Shown piece by piece: positions 1-41,930 of a stretch of 41,930 bases of DNA. How positions within the stretch are numbered: the first letter of the stretch is position 1; each line of letters begins with the position of its first letter. The position numbers and the translations under genes were made by a program. Source of the DNA: a bacterium (GTDB lineage: Bacteria; Patescibacteriota; Microgenomatia; Levybacterales; UBA12049); assembly GCA_030698775.1 (NCBI GenBank), contig JAUYMJ010000101.1, positions 1 through 41,930 of the forward strand, given 5' to 3'. The notes beneath the pieces were generated by a model. The model was not told where the DNA came from, did not search any database, and saw only the letters and a program-made list of their open reading frames with translations.

Positions 1-549
1 ATAGACCCTGAGATTATTTTCTGCATCGGCAGTACACAGATACTACCAAGTGAAATATTAAAAATTGCTGTCCTTGGATGTATTAATATCCATCCCGCTC
101 TTCTCCCCAAATACCGCGGGAGATATTCTACAGTCTGGGCAATCTTTAATGGCGAGCGGGAAACCGGCGTCACACTACATTGGATGGATAACGGCATTGA
201 TTCCGGTCCAATCATCTCGCAAAAGAAAATAGCAATTAAACTCGACGACACCGCGAAGTCATTGTATGATAAATGTACCAAAGAGGGTGGGAAATTGTTT
301 ATTAAATTTCTGCAAGATTGGATACGTGGCAATAAAATTCCTAAAAAAAGACAAAATGAAAAGAGAGCAACATTTTACAAAAAAAATCTTCCGAACGATG
401 GAGAGATTGACTGGAACTGGGACGGCAAAAAAATATGCAACTTTATTAGGGCAATGACGTTTGAACCGTTTCCTCCTCCGAGTTTTATGCTGGGAAAGAC
501 GAAAATGGTGATCGTTGACGAAAAATACCTAAAAAAAGAAAACGTATGA
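1..549 (+). CDS. Sugar N-formyltransferase (formyl_trans_N fold), 5'-truncated by window edge
   Basis: Reading frame 1 is open from the first base, so the N-terminus lies outside the window; 182 residues are visible. The formyltransferase catalytic triad is present: Asn29 and His31 in INIHP, and Asp67 in GIDSGPI (numbering from the first visible codon). The family uses 10-formyl-tetrahydrofolate to formylate an amino group, either on Met-tRNA (Fmt) or on an amino sugar (ArnA, VioF, FdtF types). The stop overlaps the start of a DegT-type sugar aminotransferase by four bases, which favours a 4-formamido-sugar role over Met-tRNA formylation. Fmt cannot be excluded without the N-terminus. Confidence is high for the fold and moderate for the sugar substrate. 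Confidence 0.85.
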   Translation: MDPEIIFCIGSTQILPSEILKIAVLGCINIHPALLPKYRGRYSTVWAIFNGERETGVTLHWMDNGIDSGPIISQKKIAIKLDDTAKSLYDKCTKEGGKLFIKFLQDWIRGNKIPKKRQNEKRATFYKKNLPNDGEIDWNWDGKKICNFIRAMTFEPFPPPSFMLGKTKMVIVDEKYLKKENV

Positions 550-1652
550 AAAATATTCCTTGGTGGCAGCCACAATTTGGAGAAATGGAACGACATCTGA
601 TAGGAGATGTGCTCTCAAATGCATTTCCAAATGAAGGAGTCCTGACAGGTATCTTTGAGAAAAAAATTGCAAAACTGCTTGGAGTCAGGCATGTACTCGC
701 AGTAACGAGTGCTACCGCTGGAATGTTTTTATCGTTAAAAGCGGCAGGGATAACTCAGGGAGATGAAGTGATTGTTCCTGATATTTCATTTATTGCAACT
801 GCAAATGCGGTCGAAATGACAGGTGCGAAAGCAATCCTCGCTGACGTTGACCCAAAAACACTCACCATTGACACTAAAAAAATAGAACGCTCCATCACAA
901 AACGGACACGAGCGATCATCCCGGTTCATGTCAGCGGACGGGGTGCAGATATGAAGACAATTATAACCCTCGCAAGAAAACACGAGCTCTTTGTCATCGA
1001 AGATGCCGCTGAAGCCTTCATGTCAAAGCACGAGAAAATATACCTCGGAACATACGGGAATACTGGGTGTTTCTCCCTCTCGCCTGCGAAAACAATCACC
1101 ACAGGACAGGGTGGGCTTATTGTAACAAGCAGTGACAGCCTTTACCTGAAACTAAAAATGCTGAAAGACCAGGGAAGACCGGTGAGAGGGACAGGGGGAG
1201 ATGATATTCATCCTGGTCTTGGCTTTAACTTTAAGTTTACTGATTTGCAAGCGGCTGTCGGGATCGGCCAACTTTCTTATTTAAAAAAACGCATAACTCG
1301 GATGAAAAAAAATTATCGGCTTTATAAAACTGGACTCGAGAACATTCCGGGGTTCAGCCTTCTTCCATTCCAGATAGACAATGGCGAATTACCACAGTGG
1401 ACAGATGCACTTGCTGACCGAAGGGATGAGCTCGATTCGTACTTAAAGAGTAAAAATATCCATTGCAGAAGGTATTGGCATCCAATCCACACACAGGCGT
1501 ATTACAAACAATCAAATACTAAGTTTCCGGTAAGCACAAATTCATCTCCACAGGCGATATGGCTTCCCTCATCATTTACTTTGACCGACAAAGACGTTGA
1601 GGACGTCTGCAAAGCTATCAGGCGCTTTTATTCCAATGAAAAAAAGAATTAG
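546..1652 (+). CDS. DegT/DnrJ/EryC1/StrS family PLP-dependent sugar aminotransferase
   Basis: This 368-residue protein has the usual length for nucleotide-sugar aminotransferases. The Schiff-base lysine is Lys182 in SPAKTITTGQGG, and the cofactor-binding Asp153 is in VIEDAAEAF. Members transfer an amino group from glutamate or glutamine to a 3- or 4-keto nucleotide sugar in the cytoplasm. The start codon overlaps the upstream formyltransferase stop (ATGA), so the two are probably translationally coupled. Together they would make an amino sugar and then N-formylate it. The position of amination cannot be told from the sequence. The next gene starts inside the 3' end of this one. Confidence 0.92.
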   Translation: MKNIPWWQPQFGEMERHLIGDVLSNAFPNEGVLTGIFEKKIAKLLGVRHVLAVTSATAGMFLSLKAAGITQGDEVIVPDISFIATANAVEMTGAKAILADVDPKTLTIDTKKIERSITKRTRAIIPVHVSGRGADMKTIITLARKHELFVIEDAAEAFMSKHEKIYLGTYGNTGCFSLSPAKTITTGQGGLIVTSSDSLYLKLKMLKDQGRPVRGTGGDDIHPGLGFNFKFTDLQAAVGIGQLSYLKKRITRMKKNYRLYKTGLENIPGFSLLPFQIDNGELPQWTDALADRRDELDSYLKSKNIHCRRYWHPIHTQAYYKQSNTKFPVSTNSSPQAIWLPSSFTLTDKDVEDVCKAIRRFYSNEKKN

Positions 1653-2415
1653 GCAGGAACCTACCTTATCCATTCTTCTTCCTGTCCGAAATGAAGGAAT
1701 CAATATCGTCCTCATGCTTAAAATTCTCAACACTGTACTGAGTATTTCCCATGAGATACTGATTGTTTATGACGATCAGTCGGATGACACAATCCCGACG
1801 ATACGGAACATAAAAAGAAAAAATCCGCATATCAAGCCAGTATTTAACCCATACGGAAAAGGTGTGATAAATGCACTCAAAGTTGGGATTGGAAAAGCCA
1901 CCGGCAGATATATTCTCATACTCGCAGTCGATGATGTTGGTCCGACATTGGCCATTGAAGACATGGTATTACTTATGAAGAAAGGGTGTGACTTTATCAG
2001 CTGTACAAGATACAAATATGGTGGCAGACGGCTTGGCGGATCGTTACTTGAGGCAACCTTATCCTATGTTGCCAATAGGTTATTCCATATCTTCTGTGGC
2101 TCGGCGTTCTCTGATGCAACAACCGGATTTAAAATGTTCAGGAAAGATATTTTGAAATATATGACACTCTCGTCAAAGCCTGTAGGGTGGGCAGTTGTTT
2201 TTGAGATGGCGATGAAGGCACAAATCGCAGGTTTGCAATTGGGTGAAGTCCCTATCATCTCAATTGACAGACTTTACGGGGGAAAGTCAACTTTTCGGAT
2301 AGGACCATGGGTGAAAGAATATTTGCGTTGGTTTTTCTACGGATTAAGGCACATCCGACTTCTCCGTGGGAATCGAAATGTCAGAGTTCGGATCCCTAAT
2401 GCAACAATTGCGTAG
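1636..2415 (+). CDS. GT2 family glycosyltransferase, dolichol-phosphate-mannose-synthase-like
   Basis: A 259-residue GT-A enzyme with an N-terminal LSILLPVRNEG strand, the nucleotide-binding DDQSDD (residues 46-51) and a later AVDD. TTGFKMFRKDIL matches the region typical of DPM1/GtrB-like enzymes. There is no clear C-terminal membrane pair, so it is probably a soluble or peripheral enzyme that charges polyprenyl phosphate with a sugar. That would feed the GT-C proteins of this window (inference). The frame stays open further upstream, but ATG at 1636 (MKKRIRQEP) is chosen because the conserved fold starts directly after it. It overlaps the aminotransferase by 17 bases. Its end lies four bases from the end of the convergent dehydrogenase gene. 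Confidence 0.85.
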   Translation: MKKRIRQEPTLSILLPVRNEGINIVLMLKILNTVLSISHEILIVYDDQSDDTIPTIRNIKRKNPHIKPVFNPYGKGVINALKVGIGKATGRYILILAVDDVGPTLAIEDMVLLMKKGCDFISCTRYKYGGRRLGGSLLEATLSYVANRLFHIFCGSAFSDATTGFKMFRKDILKYMTLSSKPVGWAVVFEMAMKAQIAGLQLGEVPIISIDRLYGGKSTFRIGPWVKEYLRWFFYGLRHIRLLRGNRNVRVRIPNATIA

Positions 2416-2419
2416 ACCT

Positions 2420-3733
2420 TTAGTGCGTAAGCTCCTCCAAAGGAAAAAGAATTTTTCCACTGCCAAAAACATTCCAGATATCACAAACCATGCAGTTTTT
2501 ATTAACAAGACGTTTGATCCGGGGAATATCAAGAGACGAATACATCTTGTGGTTTGTTCCGACAAAAATGACATCTGCATGCTTCACCGCATCATAGACG
2601 TCAGGAACGAGTCCCTGACCTTGCGTATCCTTCACGTACGGGTCATGCAAGATGACTGTCATTCGTTCACGAAGAAGGGCTTTTTTCGCTTTGAAACTGA
2701 GCGATGCCCGGACATCATCGATTTCAGCTTTAAATGCGAGTCCTAAAATTACTGCTTTTTTATTTACAAGATCTGTTGCATCCCTCAATTTTTTTACTAA
2801 AAAAAGAGGGACCGATTCATTGATCTTCCAACTGGTGAGAAATAGGTCGGCAAACGGAAGCTCAGAGATCATAAAAAAACCGTCTTTGAAAAGACAAGGC
2901 CCAGCCGTAAAACCCGGAAGACTGACGCCACCTCTCGTATAACCATAGTTTACAAGCTGGACAATTGTGTGGATATCTCTTTGGTAGTAATCAGCTAAAA
3001 CCATAAACTCATTTGCCATGGCGAAATTGATATACCTATACATATTGGTAAACAATTTTGCAAGCTCTGCTGAAATATCATCAGTCAAAATCGTATCTAC
3101 CCCCAATAAACGAAAAAGTTCTTTTGCTTTGATTGTACTTTTCTCATCAACTCCTCCTACCATTTGTGGAATTGTTGCAATTTCTTCAAGAGCCCTTCCC
3201 TCGGCAATCCGCTCAGGACAGAATGCCAGAAAAAAATTATGCCCGACCTTTATTCCTTCAACGTCATTAAGGAGCGATTTAACATACCGGGTTGTCCTGG
3301 GACTTACCGTGCTTCGCAAAATAAGCGTTTGCTCTTTACGGATATATCGCTTCATTTCACCGATTGCTTTCTCTATTTGTGAAAATACCGGATTCATATT
3401 TTCATCGATCGGTGTACCTAATGTGAGTACGATAAAATCGCACGAGCTGATTACCGAGTAATCTGTCGTAGCAAAAAATCGCTTTTTCCTGACTTGACGG
3501 AGAAGTGTGGGAGCACCTTTTTCAAGAAAGGGCATCACACCATCATTGATTTTTGTGATTTTTTCTTTGTCTCTTCCCAATCCGTATACTGTGAGACCTT
3601 TGCTGGCCAGTATCAGAGCAAGTGGTAATCCTACTCTACCGATTCCGACAACGGCAACGGATTTTTTACGGGGTCTACGGGTTGATGCGAGAACGTTCTT
3701 CTTCACAAGATAGAGAGATATTAGATGATACAT
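2420..3733 (-). CDS. UDP-sugar 6-dehydrogenase, WecC/UDP-N-acetylmannosamine dehydrogenase-like
   Basis: A nucleotide-sugar dehydrogenase of 437 residues from the chosen ATG. The NAD-binding Rossmann motif VGIGRVGLPLA is near residues 29-39, the middle-domain ELAKLFTN gives Lys225 and Asn230, and the catalytic Cys280 lies in GFTAGPCLFKDG. The GPC-L-KDG form is more like WecC/CapL than classic UDP-glucose dehydrogenase. It would oxidise C6 of a UDP-hexose or UDP-HexNAc to a uronic acid. An in-frame ATG at 3796 would add 21 residues, but that extension would cover the promoter of the divergent gene, so 3733 is preferred. No Shine-Dalgarno sequence is obvious. The exact substrate is uncertain. 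Confidence 0.9.
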   Translation of the reverse strand: MYHLISLYLVKKNVLASTRRPRKKSVAVVGIGRVGLPLALILASKGLTVYGLGRDKEKITKINDGVMPFLEKGAPTLLRQVRKKRFFATTDYSVISSCDFIVLTLGTPIDENMNPVFSQIEKAIGEMKRYIRKEQTLILRSTVSPRTTRYVKSLLNDVEGIKVGHNFFLAFCPERIAEGRALEEIATIPQMVGGVDEKSTIKAKELFRLLGVDTILTDDISAELAKLFTNMYRYINFAMANEFMVLADYYQRDIHTIVQLVNYGYTRGGVSLPGFTAGPCLFKDGFFMISELPFADLFLTSWKINESVPLFLVKKLRDATDLVNKKAVILGLAFKAEIDDVRASLSFKAKKALLRERMTVILHDPYVKDTQGQGLVPDVYDAVKHADVIFVGTNHKMYSSLDIPRIKRLVNKNCMVCDIWNVFGSGKILFPLEELTH

Positions 3734-3761
3734 GAGTGAAAAGCAAGAGAATCTGGGTTTA

Positions 3762-3790
3762 TTTACAACCAAATCGAGTAAATCTATAAT
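3762..3790 (+). promoter_or_regulatory. Sigma-70-type promoter of the SDR/C-methyltransferase unit, predicting a leaderless mRNA
   Basis: TTTACA at 3762-3767, a 17-bp spacer, and a perfect TATAAT at 3785-3790. The ATG at 3800 begins nine bases after the -10 box, so the expected start site is at most about three bases upstream of the codon. No ribosome-binding site fits in that space. Confidence 0.75.
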
Positions 3791-3799
3791 AGTCATAAC

Positions 3800-4744
3800 A
3801 TGAAAAAAATCTTGATCACTGGGGGTACGGGTTTTATCGGTTCATATATAGCCAAAACTCTTCTCAAGGAGAAGAGCGCGGTAAGAATTCTTGACAATGA
3901 ATTTCGAAATAAAAATACCGAACTGGAAAAAAATGCTCAAGTGGAATACATTAAAGGCGATATTCGCGACGCATCGGTTGTCTTAAGAGCAAGTCACGGA
4001 ATAGACAGCATTATTCATCTTGCCTATATAAACGGAACGAAATACTTCTACGAAAAACCCGATCTCGTTCTGTCTGTAGGAGTAAAGGGGATGATAAATA
4101 TTCTGGATGCAGCAAGAGAAAAAAACGTATCCGAGCTCTTTCTTGCCTCAAGTTCGGAGGTTTACCAAACTCCTCCGTCTGTTCCAACTCCGGAAGATGT
4201 GCCCTACTTTATCCCATCGCTGACTAACCCAAGGTATTCCTATGCCGGAGGAAAAATTATTTCAGAACTTCTAACCTACCATCTGGGGGCAACGTTCTTA
4301 AAAAAAGCGGTTATATTCCGTCCGCACAATGTCTATGGTCCTGCTATGGGGACTGAGCACGTGATTCCGGAGTTATTGATTAAATTACAACATATTCAAG
4401 GCAACACTCTTTCAATACAAGGAACAGGAAACGAGACGCGTTCGTTTATTTATATTGATGATTTTGTAGAAGGGATCCTTCTCCTGCTAAAAAAAGGCAA
4501 ACACAGAGAGGTATATAACATCGGAACCGATGAAGAAATTTCCATGAAAAATCTTGCAATGCTTTTAGCAAAAATAAGCGGAAAAGAAATTACTATTTCC
4601 CACACACTTCTGAAACCAGGAAGTGTCAAAAGAAGGTGCCCGGACATTACAAAACTTCGCAAACTCGGCTTTTCCCCAAAAATATCATTAGCTGAAGGAC
4701 TTAAGAAAACCTTCCTGTGGTACAATAACCGTCATCATTTATGA
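3800..4744 (+). CDS. Extended SDR nucleotide-sugar epimerase/dehydratase
   Basis: A 314-residue NAD(P)-dependent epimerase/dehydratase. The N-terminal GGTGFIG (residues 8-14) binds the dinucleotide, ASSSE (116-120) supplies the catalytic Ser/Thr, and Tyr148 and Lys152 form YxxxK. FRPHNVYGP and RSFIYIDDF are typical of UDP-glucose 4-epimerase, UDP-glucuronate decarboxylase and GDP-mannose 3,5-epimerase relatives. No motif seen here fixes the substrate. It opens a two-gene operon with the C-methyltransferase, overlapping it as ATGA at 4741-4744. The pair would act on the same nucleotide sugar. The mRNA is predicted to be leaderless (promoter 3762-3790). Confidence 0.88.
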   Translation: MKKILITGGTGFIGSYIAKTLLKEKSAVRILDNEFRNKNTELEKNAQVEYIKGDIRDASVVLRASHGIDSIIHLAYINGTKYFYEKPDLVLSVGVKGMINILDAAREKNVSELFLASSSEVYQTPPSVPTPEDVPYFIPSLTNPRYSYAGGKIISELLTYHLGATFLKKAVIFRPHNVYGPAMGTEHVIPELLIKLQHIQGNTLSIQGTGNETRSFIYIDDFVEGILLLLKKGKHREVYNIGTDEEISMKNLAMLLAKISGKEITISHTLLKPGSVKRRCPDITKLRKLGFSPKISLAEGLKKTFLWYNNRHHL

Positions 4745-6048
4745 GACAGAGAAAACCATTTCCTTCCGCATTCGCAACCGGCTCAAGTATCGCCGTAGAC
4801 AGGTGTCAAAATTGTTCGAGTAAAACATTGGGGTCTATACTTTTTTTGGGTTACCTTCCACCGGTAAACAAACTTGTACCTATCGGTACAATACCCACGG
4901 AGCAACCAAGTTACCCTACGCAGCTTCTGTATTGCCCTAAATGCCATTTGGCCCAACTCGGACTGATAGTTGACCCACTGATTCTCTTTCCTCCCGAATA
5001 TCCGTACACAAGCGGGACAACAAAAGTCCTCCGCGATAATTTTGCTGATCTCTACAAAGAGTCTTCCCAACTTCTATCGCTTTCGCGGGGTGACTTAATT
5101 GTGGACATCGGATCAAACGATGGCACGCTTCTTTCTCATTTTAAAAGCAGGCATAGGGTGCTCGGGGTCACACCCGAAGAAATCGGCAGGATCGCAATAA
5201 AAAATGGAATCCCTACAATTATAGATTACTTTACACCAGGTGTTGTAAAAGAAATTAAAAATAAATATGGAAAAGCAAAAGTGATTACTGCCGCAAATGT
5301 TTTTGCGCATATGGAAAATATCCACACTGTGATTGAAGGAATTATCAGTCTTATGGACGAAAAAGGTGTTTTCATCTCCGAATCCCACTACTTGCTCCCC
5401 CTTTTGGAGAATGTACAGTACGATACGATCTATCATGAGCACATTAGGTATTATTCGCTACTAAGCCTTCAGGGTTTACTCAAGAAGCACGGGCTTGAAG
5501 TATTTCATGTAAAAAATATTCCCTCCCATGGTGGTTCGATCAGGGTCTACGCGGCAAGAAAGGATGACTACCCTCAAAACATATCTGTTGTGAATCAGCT
5601 CAAAAAAGAGAGCAATATTGTGACAAATACAGCTGTCCTCAAAGAATTTTCCAGAAAAACAATGCTCTCAAAACTCGCTCTATCGAGTATGCTTTTAAAA
5701 ATTAAAAAAGATAATAGGCATATTTACGGGATAAGTGCTCCCTCGAGGGCATCAACACTTATCAATTATGTTGGGTTAGATGAAAATATCCTTGACTGTG
5801 TTGTAGAGGTAAAAGGTTCCTATAAAATAGGCAACTGTATTCCGGGGACGATCATCCCAATACTTGAAGAAAAAAAACTTATTCAGGATCAACCCGAATA
5901 CGCACTCCTGCTCTCATGGCATATAGCTAATGAGTTAATGCCAAAATTGGTCGAAAAAGGTTTTAAGGGCGATTTTATTATTCCCCTCCCAAAACCGAAG
6001 ATCATCAAAAACAGTACTATTTCTCCGCATCTCTCTCATAAATCGTAA
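4741..6048 (+). CDS. Zinc-finger sugar C-methyltransferase, TylCIII/NovU/TcaB9-like
   Basis: A 435-residue, three-part protein. The N-terminal zinc-binding domain has Cys22/Cys25 (RCQNC) and Cys65/Cys68 (YCPKC). A SAM-binding domain follows with DIGSNDGTL (122-130). The YHEH motif (231-234) corresponds to the Glu-His pair proposed as general base in the family. The C-terminal nucleotide-like domain (about 310-420) is also characteristic. Such enzymes put a methyl branch on C3 or C5 of a 4-keto-6-deoxy nucleotide sugar, so this locus can make a methyl-branched sugar. It is coupled to the upstream SDR gene by ATGA. Its 3' end overlaps the convergent membrane glycosyltransferase gene by 32 bases. 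Confidence 0.9.
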   Translation: MRQRKPFPSAFATGSSIAVDRCQNCSSKTLGSILFLGYLPPVNKLVPIGTIPTEQPSYPTQLLYCPKCHLAQLGLIVDPLILFPPEYPYTSGTTKVLRDNFADLYKESSQLLSLSRGDLIVDIGSNDGTLLSHFKSRHRVLGVTPEEIGRIAIKNGIPTIIDYFTPGVVKEIKNKYGKAKVITAANVFAHMENIHTVIEGIISLMDEKGVFISESHYLLPLLENVQYDTIYHEHIRYYSLLSLQGLLKKHGLEVFHVKNIPSHGGSIRVYAARKDDYPQNISVVNQLKKESNIVTNTAVLKEFSRKTMLSKLALSSMLLKIKKDNRHIYGISAPSRASTLINYVGLDENILDCVVEVKGSYKIGNCIPGTIIPILEEKKLIQDQPEYALLLSWHIANELMPKLVEKGFKGDFIIPLPKPKIIKNSTISPHLSHKS

Positions 6049-7606
6049 AGTTCTCCAATCGTCTTGGTGTGTAATTCTTGAGAATGTACGACCTTACTTC
6101 AGGAAGACGTTGCCAGTTACTCACCTCATCTGCTGACCATGCTTGTGAGTCATCAATAATGTATTTTGTTTTGTCTCTCGTAAGATTATTTACTATTTCT
6201 AGCCTCTTCTCTTTTATACTTGCCACTTCGGGGATGTCAAATCGTGCTGGATTACTTCTATTCACTATGAGATACATGACGGGTTCATTACCGATGAAAA
6301 ATACAGCATCCGTAGGTAATGTATTTTTTTCGATGAAATTTTGTATAGTAAAAAAAGATTTTGCCTGCGGAGCAGATATGAAAATCGGTCCGACATATTT
6401 AGGGTTGTTTTTGTCACTCATAATAGCGGATGGAAGAAGAAGTACTTTTGGGAAATGCGGATAGTATATGGAAGCAATACGGACCGAAAAAAGAATGAGT
6501 ATTGCCGTGAAAAAAATCATAAAAAACTTTTCGTACCGGGAACGTCCATGAGAAAGAAGAGGCATGAGTTGGTTCAGGAAAAATGCAACGATTATGAATA
6601 CCGGGGCTAAAGTGAATGAAAAATGTCCTGACCTTCCGATGAGAATCATTGAGAGCAATAATCCGTAAAGCGAAATAAGAAAAATCAACAAATCATCCCC
6701 CTTTGCTTTTCGTAGTACCGTCCGAATAAACAGGAAACAAAAAGTGATGATGTAAAAAAAGTAAATCCAATACAGTAGGAGCTCTTTGGAAACTATGTAC
6801 TTTACCCATTTGATAATGGACCACGATTGGGGAATGAGCACCAAAGCATTTGGGAAATTCTTTCCGATTGGCAGATTTATCCCCGAATAAGTAACTAAGT
6901 CGTCAAGCGTTGATGAGAAATAATAAAAAAACCACCCTTCCCTATCTGCCCAGTGAAAAAATAAAGAGAGGAGAAAAACAAGCGAAAAAATAAACAACGC
7001 AAACCTTCTGAGGATGATCAAAGGCTTCTTTGCCGCTATTAGTTCTATGAAAAAAAGCAACCCACAAATGACAGTACTAAAAATTCCAATTTCTGTACTT
7101 ATAAGAAAACTGCACCCAAGTGACAACCCCGCAGCAATAAACCAACGAAAACGCATTCCCTTTACTGCAATAAAACAGAGTAAAATTGTGAGAAGTCCAA
7201 TTCCCTGCCTCATACCAACCCCTGGAATAATAAGCAGTAACAAAACAGTAAAAATTTGTAACGGATACCTTATTCTAAGCGTGTGCATAAGTAATCGGAC
7301 GATAACGAGCGCAAAAAAAACACTACAGACTATATAGACAATTCTTATGAGAAAGAGGGAAGGACCAAATAGTTTGCTGAGTACATATGAAGGATATATA
7401 TAGAGTGGTCCGTATGCAGCATACGTATCCTTATACAAATGTTCTCCACGGAGCATATGGCTTACCCATGCCCCGAACTGACCTTCGTCTATGACGTTAA
7501 TATCTCCGTATATCGGGCTTGAAACAATCCCAGAACCAATAAAGAACAGAAAAAAGAAGATACAAAAAACCTCAATGAGAAGTAATATTATTTGCTTTTT
7601 TTCCAT
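6017..7606 (-). CDS. Polytopic GT-C glycosyltransferase, GT39/RgtA-like
   Basis: A 529-residue protein with many hydrophobic helices, starting with a membrane segment just after MEKKQ. The first periplasm-facing loop has the GT-C signature region DEGQFGAWVSHMLRG followed by LYKDTYAAYGPLYIYPS, typical of ArnT/RgtA/PMT-like enzymes that use polyprenyl-phosphate sugars outside the membrane. The acidic residue pair there is probably catalytic. A short soluble C-terminal part follows the last helix. Start 7606 is chosen because longer in-frame starts would run well into the preceding gene; it still overlaps that gene by 19 bases. It is the last gene of the minus-strand glycosyltransferase operon. 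The acceptor and donor are unknown. Confidence 0.85.
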   Translation of the reverse strand: MEKKQIILLLIEVFCIFFFLFFIGSGIVSSPIYGDINVIDEGQFGAWVSHMLRGEHLYKDTYAAYGPLYIYPSYVLSKLFGPSLFLIRIVYIVCSVFFALVIVRLLMHTLRIRYPLQIFTVLLLLIIPGVGMRQGIGLLTILLCFIAVKGMRFRWFIAAGLSLGCSFLISTEIGIFSTVICGLLFFIELIAAKKPLIILRRFALFIFSLVFLLSLFFHWADREGWFFYYFSSTLDDLVTYSGINLPIGKNFPNALVLIPQSWSIIKWVKYIVSKELLLYWIYFFYIITFCFLFIRTVLRKAKGDDLLIFLISLYGLLLSMILIGRSGHFSFTLAPVFIIVAFFLNQLMPLLSHGRSRYEKFFMIFFTAILILFSVRIASIYYPHFPKVLLLPSAIMSDKNNPKYVGPIFISAPQAKSFFTIQNFIEKNTLPTDAVFFIGNEPVMYLIVNRSNPARFDIPEVASIKEKRLEIVNNLTRDKTKYIIDDSQAWSADEVSNWQRLPEVRSYILKNYTPRRLENFTIYERDAEK

Positions 7607-10398
7607 AACCAGAGTATCCATATGAAGATAGCGATAAAAAGGATATAGGCAAATGCGGTACTGAAATAAAAATAGTCCTGCTGCCTGGGATAATTGTGGA
7701 CGGTAAGCCAATTGATAGATGTTGTTTCTGGCATGGTAAAATGAATTTTATATAGAGAAAAAAAGAGAAGATACGTGATTATTGCACACCAGATTCCGAA
7801 GAAGATTACAACGGCGTGCTCCCAGAAAGGAATTTTCCCGGAGCGCTTTGCAAGTACATTCAAATTCTTCCATTTTGTTTCCCACCACGAACTTCTATAG
7901 ATTGTTCGAAATAGTTTGAGAAGCAAAAAAAGTCCAGACGCAAAACTTACTAATATTCCGATTAAAAAAGACTTCGGAAGATACCGTGCGCTGATCAAAT
8001 GATTTCCGGAAGGAACGGGGAAAGTCAAAAATACATTGTCTTCTTCCAGACGTTGAGGCAATCCGTCAATCGTCACTCGCCACCCGGGATAGTTTGTCAT
8101 TTTTATTTCCATTACCTCCGCTTTATCGGAAGCCGTTTCTATTTGAACCTCTCCGGAAGTGTGATACAGAAACGAATATTCTCCGGAATACCGAATATCT
8201 TCTGCCTTAGGATAGAGAAAGAGATAGCTTCCCGCTTCTTGTGAAAGAGGTTTCAGAAATGACTGTTTCGTGTTTTCATAAAATACATCCAGGTATGGTG
8301 TACTGGCCCCCCACAACGCAATCGAGTTACTTTCGCTACCGTTACTGGTGAGTTCTATCAAATATTTCTTATGTATGTCCAAGTCAACCGAGATCGGAAG
8401 AAAGTAGAACATTTTATCCCTCGCATTCGCGCAGGGAAATGTACCGCTCTTGAGACTGGATTTTTCAGAAAGGATAGTGAGCGTAACGATGCAGGAATTT
8501 GCTCTATTATAATTTGCCGTCAGAAGCCGTATGCCTCTTACCCTCGTGTGTTGTGGTGTAAGCTCGACAAGAAACGTATGATTTTTGGTAAGCTTCGGAA
8601 GAAGCGTTGTCGTTTCATGATTTACTCTTTGACGTATCAAACGGAGGTCGAAATCTGAAACTATATATTTGACTCCAAGCGCCTGAAGTGCATTTTCTGA
8701 AACATCCTCCGGATTTCCCCAAAAATTTCTATCCGGGAAGGCACTTTCTAACACCAAATCATACTTCCTAACCCCCAGAGCATCATACCCTTTCAGCAAA
8801 GGCAGATGATAGATCATATTGCTTTCCGCACGAAGAGACGGATTGCCGAGTTCTAGAATGTTTCCTGTTGGTAAAGACTGCAACTTTTTTGTTAATGTAG
8901 CTTCCGGATAATAATCCACTTTTTTTGTAAATGGATTATAATCCCAAAAAAGTAAACCAGTTTGCAAAAAAAGAAAAATACATAGAAAAATAAATTGGAT
9001 AAATTTATTTCTTCTCATAAAAAGAAGGGTGTTAAGAAAAAGAACAGAGCTTATGAGCTGAAGAATAATGTGATCCCTTAATAAAATAAGAAATTTTTGT
9101 GGGGCAGTTATATTCATTAGTATCCCCAGTCGAGGAAGAAAAAACGAAATAAGAATACAAGCTATGGAAATACCAGTAGAGACAAGGATTAATTTCTTCG
9201 TTCTGCCGTTCTTGTCGTTAAGAATACAATCAATCATGATTGACCCCATCAGGATTACTGAGTATCCAAAGACGGCAATAAATCGCTGATTTACATTCTC
9301 GTCAAAAATCGGAAGATGAGAAATGATTGAAAACGGAGGAATTGCATATGCCAATCCAACACTGGCTACTGCGATAACTGTCCAGAAACGTATGAGCGTA
9401 CTTTTGCTGAGTCTCACTACAGCAGCTAATGCTAAAAAGAGTAAAACAAGACCAACGTACCCCCCGGCAGATTCTTGAAAATTCGTTGTAGGAAAGGATT
9501 TGTAATACGACTGATGCGGAGCACCCAGTACAAATGGGAAAAGCAGCTGGATCGAAGAAACGGGTGGTAGTGAATTACTAATTGTGTAAAACGAACGAAG
9601 GTACAACTGGGAGCTTAGGAACAAGTACTCAAGAAAGGGAATAAGCTGAACTCCGGCAAGTGCTACACCAAGAAAACCATACGCTCCCAACAGAAGCAAC
9701 GTTTTCTTATTTCTTAAGCATCGGAAAGCCGAAAATCCAGCTACTACAAGTGTTATTTGAAAAAAAGTCTCTGGGTGTCCTCCGAAGAAGGCGAGCGCAG
9801 AACTAAGCGAAAACAAAATGAGCCAAATAATCTGATTCTTCGCTTTCCTTACTCTTTCTACAAGAAGTAGCATGATGGGAAGAAAGAGAAAGACGTTCGT
9901 ATGCGGCCAATGGAGCCATGTCACAAAAAACGATGAGAAGGAGGCTGCAAACGCACCCAAAAAAGCAGATCTTTTGGAAAGTGAAAAATTTCTGAGTAAT
10001 TGGTAGGTAAAAAATGCGAAAAGAAAAACCTTGAGCGAATACATAAGAAAGAGACCCTGGGTAAGCGGAAAAAGTATATAGATAGCTGTAAGCGGGAAAA
10101 AAATCGCTGTTTGAGGATTTGCAAGAAACGGAACCCCTAATCCGTTCAGATTATTCCAGAGAGGAAGCCTTCCGTTTAGTATCTGCTCTTTCATAAAATG
10201 CCTCCATGGCTCAAACTGAAATACAGGATCTGCAAGGAGTGAGTTATGGGGAGACTGCCAATGACTCGCTGAAAAAATTGGGAAGTAATACAGAATATCT
10301 GAAGGGAAATATACGTCCTTGATAAAAAAAGATACAACAAAAAGAAAGAGGCAGAACGAGGCAAAAACGATAAGACTATGATTGATCTTCCGTAACAT
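7588..10398 (-). CDS. YfhO-family large membrane protein (GT-C glycosyltransferase)
   Basis: About 936 residues. The first extracytoplasmic loop contains FQFEPWRHF and NGRLPLWNNLNGLG, the YfhO hallmark (acidic residue, then G-x-x-PLWN). A dozen or so membrane helices are followed by a long extracytoplasmic region ending in a beta-rich piece with YPGWRVTIDG. Two further hydrophobic segments close the protein, which is longer than typical YfhO. YfhO of Firmicutes is implicated in decorating teichoic acid with lipid-linked sugars, and a similar transfer onto a surface glycan is inferred here. Start 10398 is the ATG nearest the first helix and overlaps the preceding gene by 23 bases. Confidence 0.85.
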   Translation of the reverse strand: MLRKINHSLIVFASFCLFLFVVSFFIKDVYFPSDILYYFPIFSASHWQSPHNSLLADPVFQFEPWRHFMKEQILNGRLPLWNNLNGLGVPFLANPQTAIFFPLTAIYILFPLTQGLFLMYSLKVFLFAFFTYQLLRNFSLSKRSAFLGAFAASFSSFFVTWLHWPHTNVFLFLPIMLLLVERVRKAKNQIIWLILFSLSSALAFFGGHPETFFQITLVVAGFSAFRCLRNKKTLLLLGAYGFLGVALAGVQLIPFLEYLFLSSQLYLRSFYTISNSLPPVSSIQLLFPFVLGAPHQSYYKSFPTTNFQESAGGYVGLVLLFLALAAVVRLSKSTLIRFWTVIAVASVGLAYAIPPFSIISHLPIFDENVNQRFIAVFGYSVILMGSIMIDCILNDKNGRTKKLILVSTGISIACILISFFLPRLGILMNITAPQKFLILLRDHIILQLISSVLFLNTLLFMRRNKFIQFIFLCIFLFLQTGLLFWDYNPFTKKVDYYPEATLTKKLQSLPTGNILELGNPSLRAESNMIYHLPLLKGYDALGVRKYDLVLESAFPDRNFWGNPEDVSENALQALGVKYIVSDFDLRLIRQRVNHETTTLLPKLTKNHTFLVELTPQHTRVRGIRLLTANYNRANSCIVTLTILSEKSSLKSGTFPCANARDKMFYFLPISVDLDIHKKYLIELTSNGSESNSIALWGASTPYLDVFYENTKQSFLKPLSQEAGSYLFLYPKAEDIRYSGEYSFLYHTSGEVQIETASDKAEVMEIKMTNYPGWRVTIDGLPQRLEEDNVFLTFPVPSGNHLISARYLPKSFLIGILVSFASGLFLLLKLFRTIYRSSWWETKWKNLNVLAKRSGKIPFWEHAVVIFFGIWCAIITYLLFFSLYKIHFTMPETTSINWLTVHNYPRQQDYFYFSTAFAYILFIAIFIWILWLWKKSK

Positions 10399-12643
10399 AA
10401 ACAAAAGAATTTGTGTAAAGGATTTTCGCTCCTTCAGGAATTTCTTTGATATTTTCATAAAGTACATAACGGATGGTTCCTTGTGATTTGTTACTGCCTC
10501 TTTCGAGCCACCAAGTGAGGTACCGGTAATTATCAACTGATGCTGAAAATTTTGCCAAAAACCCGCCTCCGGATATATGCACTCGCTTTCCTTTTGCGTT
10601 CTTTACCATAAATGAAGCCGCTTCCAAACGCTCCGTCAACGTCTCACCAAATACGTATGCCCACCCTCTCGCATTTGAACCATGAAAAGATCTGTTATTG
10701 AGAAGGTAGTGATTTTGGACGGTGTAAATTGAATTGGACATCACGAGTATCAAGAAGAAGAGGAAGAAAGGTTTCCAGATATGGGAAAAAGTTCTCCAAG
10801 TGTACCCGATGAGAAGCGAACAAGGGACAAAGAGTAAAGGAAAATACGCAGTACCAGGAGCCGAATGGACAATAAAACCTATTAATGCAGTAACAATCCA
10901 CAAAAAACATACTAGTAAGCCTGTTTCTTTTTTTGTCTTAACTCCGAACTTATTCATAAACAAAACTAAGAACAAAAGTGCTAAGACAATGATGACGATC
11001 ATTACATCCTGAGGATAAATCAGTCTTCTAACCTGATCAAAAACTGTACTGACTGCTCCCGATGCGTTTGACGACGTTGAAGTACCTGAGAAGGTCAGAC
11101 CGAGAAACAGCCTCACCCTGTTTGCAATCCAAAGGACAAAACCAAATGTTTGAACGACTCCATGAGTAAGATCATACATAAGAAACGGAAGAACACCGAC
11201 AAAAAAACCAGCAATTCCTCGTAGGATATGCTTTTTGTTAAAGATTGTTCGGTTGATCAGATACATAATGATAAGTAGAAGCACTAATACCGCGTTTGAC
11301 AGCTCAAGAAGCAAAAGTAAACCGATGCTGAGGCCCAATACAAAGGGATATTTCTTTTTCGTTAAAAAACTCCAAAGAAAAAAAAGAAAAATTGAGCTAA
11401 AAAATGGAATAGGAGCAGTGTGATAGGGCATCCTTACGTTTACCAAAACCAAAGGTGATGTTGTAAAAAAAATGGCAGATAAAATTCCGACTTTCCTGTC
11501 AAACAGTTCACTTCCCATCCTGAAAATAAGGTATGTTGTGATAACTCCAAAACCAGCATAAAAATAAGCGGGAGCGGATGGATTAAATCTTCCGACCCAT
11601 AATGAAATTGCTATGAGGTAGATCGAGAGAGGCCCCTGATGAAGCCAAACAACTGATGATGGAATACCGACTAAGGGCACTTTGCCTGAAAGGAGCATAT
11701 CCCTTGCTGCGAGAAAATCACGGCCGAAGTCCCCGAAAAACATCATGAATTCATTAAGCCGATAGAAAAAAAGGAACGCACTTAATCCTAGAACTCCAAG
11801 TAATATCAGATTGTTCAGTGTCACGAAACGTAAAAACGCTTCTGCAAGAACTGCAGGCAAAAAACCATGATATTTTTTAAAAAATAAAAACCTGCTTCTT
11901 ACGAAATATCTATTAATCTTCTCTTTATCCGCAAGGCTTTTTCCGACATGATGAAAAACAGTCGCAGTAGGTATGTACATCACCTTATATCCCAAAGCTG
12001 CAATCCTCTGGCAAAAATCCGACTCTTCAAAGTAAAGAAAAAATTCTTCATCAAACCCACCAATTTCTTCAAATAGTGATCTTCTGACAAGAAGACATGC
12101 TCCACTTAACATTGGGGCGGGTGTTGGGATATTAATTTTCATATCCTGGTAAAAAAAAGAACGGGAGATAGAATTATTTGGCAAGAGTTTATGAATGAAA
12201 GAATACACGATGAGTGCTGAGGGTAAAAAAGGAAGCTTTGTAATTGTCGGGAGTCTTTTCTGTTCTTGTGAAACCATTCTTGGCCCAACCAGGCCTACAT
12301 CCCGATGATCTTCTAAATAAGAATGCAGTGTACGAATTGAATCTTGATAAAAAATAACATCTGGGTTAACAATGAGAAGGAATTTTCCATTTGCTTTCTG
12401 AGCAGCTTGGTTTATCGCTGCACCGTACCCTTTGTTCTCTTTGTTTTTTATGACACTTACTTTTTTGTTTCGAATAACCTTAAGCGGGATTTTTAATGAA
12501 GAATTATTGTCAACAACGATGACTTCGTTACTAATATTTCCTACCGTTTTTTCAAACGAATCAACTGCCTCAACAATTTCTCTGGGAGTATTGTAGTAAA
12601 TAAATACTACAGATATGGTAACATTAGGATTTTTCTGTACCAT
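10376..12643 (-). CDS. Fusion protein: GT2 (WbbL-like GT-A) domain plus GT39-like GT-C membrane domain
   Basis: One uninterrupted 755-codon frame carries two glycosyltransferase folds. Residues 8-260 are a WbbL-like GT2 with VDNNS (44-48), NPD (93-95), GGFDEEF (195-201) and the FEESDF acidic motif (205-210). From about residue 278 a polytopic GT-C domain follows, with the loop motif GDFGRD (304-309), LLSGKVPLVG and a later QGPLSIYL. A soluble tail begins near 690. The cytoplasmic domain would use a nucleotide sugar, and the membrane domain a lipid-linked sugar on the outer face (inference). ATG at 12643 has GAGG about ten bases upstream and overlaps the preceding GT4 gene by 20 bases. Confidence 0.88.
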   Translation of the reverse strand: MVQKNPNVTISVVFIYYNTPREIVEAVDSFEKTVGNISNEVIVVDNNSSLKIPLKVIRNKKVSVIKNKENKGYGAAINQAAQKANGKFLLIVNPDVIFYQDSIRTLHSYLEDHRDVGLVGPRMVSQEQKRLPTITKLPFLPSALIVYSFIHKLLPNNSISRSFFYQDMKINIPTPAPMLSGACLLVRRSLFEEIGGFDEEFFLYFEESDFCQRIAALGYKVMYIPTATVFHHVGKSLADKEKINRYFVRSRFLFFKKYHGFLPAVLAEAFLRFVTLNNLILLGVLGLSAFLFFYRLNEFMMFFGDFGRDFLAARDMLLSGKVPLVGIPSSVVWLHQGPLSIYLIAISLWVGRFNPSAPAYFYAGFGVITTYLIFRMGSELFDRKVGILSAIFFTTSPLVLVNVRMPYHTAPIPFFSSIFLFFLWSFLTKKKYPFVLGLSIGLLLLLELSNAVLVLLLIIMYLINRTIFNKKHILRGIAGFFVGVLPFLMYDLTHGVVQTFGFVLWIANRVRLFLGLTFSGTSTSSNASGAVSTVFDQVRRLIYPQDVMIVIIVLALLFLVLFMNKFGVKTKKETGLLVCFLWIVTALIGFIVHSAPGTAYFPLLFVPCSLLIGYTWRTFSHIWKPFFLFFLILVMSNSIYTVQNHYLLNNRSFHGSNARGWAYVFGETLTERLEAASFMVKNAKGKRVHISGGGFLAKFSASVDNYRYLTWWLERGSNKSQGTIRYVLYENIKEIPEGAKILYTNSFVYVTEDQS

Positions 12644-13727
12644 GTTTAAAAATGCCCTCAAGTGCTTTTTCTCTTTTTTTCCAAGACCAATTCTCGACCA
12701 TGTCTTTTCTCGCCAGATTTCCCATCTTTTCACGTACATCTTTACTCTGCAGCACATTCGACAGCGCTCGTGCCAATGCTTCAGGGTTTCTCCTTATGAG
12801 AATCCCTGTTTTTTTGTGGCGTACAGTTTCTTTATACCCAGCCTCATTCACCGCAATAATTGGAATACCGCACGACATTGCCTCCAAAGGAATCAGGCCA
12901 AAAGGTTCATTTTTGGCCAAACATACAATGACTTTTGCGTTCTGATAGAGACGTGCCATCTGTTTATCATTATCAATCCACACCCTCTCCCTAAGAAGTG
13001 ACTTCACTAACGGCTTCTTCTTCATTTTATCTATCGCTTCGAGTAATAAATCATAGCCGTCAGTCTTGTCCAAAGCACCCACATAAAGAACATCATACTT
13101 TTTTTCTCTTCTTGATGGAACAAAACTTTTTGGATTTACTCCCATATAGCAAACAGCACTATCCCTTTTGTATGCTCTTGCAATATTTCCTTTTGAAAAC
13201 TTTGAATTTGCCAAAATTGTATCACTAAACCCTAGATTGCTCCTATCTATCCATTTGCGCATATACCGATTCACTCCTTCATAGATTCTTCTGGAAAGTG
13301 GCCAAGAGGTAGGTACAGCAAGTGCTTTTTCGTAAACTATCCTTAGCGGTTCTTGACAATAATATACCTTCCTTGTTGACAGAAAACGCAATAAAAAAGG
13401 GGCCTGTGTAAATTTTGAGGGGCTAAGAAAGACCACATCATATGATTTTTTATTAATAACATTTGCAATCTTTCTATGAAGAAGAAAAAGTGCAATCAAT
13501 TCAATTGTGTCTTTATAAAGCTTTCGTTTCCAATCTTTTCCAATCCATTGTTTCGGGATAAATTTATAAAAATAAGTTCCGACAAAAATATCCTTAGCAG
13601 TGTTTTCTTCTTTTTCGTCAGTATAATAAAGATCAACAACGTGTCTTTTTTTAAGTACTTTCGCAAATTCGAATACTGCTCTTCTTGCTCCCCCTTGTGA
13701 AACTTCGTGGAAAAATGCGATCTTCAT
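12624..13727 (-). CDS. GT4 family glycosyltransferase (GT-B fold)
   Basis: A 367-residue retaining GT-B enzyme. The N-terminal domain has a GGARRAVFE loop, and the C-terminal domain has LYVGALDKTDGYDLLL and the donor-binding E-x7-E as EPFGLIPLEA, followed by MSCGIPIIA. It would transfer a sugar from a nucleotide donor to a growing lipid-linked glycan on the cytoplasmic face. It is the first gene of a four-gene minus-strand operon (GT4, GT2/GT-C fusion, YfhO-like, GT39-like) whose three junctions each overlap by 19-23 bases. The promoter lies directly upstream and implies a leaderless mRNA. Confidence 0.92.
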   Translation of the reverse strand: MKIAFFHEVSQGGARRAVFEFAKVLKKRHVVDLYYTDEKEENTAKDIFVGTYFYKFIPKQWIGKDWKRKLYKDTIELIALFLLHRKIANVINKKSYDVVFLSPSKFTQAPFLLRFLSTRKVYYCQEPLRIVYEKALAVPTSWPLSRRIYEGVNRYMRKWIDRSNLGFSDTILANSKFSKGNIARAYKRDSAVCYMGVNPKSFVPSRREKKYDVLYVGALDKTDGYDLLLEAIDKMKKKPLVKSLLRERVWIDNDKQMARLYQNAKVIVCLAKNEPFGLIPLEAMSCGIPIIAVNEAGYKETVRHKKTGILIRRNPEALARALSNVLQSKDVREKMGNLARKDMVENWSWKKREKALEGIFKHGTEKS

Positions 13728-13737
13728 GAATCATGCA

Positions 13738-13746
13738 ATTATATCA
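13738..13746 (-). promoter_or_regulatory. Extended -10 promoter of the four-gene glycosyltransferase operon
   Basis: On the minus strand, TGA followed by a perfect TATAAT (13743-13738) forms an extended -10 element. The ATG at 13727 starts ten bases after it, so the expected start site is within about four bases of the codon. No good -35 hexamer is seen, as is usual for extended -10 promoters. The rest of the 13728-13910 gap shows no gene. Confidence 0.65.
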
Positions 13747-13910
13747 TTTAGCTTTGTATCATAACCTAACGAGTTGCCGCAAAAAAATGAGCTCTTTATT
13801 ATTTTACAGCATATAAGAATACGCGCAGAACAACACAATACTTGGATTAAAATCATTAGACGCATCCAAGCACATAGATACTTACAGCAGAATATCTTTA
13901 TGAGGAATGC

Positions 13911-14816
13911 CTAAATATCCTTTTTCACACAAAATATATTCCTAAAGTCGTGAACATCAGATTCAATCGGAGTAAGTAATTTTTTAGCGCTGATTAACTT
14001 TGTCGCTTTCTTATCTTTGTTAACATCGTATATTTGAAACTTGTTTTCAGTAAGTAACCCAATATATTCGTTAGCCGAACTTCCACTCAATTTTAGTCCA
14101 CGAGGCCAAAATTCAGTTAAGATTTTAATGTTTTTATTTAATTTGATTATTTTTTGTCCGCCTTTAATAGCACGTACTTCTGATCCTTGAATGTCAAGCT
14201 TTATCAAATCAACTCGATAATTATTTTTAAAAAAATTGTCTAATGTAATAGACTGAATTTTAACAGATTTCCTGCGTTCTTTTGGTTTGTAAATTCGATG
14301 ATCTCCAGTGTTTTTGCTAGCTAAGAATAGCTTCAAATCACCATCCGTATCCGAAACAGCTTTATTGATTAACACCACATTTTTATACCTATTCTCCTCA
14401 ACATTTTTCTTTAAGAGGCTAAAATTTTTCGGGTCTGGCTCAAATGCGTAAACTCGCCCATTACTACCTACGATTCGAGCAGCAATTAGGGTGTAATATC
14501 CAATATGCGCACCTATATCTAAGATGATATCCCCTTTTTTTATATTCTTCTTAAACAGTTCTGTTTCATATTCTTCCCATTTGTGACTCAATATTAATTC
14601 CTGTGAAATTACATCATCCCATTTATCTATATAAAACTTATTACCTTCAATATTAAGATGACTCGGTTTTAGTGTATTTATGATAGGCGTTAAAATTTGT
14701 CTCACTACAGGAAATACATAGAGCCTATGTACGATCGACCAGTATAAACCCTTTGTTTCGATATCGTGTTGATAAATCTTTATATTGTTTACGATTTTTT
14801 GAAGACGCTTATTCAT
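13911..14816 (-). CDS. FkbM family SAM-dependent methyltransferase
   Basis: A 301-residue protein. The SAM-binding motif is LDIGAHIGYYT (99-109), followed by FEPDPKNF (125-132), and LIKLDIQGSEVRAI is the FkbM signature. The family O-methylates hydroxyl groups, often on sugars of surface glycans, so methyl capping or decoration is likely (inference). It looks more AT-rich than the operons on either side, like the adjacent flippase gene, which may mark a more recently acquired block. It sits alone on the minus strand. A possible -10 (TACAAT at 14867-14862) is about 45 bases upstream but not convincing. Confidence 0.88.
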   Translation of the reverse strand: MNKRLQKIVNNIKIYQHDIETKGLYWSIVHRLYVFPVVRQILTPIINTLKPSHLNIEGNKFYIDKWDDVISQELILSHKWEEYETELFKKNIKKGDIILDIGAHIGYYTLIAARIVGSNGRVYAFEPDPKNFSLLKKNVEENRYKNVVLINKAVSDTDGDLKLFLASKNTGDHRIYKPKERRKSVKIQSITLDNFFKNNYRVDLIKLDIQGSEVRAIKGGQKIIKLNKNIKILTEFWPRGLKLSGSSANEYIGLLTENKFQIYDVNKDKKATKLISAKKLLTPIESDVHDFRNIFCVKKDI

Positions 14817-14902
14817 TGTGTGTAAATTCAGGACTTACTGTAATAAAAACAATGGTTAAATATTGTATACTAAATTCTCTTTATTATTATATAGACAGTT
14901 TA

Positions 14903-14931
14903 TTCATATAGCTTTGCACTCCTGTTATACT
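14903..14931 (+). promoter_or_regulatory. Promoter of the flippase gene, extended -10, predicting a leaderless mRNA
   Basis: TTCATA at 14903-14908, a 17-bp spacer, and TATACT at 14926-14931 preceded by TGT (extended -10). The ATG at 14941 begins nine bases after the -10 box, the same geometry as the promoter at 3762-3790. Confidence 0.65.
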
Positions 14932-14940
14932 TAAAAAGAT

Positions 14941-16164
14941 ATGGGTTACGCAAAACGTACTTTTAAAGGCTTATTATGGATGTCTGGATCTAAATTAGTG
15001 TCGCGATCTATTTCCATACTAAAAATTGCAATATTAGCCCATTTTCTTGCACCAGCTCAATTTGGAATTTTTGGAATCGCAACGCTTATTCTATCATTGC
15101 TTGATATCCTTACTGAAACTGGAGTAAACATTTTTCTCATTCAATCAGAAAAGGCAATTAAGAAATATATTAATTCTGCTTGGTTTGTTTCAATAATACG
15201 AGGTTGTTTTATTAGCATACTTATTATCGTTTTAGCACCCTTCATTGCTAACTTTTTTCATATATCCAGTGCCGTTAATATTCTATATTTTATTAGCATC
15301 GTGCCCTTTATTCGTGGATTTATTAATCCGGCAGAAATTCAATTCCAAAAAAATCTCACCTTTCATAAAGAATTCTTTTTTAGAACATCGATATTTGCCA
15401 TTGACGCTGGTACTGCAATATGTATTTCATTTTTCACGCATTCTGTATACAGCCTCGTTTGGGGATTACTCGCAGGATCAATACTCGAATTGCTAATTTC
15501 TTTTATCTATATCAAACCAATCCCAAGGTTTTCACTTGAAAAAAAATACCTTACAGAAATATTTAACAAAGGGAAGTGGATAACAGCATATGGCATTTTA
15601 AACTACTTTTCAACAATAGGCGATGAGTTAGTAGTCGGAAGAATATTTGGAGCTACAAATCTTGGTATATATGAAATGGCTGCAAAAATTTCAGTTCAGC
15701 CAGGAGCGGAGATTTCAGATGTTGTTAGCCGAGTTGTGTTCCCTGTATATACAAAGATCATGCATGATAAAAAAAGGCTTTTCTTAGCGTTCTCTAAAAT
15801 CACTTTTATCGTAGCTACCTGTTCAGTGCTTGTGGGAATCACTATTCTTGCACTCGCTAAGGAGATAATTCTTCTTGCTTTTGGTAATCTATGGTTACCA
15901 ATGCTCCCTGTACTCCAAGTACTTATAATATATGGTATCATAAATACCCTAGCAGGTCCTTCAACAGCACTATTCCTTGCTGTTAAAAAACAAAAGTATA
16001 TAACAGCTATCACTTTTTTAAGGTTTTTTATATTAGCAATTACAATTTATCCATTAACTCAACGATATGGCATGGTCGGAGCAGCATACTCTGCAGTATT
16101 TTCGCTGATTTTTGATATTCCCGTGATTGCTTTTTTTACCTTTAGAATCTTTAAAGCAAGATAA
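14941..16164 (+). CDS. wzx: Polysaccharide flippase, MOP superfamily (Wzx/TuaB-like)
   Basis: A 407-residue, highly hydrophobic protein. Its N-terminal pattern is GLLWMSGSKLVSRSISILKIAILAHFLAPAQ in short, with FGIFG following, as in Wzx/TuaB/AmsL-type lipopolysaccharide exporters. About twelve membrane helices are evident; many relatives have 14 and about 480 residues, so the C-terminus is on the short side. It would flip undecaprenyl-linked oligosaccharide units to the outer face, where the GT-C enzymes of this window work. It is a single-gene plus-strand unit with its own promoter. The 60 bases after it contain no clear terminator. Confidence 0.88.
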   Translation: MGYAKRTFKGLLWMSGSKLVSRSISILKIAILAHFLAPAQFGIFGIATLILSLLDILTETGVNIFLIQSEKAIKKYINSAWFVSIIRGCFISILIIVLAPFIANFFHISSAVNILYFISIVPFIRGFINPAEIQFQKNLTFHKEFFFRTSIFAIDAGTAICISFFTHSVYSLVWGLLAGSILELLISFIYIKPIPRFSLEKKYLTEIFNKGKWITAYGILNYFSTIGDELVVGRIFGATNLGIYEMAAKISVQPGAEISDVVSRVVFPVYTKIMHDKKRLFLAFSKITFIVATCSVLVGITILALAKEIILLAFGNLWLPMLPVLQVLIIYGIINTLAGPSTALFLAVKKQKYITAITFLRFFILAITIYPLTQRYGMVGAAYSAVFSLIFDIPVIAFFTFRIFKAR

Positions 16165-16224
16165 AGTGCTTACAAAAAAATATACAACAATTGACAAGTC
16201 TATAACTTACTATTTGTACAGTTG

Positions 16225-17187
16225 TCATATCACAGATTCTGTTTTTTTAAACACCCAGGATTTAAGAAGATCAAAAAAACCAATAAGACTTCCCAATATC
16301 ACCGCAAAATCGGCGAGTATTTGTAAAAATGGCAATAAGACAATAGCTTGCCAGATTTTTACGTATTTAAAATTTTTTTTAATAGCCCACAGAATATAGA
16401 CCCAACCGGACATAATAAGAAATAGCAGTAGGAATAATGAACCCCCTGTAATGTATAAAAACAGTAAGCCCAGGAAAAAAATATATCGCAAAAACAAAAA
16501 TATCACCTTTAGTCTAATTAATCCTGATTGCATATCTCCGAGAGCAAAACGAAAAAACATCATAAATGCTCCTAGAGGACTTTTGGGAGGAATCCAATAG
16601 ACTACTGCTTGTTTACAAAAAGCTATATTAGCTGAGTAACGTTCTAAGTTCTTTGCAAATACATAATCCTCGTTATGTGAGAATTGCTCCGGAAAGCCCG
16701 ATCGTAATTTCCAAGTAGACTTCCTTATCGCCATGGAGCGAGATGCTGGCAAAAATGTTTTTTTGTTCACTCTATCTGGCATCACCAACGCATATGGCAC
16801 AAGTGATCTCTCAAACGCCGTTTTTGCTCTACCCTTATAATACCCTGCTACAACGTCAATATTTCTGGATTGAAGGGGTTTCGTGATTTCTTCTACCCAT
16901 TTCTTTTCAAGAATACAGCCAGCATCTGATAAGAGAATTATTTTATTTCTGGATCTTTTAATCCCAAAATTCCGCCCTACAGATCTGTTCCCAACTTTTG
17001 TAAAAATACGAATCGTAAGCTGAACCTTTTTACTAAATTGCTTTATTATCTCTACTGTACGATCAATCGATCCTCCATCAACAATGATTACCTCATTTGG
17101 TATGGTTGTTTGACCAGCTACAGATGCAAGAAATATTTGAATTGACTGCTCTTCATTGAGCACTGTACAAACCAGCGTTGTTCTCAT
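16225..17187 (-). CDS. GT2 family glycosyltransferase with C-terminal membrane helices
   Basis: A 320-residue protein. The GT-A core has CTVLNEEQSI, IIVDGGSIDRT and LSDAGC (in place of a plain DxD), then SHNEDYVFAKNLE. The last 110 residues form about three membrane segments. It resembles membrane-anchored glycosyltransferases of exopolysaccharide clusters that work on the cytoplasmic face. ATG at 17187 is preferred over the TTG codon at 17190. The start lies inside the 3' end of the upstream CDP-sugar epimerase gene (35-base overlap), which ties it to CDP-dideoxyhexose metabolism. It may transfer that sugar (inference). Confidence 0.88.
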   Translation of the reverse strand: MRTTLVCTVLNEEQSIQIFLASVAGQTTIPNEVIIVDGGSIDRTVEIIKQFSKKVQLTIRIFTKVGNRSVGRNFGIKRSRNKIILLSDAGCILEKKWVEEITKPLQSRNIDVVAGYYKGRAKTAFERSLVPYALVMPDRVNKKTFLPASRSMAIRKSTWKLRSGFPEQFSHNEDYVFAKNLERYSANIAFCKQAVVYWIPPKSPLGAFMMFFRFALGDMQSGLIRLKVIFLFLRYIFFLGLLFLYITGGSLFLLLFLIMSGWVYILWAIKKNFKYVKIWQAIVLLPFLQILADFAVILGSLIGFFDLLKSWVFKKTESVI

Positions 17188-18223
17188 CAAAAAAATGCGT
17201 AAATCCGTTTTTATTTTCTTTAAGCCACTGAAATAACATTCTTATTCCAGAAGATACGGTGGTCTTGGGTGTCCATCCAAAATCTTTTTTTGCTTTTGCG
17301 ATGTCTGCGTAGAAAATTTTTTGGTCCCCTTGCCTCCAGGGGAGATACGTTGCATTTATTTTTTCCCCGAGGATCTCTTCAATCATCGGACCAAATTCCG
17401 ACCAGACGGAGATCGTGTTTTTTATCCCTCCACCGATATTATATATTTCACCCGAAGTAGTTCTGATACTTTCACATGCTCGGTCAATTGCCTCAAGAAG
17501 ATCGTCTATGTACAGAAGATCTCTTACCTGTTTTCCATTTCCATAAATTGTAACACGCTTCTTAAGCATTGCAGATATCAATAACCAAGCAACCCACCCC
17601 TGATCTTCAATACCGAATTGGTGAGGACCAAAGATGCATGATTGACGAAAAACTATATTTTTTAACCCATAAATTCTTGCATAGTCTCTCACGTACTGGT
17701 CAGCAGATCCCTTCGAGCACGCATATGGTGTATAAAAGTCCAATGGCATATTTTCACTCACTCCCTGTTTTTCCCTTGCAAACTGATATCTCAGTTTATT
17801 TTCTTTGATTGGAAGATACGAGAGTGATCCGTACACTTTATTTGTTGAACCATAAATGAGGATTGCCTTACTTTTCTCTCTTCGCATAATTTCAAGTAAG
17901 TTTATGGTACCAAGAAGATTCGTATTGAAATCAAATAGTGGGTCTTTGATTGATGTCGTAACTGCCACTTGTGCAGCCATATGAAGTATGATGTCAGCGT
18001 TTTTTACTGCCTCTGTTAAATCCTTGGAGGGACGAGAAATATCACCTAAGACAATATTCGGTTTTCTGCTTTTTGAGCTACGCAGCCATTGAACGTTTTC
18101 TTTACTTCCTTTCCGGAAAAAGTTATCATATATTGTTACTTCACATTTTTTACGTAAAAAATGTGCCGCAGCATTTATTCCTATAAACCCCGCACCACCA
18201 GTAATTAAAATCTTTTTTTTCAT
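17153..18223 (-). CDS. rfbE: CDP-paratose 2-epimerase-like SDR (CDP-tyvelose epimerase family)
   Basis: A 356-residue extended SDR. It has GGAGFIG (9-15), GSTNKVYG (125-132) and Tyr167/Lys171. The stretches FRQSCIFGPHQFG, EDQGWVAWL and GNGKQVRDLLYIDDL are strongly characteristic of CDP-paratose 2-epimerase (Tyv/RfbE), which interconverts CDP-paratose and CDP-tyvelose by C2 oxidation and reduction. It lies divergent to glucose-1-phosphate cytidylyltransferase, the first enzyme of CDP-hexose synthesis. An upstream in-frame ATG at 18298 lies before the predicted promoter, so 18223 at MKKKILITGG is chosen. If the real substrate is a branched CDP sugar, the C2 epimerase chemistry would still fit. 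Confidence 0.85.
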   Translation of the reverse strand: MKKKILITGGAGFIGINAAAHFLRKKCEVTIYDNFFRKGSKENVQWLRSSKSRKPNIVLGDISRPSKDLTEAVKNADIILHMAAQVAVTTSIKDPLFDFNTNLLGTINLLEIMRREKSKAILIYGSTNKVYGSLSYLPIKENKLRYQFAREKQGVSENMPLDFYTPYACSKGSADQYVRDYARIYGLKNIVFRQSCIFGPHQFGIEDQGWVAWLLISAMLKKRVTIYGNGKQVRDLLYIDDLLEAIDRACESIRTTSGEIYNIGGGIKNTISVWSEFGPMIEEILGEKINATYLPWRQGDQKIFYADIAKAKKDFGWTPKTTVSSGIRMLFQWLKENKNGFTHFFDENNAGLYSAQ

Positions 18224-18273
18224 ACATTTCCGGGATCGGAAAGAACTAGTAGCAAAAAAATTATTCTTCAGTG

Positions 18274-18282
18274 AGTATACCA
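18274..18282 (-). promoter_or_regulatory. Extended -10 promoter for the CDP-sugar epimerase/GT2 unit
   Basis: The minus strand reads TGG then TATACT (18279-18274), an extended -10 box. The predicted leader to ATG 18223 is about 44 bases, so this unit is not leaderless. No good -35 is seen. Confidence 0.5.
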
Positions 18283-18298
18283 CACTATCTTTCCCCAA

Positions 18299-18327
18299 TT
18301 GCTTTTTACATGACCGTGATTTAGAAT
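18299..18327 (+). promoter_or_regulatory. Probable promoter of rfbF and the following GT2
   Basis: TTGCTT at 18299-18304, a 17-bp spacer, and TAGAAT at 18322-18327. The ATG at 18341 begins 13 bases after the -10 box, leaving a leader of only about seven bases. It is divergent to the minus-strand epimerase promoter. Confidence 0.5.
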
Positions 18328-18340
18328 TACTAATATTTCA

Positions 18341-19117
18341 ATGAAGACAATAATTCTCTGTGGTGGGCTAGGGACGAGACTGAAAGAAGAAACAGAATTC
18401 AAGCCCAAGCCAATGGTATATGTCGGTGATAAACCAATTATCTGGCATATCATGAAGATATATGCACACTATGGATTCAACGAATTTATCTTGGCGCTCG
18501 GGTATAAAGCTGATTACATAAAAGAATTTTTTCTCAACCAAAAAGCCTTCACTTCGGACTTTACCTTGGATACTTCAACTCATGAGACAATATATTTTCG
18601 CAATGACAGACAAACGGTGGATGACTTTAAGATCACATTCGTTGACACGGGACAAGATACCTTGCCGGGTGAACGGATACTGCTTTGCAAAAAATATGTT
18701 CCTGAAAAGGACAAATTTTTTATGGTTACCTATGGTGACGGAGTGACCGATCTTGATATTAAAAAACTTGTAGATTTCCATAAATCCCAAAAGACGATCG
18801 GCACAATCACTGGAGTCCATCCACGTTCAAAGTACGGCTTGGTAAATGTACAAAAAAATAACCGAGTTTCCGGATTTATTGAAAAACCTGTCCTTTCGGA
18901 TTGGGTAAATGGAGGCTACATGGTTTTTGAGCGGGGGGTTTTTGACTTACTTGAACCTCATCAATATGAATTTGTCGCTCTCAATAAATTAGTAAAGAAA
19001 AAACAGCTTTCTTTATACAAACATGACGGTTTTTGGTTCGCAGTAGATACATATAAGGAGCTTGAAGACCTGAATAAAATATGGAGTAAAAAAAATCCAC
19101 CGTGGAAAAAATGGTAA
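18341..19117 (+). CDS. rfbF: Glucose-1-phosphate cytidylyltransferase
   Basis: A 258-residue nucleotidyltransferase. CGGLGTRLKEET (7-18) followed by KPKPMVYVG and IIWHIM is the RfbF form of the sugar-nucleotide pyrophosphorylase signature, distinct from RmlA or GalU. YGDGVTD (131-137) binds the metal-nucleotide, and FIEKP is also conserved. It makes CDP-glucose from CTP and glucose-1-phosphate, the entry step to CDP-3,6-dideoxyhexoses (abequose, paratose, tyvelose, ascarylose) and to CDP-yersiniose-type branched sugars. The usual next enzyme, CDP-glucose 4,6-dehydratase (RfbG), is absent from the window. The following GT2 gene is 38 bases downstream and probably cotranscribed. Confidence 0.92.
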   Translation: MKTIILCGGLGTRLKEETEFKPKPMVYVGDKPIIWHIMKIYAHYGFNEFILALGYKADYIKEFFLNQKAFTSDFTLDTSTHETIYFRNDRQTVDDFKITFVDTGQDTLPGERILLCKKYVPEKDKFFMVTYGDGVTDLDIKKLVDFHKSQKTIGTITGVHPRSKYGLVNVQKNNRVSGFIEKPVLSDWVNGGYMVFERGVFDLLEPHQYEFVALNKLVKKKQLSLYKHDGFWFAVDTYKELEDLNKIWSKKNPPWKKW

Positions 19118-19155
19118 AGCAAAATGTTGTGTAAGATCACATCTATGAGAACGGC

Positions 19156-20064
19156 ATGAAAAAGATTATCAACATTGTTATTCCTGCATTCAATGAGGAG
19201 TTGGTAATTCAAGAATTGACACGCCGGCTAAGTTTACTTATGGACAAGCTTCCAAAGTATACATTTGAGGTGATCGTTGTTGAGAATGCATCTACAGACG
19301 ACACCTTAAAAGAATTGCTTCGCGCCCGAAAGAAAGACCAAAGATTTAAGATACTGCAACTTTCAACAAATTATGGATGCGACGGGGCAATTGTTGCGGG
19401 GGTTCACTACGCGAGAGGAGACGCCGTGATTATTATGATGGCTGATCTTCAGGACGTACCCGAATTAATTCCCGAGTTTTTAAAACGGTGGGAGGAAGGA
19501 TACGATATAGTCTATGGAATTGTAAAAAAACGCGTCCATATGGGATTGATGCGTAGATTTGGGACCTTCTTATTTTATAAAATTATGAGCAAGCTCTCAA
19601 AAGGTCTTATTCCGGAAAATGTCAGTGATTTCCGATTGATTGACCGAAAAGTGTATAGGGTTATTCTTTCGATGCCAGAGCACAATAAATTTTTTAGGGG
19701 GCTTGTTATGTGGACCGGATATAAAAAAATTGGCATCCCATTCATACGTCCAGACAGAATTGCCGGCAAGTCAAAAGCGGATCTCCCGACAATGCTCAGC
19801 GTTGCGCTAAACGGCATTATATCTTTCAGCTCACTTCCGCTGAGAATATCCTGGCTTATTGCAGGTCTCTTTATTTCCGGAATGCTCATCTCATTAATTG
19901 TCCTAAGGTTTCAACTGAGTCTGATATTTTTTTCACTTTCTCTTGTGACAATCCTGATTTCAATCCAAAACGAATATATAGGAAGAATCCTTGAGGAGGT
20001 AAGAGGTAGACCTCATTTTGTTGTCCAAAACACCTATGGATTTTCTAAAACAAAGAAGATCTAG
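19156..20064 (+). CDS. Polyprenyl-phosphate glycosyltransferase, GtrB/ArnC-like GT2 with two membrane helices
   Basis: A 302-residue protein. The GT-A domain starts NIVIPAFNEE and has VVENAS (41-46) and the acidic ADLQD (96-100), with DFRLIDRKV further on. Two hydrophobic helices at about 230-275 are followed by the family's closing motif NEYIGRILEEVRGRP. GtrB/ArnC/DpmA enzymes charge undecaprenyl phosphate with one sugar from a nucleotide donor, producing the substrate of GT-C transferases on the outer face. Its place after rfbF suggests a CDP-hexose or its derivative as donor (inference). It ends 21 bases from the end of the convergent ThDP enzyme gene. Confidence 0.92.
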   Translation: MKKIINIVIPAFNEELVIQELTRRLSLLMDKLPKYTFEVIVVENASTDDTLKELLRARKKDQRFKILQLSTNYGCDGAIVAGVHYARGDAVIIMMADLQDVPELIPEFLKRWEEGYDIVYGIVKKRVHMGLMRRFGTFLFYKIMSKLSKGLIPENVSDFRLIDRKVYRVILSMPEHNKFFRGLVMWTGYKKIGIPFIRPDRIAGKSKADLPTMLSVALNGIISFSSLPLRISWLIAGLFISGMLISLIVLRFQLSLIFFSLSLVTILISIQNEYIGRILEEVRGRPHFVVQNTYGFSKTKKI

Positions 20065-20085
20065 CAGAAGCCAGTAAAATGTCAA

Positions 20086-21879
20086 CTATCGATCTTTTGG
20101 CTTCGCAAGCATGTTCTCAAATAACTCCTCTTTATCCAAAAAGGGAAACATATCCTCATATGGACGTGAAACCATAGTGCCGTCAGCTTTTTTTTCTGAT
20201 GCTGTTCTGGGAATCAAAAGCTGCCACTCAGGGGTCATAACCTCGCAAAGCACTGGTCCGTTGAACGCTAGCGCTTCTTGAATCTTCTTATCAACCTCAT
20301 TTACATTACTAATTTTTATCCCTTTGATTTCATATGTCTTTGCTACATCCATTAAATTAGGGCACCATACACCCGTTTTTGGGCCCTCACCAATAAGTCT
20401 CCCCTCCATGAAATTCCTTTGCGTCAGTCTTATTAGTGAATAGCCATTATTATTAAAGACAAATACCTTAACCGGAAGCTTATTTTGCCTAATGGTAGAA
20501 AATTCCTGAATATTCATCTGGAGACTACCATCACCTGTTATAACTATTGTCCGTTTTCTTTTATTCGCAAGACAAACGCCTATACCCGCCGGCCAGTACC
20601 CCATCGTTGAGATGCCGCCTGTTGTGATAAATCGCTGGCCAGGCTTGATTTTCCAAGCTTGTGATGCAACATGAAAACATCCGCCCGTATCGACCAGGAC
20701 GACATCGTTTTCTGAAGCAAATCTTGTTAATCTGTCCACAAAATAGTATGAATTGACCGGCTTTTCTTTTTTATAGCTTGATAAAACCACGGGGTATTTC
20801 TTCCTCCAGTTTTTGCATGCAGCTATCCACCTCGAATAATCCTTTTGCTCCTTTGTTGAATACTGCGACAAGAGGGATAGGAAAAATTCTTTCGCATCTG
20901 AATTGATCCGCACTGAAATACCTAAATCCGGTTTCATAAGTTCTTTTTTGTCGATGTCAACGACAACTTTTTTTGCGTTTCTGCCAAAATCGGACGGAGT
21001 GTGGCCGGTGAGTGACGTTGCCAGTCTGCAACCCACCGCTATTATTAGGTCAGAATTCTGGATAGCAAAATTTGCTGCACGCTCCCCATATGTTCCTGGC
21101 CTCCCGACATAGAGTTTATGATCGCTAGGAAGTAAATCAATTCCCAAACGGGACGTTAAAACCGGAATTTCTATTTTCTCAATTACTTGATAAAACTCCT
21201 CTATTCCTCCAGATATCCTTACTCCCTGTCCGACGAGGAATAATGGACGCTTAGCTTTTGAGAGTAGATTAAGCGCATCTTTAACTTTTTTATCCGATAG
21301 GTCACCGTTTTTGTGTTGGTTCAGAAATGAAAAACTTTTCCTTGGGGATCCGGAAATTTCTTTTCCCTGCAGATTAAGTGGAACATCAAGCCAAACTGGA
21401 CCGGGCCGACCTTCTTTTGCCAAATAGTACGCTTTGTGAAGATATTCAGGGACCTTTTGAGGGTCATCAATGGTTACAAAGTATTTTGTGACACTCTGAA
21501 CAAGAGGTTTAATATTGATGCCCTGAACACCGTATTGTCTGATTTTTGTCTTCTCTTCGTATTGCACATTTGCAAGAGGTGACTGCCCTGAAAGAACCAT
21601 GAGAGGAGCAGAGTCCACCCATGCTCCTACGACACCGTTCATGACGTTTACCGCACCCGGACCAGCTGTAACTAAAGCAACTCCGATTTTATTGGTAAAC
21701 CTTGCATATGCTTCTGCCGACATACCGGCAGCCTGCTCATGATGCATGCAAATTGGCCTGATCTGCTTATTTCTATACACCGCGTCGTTGAGGAACATTG
21801 CCTGGCCACCAGTGATCATAAAAATTGAGTCAACCCCTTTTTTTACGATAAAGTCGATTATATAGTCTGCAACAGTCAT
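20086..21879 (-). CDS. ThDP-dependent acetolactate-synthase-like enzyme, YerE-like branched-sugar candidate
   Basis: A 597-residue protein with the three ThDP-enzyme domains. Glu48 in HHEQAAGMSAEAYAR activates the cofactor. The C-terminal domain has ITGDGSLQMN (GDG at 449-451) and FNNNGY (475-480), which bind Mg-diphosphate. The middle FAD/DHAP-like domain runs about 195-340. The family decarboxylates a 2-oxo acid and adds the acyl group to a carbonyl acceptor. YerE of the CDP-yersiniose pathway does this on a CDP-4-keto-3,6-dideoxyhexose. Here the gene is coupled by ATGA to a pyruvate aldolase gene within an operon, and CDP-sugar genes flank it. That supports sugar chain branching rather than valine synthesis, as no other ilv gene is seen. 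Confidence 0.88.
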   Translation of the reverse strand: MTVADYIIDFIVKKGVDSIFMITGGQAMFLNDAVYRNKQIRPICMHHEQAAGMSAEAYARFTNKIGVALVTAGPGAVNVMNGVVGAWVDSAPLMVLSGQSPLANVQYEEKTKIRQYGVQGINIKPLVQSVTKYFVTIDDPQKVPEYLHKAYYLAKEGRPGPVWLDVPLNLQGKEISGSPRKSFSFLNQHKNGDLSDKKVKDALNLLSKAKRPLFLVGQGVRISGGIEEFYQVIEKIEIPVLTSRLGIDLLPSDHKLYVGRPGTYGERAANFAIQNSDLIIAVGCRLATSLTGHTPSDFGRNAKKVVVDIDKKELMKPDLGISVRINSDAKEFFLSLLSQYSTKEQKDYSRWIAACKNWRKKYPVVLSSYKKEKPVNSYYFVDRLTRFASENDVVLVDTGGCFHVASQAWKIKPGQRFITTGGISTMGYWPAGIGVCLANKRKRTIVITGDGSLQMNIQEFSTIRQNKLPVKVFVFNNNGYSLIRLTQRNFMEGRLIGEGPKTGVWCPNLMDVAKTYEIKGIKISNVNEVDKKIQEALAFNGPVLCEVMTPEWQLLIPRTASEKKADGTMVSRPYEDMFPFLDKEELFENMLAKPKDR

Positions 21880-22880
21880 GATTTGGTCCTACTCAGTTCA
21901 AGGGCAATTTGAATAATTTTGTCCTCTTGTCCCGCAACTACTTTTCTTTTACCTAGTTCCATGAGCACGTCTCTTGGGTCAAGTCCAAACCTTTCTGCAG
22001 CCCTCTTAGCGTGGGGAGCAAAACCAGAAAATACTCCCGCCAATCCGCTTGTAAGAGTAATAGAATTTATTGAGGGGCTATTCTGAATTTTAGAGATAAT
22101 ATTCTCACTGTTATCCATAAGCTGATATAAATCCAACCCGGTTTTTATTCCCATCTTCTCAAGCACCGCAACAACAACCTCCAACTGACAATTCCCTGCA
22201 CCGGCGCCCATTCCCCGAGAGGTAGCATCAATAATTGTCGCCCCTGCTTTAACTGCAGCAATTGAATTCGCTACAGCCATACCCAGATTATTATGCGCGT
22301 GAAATCCCGTTTCTATATGTAACCCTTGAGTAAGCACGGATATCTTTTCTGTAACTTCATCTGGAAGGCAAGTTCCTGCCGAATCCATAAGCAAAACCCC
22401 AAAAGCCCCATAATCCTGCATTTTCTTTGCCTCCTCAAGAAGTATTTCCGCTTTAGCCATATGCGACATCATAAGCACACCAAACGTTCTAAGCCCCTTT
22501 TTTACAGAAAATTCTATATGCTGGCGAGTGATTGTGGCTTCTGTACAGTGGCTTGCAACCATAAGCACCTCAGCGCCATTTTGTATCGCTTCTTCAATAT
22601 CAGTGATCGTCCCAAAACCAGGGATCAGGAAAGCTCCCAGTTTTGTTCTGTGTAGCTCTTTTTTTGCATACTTCAAATACTCTGTGTCTGAGAGAAGTGA
22701 GAACCCCAAATGAAGAGAGGATGCACCCAATCCGTTCCCGTGCCCAACGATAAGAATCTGTGTTTTCGCTATTTCTGCAGCTTTTGCATATGACGCAACA
22801 TGTTCCCTTGTAAACTGATGGGAAATCGCATGCGATCCGTCCCTAAGCGTTGAATCGATCACTAACACTTTCTTCTTCAT
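21876..22880 (-). CDS. mhpE: 4-hydroxy-2-oxovalerate aldolase (MhpE/DmpG/BphI family)
   Basis: A 334-residue class II pyruvate aldolase. DSTLRDGSHA (9-18) supplies the catalytic Arg13, Asp14 and His17, GHGNGLGASS (46-55) is family-specific, and His194/His196 in HAHNN bind the divalent metal. The DmpG-like C-terminal domain is present (GRGMGAGAGN onward). The enzyme reversibly joins pyruvate and acetaldehyde into 4-hydroxy-2-oxopentanoate. In catabolism it sits with aromatic meta-cleavage genes, none of which occur here. It follows the acylating acetaldehyde dehydrogenase by nine bases and overlaps the ThDP enzyme start. A biosynthetic direction is inferred from this setting. Confidence 0.92.
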   Translation of the reverse strand: MKKKVLVIDSTLRDGSHAISHQFTREHVASYAKAAEIAKTQILIVGHGNGLGASSLHLGFSLLSDTEYLKYAKKELHRTKLGAFLIPGFGTITDIEEAIQNGAEVLMVASHCTEATITRQHIEFSVKKGLRTFGVLMMSHMAKAEILLEEAKKMQDYGAFGVLLMDSAGTCLPDEVTEKISVLTQGLHIETGFHAHNNLGMAVANSIAAVKAGATIIDATSRGMGAGAGNCQLEVVVAVLEKMGIKTGLDLYQLMDNSENIISKIQNSPSINSITLTSGLAGVFSGFAPHAKRAAERFGLDPRDVLMELGKRKVVAGQEDKIIQIALELSRTKS

Positions 22881-22889
22881 AGTAAAACG

Positions 22890-23762
22890 TTAGAGAAGCC
22901 GTTTCTTTGCATACTCCTCAGCGACCCTGACAGCTGCGCTATTCATCACGTCAAGATTGCCGGCAAAAGCCGGGAGATAATCCCCACGTCCGGTTACCTC
23001 TGAAATAATGACGAGCATTCCATTTTGCACAATTGGCTTATGTAGGAGTGCAAACCCGGGTACATATTTTTTCAGACGTTTTACAGCAGCAAATATTTCT
23101 TTTTGAATCAACGTAATATCCGAAGTGTGAATTTTGGCATAAATCGTATTTTGCATGTGAATGGGAGGATCGGACGGATTAAGAATAACGATCGCTTTTG
23201 CCTTTGGGACAAACGTCAGCTCCATTATCGCTTCAGACGTGAGACGTGTATATTCATCAATATTGCTTCGTGTGCCGATTCCAGCGGACTGGGAAGAGAT
23301 ACTTGAAACAATTTCTACATATCCTGTTTGGTGTTGTGCCTTCATCAAGGCGTTAATAATTGGTATCGTCGCTTGCGCACCGCAAGTAATCATGTTGACA
23401 TTATCTTCCTCCAAACACGCTTTGAGATTTACTGAAGGGACACACAGTTTTCCGACCTTCGACGGTGTGAGATCTATAGTAAATTTCTTCAGCTTCTTAA
23501 GTATCGGTGCATGCTCCGTATGAATCTTTGCAGACGTGGCATCAAAAACTATTTCGCAGCTGTCAGGGTTATTGATGATTGCATTTATAGAATCGTATGC
23601 CGTCGGAACACCCATCTTCTGTGCTCTCTTTATATTTTTCGATTTCGGGTTGATACCGGTGAAGATACCGCACTCGAGCACCGGAGAGCGGAGTATCTTG
23701 ACCAACAAGTCGCTTCCGATGTTGCCCGTACCGATGATACCTGTTTTAACTTTTTTTATCAT
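22890..23762 (-). CDS. mhpF: Acylating acetaldehyde dehydrogenase (MhpF/DmpF/BphJ family)
   Basis: A 290-residue protein. GTGNIG (11-16) binds NAD, Cys127 in TCGAQATIP is the catalytic thiol, SISSQSAGIGTRSNIDE and GRGDYLPAFAGNLD are family signatures. It reversibly interconverts acetaldehyde plus CoA with acetyl-CoA, and in characterised systems forms a channelling complex with the pyruvate aldolase encoded next to it. The first gene of the three-gene operon, it would provide acetaldehyde from acetyl-CoA if the pathway runs biosynthetically. The message has a short leader with AGGA about seven bases before ATG 23762. Confidence 0.92.
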   Translation of the reverse strand: MIKKVKTGIIGTGNIGSDLLVKILRSPVLECGIFTGINPKSKNIKRAQKMGVPTAYDSINAIINNPDSCEIVFDATSAKIHTEHAPILKKLKKFTIDLTPSKVGKLCVPSVNLKACLEEDNVNMITCGAQATIPIINALMKAQHQTGYVEIVSSISSQSAGIGTRSNIDEYTRLTSEAIMELTFVPKAKAIVILNPSDPPIHMQNTIYAKIHTSDITLIQKEIFAAVKRLKKYVPGFALLHKPIVQNGMLVIISEVTGRGDYLPAFAGNLDVMNSAAVRVAEEYAKKRLL

Positions 23763-23782
23763 CAGAAATCCTACTTGTGCTT

Positions 23783-23811
23783 ATTATAGTCTCTTACTAT
23801 ACCATAATTAA
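23783..23811 (-). promoter_or_regulatory. Promoter and ribosome-binding site of the dehydrogenase-aldolase-ThDP operon
   Basis: The minus strand has TTAATT (23811-23806), a 17-bp spacer and a perfect TATAAT (23788-23783). The predicted leader of about 14 bases carries AGGA at a normal distance from ATG 23762. A plus-strand promoter for the next unit lies about 30 bases further right. Confidence 0.6.
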
Positions 23812-23839
23812 TACTCTCGTAACTTCGAAAATAATCACA

Positions 23840-23848
23840 TGCTATAAT
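23840..23848 (+). promoter_or_regulatory. Extended -10 promoter of the SDR/transketolase unit
   Basis: TGC followed by a perfect TATAAT (23843-23848) forms an extended -10 box. The ATG at 23873 begins 24 bases downstream, giving a leader of about 18 bases without a clear Shine-Dalgarno sequence. No convincing -35. Confidence 0.55.
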
Positions 23849-23872
23849 GACTGTGTTTTTCCTGGCCTAATA

Positions 23873-24760
23873 ATGAAAAAGCTATTAATAACAGGTGGAA
23901 ACGGGTTTATCGGGAAAAATCTTGTAGAGCAATTGCATAATGAGTATCGAATATACGCACCGTCACGTCTTCAACTGGATCTATTAGATGATGTATCTGT
24001 CCAGAAGTTTCTGAAAACGCATCGATTTGATGTGATTATTCATGCTGCTATCCATATCTCAAATTCAAAGGAAGTGAGGGATCAGGAGCAGATCCTTAAA
24101 AATAATTTGAGAATGTTTATTAATTTATATAATTTTAGGCAATGCTTCGGTAAGATGTTTTATTTTGGCTCGGGTGCAGAGTACGATAAAACCAAGATGC
24201 CACCCAGAGTAAAAGAAAAGTTCTTTGGCAGCTTCATACCGAAAGATGACTATGGATTCTCAAAATATATCTGCGCACAACTTACTGAAAATTCAAGTAA
24301 TATATATAATTTAAGACTTTTTGGTTGCTTTGGGAAATATGAGGATTGGAGAAAACGGTTTATATCAAATGCACTTTGTAAAGCAATATTTAACACAAAT
24401 ATCACGCTTGTACAAAATGTATATTTTGACTATCTCTATATCAATGACCTCGTTCGTATCGTACGATGGTTTATTCAAGCAGATAAACCAACATTTAGGA
24501 CATACAACGTGTGTACAGGCCAATCTATTGACCTACTTACGATTGCAAAAAAAATAGTTGTGCAAACGAAGAAGCCGATTGTGATAAATGTAAAAAAATC
24601 AGGGTTTAAAAATGAATACACTGGAGACAACAAAAGATTGCTTAAAGAGATAAAGCGTTTTTCGTTTACTCCGATAGATACGGCGATCACTGAGCTTTTT
24701 GATTGGTACAGGATAAATAGAAAATTAATTGATAAAAAATCGCTTTATATCTTTGGCTAG
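23873..24760 (+). CDS. SDR family nucleotide-sugar reductase/epimerase, ketoreductase-like
   Basis: A compact 295-residue extended SDR. GGNGFIG (8-14) binds NAD(P), GSGAEY (99-104) supplies the catalytic Ser region, and Tyr127/Lys131 form the YxxxK pair. The short length, FDYLYINDL and the overall pattern resemble GDP-fucose-synthase and CDP-paratose/abequose-synthase reductases rather than 4,6-dehydratases. In this neighbourhood it could reduce C4 of a CDP-4-keto-dideoxyhexose, or the side-chain ketone left after ThDP-dependent acyl transfer (the YerF role). Both are inferences. The frame extends upstream to 23777, but that start precedes the promoter. The transketolase gene follows 14 bases later. 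Confidence 0.85.
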   Translation: MKKLLITGGNGFIGKNLVEQLHNEYRIYAPSRLQLDLLDDVSVQKFLKTHRFDVIIHAAIHISNSKEVRDQEQILKNNLRMFINLYNFRQCFGKMFYFGSGAEYDKTKMPPRVKEKFFGSFIPKDDYGFSKYICAQLTENSSNIYNLRLFGCFGKYEDWRKRFISNALCKAIFNTNITLVQNVYFDYLYINDLVRIVRWFIQADKPTFRTYNVCTGQSIDLLTIAKKIVVQTKKPIVINVKKSGFKNEYTGDNKRLLKEIKRFSFTPIDTAITELFDWYRINRKLIDKKSLYIFG

Positions 24761-24774
24761 TACCTTAGGGTTAA

Positions 24775-25602
24775 ATGTATGTCCGAAGAATGAAATCACT
24801 TCCAAGTATTGCAACAAAGATTCGGGAGTCAGTAATCCGCATGTCCTATGTATCACAAAGTGCACATATGGGCGGGTCATTGTCCTGTGTTGAGATCCTT
24901 ACCGCATTATATTTCTCTGTACTCAAAGTGTATCCCAAAAATCCGTTACATCCGGGAAGAGACAGATTTATTTTCAGCAAGGGACATGACTCAAAAGCCC
25001 TCTATGCAACACTCGCAGAACGTGGTTTTTTTAAAAAGACAGTGCTAGCAAGTTATGAAAAAAATAATAGCCTGCTCCCTGGACATCCCACCCGGCAATG
25101 TGTTCCGGGTGTTGAAATTACATCCGGATCTTTAGGCCATGGATTGTCTATCGCTGCCGGAATGGCATTCACGCTCAAACAGGATAGCAAAAATGCCAGG
25201 GTTTTTACCTTACTTAGCGATGGTGAGTGTAATGAAGGATCAACCTGGGAAGCCATACTTTTTGCAGGCCATCATCGATTGGAAAACCTTACTGTGATAG
25301 TTGACTACAATAAACTTCAAGGATATGGATTTGTAAAGAATGTGCTCAATCTAGAACCATTGCTTCAAAAGTGGACAAGCTTCAACTGGGCAGGACGGGT
25401 TGTTGATGGACATAATCTCGATGCGCTTGTAGAAATGCTGCATGATCTTCCGATAACAAAAAATATGCCCTCGGTAATCATTGCAAATACGACTAAGGGA
25501 AATGGCGGAGTAAAAAGGTATCTCAATTCTATCGGATCACAATATCACCCACCTACTAGTGAGGATATGGCTGATCTTCATCTTAGCGCAGATTGGTTAT
25601 GA
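24775..25602 (+). CDS. Transketolase-like N-terminal subunit
   Basis: A 275-residue protein covering only the ThDP-diphosphate-binding half of transketolase. Visible motifs are SAHMGGSL (29-36), FSKGHDSKALY (67-77), GSLGHGLS (118-125) and the metal/diphosphate site SDGECNEG (148-155). The C-terminal half is encoded next, overlapping by four bases. AGGG lies five bases before ATG 24775. Split transketolases transfer a glycolaldehyde (C2) unit between sugars. Inside a CDP-dideoxyhexose cluster it may act in sugar branching rather than the pentose phosphate pathway, though a housekeeping role cannot be excluded. Confidence 0.92.
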   Translation: MYVRRMKSLPSIATKIRESVIRMSYVSQSAHMGGSLSCVEILTALYFSVLKVYPKNPLHPGRDRFIFSKGHDSKALYATLAERGFFKKTVLASYEKNNSLLPGHPTRQCVPGVEITSGSLGHGLSIAAGMAFTLKQDSKNARVFTLLSDGECNEGSTWEAILFAGHHRLENLTVIVDYNKLQGYGFVKNVLNLEPLLQKWTSFNWAGRVVDGHNLDALVEMLHDLPITKNMPSVIIANTTKGNGGVKRYLNSIGSQYHPPTSEDMADLHLSADWL

Positions 25603-26525
25603 GGTACTCGTTTATATCCACGCTCCTTAAGTCAGCAAAGAAGAATCCTAGGATAATGCTTCTTACTGGAGATGTTGGCTACTCCGTTTTCGATACGTAT
25701 AGTACAGAGTTACCCGCACAATATCTCAATTGTGGCGTTGCGGAACAAAATATGACCGGCGTTGCAGCAGGACTGGCAATCGAAGGGAAAATCCCATTCA
25801 TCTATTCAATAATCCCATTTGTCACAATGCGAAATTTTGAACAGATCAGAAATGACATTTGTTATCAGAATCTTCCGGTAAAGATCGTCGGTGTAGGATC
25901 GGGATTTTCCTATGGTCCATACGCTCATACACACCACGCTCTGGAAGATATCGCGCTCATGCGAAGCCTTCCCAATATGACAATATTTTCCCCATCAGAT
26001 CCAATTGAGACAGCATTTGTAATTCGGGCTTCAATAAAGATAAATGGTCCTGTGTATATTCGTTTGGGAAAGACGGGAGAACCGGAATTACACGAAAAAA
26101 CGGTGAAGTTAAAAGTAGGAGCAGGATGCATCATTCATGAAGGAAAAGATATTGCGATATTTTCAACCGGATCAATAACGAAAACTGCACTGGATGCAGC
26201 AAAAATACTCAAAAGAACCGGAATAAACTGCTGTGTGGTCAGTATGCATACATTAAAACCGCTTGATAAGTTTCTCATCTTAAAACTGGCGAAACATTCC
26301 CGCGCTATGTTCAGCCTGGAAGAACATTCCGTTATTGGTGGTCTGGGAAGCACAATAGCTGAGATACTTGCAGAAAATCAGATGAGATTACTTTTTCGAA
26401 GGATTGGTGTTCCTGATAGGTTCACAAATAAAGTCGGGAATCAGGAATACATGAGAATAAAAAATCAACTTTCGGCTAAACAAGTCGTTACTACTATACG
26501 AAAATCACTTGTCGAATTTGTTTAA
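25599..26525 (+). CDS. Transketolase-like C-terminal subunit
   Basis: A 308-residue protein containing the pyrimidine-binding and C-terminal transketolase domains. Glu49 in CGVAEQNMTG is the ThDP-activating glutamate. YAHTHHALEDIALMR and the LEEHSVIGGLGS stretch match split transketolase and DXS-like subunits. ATG 25599 overlaps the stop of the N-terminal subunit gene (ATGA); a TTG six bases earlier is less likely. The two proteins should assemble as one enzyme. The 3' end overlaps the convergent aminotransferase-fold gene by 21 bases. Confidence 0.92.
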   Translation: MRYSFISTLLKSAKKNPRIMLLTGDVGYSVFDTYSTELPAQYLNCGVAEQNMTGVAAGLAIEGKIPFIYSIIPFVTMRNFEQIRNDICYQNLPVKIVGVGSGFSYGPYAHTHHALEDIALMRSLPNMTIFSPSDPIETAFVIRASIKINGPVYIRLGKTGEPELHEKTVKLKVGAGCIIHEGKDIAIFSTGSITKTALDAAKILKRTGINCCVVSMHTLKPLDKFLILKLAKHSRAMFSLEEHSVIGGLGSTIAEILAENQMRLLFRRIGVPDRFTNKVGNQEYMRIKNQLSAKQVVTTIRKSLVEFV

Positions 26526-27722
26526 GAAGTCCTTCAGCGTTTTCTGCAATTTATCCAAATGTTGCTTCTCAAGGCCATGGTGACATCCAATGAGGAAACC
26601 CCGCTCCATGACCTCTTGGGCAACCGGAAAAGATTTTCCGTTACTTCTAAAATGCATTTCTTTAAACGCTGGCTGTTTAGTAACTACTCCAGTAAAAATG
26701 GGTCTTGTTTGAATATTTTCCTTTTCCAAAAATGAAACTATTTCAAACCTACTAAATGGTGCATTGTCTCTTATGGTGAGTGGAAATGCGAGCCATTGTG
26801 TCCTAACAGATTTATCTTGCTTAGGAAGAATAAAAAACTTCTCGTACTTCTGAAAAAATTTATAAAGCGATGCAAAATTATATTCACGGGTTTTTCTGAA
26901 TTTAGATAGTTTTTTTAACTGTGCGTTTCCGAATGCTGATCCTAATTCTATCGGTAAAAAATTGTACCCCAGGTCAGAAAAAATGAATTTAGCATCATAC
27001 TTAATATTGTCAATACGTGCTGAATAACGGCTATCAATATCTTCTGTTTCACCCATTTTTGCAGAGCCTCTCCCCCAACCCCGAAGTGTTTTTGCACGGT
27101 CGGCCCATACCTTGTTATCGAGAAGAATCATACCTCCACCGCCTCCTGCAGTAATAATATGTGAACCATAAAAACTTGTAGTTGAAATATCCGAATAATA
27201 TCCAGTTGGTTTTTTAAAATATGTGGCTCCTAATGTATCACATGAGTCTTCAATTACATATAAACTGTGTTTTTTTGCAAATCGTTTTAAGCGCACAAGA
27301 TCAGGAACATTTCCCAAAAGCAACGGTATCATCAACGCTTTGGTCTTTGACGACAATAATTTCTCAGCCTGGTTGAGATCGATTGTGTACTTCCCTTCTT
27401 CGACATCCGCAAATACAGGGATTAATCCACATTCCAGTAAAGGAGTCAACGTCGTTGAAAACGTAAGGATCGGAGTAATGACTTCAGACCCCTTCGGAAG
27501 GTCAATCAACCGAACACTCAACAGGTTTGCGCTCGAACCGGAATTAACCATTACCCCGTACTTCTTCCCAAACAATTTTGCAACACTTTTTTCAAATTCT
27601 AAAGTTTCTCTCCCGAGTATCGTTCTTTTCTCCCTGAGGACGCGAATTACCCTTTTTTCTTCTTCTGTATCGTGGACTGCTTTAGCATACGGAACTCTTA
27701 AACTCTCCCTTTGACGTTTCAT
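26505..27722 (-). CDS. RfbH/ColD-like PLP-dependent sugar 3-dehydratase lacking Fe-S cysteines
   Basis: A 405-residue DegT-fold protein. At the Schiff-base site the usual lysine is His188 (SFYGSHIITAGGGGG), as in ColD and in E1/RfbH, which remove the C3 hydroxyl of 4-keto-6-deoxy sugars instead of transaminating. EDSCD (158-162) holds the PLP-contacting Asp159. The cysteine cluster that holds the 2Fe-2S centre of RfbH is missing: after LRGWGRGS the loop has no cysteine. The mechanism may thus be ColD-like, but beside rfbF the substrate is probably CDP-linked. It would create the 3,6-dideoxy-4-keto sugar of this locus. ATG 27722 is chosen because ATG 27731 lies inside the -10 box. Confidence 0.85.
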   Translation of the reverse strand: MKRQRESLRVPYAKAVHDTEEEKRVIRVLREKRTILGRETLEFEKSVAKLFGKKYGVMVNSGSSANLLSVRLIDLPKGSEVITPILTFSTTLTPLLECGLIPVFADVEEGKYTIDLNQAEKLLSSKTKALMIPLLLGNVPDLVRLKRFAKKHSLYVIEDSCDTLGATYFKKPTGYYSDISTTSFYGSHIITAGGGGGMILLDNKVWADRAKTLRGWGRGSAKMGETEDIDSRYSARIDNIKYDAKFIFSDLGYNFLPIELGSAFGNAQLKKLSKFRKTREYNFASLYKFFQKYEKFFILPKQDKSVRTQWLAFPLTIRDNAPFSRFEIVSFLEKENIQTRPIFTGVVTKQPAFKEMHFRSNGKSFPVAQEVMERGFLIGCHHGLEKQHLDKLQKTLKDFLNKFDK

Positions 27723-27729
27723 CGACAAC

Positions 27730-27758
27730 ATTATATCTTTGAAAACATCTATTTACAA
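27730..27758 (-). promoter_or_regulatory. Promoter of the 3-dehydratase gene, predicting a leaderless mRNA
   Basis: The minus strand reads TTGTAA (27758-27753), a 17-bp spacer and perfect TATAAT (27735-27730). ATG 27722 begins seven bases after the -10 box, so the start site should fall almost on the codon. The alternative in-frame ATG at 27731 overlaps the -10 hexamer. Confidence 0.7.
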
Positions 27759-27779
27759 TAGAGAAATATTACATTCTGC

Positions 27780-27808
27780 TTGCTATTTCAGGCATATTTT
27801 CTTATGAT
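27780..27808 (+). promoter_or_regulatory. Promoter of the tandem membrane-protein unit, predicting a leaderless mRNA
   Basis: TTGCTA at 27780-27785, a 17-bp spacer, and TATGAT at 27803-27808. ATG 27815 follows after six bases, so the expected start site is the A of the start codon. It is divergent to the 3-dehydratase promoter. Confidence 0.6.
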
Positions 27809-27814
27809 CGTGAT

Positions 27815-29569
27815 ATGTTAGACCCCTACCGAATGGTAGTCGTAAATGTTATCTCATCATGTATTCTCATCGTTGGTTTACTTTTGTTTAAATACGTCTA
27901 TCCTAAAAAAAATGTTCCTCTCATCGTTATTCTCATACTCATATCTCTCCTTCCATTAGTAAGTCTTCTCCGTAAAGGAAGCTACGAGAGCGGCCTGTTA
28001 TCAGAACACGTTGGGGTTGCGATGTCTTTTTTCGATACGGTTTCAGAAGGAAATATTCTGCCAACATGGTCTCAAAAAGCATGTTCCGGATACGGATGCC
28101 CGCTGTTTATTTTTCATTATTTTCTTCCTTTCTCTATAAGCTATGTCTATCATTTGCTTGGCTTTTCCTTTCTTGCAAGCGTTAAATTGCTTCTTGCTTC
28201 GTCTTTTGTTGCTTCTGGAATAACCATGTATCTCTGGATGAAGGAGGAGGGAGGAAAACTGACCGGGTTTGTTTCTGCATTATTTTTTCTCTTTGCTCCA
28301 TACCATCTTGCTGACTTACACTTCAGAGTCTCAATTGGGGAAATACTCTCTATGGCACTCCTACCGATCATTTTTCTTTCAATTAAGAAGCTGTCTGTTC
28401 GGTTTGAGTGGAGATATTTTTTTATCGGCCTTATGAGCACCTCGATGATCATTCTTTCCCACCATATAACACTTTTTGCATCACTTCCTATCGTCGCAGT
28501 CTATAGCCTGATTTGTGTGAGGAAAAATAAAAGTAAATGGGAAAAGATCATTCAGATTGGAACAATGCTAGGGATTGGGATGCTTCTCGTAGCGTATTAT
28601 TGGATCCCGATTGTCGTGGAGTCAAAATTTATGCGCCAATCACTTACCCAGGGTGTTCTTTTTAGCCCGTTTTGGTCGTATATCTATTCACCCTTTGAGT
28701 ATAGATTTGGGCTTCTGTTTCAAGGTCATCGTGGGGAATTGTATCCTAATCTTGGGTATATCCACATTGTTGTCTTAATAATGGCGGGTATCTTGCTATT
28801 AAAAAATAAAATTAATGGGAAAATAAAACCATTTTTCCTCAGCTTCTTTTTGCTATTCATTTTTTATTTTTTTATGACGCAATCAATTTCAGAACGTGTT
28901 TGGAAAATAATTCCATTCCTTGAAAATGCCGGGTTCGCATGGAGACTGATGATTGAGGTTTCATTTATAACGGCAGTTATTGCCGGGCTCGTTGTAAAAC
29001 AACTAAACAAACAATGGATAACAATACTCCTTTGTTTTTTTGTTGTCTGGCTTACGATTTTAAATTGGGGTAACAGGAGAATGATTTCGGAACAGAATGA
29101 TGCGTATTTCAGGAAAGTCCCGCTTTACGAAGAAGCTCCTTGCAGGGTAGAACTTTCGACTCCGATCTGGGTTGACCCATGCGCTCCCTGGATAGGGAAA
29201 TATCCCAAAGAGCATTTGCAAATACTAGCAGGCAGAGCTGAGATAAAGGAAATATATAGAGACACTATGCGCCATGAGTATATCGTGTATAGTAAATCGC
29301 GCGCTACTTTGAAGGAAAATACCTACTATTTTCCGGGATGGCTAATGACTATAAATGGATCACCGTCTCCTGTTCGCACAAACGTATCGGGGTTTAATGG
29401 CCTTATGATTTTTGATACAGAAAAAGGTCTACAAAAGGTTTCATTCCATTTTGGTGACTCCCCAATAAGAGCGCTTGCAAAACAAGTTTCATTCGTGTCT
29501 TTTTGTGTTCTATTCATTTACGTAATCTTTTGGTCTCAAATCCTTAAAAAACTAAAAAAACTATCATGA
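27815..29569 (+). CDS. Polytopic YfhO/GT-C-like membrane protein, tandem copy 1
   Basis: A 584-residue protein with about eleven to thirteen hydrophobic helices. It resembles the membrane proteins annotated as PTPS-related (YfhO/GT-C-like). The large extracytoplasmic loop has SEGNILPTWSQKACSGYGCP and is followed by LFAPYHLADLHFRVSIGE. The C-terminal extracytoplasmic piece carries YYFPGWLMTINGS before the last helix, the same module as in the YfhO-like proteins of the window. It probably transfers or processes lipid-linked sugars outside the membrane (inference). It overlaps its downstream paralog as ATGA, and both begin with a similar N-terminus (M--PY-MV-VN). Confidence 0.78.
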   Translation: MLDPYRMVVVNVISSCILIVGLLLFKYVYPKKNVPLIVILILISLLPLVSLLRKGSYESGLLSEHVGVAMSFFDTVSEGNILPTWSQKACSGYGCPLFIFHYFLPFSISYVYHLLGFSFLASVKLLLASSFVASGITMYLWMKEEGGKLTGFVSALFFLFAPYHLADLHFRVSIGEILSMALLPIIFLSIKKLSVRFEWRYFFIGLMSTSMIILSHHITLFASLPIVAVYSLICVRKNKSKWEKIIQIGTMLGIGMLLVAYYWIPIVVESKFMRQSLTQGVLFSPFWSYIYSPFEYRFGLLFQGHRGELYPNLGYIHIVVLIMAGILLLKNKINGKIKPFFLSFFLLFIFYFFMTQSISERVWKIIPFLENAGFAWRLMIEVSFITAVIAGLVVKQLNKQWITILLCFFVVWLTILNWGNRRMISEQNDAYFRKVPLYEEAPCRVELSTPIWVDPCAPWIGKYPKEHLQILAGRAEIKEIYRDTMRHEYIVYSKSRATLKENTYYFPGWLMTINGSPSPVRTNVSGFNGLMIFDTEKGLQKVSFHFGDSPIRALAKQVSFVSFCVLFIYVIFWSQILKKLKKLS

Positions 29570-31350
29570 TTTCTCCGTATAAGATGGTTCTTGTAAATCT
29601 TGCGCTCTCCGCGCTTATTTTTTTTGGAATAATTATCTATAGATACGTATTTCCAAAGAAAAAAGTTCCATTATTTCCTCTACTAATTCTTATCTCTATT
29701 CCTCCAATCATAAGCATATTACGAAAGGGTACATATGAGAGTGGAGATCTATCTTTGCATGCAAAGTTTGCCATGGTGTTCTATCAGTCGCTTAGGGACG
29801 GGCAGATAATCCCGCAGTGGGCTGATATTCTCTGTGGAGGTTTTGGTTGCCCTCAGTTTAGCTTCCTTTATATTCTACCTTACTATATAATATCATTTTT
29901 TCACTTTGTTGGTTTTTCGTTTCTCACAAGCACCAAAATATTCCTCATTGCCTCCTACATTGGCTCAGGTATTACTATGTTCGTGTTTATGAAAGACCTC
30001 ACCAAGAATGCTCTTGCGGCGCTCACGTCTGCAATTTTTTATCTCTTTGCACCATATCATTTGGTAGACATGCATTTCCGCGTCTCGATTGGAGAAGTAC
30101 TCGCATTCGTAATCCTCCCATTCTTTTTTTACGCTTCTAAGAAAACCGTAACAGAAAAAAATTACTTATGGATCTTTATTAATGCTCTCGTACTCAGCTT
30201 CCTGATATTAACCCATCAAGTAATCTCTACAGCCTCAATTCCGTTCATCGTAGCATATGCAGTTACTCTAGCTGTCTCTCCAAAAAAATACACGGGTGCT
30301 CTTATTCGTTTTTTTATCTCCTTGCTTGTCGGACTTTTTCTCTCTTGTTTTTATTGGCTCCCTATACTCTTTGAGGCAAAATTTGTTTCATATTTTTACA
30401 TGAAAAACGTGACTTTCGAGAGCTTTATAGGTTTCTTTTATGCACCTTGGAGATATGGTTTTCTCTTTCAGGGGCCAACAGGACACTTATCGTTCCTCTT
30501 GGGTTATGCGCAAATTGCTGTCATTGTAATCAGCGTTTTCCTTTTTGTTAAAAAAAAGGTCAAAGCTTCGGTAAAAACCTTTTTTCAATTCTTTCTCGTA
30601 TCTTTTTTTATCCTCTTTTTTTTGATTCAGTCACCAATGAAACCGATTGTTGATCATCTGCCTATAGTCAATAATTTTCAGATGGTCTACAGGATGCTCC
30701 TCATTCTTATGTTTTTTGTATCTGCACTCAGTGGATTTCTTTCTTTGCTGATAAAAAAAAAGTACATATATCTTCTTTGCGCTATTGCTATTTTATCCAC
30801 TATTCTTAATTGGGGGAACAGACGAATGATCCCTGAGATCACTGACCAGCATCTCCGCAGTGATATGATAGGATCATCAAACGGCCATGATTTGATTGTC
30901 CCGAAATGGGTAGATACAAAATACTCATGGAATATTCAGAAACCAAATGAACCGCTGCAACTTCTTTCCGGAACAGCTATAACCGAACAGATTTCCCATA
31001 CATCGAATTCAAGAGAATACCTTGTAAAAGCGGACACACAGGTAAAGATAAAAGAAAATACTTTTTTCTTTCCGGGATGGAAATTATACGTAAACGGAAA
31101 TGAAGAAAAATTCACCTACGAGGACAGCCAGTATAGCGGTGTTATGGTATTTTTCCTTCCCAAGGGTCTTTATGATATACAATTTGTGTATACTGATACC
31201 CCAATTAGACAAGCTGCTAAAATAATAAGCGTATTCACTTTCATTCTGATGATAAGTTTTCTTTTTGCCAAACTTGCAAAAAATAATAGGCAAAACCTTC
31301 CCTTACATTCTCTTCTGAAATTTAGTTCACGTGTCTTTCATGGTAAATAA
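29566..31350 (+). CDS. Polytopic YfhO/GT-C-like membrane protein, tandem copy 2
   Basis: A 594-residue paralog of the upstream protein. Shared blocks include LRKGTYESGDLSLHAKFAM, the loop DGQIIPQWADILCGGFGCP, LFAPYHLVDMHFRVSIGE, LNWGNRRMI and FFFPGWKLYVNGN near the C-terminus, all at the same places. The copies are clearly diverged, so this is an old tandem duplication rather than an assembly artefact. Conserved features that both retain are the best pointers to the active site: the acidic residue after SGL/SGD, the GCP turn, and DxHFRVSIGE. It starts in a four-base overlap with copy 1. The FkbM-like gene follows after 35 bases. Confidence 0.78.
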   Translation: MISPYKMVLVNLALSALIFFGIIIYRYVFPKKKVPLFPLLILISIPPIISILRKGTYESGDLSLHAKFAMVFYQSLRDGQIIPQWADILCGGFGCPQFSFLYILPYYIISFFHFVGFSFLTSTKIFLIASYIGSGITMFVFMKDLTKNALAALTSAIFYLFAPYHLVDMHFRVSIGEVLAFVILPFFFYASKKTVTEKNYLWIFINALVLSFLILTHQVISTASIPFIVAYAVTLAVSPKKYTGALIRFFISLLVGLFLSCFYWLPILFEAKFVSYFYMKNVTFESFIGFFYAPWRYGFLFQGPTGHLSFLLGYAQIAVIVISVFLFVKKKVKASVKTFFQFFLVSFFILFFLIQSPMKPIVDHLPIVNNFQMVYRMLLILMFFVSALSGFLSLLIKKKYIYLLCAIAILSTILNWGNRRMIPEITDQHLRSDMIGSSNGHDLIVPKWVDTKYSWNIQKPNEPLQLLSGTAITEQISHTSNSREYLVKADTQVKIKENTFFFPGWKLYVNGNEEKFTYEDSQYSGVMVFFLPKGLYDIQFVYTDTPIRQAAKIISVFTFILMISFLFAKLAKNNRQNLPLHSLLKFSSRVFHGK

Positions 31351-31385
31351 AGCGGTAAACAAATAATTACCAAAACAAAGCATAT

Positions 31386-32354
31386 ATGTTTATACATTTT
31401 CTAAAAAGATTTCGTGAAAAATTGCGACATCTTCTTATCGGACATCTTACATTTGAGCATTTACGTATAGAGAAAGAACTTGAGGCAATCAAGCTTTCTA
31501 TTGGAAGACATGAATCTCGAGCGGTTCGCACATCGACGTATCCCAACATTAGAGATGCCGAGTTTAAGGTCTTCTCGCAGTTCGGAGAGGACGGGATTAT
31601 TCAATACTTAGTTAACAAAGTCACCATCAAAAACAAAATATTTGTCGAGTTAGGAGTTGGAAATTATTATGAATCTAACACCCGTTTCCTTTTGATGAAC
31701 GATAACTGGCATGGAAAGATTATAAACTGCGGAACAGAACATATTGATTTTCTTAACAGCGAAAATGGCAAGGATATACGGTACAGATATGATATTGAAG
31801 CAGTTTCCTGCTTTCTTCACAAAGACAATATAAATGAAGTCATTAGAGGGCTCAAGATCCCAAAGGATATTGGGCTATTATCTATTGACCTAGACGGGGT
31901 GGATTACTGGATTTGGGAAGCCATGGGTACAGTAAATCCCGAGATTGTGATTGTTGAGTATAATAGCCATTTTGGATATGACTTTGCAATAACTGTGCCT
32001 TACAAAAAGACGTTCGATAGAACGAAAGAACATTACTCAAATTTATATTTTGGCTCCTCGCTCCCAGCACTTTGCTTACTTGGCAAAAAAAAGGGCTACC
32101 AGTTTGTCGGCAGTAATTCCGCAGGACTAAATGCTTTTTTTGTACGCAAAGACATGGCTAAAAACCTTCCGAACCTTACAGCAAAAGATGGCTATGTCGC
32201 AAATCGTTATAGAGAATCAAAAGACATATCAGGCAAGCTAACCTATATCGGAGATCATAAAGAACGGCTTCAAATAATTGCTTCAAAAAAAGTATTTGAC
32301 GTTCAGAGAAAACAGATCTTTACAATACGCTCACTATTTAAGCTGACCCGGTAA
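31386..32354 (+). CDS. FkbM-like SAM-dependent methyltransferase-fold protein
   Basis: A 322-residue soluble protein. FSQFGEDGII (63-72) followed by IFVELGVGNYYESNT (85-99) resembles the SAM-binding start of FkbM-related proteins, and LLSIDLDGVDYWIW plus IVIVEYN matches the later core. It belongs to a group often found in polysaccharide loci and commonly left as hypothetical. A sugar O-methyltransferase role is plausible but not proven; the usual FkbM FEPxP motif is not evident here. The N-terminal 50 residues are basic and amphipathic. No strong Shine-Dalgarno sequence precedes the ATG. Confidence 0.65.
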   Translation: MFIHFLKRFREKLRHLLIGHLTFEHLRIEKELEAIKLSIGRHESRAVRTSTYPNIRDAEFKVFSQFGEDGIIQYLVNKVTIKNKIFVELGVGNYYESNTRFLLMNDNWHGKIINCGTEHIDFLNSENGKDIRYRYDIEAVSCFLHKDNINEVIRGLKIPKDIGLLSIDLDGVDYWIWEAMGTVNPEIVIVEYNSHFGYDFAITVPYKKTFDRTKEHYSNLYFGSSLPALCLLGKKKGYQFVGSNSAGLNAFFVRKDMAKNLPNLTAKDGYVANRYRESKDISGKLTYIGDHKERLQIIASKKVFDVQRKQIFTIRSLFKLTR

Positions 32355-32420
32355 AACCGTGTATATTCTCACTTGGAGGAAGACTGCCCAAGTTCACTCT
32401 TATCCTTATATAAAAAACGA

Positions 32421-34601
32421 ATGAAACCTAAACCAATTTATCTAAATAAATCTTTCGTGCTTACTCTAACCAAGCTCGTCAAGACTAAAGACCTAATACA
32501 GAATGTACGATCAAATTTTTTCTTTTATTTATTGTATTGCATATCGCTTACTTTGTCGGTTTTGATCTTCTATACCTACTACGGGACAAGAAATGATCAC
32601 TTAATAAGTGGTGATATATTGGAATATGAATATTCACAAAGGTTTCTTATCAGTAGCGCCATCTCCCAAGGAATATTTCCCTTTTGGGACCATTGGACAC
32701 GAGACGGCATGTCTCTCTCAATAGGTTTGATTGCGCACAATCTCTCCCCAATCATTTGGATTTTTAGCATTTTTGGATCCTACAACCTTCAGACCATGCT
32801 TGCTGAAGTTCTTTTTATCCAGCTAGCGGGATTTTTTGGTATGTATCTTTGGCTCAAAACGTATTGCAATAAATGGATATCACTTTATGGTGCATTTTTT
32901 TTCAGCATATCGGCCCCTATCCTCAGTACTCTTCATAATTTTTCCGTCCCCGAAACTATTAGCCTTATTCCGTGGGTAGCTTTCGCGTTAAAACGTACTC
33001 TAATGGGTTCTCACAGATCTCTGGCATTACTAAGCACCCTTCTTTGGGTGTTATTTACAACCGGCTATCTGGGGACAAATTTAATGTACCTTCCGTTTAT
33101 TTTTGCCTTTTGCATTGTTGAGTCTATCCAAAATCTCATAAGCGAAGGAAGGCGGGATAAACTCATGCGCTTTCTACATGGAATGCTCCGGGTAGCTCTT
33201 TCGTTCGCCCTTTTCCTAGCCCTCTCCAGCTTACAATGGCTCGAGGCGTGGAATTTTACACATCTTAATTATCATATTTTTCGGGGCAAAGATACGTTTT
33301 CAGTCTATAACGGCGCTTCAAGCTTGAAGGCAATTTCTACGCTCCTTTTCGTCAATAATTTTCCTGCATACATTCCTCGCACGGCAATTCTTCCCGCAGG
33401 AGGGGTGAGTGCAATAATTTATATCGGTCTTTTCAATCTCTGCCTAATTCTTTATGCTTTCATTCGAAAAAGCAACCTAAAGATAAACTTACTTATTTTG
33501 TTTTTAGCAGCAACAGCATTTATTTTCAGCCTTTCAGAAAGCAATCTACTGACTAAATTTGCTGTCTCAATCAATCCCATTCTTCAAGTGACACGGTTTC
33601 ATGCATGGCATAGCGGCATAATTATTTTTTTCCTTTTCATGCTTGCATGCAGAGGCTTACAATCCCTTACCAGTACTATAAATAGACAAGAACTTTTGAA
33701 GCTGCTTCTTTGTGAATTGCTCGTGCTCTTGCTTGTATGCTTCACAATTCTCGCGTTGTGGACAAAGAACGGATCGTATTGTCCATGTTTTTTTCAATCA
33801 CAAATAATTAATATTATTCTGCTGATACTTTCAACAATTTTTGTCTTGAAGGTACTCCAGACCATCGCTTTACAGAACAAAATACTTTCCCTTCTTACCT
33901 GTCTTCCACTAATAAATCTTTATCTGAAGAAATCAAAGCTCACCACTCAAATATATAAAAACAAATGGATCTACCTTACCCCTCTTATTGTGATTGCATA
34001 TCTCGATTTCATTCCAAACGCCCTCAATTATCTTTCATGGCCAGTAGGTAAGTCGCCTGCTCTCCTCTATGAACAGGCAAAAAACTATGGCTTCTCTGTA
34101 CAGGAAAATACGCGCAAAGAGACAGTCCATCGTTTATTTACAAAAATTCCCGATGATTGGGGTTATCGAGAAGTCGTAGACCTAAAAATTTTTAAGCTTT
34201 GGAATTCTGTCTCACTTACTCACTATAAACGACTGTCACGCTATATATTTTATTTCCCGGGCAACGATGGTTTGCCCGATGAAACAAAAAATGCAAATAT
34301 TGGAATCGAGACTCTTGACCCGAGCAAGGTAAAGCTAAAAATAATTAGTCAAGAGAATAACCAGAGGGTAATCTGGAGCAGCCCGTATACTCCGTTTTGG
34401 AAATTGTTTATTAACGGTAAAAAAGCTACCACCCAAGAAGAAAAGACAGGGTTTACGTCCTTTATCGTTGGGAGAGGCACAAATACAGTGTTATTGGTCT
34501 ATGCACCTAACTACTTTCTTCCATACCTTTTTGTACTTGGAGGAGCACTTGGAGTGGTTGTCTTTCTGGTCCTGCCAAAAGTACCAAAAAAGATAAAATG
34601 A
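32421..34601 (+). CDS. YfhO-like polytopic membrane protein
   Basis: A protein of 726 residues from ATG 32421. After the first helix, the extracytoplasmic loop has SGDILEYEYSQRF and then GIFPFWDHWTRDGMSL, the YfhO-type pattern of an acidic residue followed by P-x-W/F-D. About twelve helices follow, then a C-terminal extracytoplasmic region with TPFWKLFINGKK and a last helix, the same terminal module as in the other YfhO-like proteins. The frame extends upstream to a TTG at 32373, where a GGAGGA lies too close to serve that codon. A weak TATATA eight bases before ATG 32421 gives slight support for the ATG. It is a probable GT-C transferase (inference). Confidence 0.75.
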   Translation: MKPKPIYLNKSFVLTLTKLVKTKDLIQNVRSNFFFYLLYCISLTLSVLIFYTYYGTRNDHLISGDILEYEYSQRFLISSAISQGIFPFWDHWTRDGMSLSIGLIAHNLSPIIWIFSIFGSYNLQTMLAEVLFIQLAGFFGMYLWLKTYCNKWISLYGAFFFSISAPILSTLHNFSVPETISLIPWVAFALKRTLMGSHRSLALLSTLLWVLFTTGYLGTNLMYLPFIFAFCIVESIQNLISEGRRDKLMRFLHGMLRVALSFALFLALSSLQWLEAWNFTHLNYHIFRGKDTFSVYNGASSLKAISTLLFVNNFPAYIPRTAILPAGGVSAIIYIGLFNLCLILYAFIRKSNLKINLLILFLAATAFIFSLSESNLLTKFAVSINPILQVTRFHAWHSGIIIFFLFMLACRGLQSLTSTINRQELLKLLLCELLVLLLVCFTILALWTKNGSYCPCFFQSQIINIILLILSTIFVLKVLQTIALQNKILSLLTCLPLINLYLKKSKLTTQIYKNKWIYLTPLIVIAYLDFIPNALNYLSWPVGKSPALLYEQAKNYGFSVQENTRKETVHRLFTKIPDDWGYREVVDLKIFKLWNSVSLTHYKRLSRYIFYFPGNDGLPDETKNANIGIETLDPSKVKLKIISQENNQRVIWSSPYTPFWKLFINGKKATTQEEKTGFTSFIVGRGTNTVLLVYAPNYFLPYLFVLGGALGVVVFLVLPKVPKKIK

Positions 34602-34612
34602 ATACATCTGTC

Positions 34613-35656
34613 TTACAACTTCCATAGAGAGAGATACGTTTTTGCTATTTTATCCCATGACTGATCTTTGACCCATGAGTATGCGTGTTCAATTTTCTCA
34701 TCGTTCATATGAGGGTGTTCAATAAGTACTTTTAACGCATCCGACATCTCAGTCTCATTGCCAAATATACCCACCCACTTGGAAAATGGTGAAAGCTGAA
34801 GATAGTCCCTGTGGATCTTATTATTATAGAGTGCGAAAACGTTTTTTTTGTGAGAGAACGATTCGAGTATCCCTAGAAAGCGGGAAGTAAATACACAATC
34901 CGCACGATCTAAAAACTCATTGGTGTTTGCTACAAAACCGAAAAACGTCACGTTTAATCTGTGTTTTCGCACAAATGTCTTCGCCTGCTCGGCAAGAACA
35001 CCATCTCCCAATACGCTCATGTGTGGAAGGAATCCCTGCAGTTTTAAAATGTTGAGCGATTCAAGATAATGCAGTATTCCTGTTTCCGGATCAAGTCTCC
35101 CGACAAAAACGATCTCACGTATCTTCTTACGAATCACCTGGTCTTTAAATTTGGGGAGCACTACAGCACCATAGGAAACAATTTTCGTTTTCGTTTTATA
35201 CCATTTCTTAAGATATTCCCCGATGCAGATATTTCCGTAAGATAACAGTTCAGCCAACTTGTGCATAAAAATTGCCCGATTCGCCGGGATAGAGTCTCCT
35301 TCATAACCGTGGAAGGTCGTGTAAACTTTTTTGAGTGGGAACATAAAGCGAAATGGTAAGTACCAATAGAAAACATCATGACAATGTACTAAATCGGCAT
35401 CTATCAAAATCTTTCTGTTCTTAAAAAGCCAATCCCAAATCTGATACTTTTTACGCTTCTCGTCTTGCGTGATAGGGATTCTGAAAATCGTGATCCCCTC
35501 ATAAATCTCCCTTTCTTTCAGTTTGGGGTCATGCTTTTCAGCAATAACCGTCACCGTCCAGCCTCTTTTCTGCAACCGTTTACTTACCTCATACACGTGC
35601 CGCTCAACCCCACCGATATGGGGATAAAAATACCTACAGAAAAATATGACGTTCAT
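34613..35656 (-). CDS. GT4-like glycosyltransferase with altered E-x7-E motif
   Basis: A 347-residue GT-B protein. The N-terminal FYPHIGGVERHVYE loop and the central VFVGRLDPETGILHYLESL are typical of GT4. The donor-site motif is unusual: FTSRFLGILESFSHKKNVFA keeps the second glutamate, but Thr occupies the place of the first in E-x7-E. Related sequences with this form may be a distinct subgroup, so the gene is probably intact and functional. It lies 34 bases downstream of tRNA-Val on the same strand and may be cotranscribed with it, since no separate promoter is evident between them. Its product would act on the cytoplasmic face. Confidence 0.82.
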   Translation of the reverse strand: MNVIFFCRYFYPHIGGVERHVYEVSKRLQKRGWTVTVIAEKHDPKLKEREIYEGITIFRIPITQDEKRKKYQIWDWLFKNRKILIDADLVHCHDVFYWYLPFRFMFPLKKVYTTFHGYEGDSIPANRAIFMHKLAELLSYGNICIGEYLKKWYKTKTKIVSYGAVVLPKFKDQVIRKKIREIVFVGRLDPETGILHYLESLNILKLQGFLPHMSVLGDGVLAEQAKTFVRKHRLNVTFFGFVANTNEFLDRADCVFTSRFLGILESFSHKKNVFALYNNKIHRDYLQLSPFSKWVGIFGNETEMSDALKVLIEHPHMNDEKIEHAYSWVKDQSWDKIAKTYLSLWKL

Positions 35657-35690
35657 AGTAAGCTGTGGCAGGAGGAGAAAGGCTATTCTG

Positions 35691-35764
35691 TGGGCTCACC
35701 GGGACTCGAACCTGGGACCTTTGCAATGTGAATGCAACGCTCTAACCAACTGAGCTATGAACCC
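35691..35764 (-). tRNA. tRNA-Val (anticodon CAC)
   Basis: The minus strand folds into a complete cloverleaf. The acceptor arm pairs GGGTTCA with TGAGCCC (one G-U), the D arm has GCTC/GAGC with AGTTGGTTA, the anticodon stem TTGCA/TGCAA encloses TTCACAT (anticodon CAC, reading GUG), and the T arm has CCAGG TTCGAGT CCCGG. The discriminator base is A at 35691. The CCA end is not encoded. Confidence 0.95.
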
Positions 35765-35775
35765 AAACTGCAAAC

Positions 35776-35804
35776 ATCTTACCAAAAAGCACTCACATTG
35801 ACAA
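35776..35804 (-). promoter_or_regulatory. Promoter of tRNA-Val
   Basis: The minus strand reads TTGTCA (35804-35799), a 17-bp spacer and TAAGAT (35781-35776) preceded by TGG (extended -10). The expected start site, near 35769, is about five bases before the mature tRNA 5' end. The -35 hexamer overlaps that of the divergent lepB promoter. Confidence 0.7.
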
Positions 35805-35825
35805 CGAAACCTGATTTGAGATAAT
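35798..35825 (+). promoter_or_regulatory. Promoter of lepB, predicting a leaderless mRNA
   Basis: A perfect TTGACA at 35798-35803, a 16-bp spacer, and GATAAT at 35820-35825. ATG 35833 begins seven bases after the -10 box. Five of six -35 bases are shared with the minus-strand tRNA promoter. Confidence 0.7.
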
Positions 35826-35832
35826 AGACGTT

Positions 35833-36405
35833 ATGTTTCTTGAAATTCTTAAGAAGATTTATACTTTCCTCTTTGATACAATCCAAACGGTTCTCCTCGC
35901 TGCGTCAGTATTTCTCGTTATATACCTTTTTCTCCTACGTCCGTTTGAGGTGAGTGGGGAATCGATGTTTCCTACTTTTAAAAATGGTGAGTTTATCCTC
36001 ACTAATCTAATTACACTCCGGTTCAACGAACTTAAGAGAGGTGATGTCATCGTTTTTCAGGCACCGGTTGACCACGATAAAGATTATATTAAGCGAGTAA
36101 TCGGAATACCGGGAGACAGTGTAGAAGTTCGTGGGGGTTCTGTTTATGTAAACGCTAAACTTCTGGATGAAAGTTCGTACGTCTCCAGGGATGTCCGAAC
36201 ATCGTCAGGCGCATTTCTTCGCGAAGGGCAGGCTGTCGTTGTTCCAACCGACGAATATATCGTTATGGGCGACAACAGGCCGCATAGTTCGGATTCGCGT
36301 GAATGGGGATTTTTGAGAAAAGATGAACTGATAGGCAAATCGTTTTTTGTCTATTGGCCTCCGAATCACATGCGAACAGTGGAAAATCCCGGGACTTCGA
36401 ACTGA
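35833..36405 (+). CDS. lepB: Signal peptidase I
   Basis: A 190-residue S26 signal peptidase. One N-terminal membrane helix (about 16-36) anchors it. The catalytic Ser44 is in SGESMFPT, and Lys87 is in DYIKRVIG, with the GDNRPHSSDSREWG box at 146-159. It cleaves signal peptides of exported proteins on the outer side of the membrane. The length and single helix resemble Gram-positive-type enzymes. It is a single-gene unit with its own promoter, and its stop codon is one base away from the stop of convergent parB. Confidence 0.95.
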   Translation: MFLEILKKIYTFLFDTIQTVLLAASVFLVIYLFLLRPFEVSGESMFPTFKNGEFILTNLITLRFNELKRGDVIVFQAPVDHDKDYIKRVIGIPGDSVEVRGGSVYVNAKLLDESSYVSRDVRTSSGAFLREGQAVVVPTDEYIVMGDNRPHSSDSREWGFLRKDELIGKSFFVYWPPNHMRTVENPGTSN

Positions 36406-36406
36406 T

Positions 36407-37240
36407 TTACGAAAACGGGGCTTCAGCGAGGATTTTGTGGATGGCCTTTATTCGCTGTGTGGTTGATTCAACATCTCCCTTGACAATAACCGTCAATCTC
36501 GCCAACTTGCTCGATTGATAAATTTTTACATCGTCAAAATTATACTTTTTCCTTAGCTGCTCAGCCATCTCATCCTGTTCAGGTACGTACAGTTGTGACA
36601 CCTCATTCTTCGGTTCTTTCTGCTGTACCTCTCCTTTTATTTTCCTTGAGAGGTCTTCCGTCTGACGGACAGTAAGATTATCCTTAAGGATTTTCTTGAA
36701 TACCTCAAGCATCAGCTTGGGGTCGCCAAGAGAGATGAGAGGCCGTACGTGCCCCTCAGTGATGACGCCGGCAACAAGTGCGTCTTTTATGGCATCAGGA
36801 AGCGAGAGTAATCTAATCGTGTTTGAGATAGTCGGCGCACTCTTCCCGACTCTTTTCGCTACTTCATTCGTGCCGAGGCCGAATTCGTCGATCAGACGTT
36901 TGTATGCAAGCGCCCTCTCGATCGGATTGAGGTCTTCACGCTGCACATTCTCAACAATAGACATCTCAAGCATTCCCTGGGGGGTCGTTTCCTTCACAAC
37001 AACAGGTACCTTCGGAAGCCCGAGAATCTTCGCGGCTCTCCATCGTCTTTCTCCAGCGATTATCTGAAACCCTGCCGGTGTTTTCGCAACGACGATAGGC
37101 TCCAGTATCCCCTGTTCGCGTATTGATTCAACCAGATCGGTCAGTGACTCCTGAAGAATGACGCCACGGGGCTGAAGAGGGTTTGATTGTAACTGATTGG
37201 TTTCCAGCTGATGTATGTCTGATATTGCTTCGTTAACCAT
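36407..37240 (-). CDS. parB: ParB/Spo0J family chromosome-partitioning protein
   Basis: A 277-residue ParB. The N-terminal CTPase/nuclease-like domain has NPLQPR (20-25), GERRWRAA (63-70) and [12 protein letters not shown] (97-108). A helix-turn-helix follows near 120-145 ([23 protein letters not shown]), and the C-terminal dimerisation region ends the protein. ParB loads at parS and organises the origin region. No parA and no recognisable parS site are in the window. The start overlaps the end of rpmA by eight bases and has GAGG six bases upstream, so it is translationally coupled to a ribosomal protein gene, an uncommon pairing. Confidence 0.95.
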
Positions 37241-37484
37241 TTCGTACCTCGACTACTTTTTTTCCTCGACGAGTTTTGAAATTTACAACTCCCTCCGCGA
37301 GTGCAAAAAGTGTGAAATCGTTTCCCATCCCAACTCCGTCACCCGCGTGAAACTTCGTTCCTTTCTGTCTCACTATGATATTTCCGGGAATGACATTTTC
37401 TCCGCCATAGACTTTTACGCCTAGACGCTTTGCGATTGAATCACGATTTCCTTTTACTGCTCCCTGTGCTTTTGTATGTGCCAT
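37233..37484 (-). CDS. rpmA: 50S ribosomal protein L27 (bL27)
   Basis: An 83-residue protein matching L27 throughout: [16 protein letters not shown], then [29 protein letters not shown] and [13 protein letters not shown]27 is in the large subunit, with its N-terminus near the peptidyl-transferase centre. There is no Firmicute-type cleaved N-terminal extension. It lies downstream of rplU as in most bacteria, but with its own promoter and a strong AAGGAG nine bases before the ATG. It is translationally coupled to parB. Confidence 0.97.
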
Positions 37485-37509
37485 TGTTCAGTACTCCTTA
37501 TAGGTTCTT

Positions 37510-37545
37510 TGTGAAAACATGAGTATCATATCGAGAGTTTTCACA
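37510..37545. repeat. Inverted repeat across the rpmA promoter
   Basis: TGTGAAAAC at 37510-37518 and its exact reverse complement GTTTTCACA at 37537-37545 flank an 18-base centre that contains the -10 box of the rpmA-parB promoter. The left arm falls on the expected transcription start. It could be an operator for a dimeric repressor. A stem-loop in RNA is less likely, because the right arm would lie upstream of the start site. Confidence 0.6.
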
Positions 37546-37553
37546 GATGTCAA
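37525..37553 (-). promoter_or_regulatory. Promoter of rpmA-parB
   Basis: The minus strand reads a perfect TTGACA (37553-37548), a 17-bp spacer and TATGAT (37530-37525). The leader of about 34 bases carries AAGGAG at 37499-37494. Unlike most promoters in the window, this one gives a normal leadered mRNA. Confidence 0.75.
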
Positions 37554-37569
37554 GCCCTAATTGACGGCC

Positions 37570-37962
37570 TTATTCGTTTTTCTTTCGCGTGGCCCTCTTC
37601 GCCTTGGTCTTTGCCTTTTCTTCCGTCTTCAATGCAACTTTTTTCCCTTCACCGATACTTTGGATGAGAACTTGCGAGTGTTTTTGACGGTGTCCTGTCA
37701 CCCTTCGATGTCGAACTTTAGATTTAAACTTCATGACACGAATTTTCGGACCTCTCACCTCAGCTTGTAACACTCCTTTTACGACTACACCTGTAAGAGT
37801 CGGTGATCCGAGCTGGACCTTCCCATCATCCGCAACGAGAAGCACCTTTTCAAAAACAACCTCTGAGGAAACTGCTGACGCCTTCAAGCGTTCGATTTCG
37901 ATCGTATCGCCTTCTCGTACTTTATACTGTTTTCCACCCGTTTGGATAACTGCAAATTTCAT
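37570..37962 (-). CDS. rplU: 50S ribosomal protein L21 (bL21)
   Basis: A 130-residue protein. MKFAVIQTGGKQYKV opens the family, and KFKSKVRHRRVTGHRQKHSQV is the conserved RNA-binding loop. The last 24 residues form a lysine-rich extension beyond the usual end near residue 103-105. L21 binds 23S rRNA in the large subunit. The gene has its own extended -10 promoter nine bases before the ATG and no ribosome-binding site, so translation probably starts at the 5' end of the mRNA. Confidence 0.97.
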   Translation of the reverse strand: MKFAVIQTGGKQYKVREGDTIEIERLKASAVSSEVVFEKVLLVADDGKVQLGSPTLTGVVVKGVLQAEVRGPKIRVMKFKSKVRHRRVTGHRQKHSQVLIQSIGEGKKVALKTEEKAKTKAKRATRKKNE

Positions 37963-37971
37963 AAGGAGTAA

Positions 37972-37980
37972 ATTATACCA
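37972..37980 (-). promoter_or_regulatory. Extended -10 promoter of rplU, predicting a leaderless mRNA
   Basis: The minus strand reads TGG followed by a perfect TATAAT (37977-37972). ATG 37962 begins nine bases later. The element sits between the rodA stop and the rplU start; no good -35 is seen. Confidence 0.65.
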
Positions 37981-37986
37981 GAGAAC

Positions 37987-39066
37987 CTAACGGATTTCCA
38001 GCACATCGACTTTTGCCTTTGTGCCGACTGATGAGGCTATTCCAAGAAGAATGAAACTAGCCAGAATTGAACTCCCGCCATATGAAACAAAAGGCAGCGT
38101 TACACCGACGACCGGCACAATTCCAACGTTCATCCCGATATTGATAGAAAACTGAACGAGAAAGAAAAAAAATGCACCGAGGAGATAGATTTTACCAAAC
38201 GAATCATCGGTTTTTCGAAACAGGAAATAAACTCTGTAGAGCAGGAAGCAAAACGCAATGATCACAACAATTGCACCGAAGTAACCAAAACTTTCAGAGA
38301 TTGTCGCGAAGATAAAATCAGTCTGCCTCTCAGGAAGAAATTTTAAATTAGACTGTGTACTTTCACTCAGTCCCCTTCCGGCAAGCATACCTGAACCGAC
38401 TGCGATGACTGCCTGAATAACGTTATACGTCGTGCCCAACGGGTCACTTGTCGGATGAAGGAAAGAAAGGATCCGTTGCTTCTGATACACATGAAGAATA
38501 TTCCAAAAAAGCGGTGAGAGAAGAGCAACCGGCAGCAACGTAAGTCCAAACCACAGGAGGGAAAACCCATATGTCAAAAGGACAAAAAAAAGCACAATGA
38601 CGAGAATGAGGGCATTCCCAAGATCAGGCTGCACCGCGATGAGAAGTGCAATTGGTGAAAGGAGGAGACCTGATAGTATGAAATGTCTTCGTGAATGCTG
38701 TGACGCCTCAGAAAGAAAACCCGCGAGACAGACAGCAAGAAACGGCTTCAATATTTCGGAAAACTGGATTCTCACACCGAATACATCGATCCAGCGCACT
38801 GCTCCCCGTGTCTCAAGCCCTATGATAAGGACAATAACGAGTACAACAAGTGAAAAAATATAAAAGGGTTTTATGAGTAGTGCGAGCATTTTATAATCAA
38901 TCTGTGAGAAAAAGAAAAAAACCGCTGTGCCAATCAGAAAATAAAAAAACTGATTCCTGAAAAAAACCGCTCCGACACCCGAGAGAGCGGTGAGACTGAT
39001 CATAGCGAGAACGAAGACCGGAACAAGAAGATACCAGTCAATTCCCAAAAGCGGACGGTTACGCAT
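37987..39066 (-). CDS. rodA: RodA, SEDS family peptidoglycan glycosyltransferase
   Basis: A 359-residue polytopic protein with about ten helices. SEDS signatures are RGAVRWIDVFGVRIQFSEILKP in the first half, QPDLGNALI (146-154), SFLHPTSDPLGTTYN, and FLPERQTDFIFA, where Asp250 probably corresponds to the catalytic aspartate of RodA/FtsW. PVVGVTLPFVSYGGSS closes the core. It polymerises lipid II during wall elongation, with a partner class B penicillin-binding protein not seen here. Downstream of TDFIFA the usual AEE is SES. It starts one base after the ileS stop, so it is in the same operon. Confidence 0.95.
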   Translation of the reverse strand: MRNRPLLGIDWYLLVPVFVLAMISLTALSGVGAVFFRNQFFYFLIGTAVFFFFSQIDYKMLALLIKPFYIFSLVVLVIVLIIGLETRGAVRWIDVFGVRIQFSEILKPFLAVCLAGFLSEASQHSRRHFILSGLLLSPIALLIAVQPDLGNALILVIVLFFVLLTYGFSLLWFGLTLLPVALLSPLFWNILHVYQKQRILSFLHPTSDPLGTTYNVIQAVIAVGSGMLAGRGLSESTQSNLKFLPERQTDFIFATISESFGYFGAIVVIIAFCFLLYRVYFLFRKTDDSFGKIYLLGAFFFFLVQFSINIGMNVGIVPVVGVTLPFVSYGGSSILASFILLGIASSVGTKAKVDVLEIR

Positions 39067-39067
39067 A

Positions 39068-41930
39068 TTACTTCGCTTTGGTCACTTGCAGGATATTGCC
39101 TTTACGAAGGTCGTGTATGAGTGCATGCTTTTTTATATATTCTTCAGATCCCTTTGGCCAATCGGGAAGCTCCACATTCACCTGCTCGTCAATAGCTGTC
39201 CCAAGCTTTTTCCGTTCCTCTTGAATTGAACGGATAATATCTCTGGCCTTACCTTCGCTAATAAGGTCATCATTCATAACAAAATATAACTCTAGAAAAA
39301 TGTCTTTACCTGTATCGGAATTTCTAAAGCCAATTTTTTCCAATTCAGGAACTTCTAGTTTTTTTGACTGCACTTTAATGTTAAGTTCATCTGCAATCAG
39401 ATTTAAAACTTGACCTTTGTAGGGAATATCATTTTTGAATTCGATAAATGCAAATAATGGCTGTCTAATTTTCAAATGCCTGTCTTTTCTGGCTGCATGA
39501 GCATACTGAATTAAATCTCTAACCTTTATCATCCATGGCTCGAGTTCTTTATCAATCAGCGCTGAGTCGTTTTTTGGCCAATCAGTAAGATGAACAGACT
39601 CCTCTCCAGTGAGATTTCGATACATTGATTCGGAGAGAAATGGAATAACAGGCGCACAAAGTTTCGTGAAGGTGCTGAGAACGTGATATGTTGTTTGATA
39701 AAATGCTTCTTTGTCTTCCTTATTCTCGGCAGTCGGACCAACTCTGTCTCGACTTCTTCTGATATACCAGGTCGAAAATTCATCAACGAATCTTTGCAGT
39801 TTTGCAATAGCATCAACCGTATCAAATTCGTCTAAATCCTTAGTAAGTTTTTCTATTAACTCATTAAGCAAAGATAAAATCCATTTATCTAAAATATTAC
39901 TTGAATTTTGAACTTTTTGTTTTGAACTTTTAACTTTTTCTGGGGTCCATCCATCCGCATTTGCGTACGTGAGGAAGAAATTGTAAACATTCCATAAAAT
40001 AAGCATCATTCCTTTCACCTGATTCCTGTATTGCTCTTCGGAGATAATAATATCCTCACCGTGCATGACGGGAGATCCCATCAAGTACAAACGCAAAGCA
40101 TCACCGCCATACTTCTGCAATAATTCTTTGGGGTCGGGATAATTACCAAAGTTCTTACTCATCTTCCGGCCATCAGTCCCAAGAATAACCCCTGTTACCG
40201 AAACATTCTTAAATGACGGAGATTCATACAGTGCTGCGCCTATCACATGCAAGACATAGAACCATGCTCTGATTTGTCCCGTGTATTCGACAATAAAATC
40301 AGGAGGGAAAAAATCCTCAAGCTTCTCCTTGTTACCGAAGGGAAAATGCCGTTCTGCAAACGATGCACTTCCCGCCTCAATCCAACTGTCCAGTACTTCC
40401 GGAACCCGGTGCATTGTTTTTTTACATTTTGGGCATGGGATGGTAACGTCATCTATTTCCGGCTTATGCAAGTCAGTAATCTTGCTTCCTGATGCGTCCT
40501 CTAACTCTTTAATCGACCCCGGGACAAACCTCTCTTCGCATTCACACTCCCAAACCGGAACCGGTGAACCCCAATACCTCGAACGCGAGATATTCCAGTC
40601 CGGTGCATTCTCCATACTCTTAAGGAATCTCCCGTATTTAAAATGTTCTGGAAACCAATTAATGGTTTCGTTTGTTTTTTTCAGAAGGGGTTTTAGTTTT
40701 TGGACGTCCACGTACCACGCGTTTTGCGGACCATAATATAACCTTGTATGGCACCGCCAACAAAGAGGAACATTATGCGGTACCTCCTCATCTTTATAGA
40801 TGAGATTTCTTTTTGAGAGATCGTCATTTACCGCTTTATTTGCCTTGAGGTAATACATACCACCAAAAAGGGGAACGTCAGATTTTATAACACCTACTTC
40901 ATCAAGATGCATTTCAATATGGATATTCTGTTCCTGCATTACCTTCAAGTCTTCCTCACCGTATGCGGCGATTGTAACGACTCCTGTCCCTTCATCTGCA
41001 GTGACAAAATCACCTGGGATAACTTCAAATGCTTTCTCGCCGGCTTCGATAGGGTAATAATCATAATGAGGGACAAATTTCTTACCAACGAGATCTTTTC
41101 CTAAAAACTCATCGACAATCTCGTACTTGGGTTCTTTGGTGAGGATTTTCAAGGTCGATTTCGCGAGAATATACGTCTCGCTTCCTTGCTTTGCTTTCAC
41201 GTACGCCAATTTATGATTGACTGCAAGTGCAGGTGTCACGATCTTATTCCATGGGGTCGTTGACCACGCAAGGATGTAGGCATCCTTCTCACCTACTAGC
41301 GGGTATTTATATGTTGTTGCCGCGTCAAGAATCTCTTTGTGGTTCTCCGCATCCATCGCTACCTCAAAATTTGAGATAGGAGTTGCACAGTGTGGGCAAT
41401 AGAGTGATACACGAAGTCCCTTGTAGACATACCCTTTCTCATACATCTGCTTGAAAACCCACATTACCGTCTCCATGTAGGGCAAATCCATCGTTTTATA
41501 CGCATGCTTGAAATCAACCCATCTGCCGATATGGTCAACATACCACTCCCACTCACTTGAAACCTGAGAGACATAAAGCTTGCATTCCTCAATGAATTTT
41601 TTTATACCGACTTTCTCTTCAATTTCTCTCTTCGATTGCAACCCAAGTTTTGTCTCAACCTTATTTTCTGCAGGTAACCCGTGGCAATCCCATCCCCATA
41701 CACGACGTACCCTATATCCCTGCATCGTTTTAAAACGCGGAAAAAGGTCTTTGGGGAGGCTCGCAAGCAGCGTGCCATAATGGGGCATACCCGTTATAAA
41801 AGGCGGACCATCAAGGAAAGTCCACTTCTTGTCTTCGGGACGATTCTCAACAGATTTCTCAAAAATCCTGTTTTCTTTCCAGTATTTGAGTATTTCTTCT
41901 TCAAGTTCAGGAAAATTTACTTTTGGCGAC
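39068..41930 (-). CDS. ileS: Isoleucyl-tRNA synthetase, type 2, N-terminus truncated by window edge
   Basis: The frame is open to the window edge, and 953 residues are visible. It begins SPKVNFPELEEEIL, so only a few residues are missing. The HIGH-type motif is PHYGT (about 49-53), within GPPFITGMPHYGT, and KMSKN is near residue 588. CxxC pairs occur in YCPHC and CWRCH. The sequence form (PHYG, internal insertion pattern) is that of eukaryote-like IleRS2 rather than the common bacterial IleRS1. The C-terminal end is short for that type. It charges tRNA-Ile in the cytoplasm. rodA follows one base after the stop. Confidence 0.96.
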   Translation of the reverse strand, partial: SPKVNFPELEEEILKYWKENRIFEKSVENRPEDKKWTFLDGPPFITGMPHYGTLLASLPKDLFPRFKTMQGYRVRRVWGWDCHGLPAENKVETKLGLQSKREIEEKVGIKKFIEECKLYVSQVSSEWEWYVDHIGRWVDFKHAYKTMDLPYMETVMWVFKQMYEKGYVYKGLRVSLYCPHCATPISNFEVAMDAENHKEILDAATTYKYPLVGEKDAYILAWSTTPWNKIVTPALAVNHKLAYVKAKQGSETYILAKSTLKILTKEPKYEIVDEFLGKDLVGKKFVPHYDYYPIEAGEKAFEVIPGDFVTADEGTGVVTIAAYGEEDLKVMQEQNIHIEMHLDEVGVIKSDVPLFGGMYYLKANKAVNDDLSKRNLIYKDEEVPHNVPLCWRCHTRLYYGPQNAWYVDVQKLKPLLKKTNETINWFPEHFKYGRFLKSMENAPDWNISRSRYWGSPVPVWECECEERFVPGSIKELEDASGSKITDLHKPEIDDVTIPCPKCKKTMHRVPEVLDSWIEAGSASFAERHFPFGNKEKLEDFFPPDFIVEYTGQIRAWFYVLHVIGAALYESPSFKNVSVTGVILGTDGRKMSKNFGNYPDPKELLQKYGGDALRLYLMGSPVMHGEDIIISEEQYRNQVKGMMLILWNVYNFFLTYANADGWTPEKVKSSKQKVQNSSNILDKWILSLLNELIEKLTKDLDEFDTVDAIAKLQRFVDEFSTWYIRRSRDRVGPTAENKEDKEAFYQTTYHVLSTFTKLCAPVIPFLSESMYRNLTGEESVHLTDWPKNDSALIDKELEPWMIKVRDLIQYAHAARKDRHLKIRQPLFAFIEFKNDIPYKGQVLNLIADELNIKVQSKKLEVPELEKIGFRNSDTGKDIFLELYFVMNDDLISEGKARDIIRSIQEERKKLGTAIDEQVNVELPDWPKGSEEYIKKHALIHDLRKGNILQVTKAK

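Follow-up and report, generated by a model that had tools for sequence, protein, structure and literature searches.

A putative ErwE-type route to a branched CDP-sugar

The locus at positions 17153-27731 of contig JAUYMJ010000101.1 is likely to hold a pathway of the ErwE type for a CDP-activated 3,6-dideoxy sugar branched at C4, probably with ten carbons and destined for a surface polysaccharide. The whole contig (41,930 nt) served as our window, and the gene content of the 89%-complete genome was checked by family searches only. Three genes on the minus strand would make the side-chain donor and join it to the sugar. They encode an MhpF/DmpF-type acylating acetaldehyde dehydrogenase (22890-23762; TIGR03215, 361 bits, cut-off 282), an MhpE/DmpG-type 4-hydroxy-2-oxovalerate aldolase with the DmpG communication domain (21876-22880; TIGR03217, 404 bits, cut-off 286; PF07836) and a YerE/ErwE-like ThDP carboligase (20086-21879), whose gene begins 4 bases before the aldolase gene ends. 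The preliminary description had named this operon together with rfbF, a 2-epimerase-like SDR, a ColD/RfbH-like gene and a reductase-like SDR, and all of them were recovered by profile and PDB matches. A GT2 glycosyltransferase gene of the PgfS/polyprenyl-phosphate transferase type (19156-20064, plus strand) also lies in the locus, and 19 of the loci compared hold relatives of it.

In the proposed route, MhpF would convert acetyl-CoA to acetaldehyde and pass it to MhpE, which would join it with pyruvate to give 4-hydroxy-2-oxopentanoate; the two would form a complex of the DmpFG type that channels acetaldehyde and works in the direction of synthesis. The ThDP enzyme would then decarboxylate this acid and place a 3-hydroxybutanoyl unit on C4 of a CDP-4-keto-3,6-dideoxyhexose, a reaction that we infer by analogy with the published ErwE work. 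RfbF, the RfbH/ColD-like enzyme and a dehydratase that was not detected in the assembly would provide the acceptor, and the SDR at 23777-24760 would reduce the new ketone. Further changes to the product, or another branched sugar, may be the work of the 2-epimerase and a split transketolase, and the side chain may instead be a C5 branch from propanoyl-CoA or come from a different aldehyde.

According to a 2025 review (PMC12247030, citing Steitz et al. 2022), ErwE of Pectobacterium atrosepticum takes 4-hydroxy-2-oxo acids including 4-hydroxy-2-oxopentanoate as donors and refuses pyruvate, which supports our reading of the locus. The same review assigns ErwE to the step from CDP-4-keto-3,6-dideoxyglucose to erwiniose, the acceptor in the assay being a keto-sugar analogue. 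The core joining step has thus been described before, in a plant pathogen, and is not new, and the earlier statement that no enzymes had been assigned to such a route has to be withdrawn. YerE itself uses pyruvate or 2-oxobutyrate, and the YerE-like MMAR_2332 of Mycobacterium marinum has a donor preference like that of ErwE (PMC12247030).

Identity of the ThDP enzyme

The best PDB match of the window ThDP enzyme was the YerE-like 8rph (394 bits), which carries a CDG motif as described for JanthE. All other PDB matches reached at most 258 bits, and acetohydroxyacid synthases, at no more than 252 bits, were farther away than 8rph. With the acetolactate synthase model TIGR00118 the enzyme scored 397 bits, below the cut-off of 538. 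In the tree, the ThDP enzymes of the MhpF-MhpE-ThDP triplets formed a clade of their own with 100% support, and this clade has invariant residues specific to it. Judged by its sequence, the window enzyme is YerE-like and not an acetolactate synthase, and this placement by both sequence and tree supports the ErwE-type reading. Family searches of the 89%-complete genome found no IlvC, and acetolactate synthase identity was rejected on this absence together with the TIGR00118 score and the phylogeny. No relative was found on viral contigs, and among the plasmid matches listed the best ThDP identity was about 31%. Given the adjacent aldolase and dehydrogenase genes, the donor of the window enzyme would be a 4-hydroxy-2-oxo acid and not pyruvate.

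CDP-sugar genes of the locus

The RfbF-like glucose-1-phosphate cytidylyltransferase (18341-19117, plus strand) scored 266 bits with TIGR02623, just below the cut-off of 300 and far above every other model, and it is 74% identical to RfbF of a related locus (L086). The RfbH/ColD-like PLP/PMP 3-dehydratase (26505-27731, minus strand) reached 339 bits with PRK15407, under the curated cut-off of 423. Its best PDB match was 3bcx, and it has the SFYGSHIIT motif with the catalytic His that replaces the aminotransferase Lys. It lacks the Fe-S cysteines, which all the remaining RfbH proteins from the compared triplet loci have, and its residues suggest a ColD-like working mode. A search for RfbG, the CDP-glucose 4,6-dehydratase, found none in the window and none in the 89%-complete genome, where no protein passed the TIGR02622 cut-off and none exceeded 31% identity to a related RfbG. 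The main reading is weakened by this missing RfbG and by the scores of RfbF and the RfbH-like protein under their curated cut-offs.

The SDR at 17153-18298 (minus strand) belongs to the CDP-tyvelose (CDP-paratose) 2-epimerase family, with 9rl0 as best PDB match (334 bits), 1orr at 276 bits and other families at 131 bits or less; C2 epimerisation of the product by this enzyme is possible. As a substitute for the missing RfbG it was ruled out, since it scored only 81 bits with TIGR02622 and, among solved structures, is closest to CDP-tyvelose 2-epimerases. The second SDR (23777-24760, plus strand; PF01370) belongs to a family present in 13 loci including the window, where it often adjoins a transketolase gene or a YerE-like gene, either the ThDP gene of the triplet or a second one. 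It is a candidate for the reductase of the new side-chain ketone, a role like that of YerF.

These features bear on the final product. The preliminary description had proposed an erwiniose-type sugar; the CDP-4-keto-3,6-dideoxyhexose acceptor and the ten-carbon skeleton are supported, but the final sugar may not be erwiniose itself because of the split transketolase, the missing RfbG, the RfbH-like enzyme lacking Fe-S cysteines and the possible C2 epimerisation, four points that the description did not contain.

A split transketolase beside the triplet

Between the reductase-like SDR and the RfbH-like gene lies a split transketolase on the plus strand, with an N-terminal half (24775-25602; PF00456, 1.5e-36) and a pyrimidine-binding plus C-terminal half (25593-26525; PF02779, PF02780), the latter 53% identical to its counterpart in locus L169 and 50% to that in L091. 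A possible reading, though one we regard as less likely than not to hold, is that this transketolase is a second branching enzyme, transferring a hydroxyacetyl unit onto the same or another CDP-4-keto sugar so that two branched sugars would arise. It concerns only positions 23777-27731 and is compatible with the main explanation. The order SDR, two transketolase halves and RfbH-like gene recurs in L169, and in related loci a gene of this SDR family neighbours a second YerE-like gene where the window has the transketolase, both of which speak for it. The enzyme may also be simply housekeeping; against this counts that the genome holds three other transketolases (two full-length and one further split) and that five other split transketolases from the phylum form a firm clade (100/100) to which the window copy does not belong, observations that likewise favour a branching role. 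However, no single clade unites the four transketolases that lie near RfbH or the SDR, and no enzyme of such a kind has been assayed anywhere (PMC12247030). Transketolase-based branching has been proposed for miharamycin, and the 13 candidates given in that review are all from Streptomycetes (PMC12247030).

Conservation of the triplet across phyla

Beyond the window, we compared 38 further loci of the ThDP clade from at least eight phyla, none of them from Pectobacterium and none being the MMAR_2332 locus. MhpE adjoins the ThDP gene in 38/38 (one locus has a gene inserted), while MhpF is present in all 36 loci whose contig reaches that far; this conservation supports the main reading. So does the company of CDP-sugar genes: at least one of RfbF, RfbG and RfbH is in reach in 20/20 triplet loci longer than 20 kb, with all three in 15. 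Carriers include Lachnospiraceae, Elusimicrobia, Omnitrophota, spirochaetes, a planctomycete and several Patescibacteria lineages; individual examples are Butyrivibrio sp. WCD3002 (L119) and the cultured Lachnotalea glycerini DSM 28816 (L098). Within the phylum of the window, a HOPA aldolase over its curated cut-off and a close ThDP relative are confined to the same three of 287 genomes, so the gene arrangement is not due to chance and the ErwE-type reading gains further support.

It is improbable that the ThDP enzyme uses pyruvate in the manner of YerE and places an acetyl group on C4 for a two-carbon, yersiniose-type branch, with MhpE and MhpF serving otherwise. YerE-like enzymes do occur without the triplet in CDP-sugar clusters that resemble these in other respects (L040, L122). 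However, MhpE and MhpF are tied to this one ThDP clade with its specific invariant residues, and a separate second YerE-like gene, which could perform the two-carbon reaction, is present in at least seven triplet loci.

The aldolase and dehydrogenase of the sugar clusters

The window pair retains its catalytic and metal residues and the communication domain of the aldolase. MhpF keeps the catalytic Cys127 and an acetaldehyde-type sequence, which supports the ErwE-type reading, and the sugar-cluster MhpF proteins differ consistently from the catabolic enzymes at only two positions. The sugar-cluster MhpE proteins form a clade separate from catabolic MhpE, which again favours that reading. They have Phe at the position of BphI Tyr-290 and Phe or Tyr at that of Leu-87 (Phe284 and Phe84 in the window), whereas Leu and Tyr occupy positions 87 and 290 in 8 catabolic and 4 solved enzymes; the window MhpE lacks this pattern of the catabolic (4S) type. 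In BphI, C4 stereochemistry is inverted by engineered changes at these same two positions. The catabolic aldolase yields a (4S) product, and the configuration of erwiniose is part of the stereochemical argument. From these residues, the donor acid in the sugar clusters is predicted to be (4R)-4-hydroxy-2-oxopentanoate, and the aldolase appears to carry a natural handedness switch. We tentatively propose, with slightly more doubt than confidence, that sugar-cluster MhpE is a natural biosynthetic (4R) subfamily set by these positions and that, with MhpF and the ThDP clade, it constitutes a phylum-crossing cassette for long-branched sugars. The aldolase clade and its residues at positions 87 and 290 are what is new here.

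A longer, caryophyllose-like chain would require the transketolase to combine a two-carbon ketol with acetaldehyde, an isomerase to give a 4-deoxytetrose, MhpE to add pyruvate and the ThDP enzyme to attach a six-carbon unit. In its favour, the genes for the transketolase halves immediately precede MhpF in L091 and L114, those of the window adjoin the triplet, and MhpE residue 51, Leu in 35 of 37 sugar-cluster enzymes, differs in exactly L091 and L114. We nevertheless consider this scheme very improbable for the window: its own MhpE has Leu51, a transketolase is present in only 3 of 39 triplet clusters, split transketolases are common in the phylum and no isomerase was identified. Ordinary metabolism by an acetolactate synthase and a catabolic meta-cleavage pair, suggested by family names alone, is hardly credible given the TIGR00118 score, nucleotide-sugar genes adjoining throughout and family searches of the 89%-complete genome that found neither IlvC nor a DmpE-type hydratase. 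Lack of these two supports the main reading and the biosynthetic direction proposed at the outset for the YerE-like triplet. A role in aromatic catabolism was rejected because the family scores, the phylogeny and the gene content of the genome all speak against it.

Few bacteria are known to make branched sugars of ten or twelve carbons, and the spread of the cassette suggests that they are probably more widespread than known structures indicate. Our analysis attributes the donor side of the route to specific genes, the predicted aldolase of reversed stereochemistry is directly testable, and natural aldolase-carboligase pairs are of potential use for chiral tertiary alcohols.

Comparison with known systems

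The closest parallel to the proposed route is ErwE/erwiniose, where, according to the review, a 4-hydroxy-2-oxo acid is likewise joined to CDP-4-keto-3,6-dideoxyglucose by ThDP carboligation for a surface polysaccharide; the window differs in its 2-epimerase, Fe-S-less RfbH-like enzyme and split transketolase and in having no detectable RfbG. With YerE/yersiniose A of Yersinia pseudotuberculosis it shares a YerE-like ThDP enzyme, an RfbF/RfbG/RfbH-type CDP-sugar cluster and a reductase, but adds an aldolase and a dehydrogenase dedicated to a longer donor. MMAR_2332/caryophyllose also involves a YerE-like enzyme, although its product has twelve carbons. The DmpFG, BphIJ and MhpEF pairs resemble the window pair in folds, catalytic residues, communication domain and gene order, whereas the latter falls in a separate clade, has Phe at Tyr-290 and Phe/Tyr at Leu-87, and stands beside no aromatic-degradation genes. 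Finally, a split-gene transketolase in a sugar-branching context has also been proposed for miharamycin and amipurimycin, while the window host is a small-genome bacterium with CDP-sugar genes.

Gene organization of the cluster

The window belongs to a 1.28-Mb genome (completeness 89%) from a phylum whose members have small genomes. The genes for the acetaldehyde dehydrogenase MhpF (22890-23762), the 4-hydroxy-2-oxovalerate aldolase MhpE (21876-22880) and the ThDP enzyme (20086-21879) lie closely spaced in that order on the minus strand, the latter two overlapping by 4 bases. Around this triplet we found genes for RfbF, a CDP-tyvelose 2-epimerase-like SDR, a GT2 glycosyltransferase, a reductase-like SDR, a split transketolase and an RfbH/ColD-like enzyme. 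Every gene named in the preliminary description was present and correctly listed, although the split transketolase had been overlooked. A second sugar block (546-6048) encodes a LegC/PseC-like aminotransferase, a GT2 enzyme, a member of the UDP-glucose/GDP-mannose dehydrogenase family, a LegB-like SDR and a Methyltransf_13/14-type C-methyltransferase. Several large membrane proteins of the YfhO or PTPS_related type, possibly GT-C-like transferases, flank the cluster on both sides (7588-10536 and 27815-34601), and the stretch 31386-32354 gave no Pfam match.

The ThDP enzyme belongs to a YerE-like group

The second-nearest match to the window ThDP enzyme was 5ahk (258 bits), which we take to be the YerE homologue of Pseudomonas protegens, followed by acetohydroxyacid synthases with at most 252 bits. 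The closest was 8rph (394 bits), which contains the CDG motif described as occurring only in the YerE-like enzyme JanthE (PMC12247030). A 60-row tree placed the 40 enzymes that accompany a triplet in a single group (100% SH-aLRT) within the YerE-like rows and separate from four AHAS-like outgroup rows, the placement of JanthE and a few others being unsure because of long branches. L046, a 34% relative initially classed as AHAS-like, grouped with the YerE-like rows as well. The triplet group has several invariant residues that are rare elsewhere, among them Y107, F134, R244, P261, F402, H403, W409 and W429. Identity as an acetolactate synthase was rejected: the enzyme failed the curated model, with 397 of 538 bits, and a search of the 89%-complete window genome gave no IlvC.

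The triplet is conserved across phyla

Among 287 genomes of the phylum, the TIGR03217 model scored above its cut-off in three, including the window genome, and the same three also had a close ThDP relative, at 60% identity; the chance of this coincidence is about 1 in 40,000 if the two other genomes are independently drawn. Those two, G019 and G256, carry RfbF, RfbG and RfbH together with the triplet, the G256 RfbG and RfbF scoring under the curated cut-offs. A scan for two short motifs of the ThDP enzyme in 84,980 species genomes gave 39 loci, one of which (L122, an archaeon, 35% identity) was an outgroup without the triplet. MhpE adjoined the ThDP gene in all 38 remaining loci (36 genomes; an SDR-like gene intervenes in L124), and MhpF lay upstream wherever the contig extended far enough (in L088 and L099 the stretch starts inside MhpE), these counts covering one ThDP clade only. 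Since the scan chose on ThDP motifs and not on neighbours, the association was not built in. Of the 20 triplet loci that exceed 20 kb, 15 contained RfbF, RfbG and RfbH together; each of the remaining five had one or more of these genes, twice at the extreme edge of the stretch. Carriers include Bacillota, Elusimicrobiota, Omnitrophota, Spirochaetota, Planctomycetota, Goldiibacteriota, Melainabacteria and several Patescibacteria lineages.

Two genomes were each listed twice (L087/L088 and L105/L106), with near-identical triplet copies on different contigs, reflecting either duplication or an assembly effect. In L086, L097, L103, L108, L110, L116 and L123, another YerE-like ThDP gene (32-48% identity to that of the window) lies near the triplet, which suggests that certain clusters produce two distinct branched sugars.

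Proposed donor synthesis and predicted aldolase stereochemistry

MhpF retains the catalytic Cys, and only two positions consistently distinguish it from catabolic enzymes. This favours acetyl-CoA and acetaldehyde as the probable substrates, and hence a pentanoate donor and a branch of four carbons; a variant of the route with a propanoyl unit is conceivable.

For MhpE, the 37 sugar-cluster enzymes formed one group (support 90/92), with three Streptomyces aldolases as sister (92/90), and eight catabolic enzymes grouped separately (96/86). Catalytic residues are retained. We transferred BphI numbering to the window enzyme through a DmpG alignment plus an offset, presumably of one residue, between DmpG and BphI. 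The Tyr-290 position is Phe in 37 of 37 sugar-cluster enzymes, and the Leu-87 position is Phe in 20 and Tyr in 17. At positions 87 and 290, respectively, Leu and Tyr were present in all eight catabolic controls and in the four solved structures, and Phe and Phe in the three Streptomyces aldolases. By the tree, this pattern is a single change and a lineage trait, with no repeated convergence. Erwiniose probably shares the D-gulo configuration of caryophyllose, which would require a (4R) donor. In caryophyllose, this configuration spans the segment that would hold the aldol carbon (PMC9026286). Stereocontrol is lost in the BphI variants Y290F and Y290S, and the double variants L87N/Y290F and L87W/Y290F are active on the (4R) but not the (4S) enantiomer (PMC3962088). 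L87F or L87Y with Y290F is not among the BphI variants in the literature examined, and we infer by analogy that the sugar-cluster aldolases would be selective for (4R).

Around dmpG on the Streptomyces plasmids that encode the three sister aldolases (L126, L130, L135), genes for ketoacyl-ACP synthase III and an acyl carrier protein are adjacent, apparently a second biosynthetic setting of the aldolase-dehydrogenase pair. L080 (G172) encodes an HMGL-type aldolase (about 7600-8700) that is more remote from MhpE, with 34% identity, and slightly below the TIGR03217 cut-off (271 bits); a weak RfbH-like gene lies nearby.

The split transketolase

In the window, the split transketolase has the reductase-like SDR on one side and the RfbH-like gene on the other, and the order SDR-TKn-TKc-RfbH-like is found again in L169. 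Several near relatives of the window instead carry a further YerE-like gene close to a member of the same SDR family. The transketolase might attach a hydroxyacetyl unit to a keto sugar, as proposed for miharamycin, a reading that we regard as less likely than not; its presence alone proves little, since such split enzymes are widespread in the phylum. Both halves lie directly upstream of MhpF in the two other triplet loci with a transketolase, L091 and L114; extension of acetaldehyde toward a caryophyllose-like chain nevertheless seems highly improbable. Among sugar-cluster aldolases, residue 51 is non-Leu only in these two loci (Ile and Ala), possibly for a different aldehyde. The window genome has a further split transketolase (G000:C91, L167, about 9286-10954), 33-38% identical to that of the window and with an SDR nearby.

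The acceptor side and comparison with known systems

Family searches found no RfbG in the window or in its 89%-complete genome. The RfbH-like enzyme retains the His typical of the dehydratase but none of the Fe-S cysteines. All other RfbH proteins in the triplet loci under comparison have these cysteines; two relatives adjoining YerE-like genes, in L041 and L044, also lack them. ColD works without a separate reductase, and by analogy the window enzyme may do likewise. The 2-epimerase-like SDR suggests a C2 epimer. Given the missing RfbG, the cysteine-free RfbH-like enzyme and this SDR, the sugar would be erwiniose-like in skeleton at most.

Erwiniose is produced by Pectobacterium atrosepticum (PMC8657720; PMC9912281), whose ErwE is reported to join a hydroxy-functionalised 2-oxo acid to CDP-4-keto-3,6-dideoxyglucose to form it (Bjarnesen and colleagues, 2025 review, PMC12247030). 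The preliminary description had proposed an MhpF-MhpE-ThDP route to such a ten-carbon sugar and had held that no enzymes were assigned to it. Because the ErwE reaction is already reported, its chemistry is essentially the published one: the mechanism was largely right, but the description erred on precedence and its account of the locus was incomplete. No prior description of the broad distribution of the triplet was found in the literature examined. What is new and testable is the prediction on aldolase stereochemistry, and the pathway of this locus is a variant of an already known kind.
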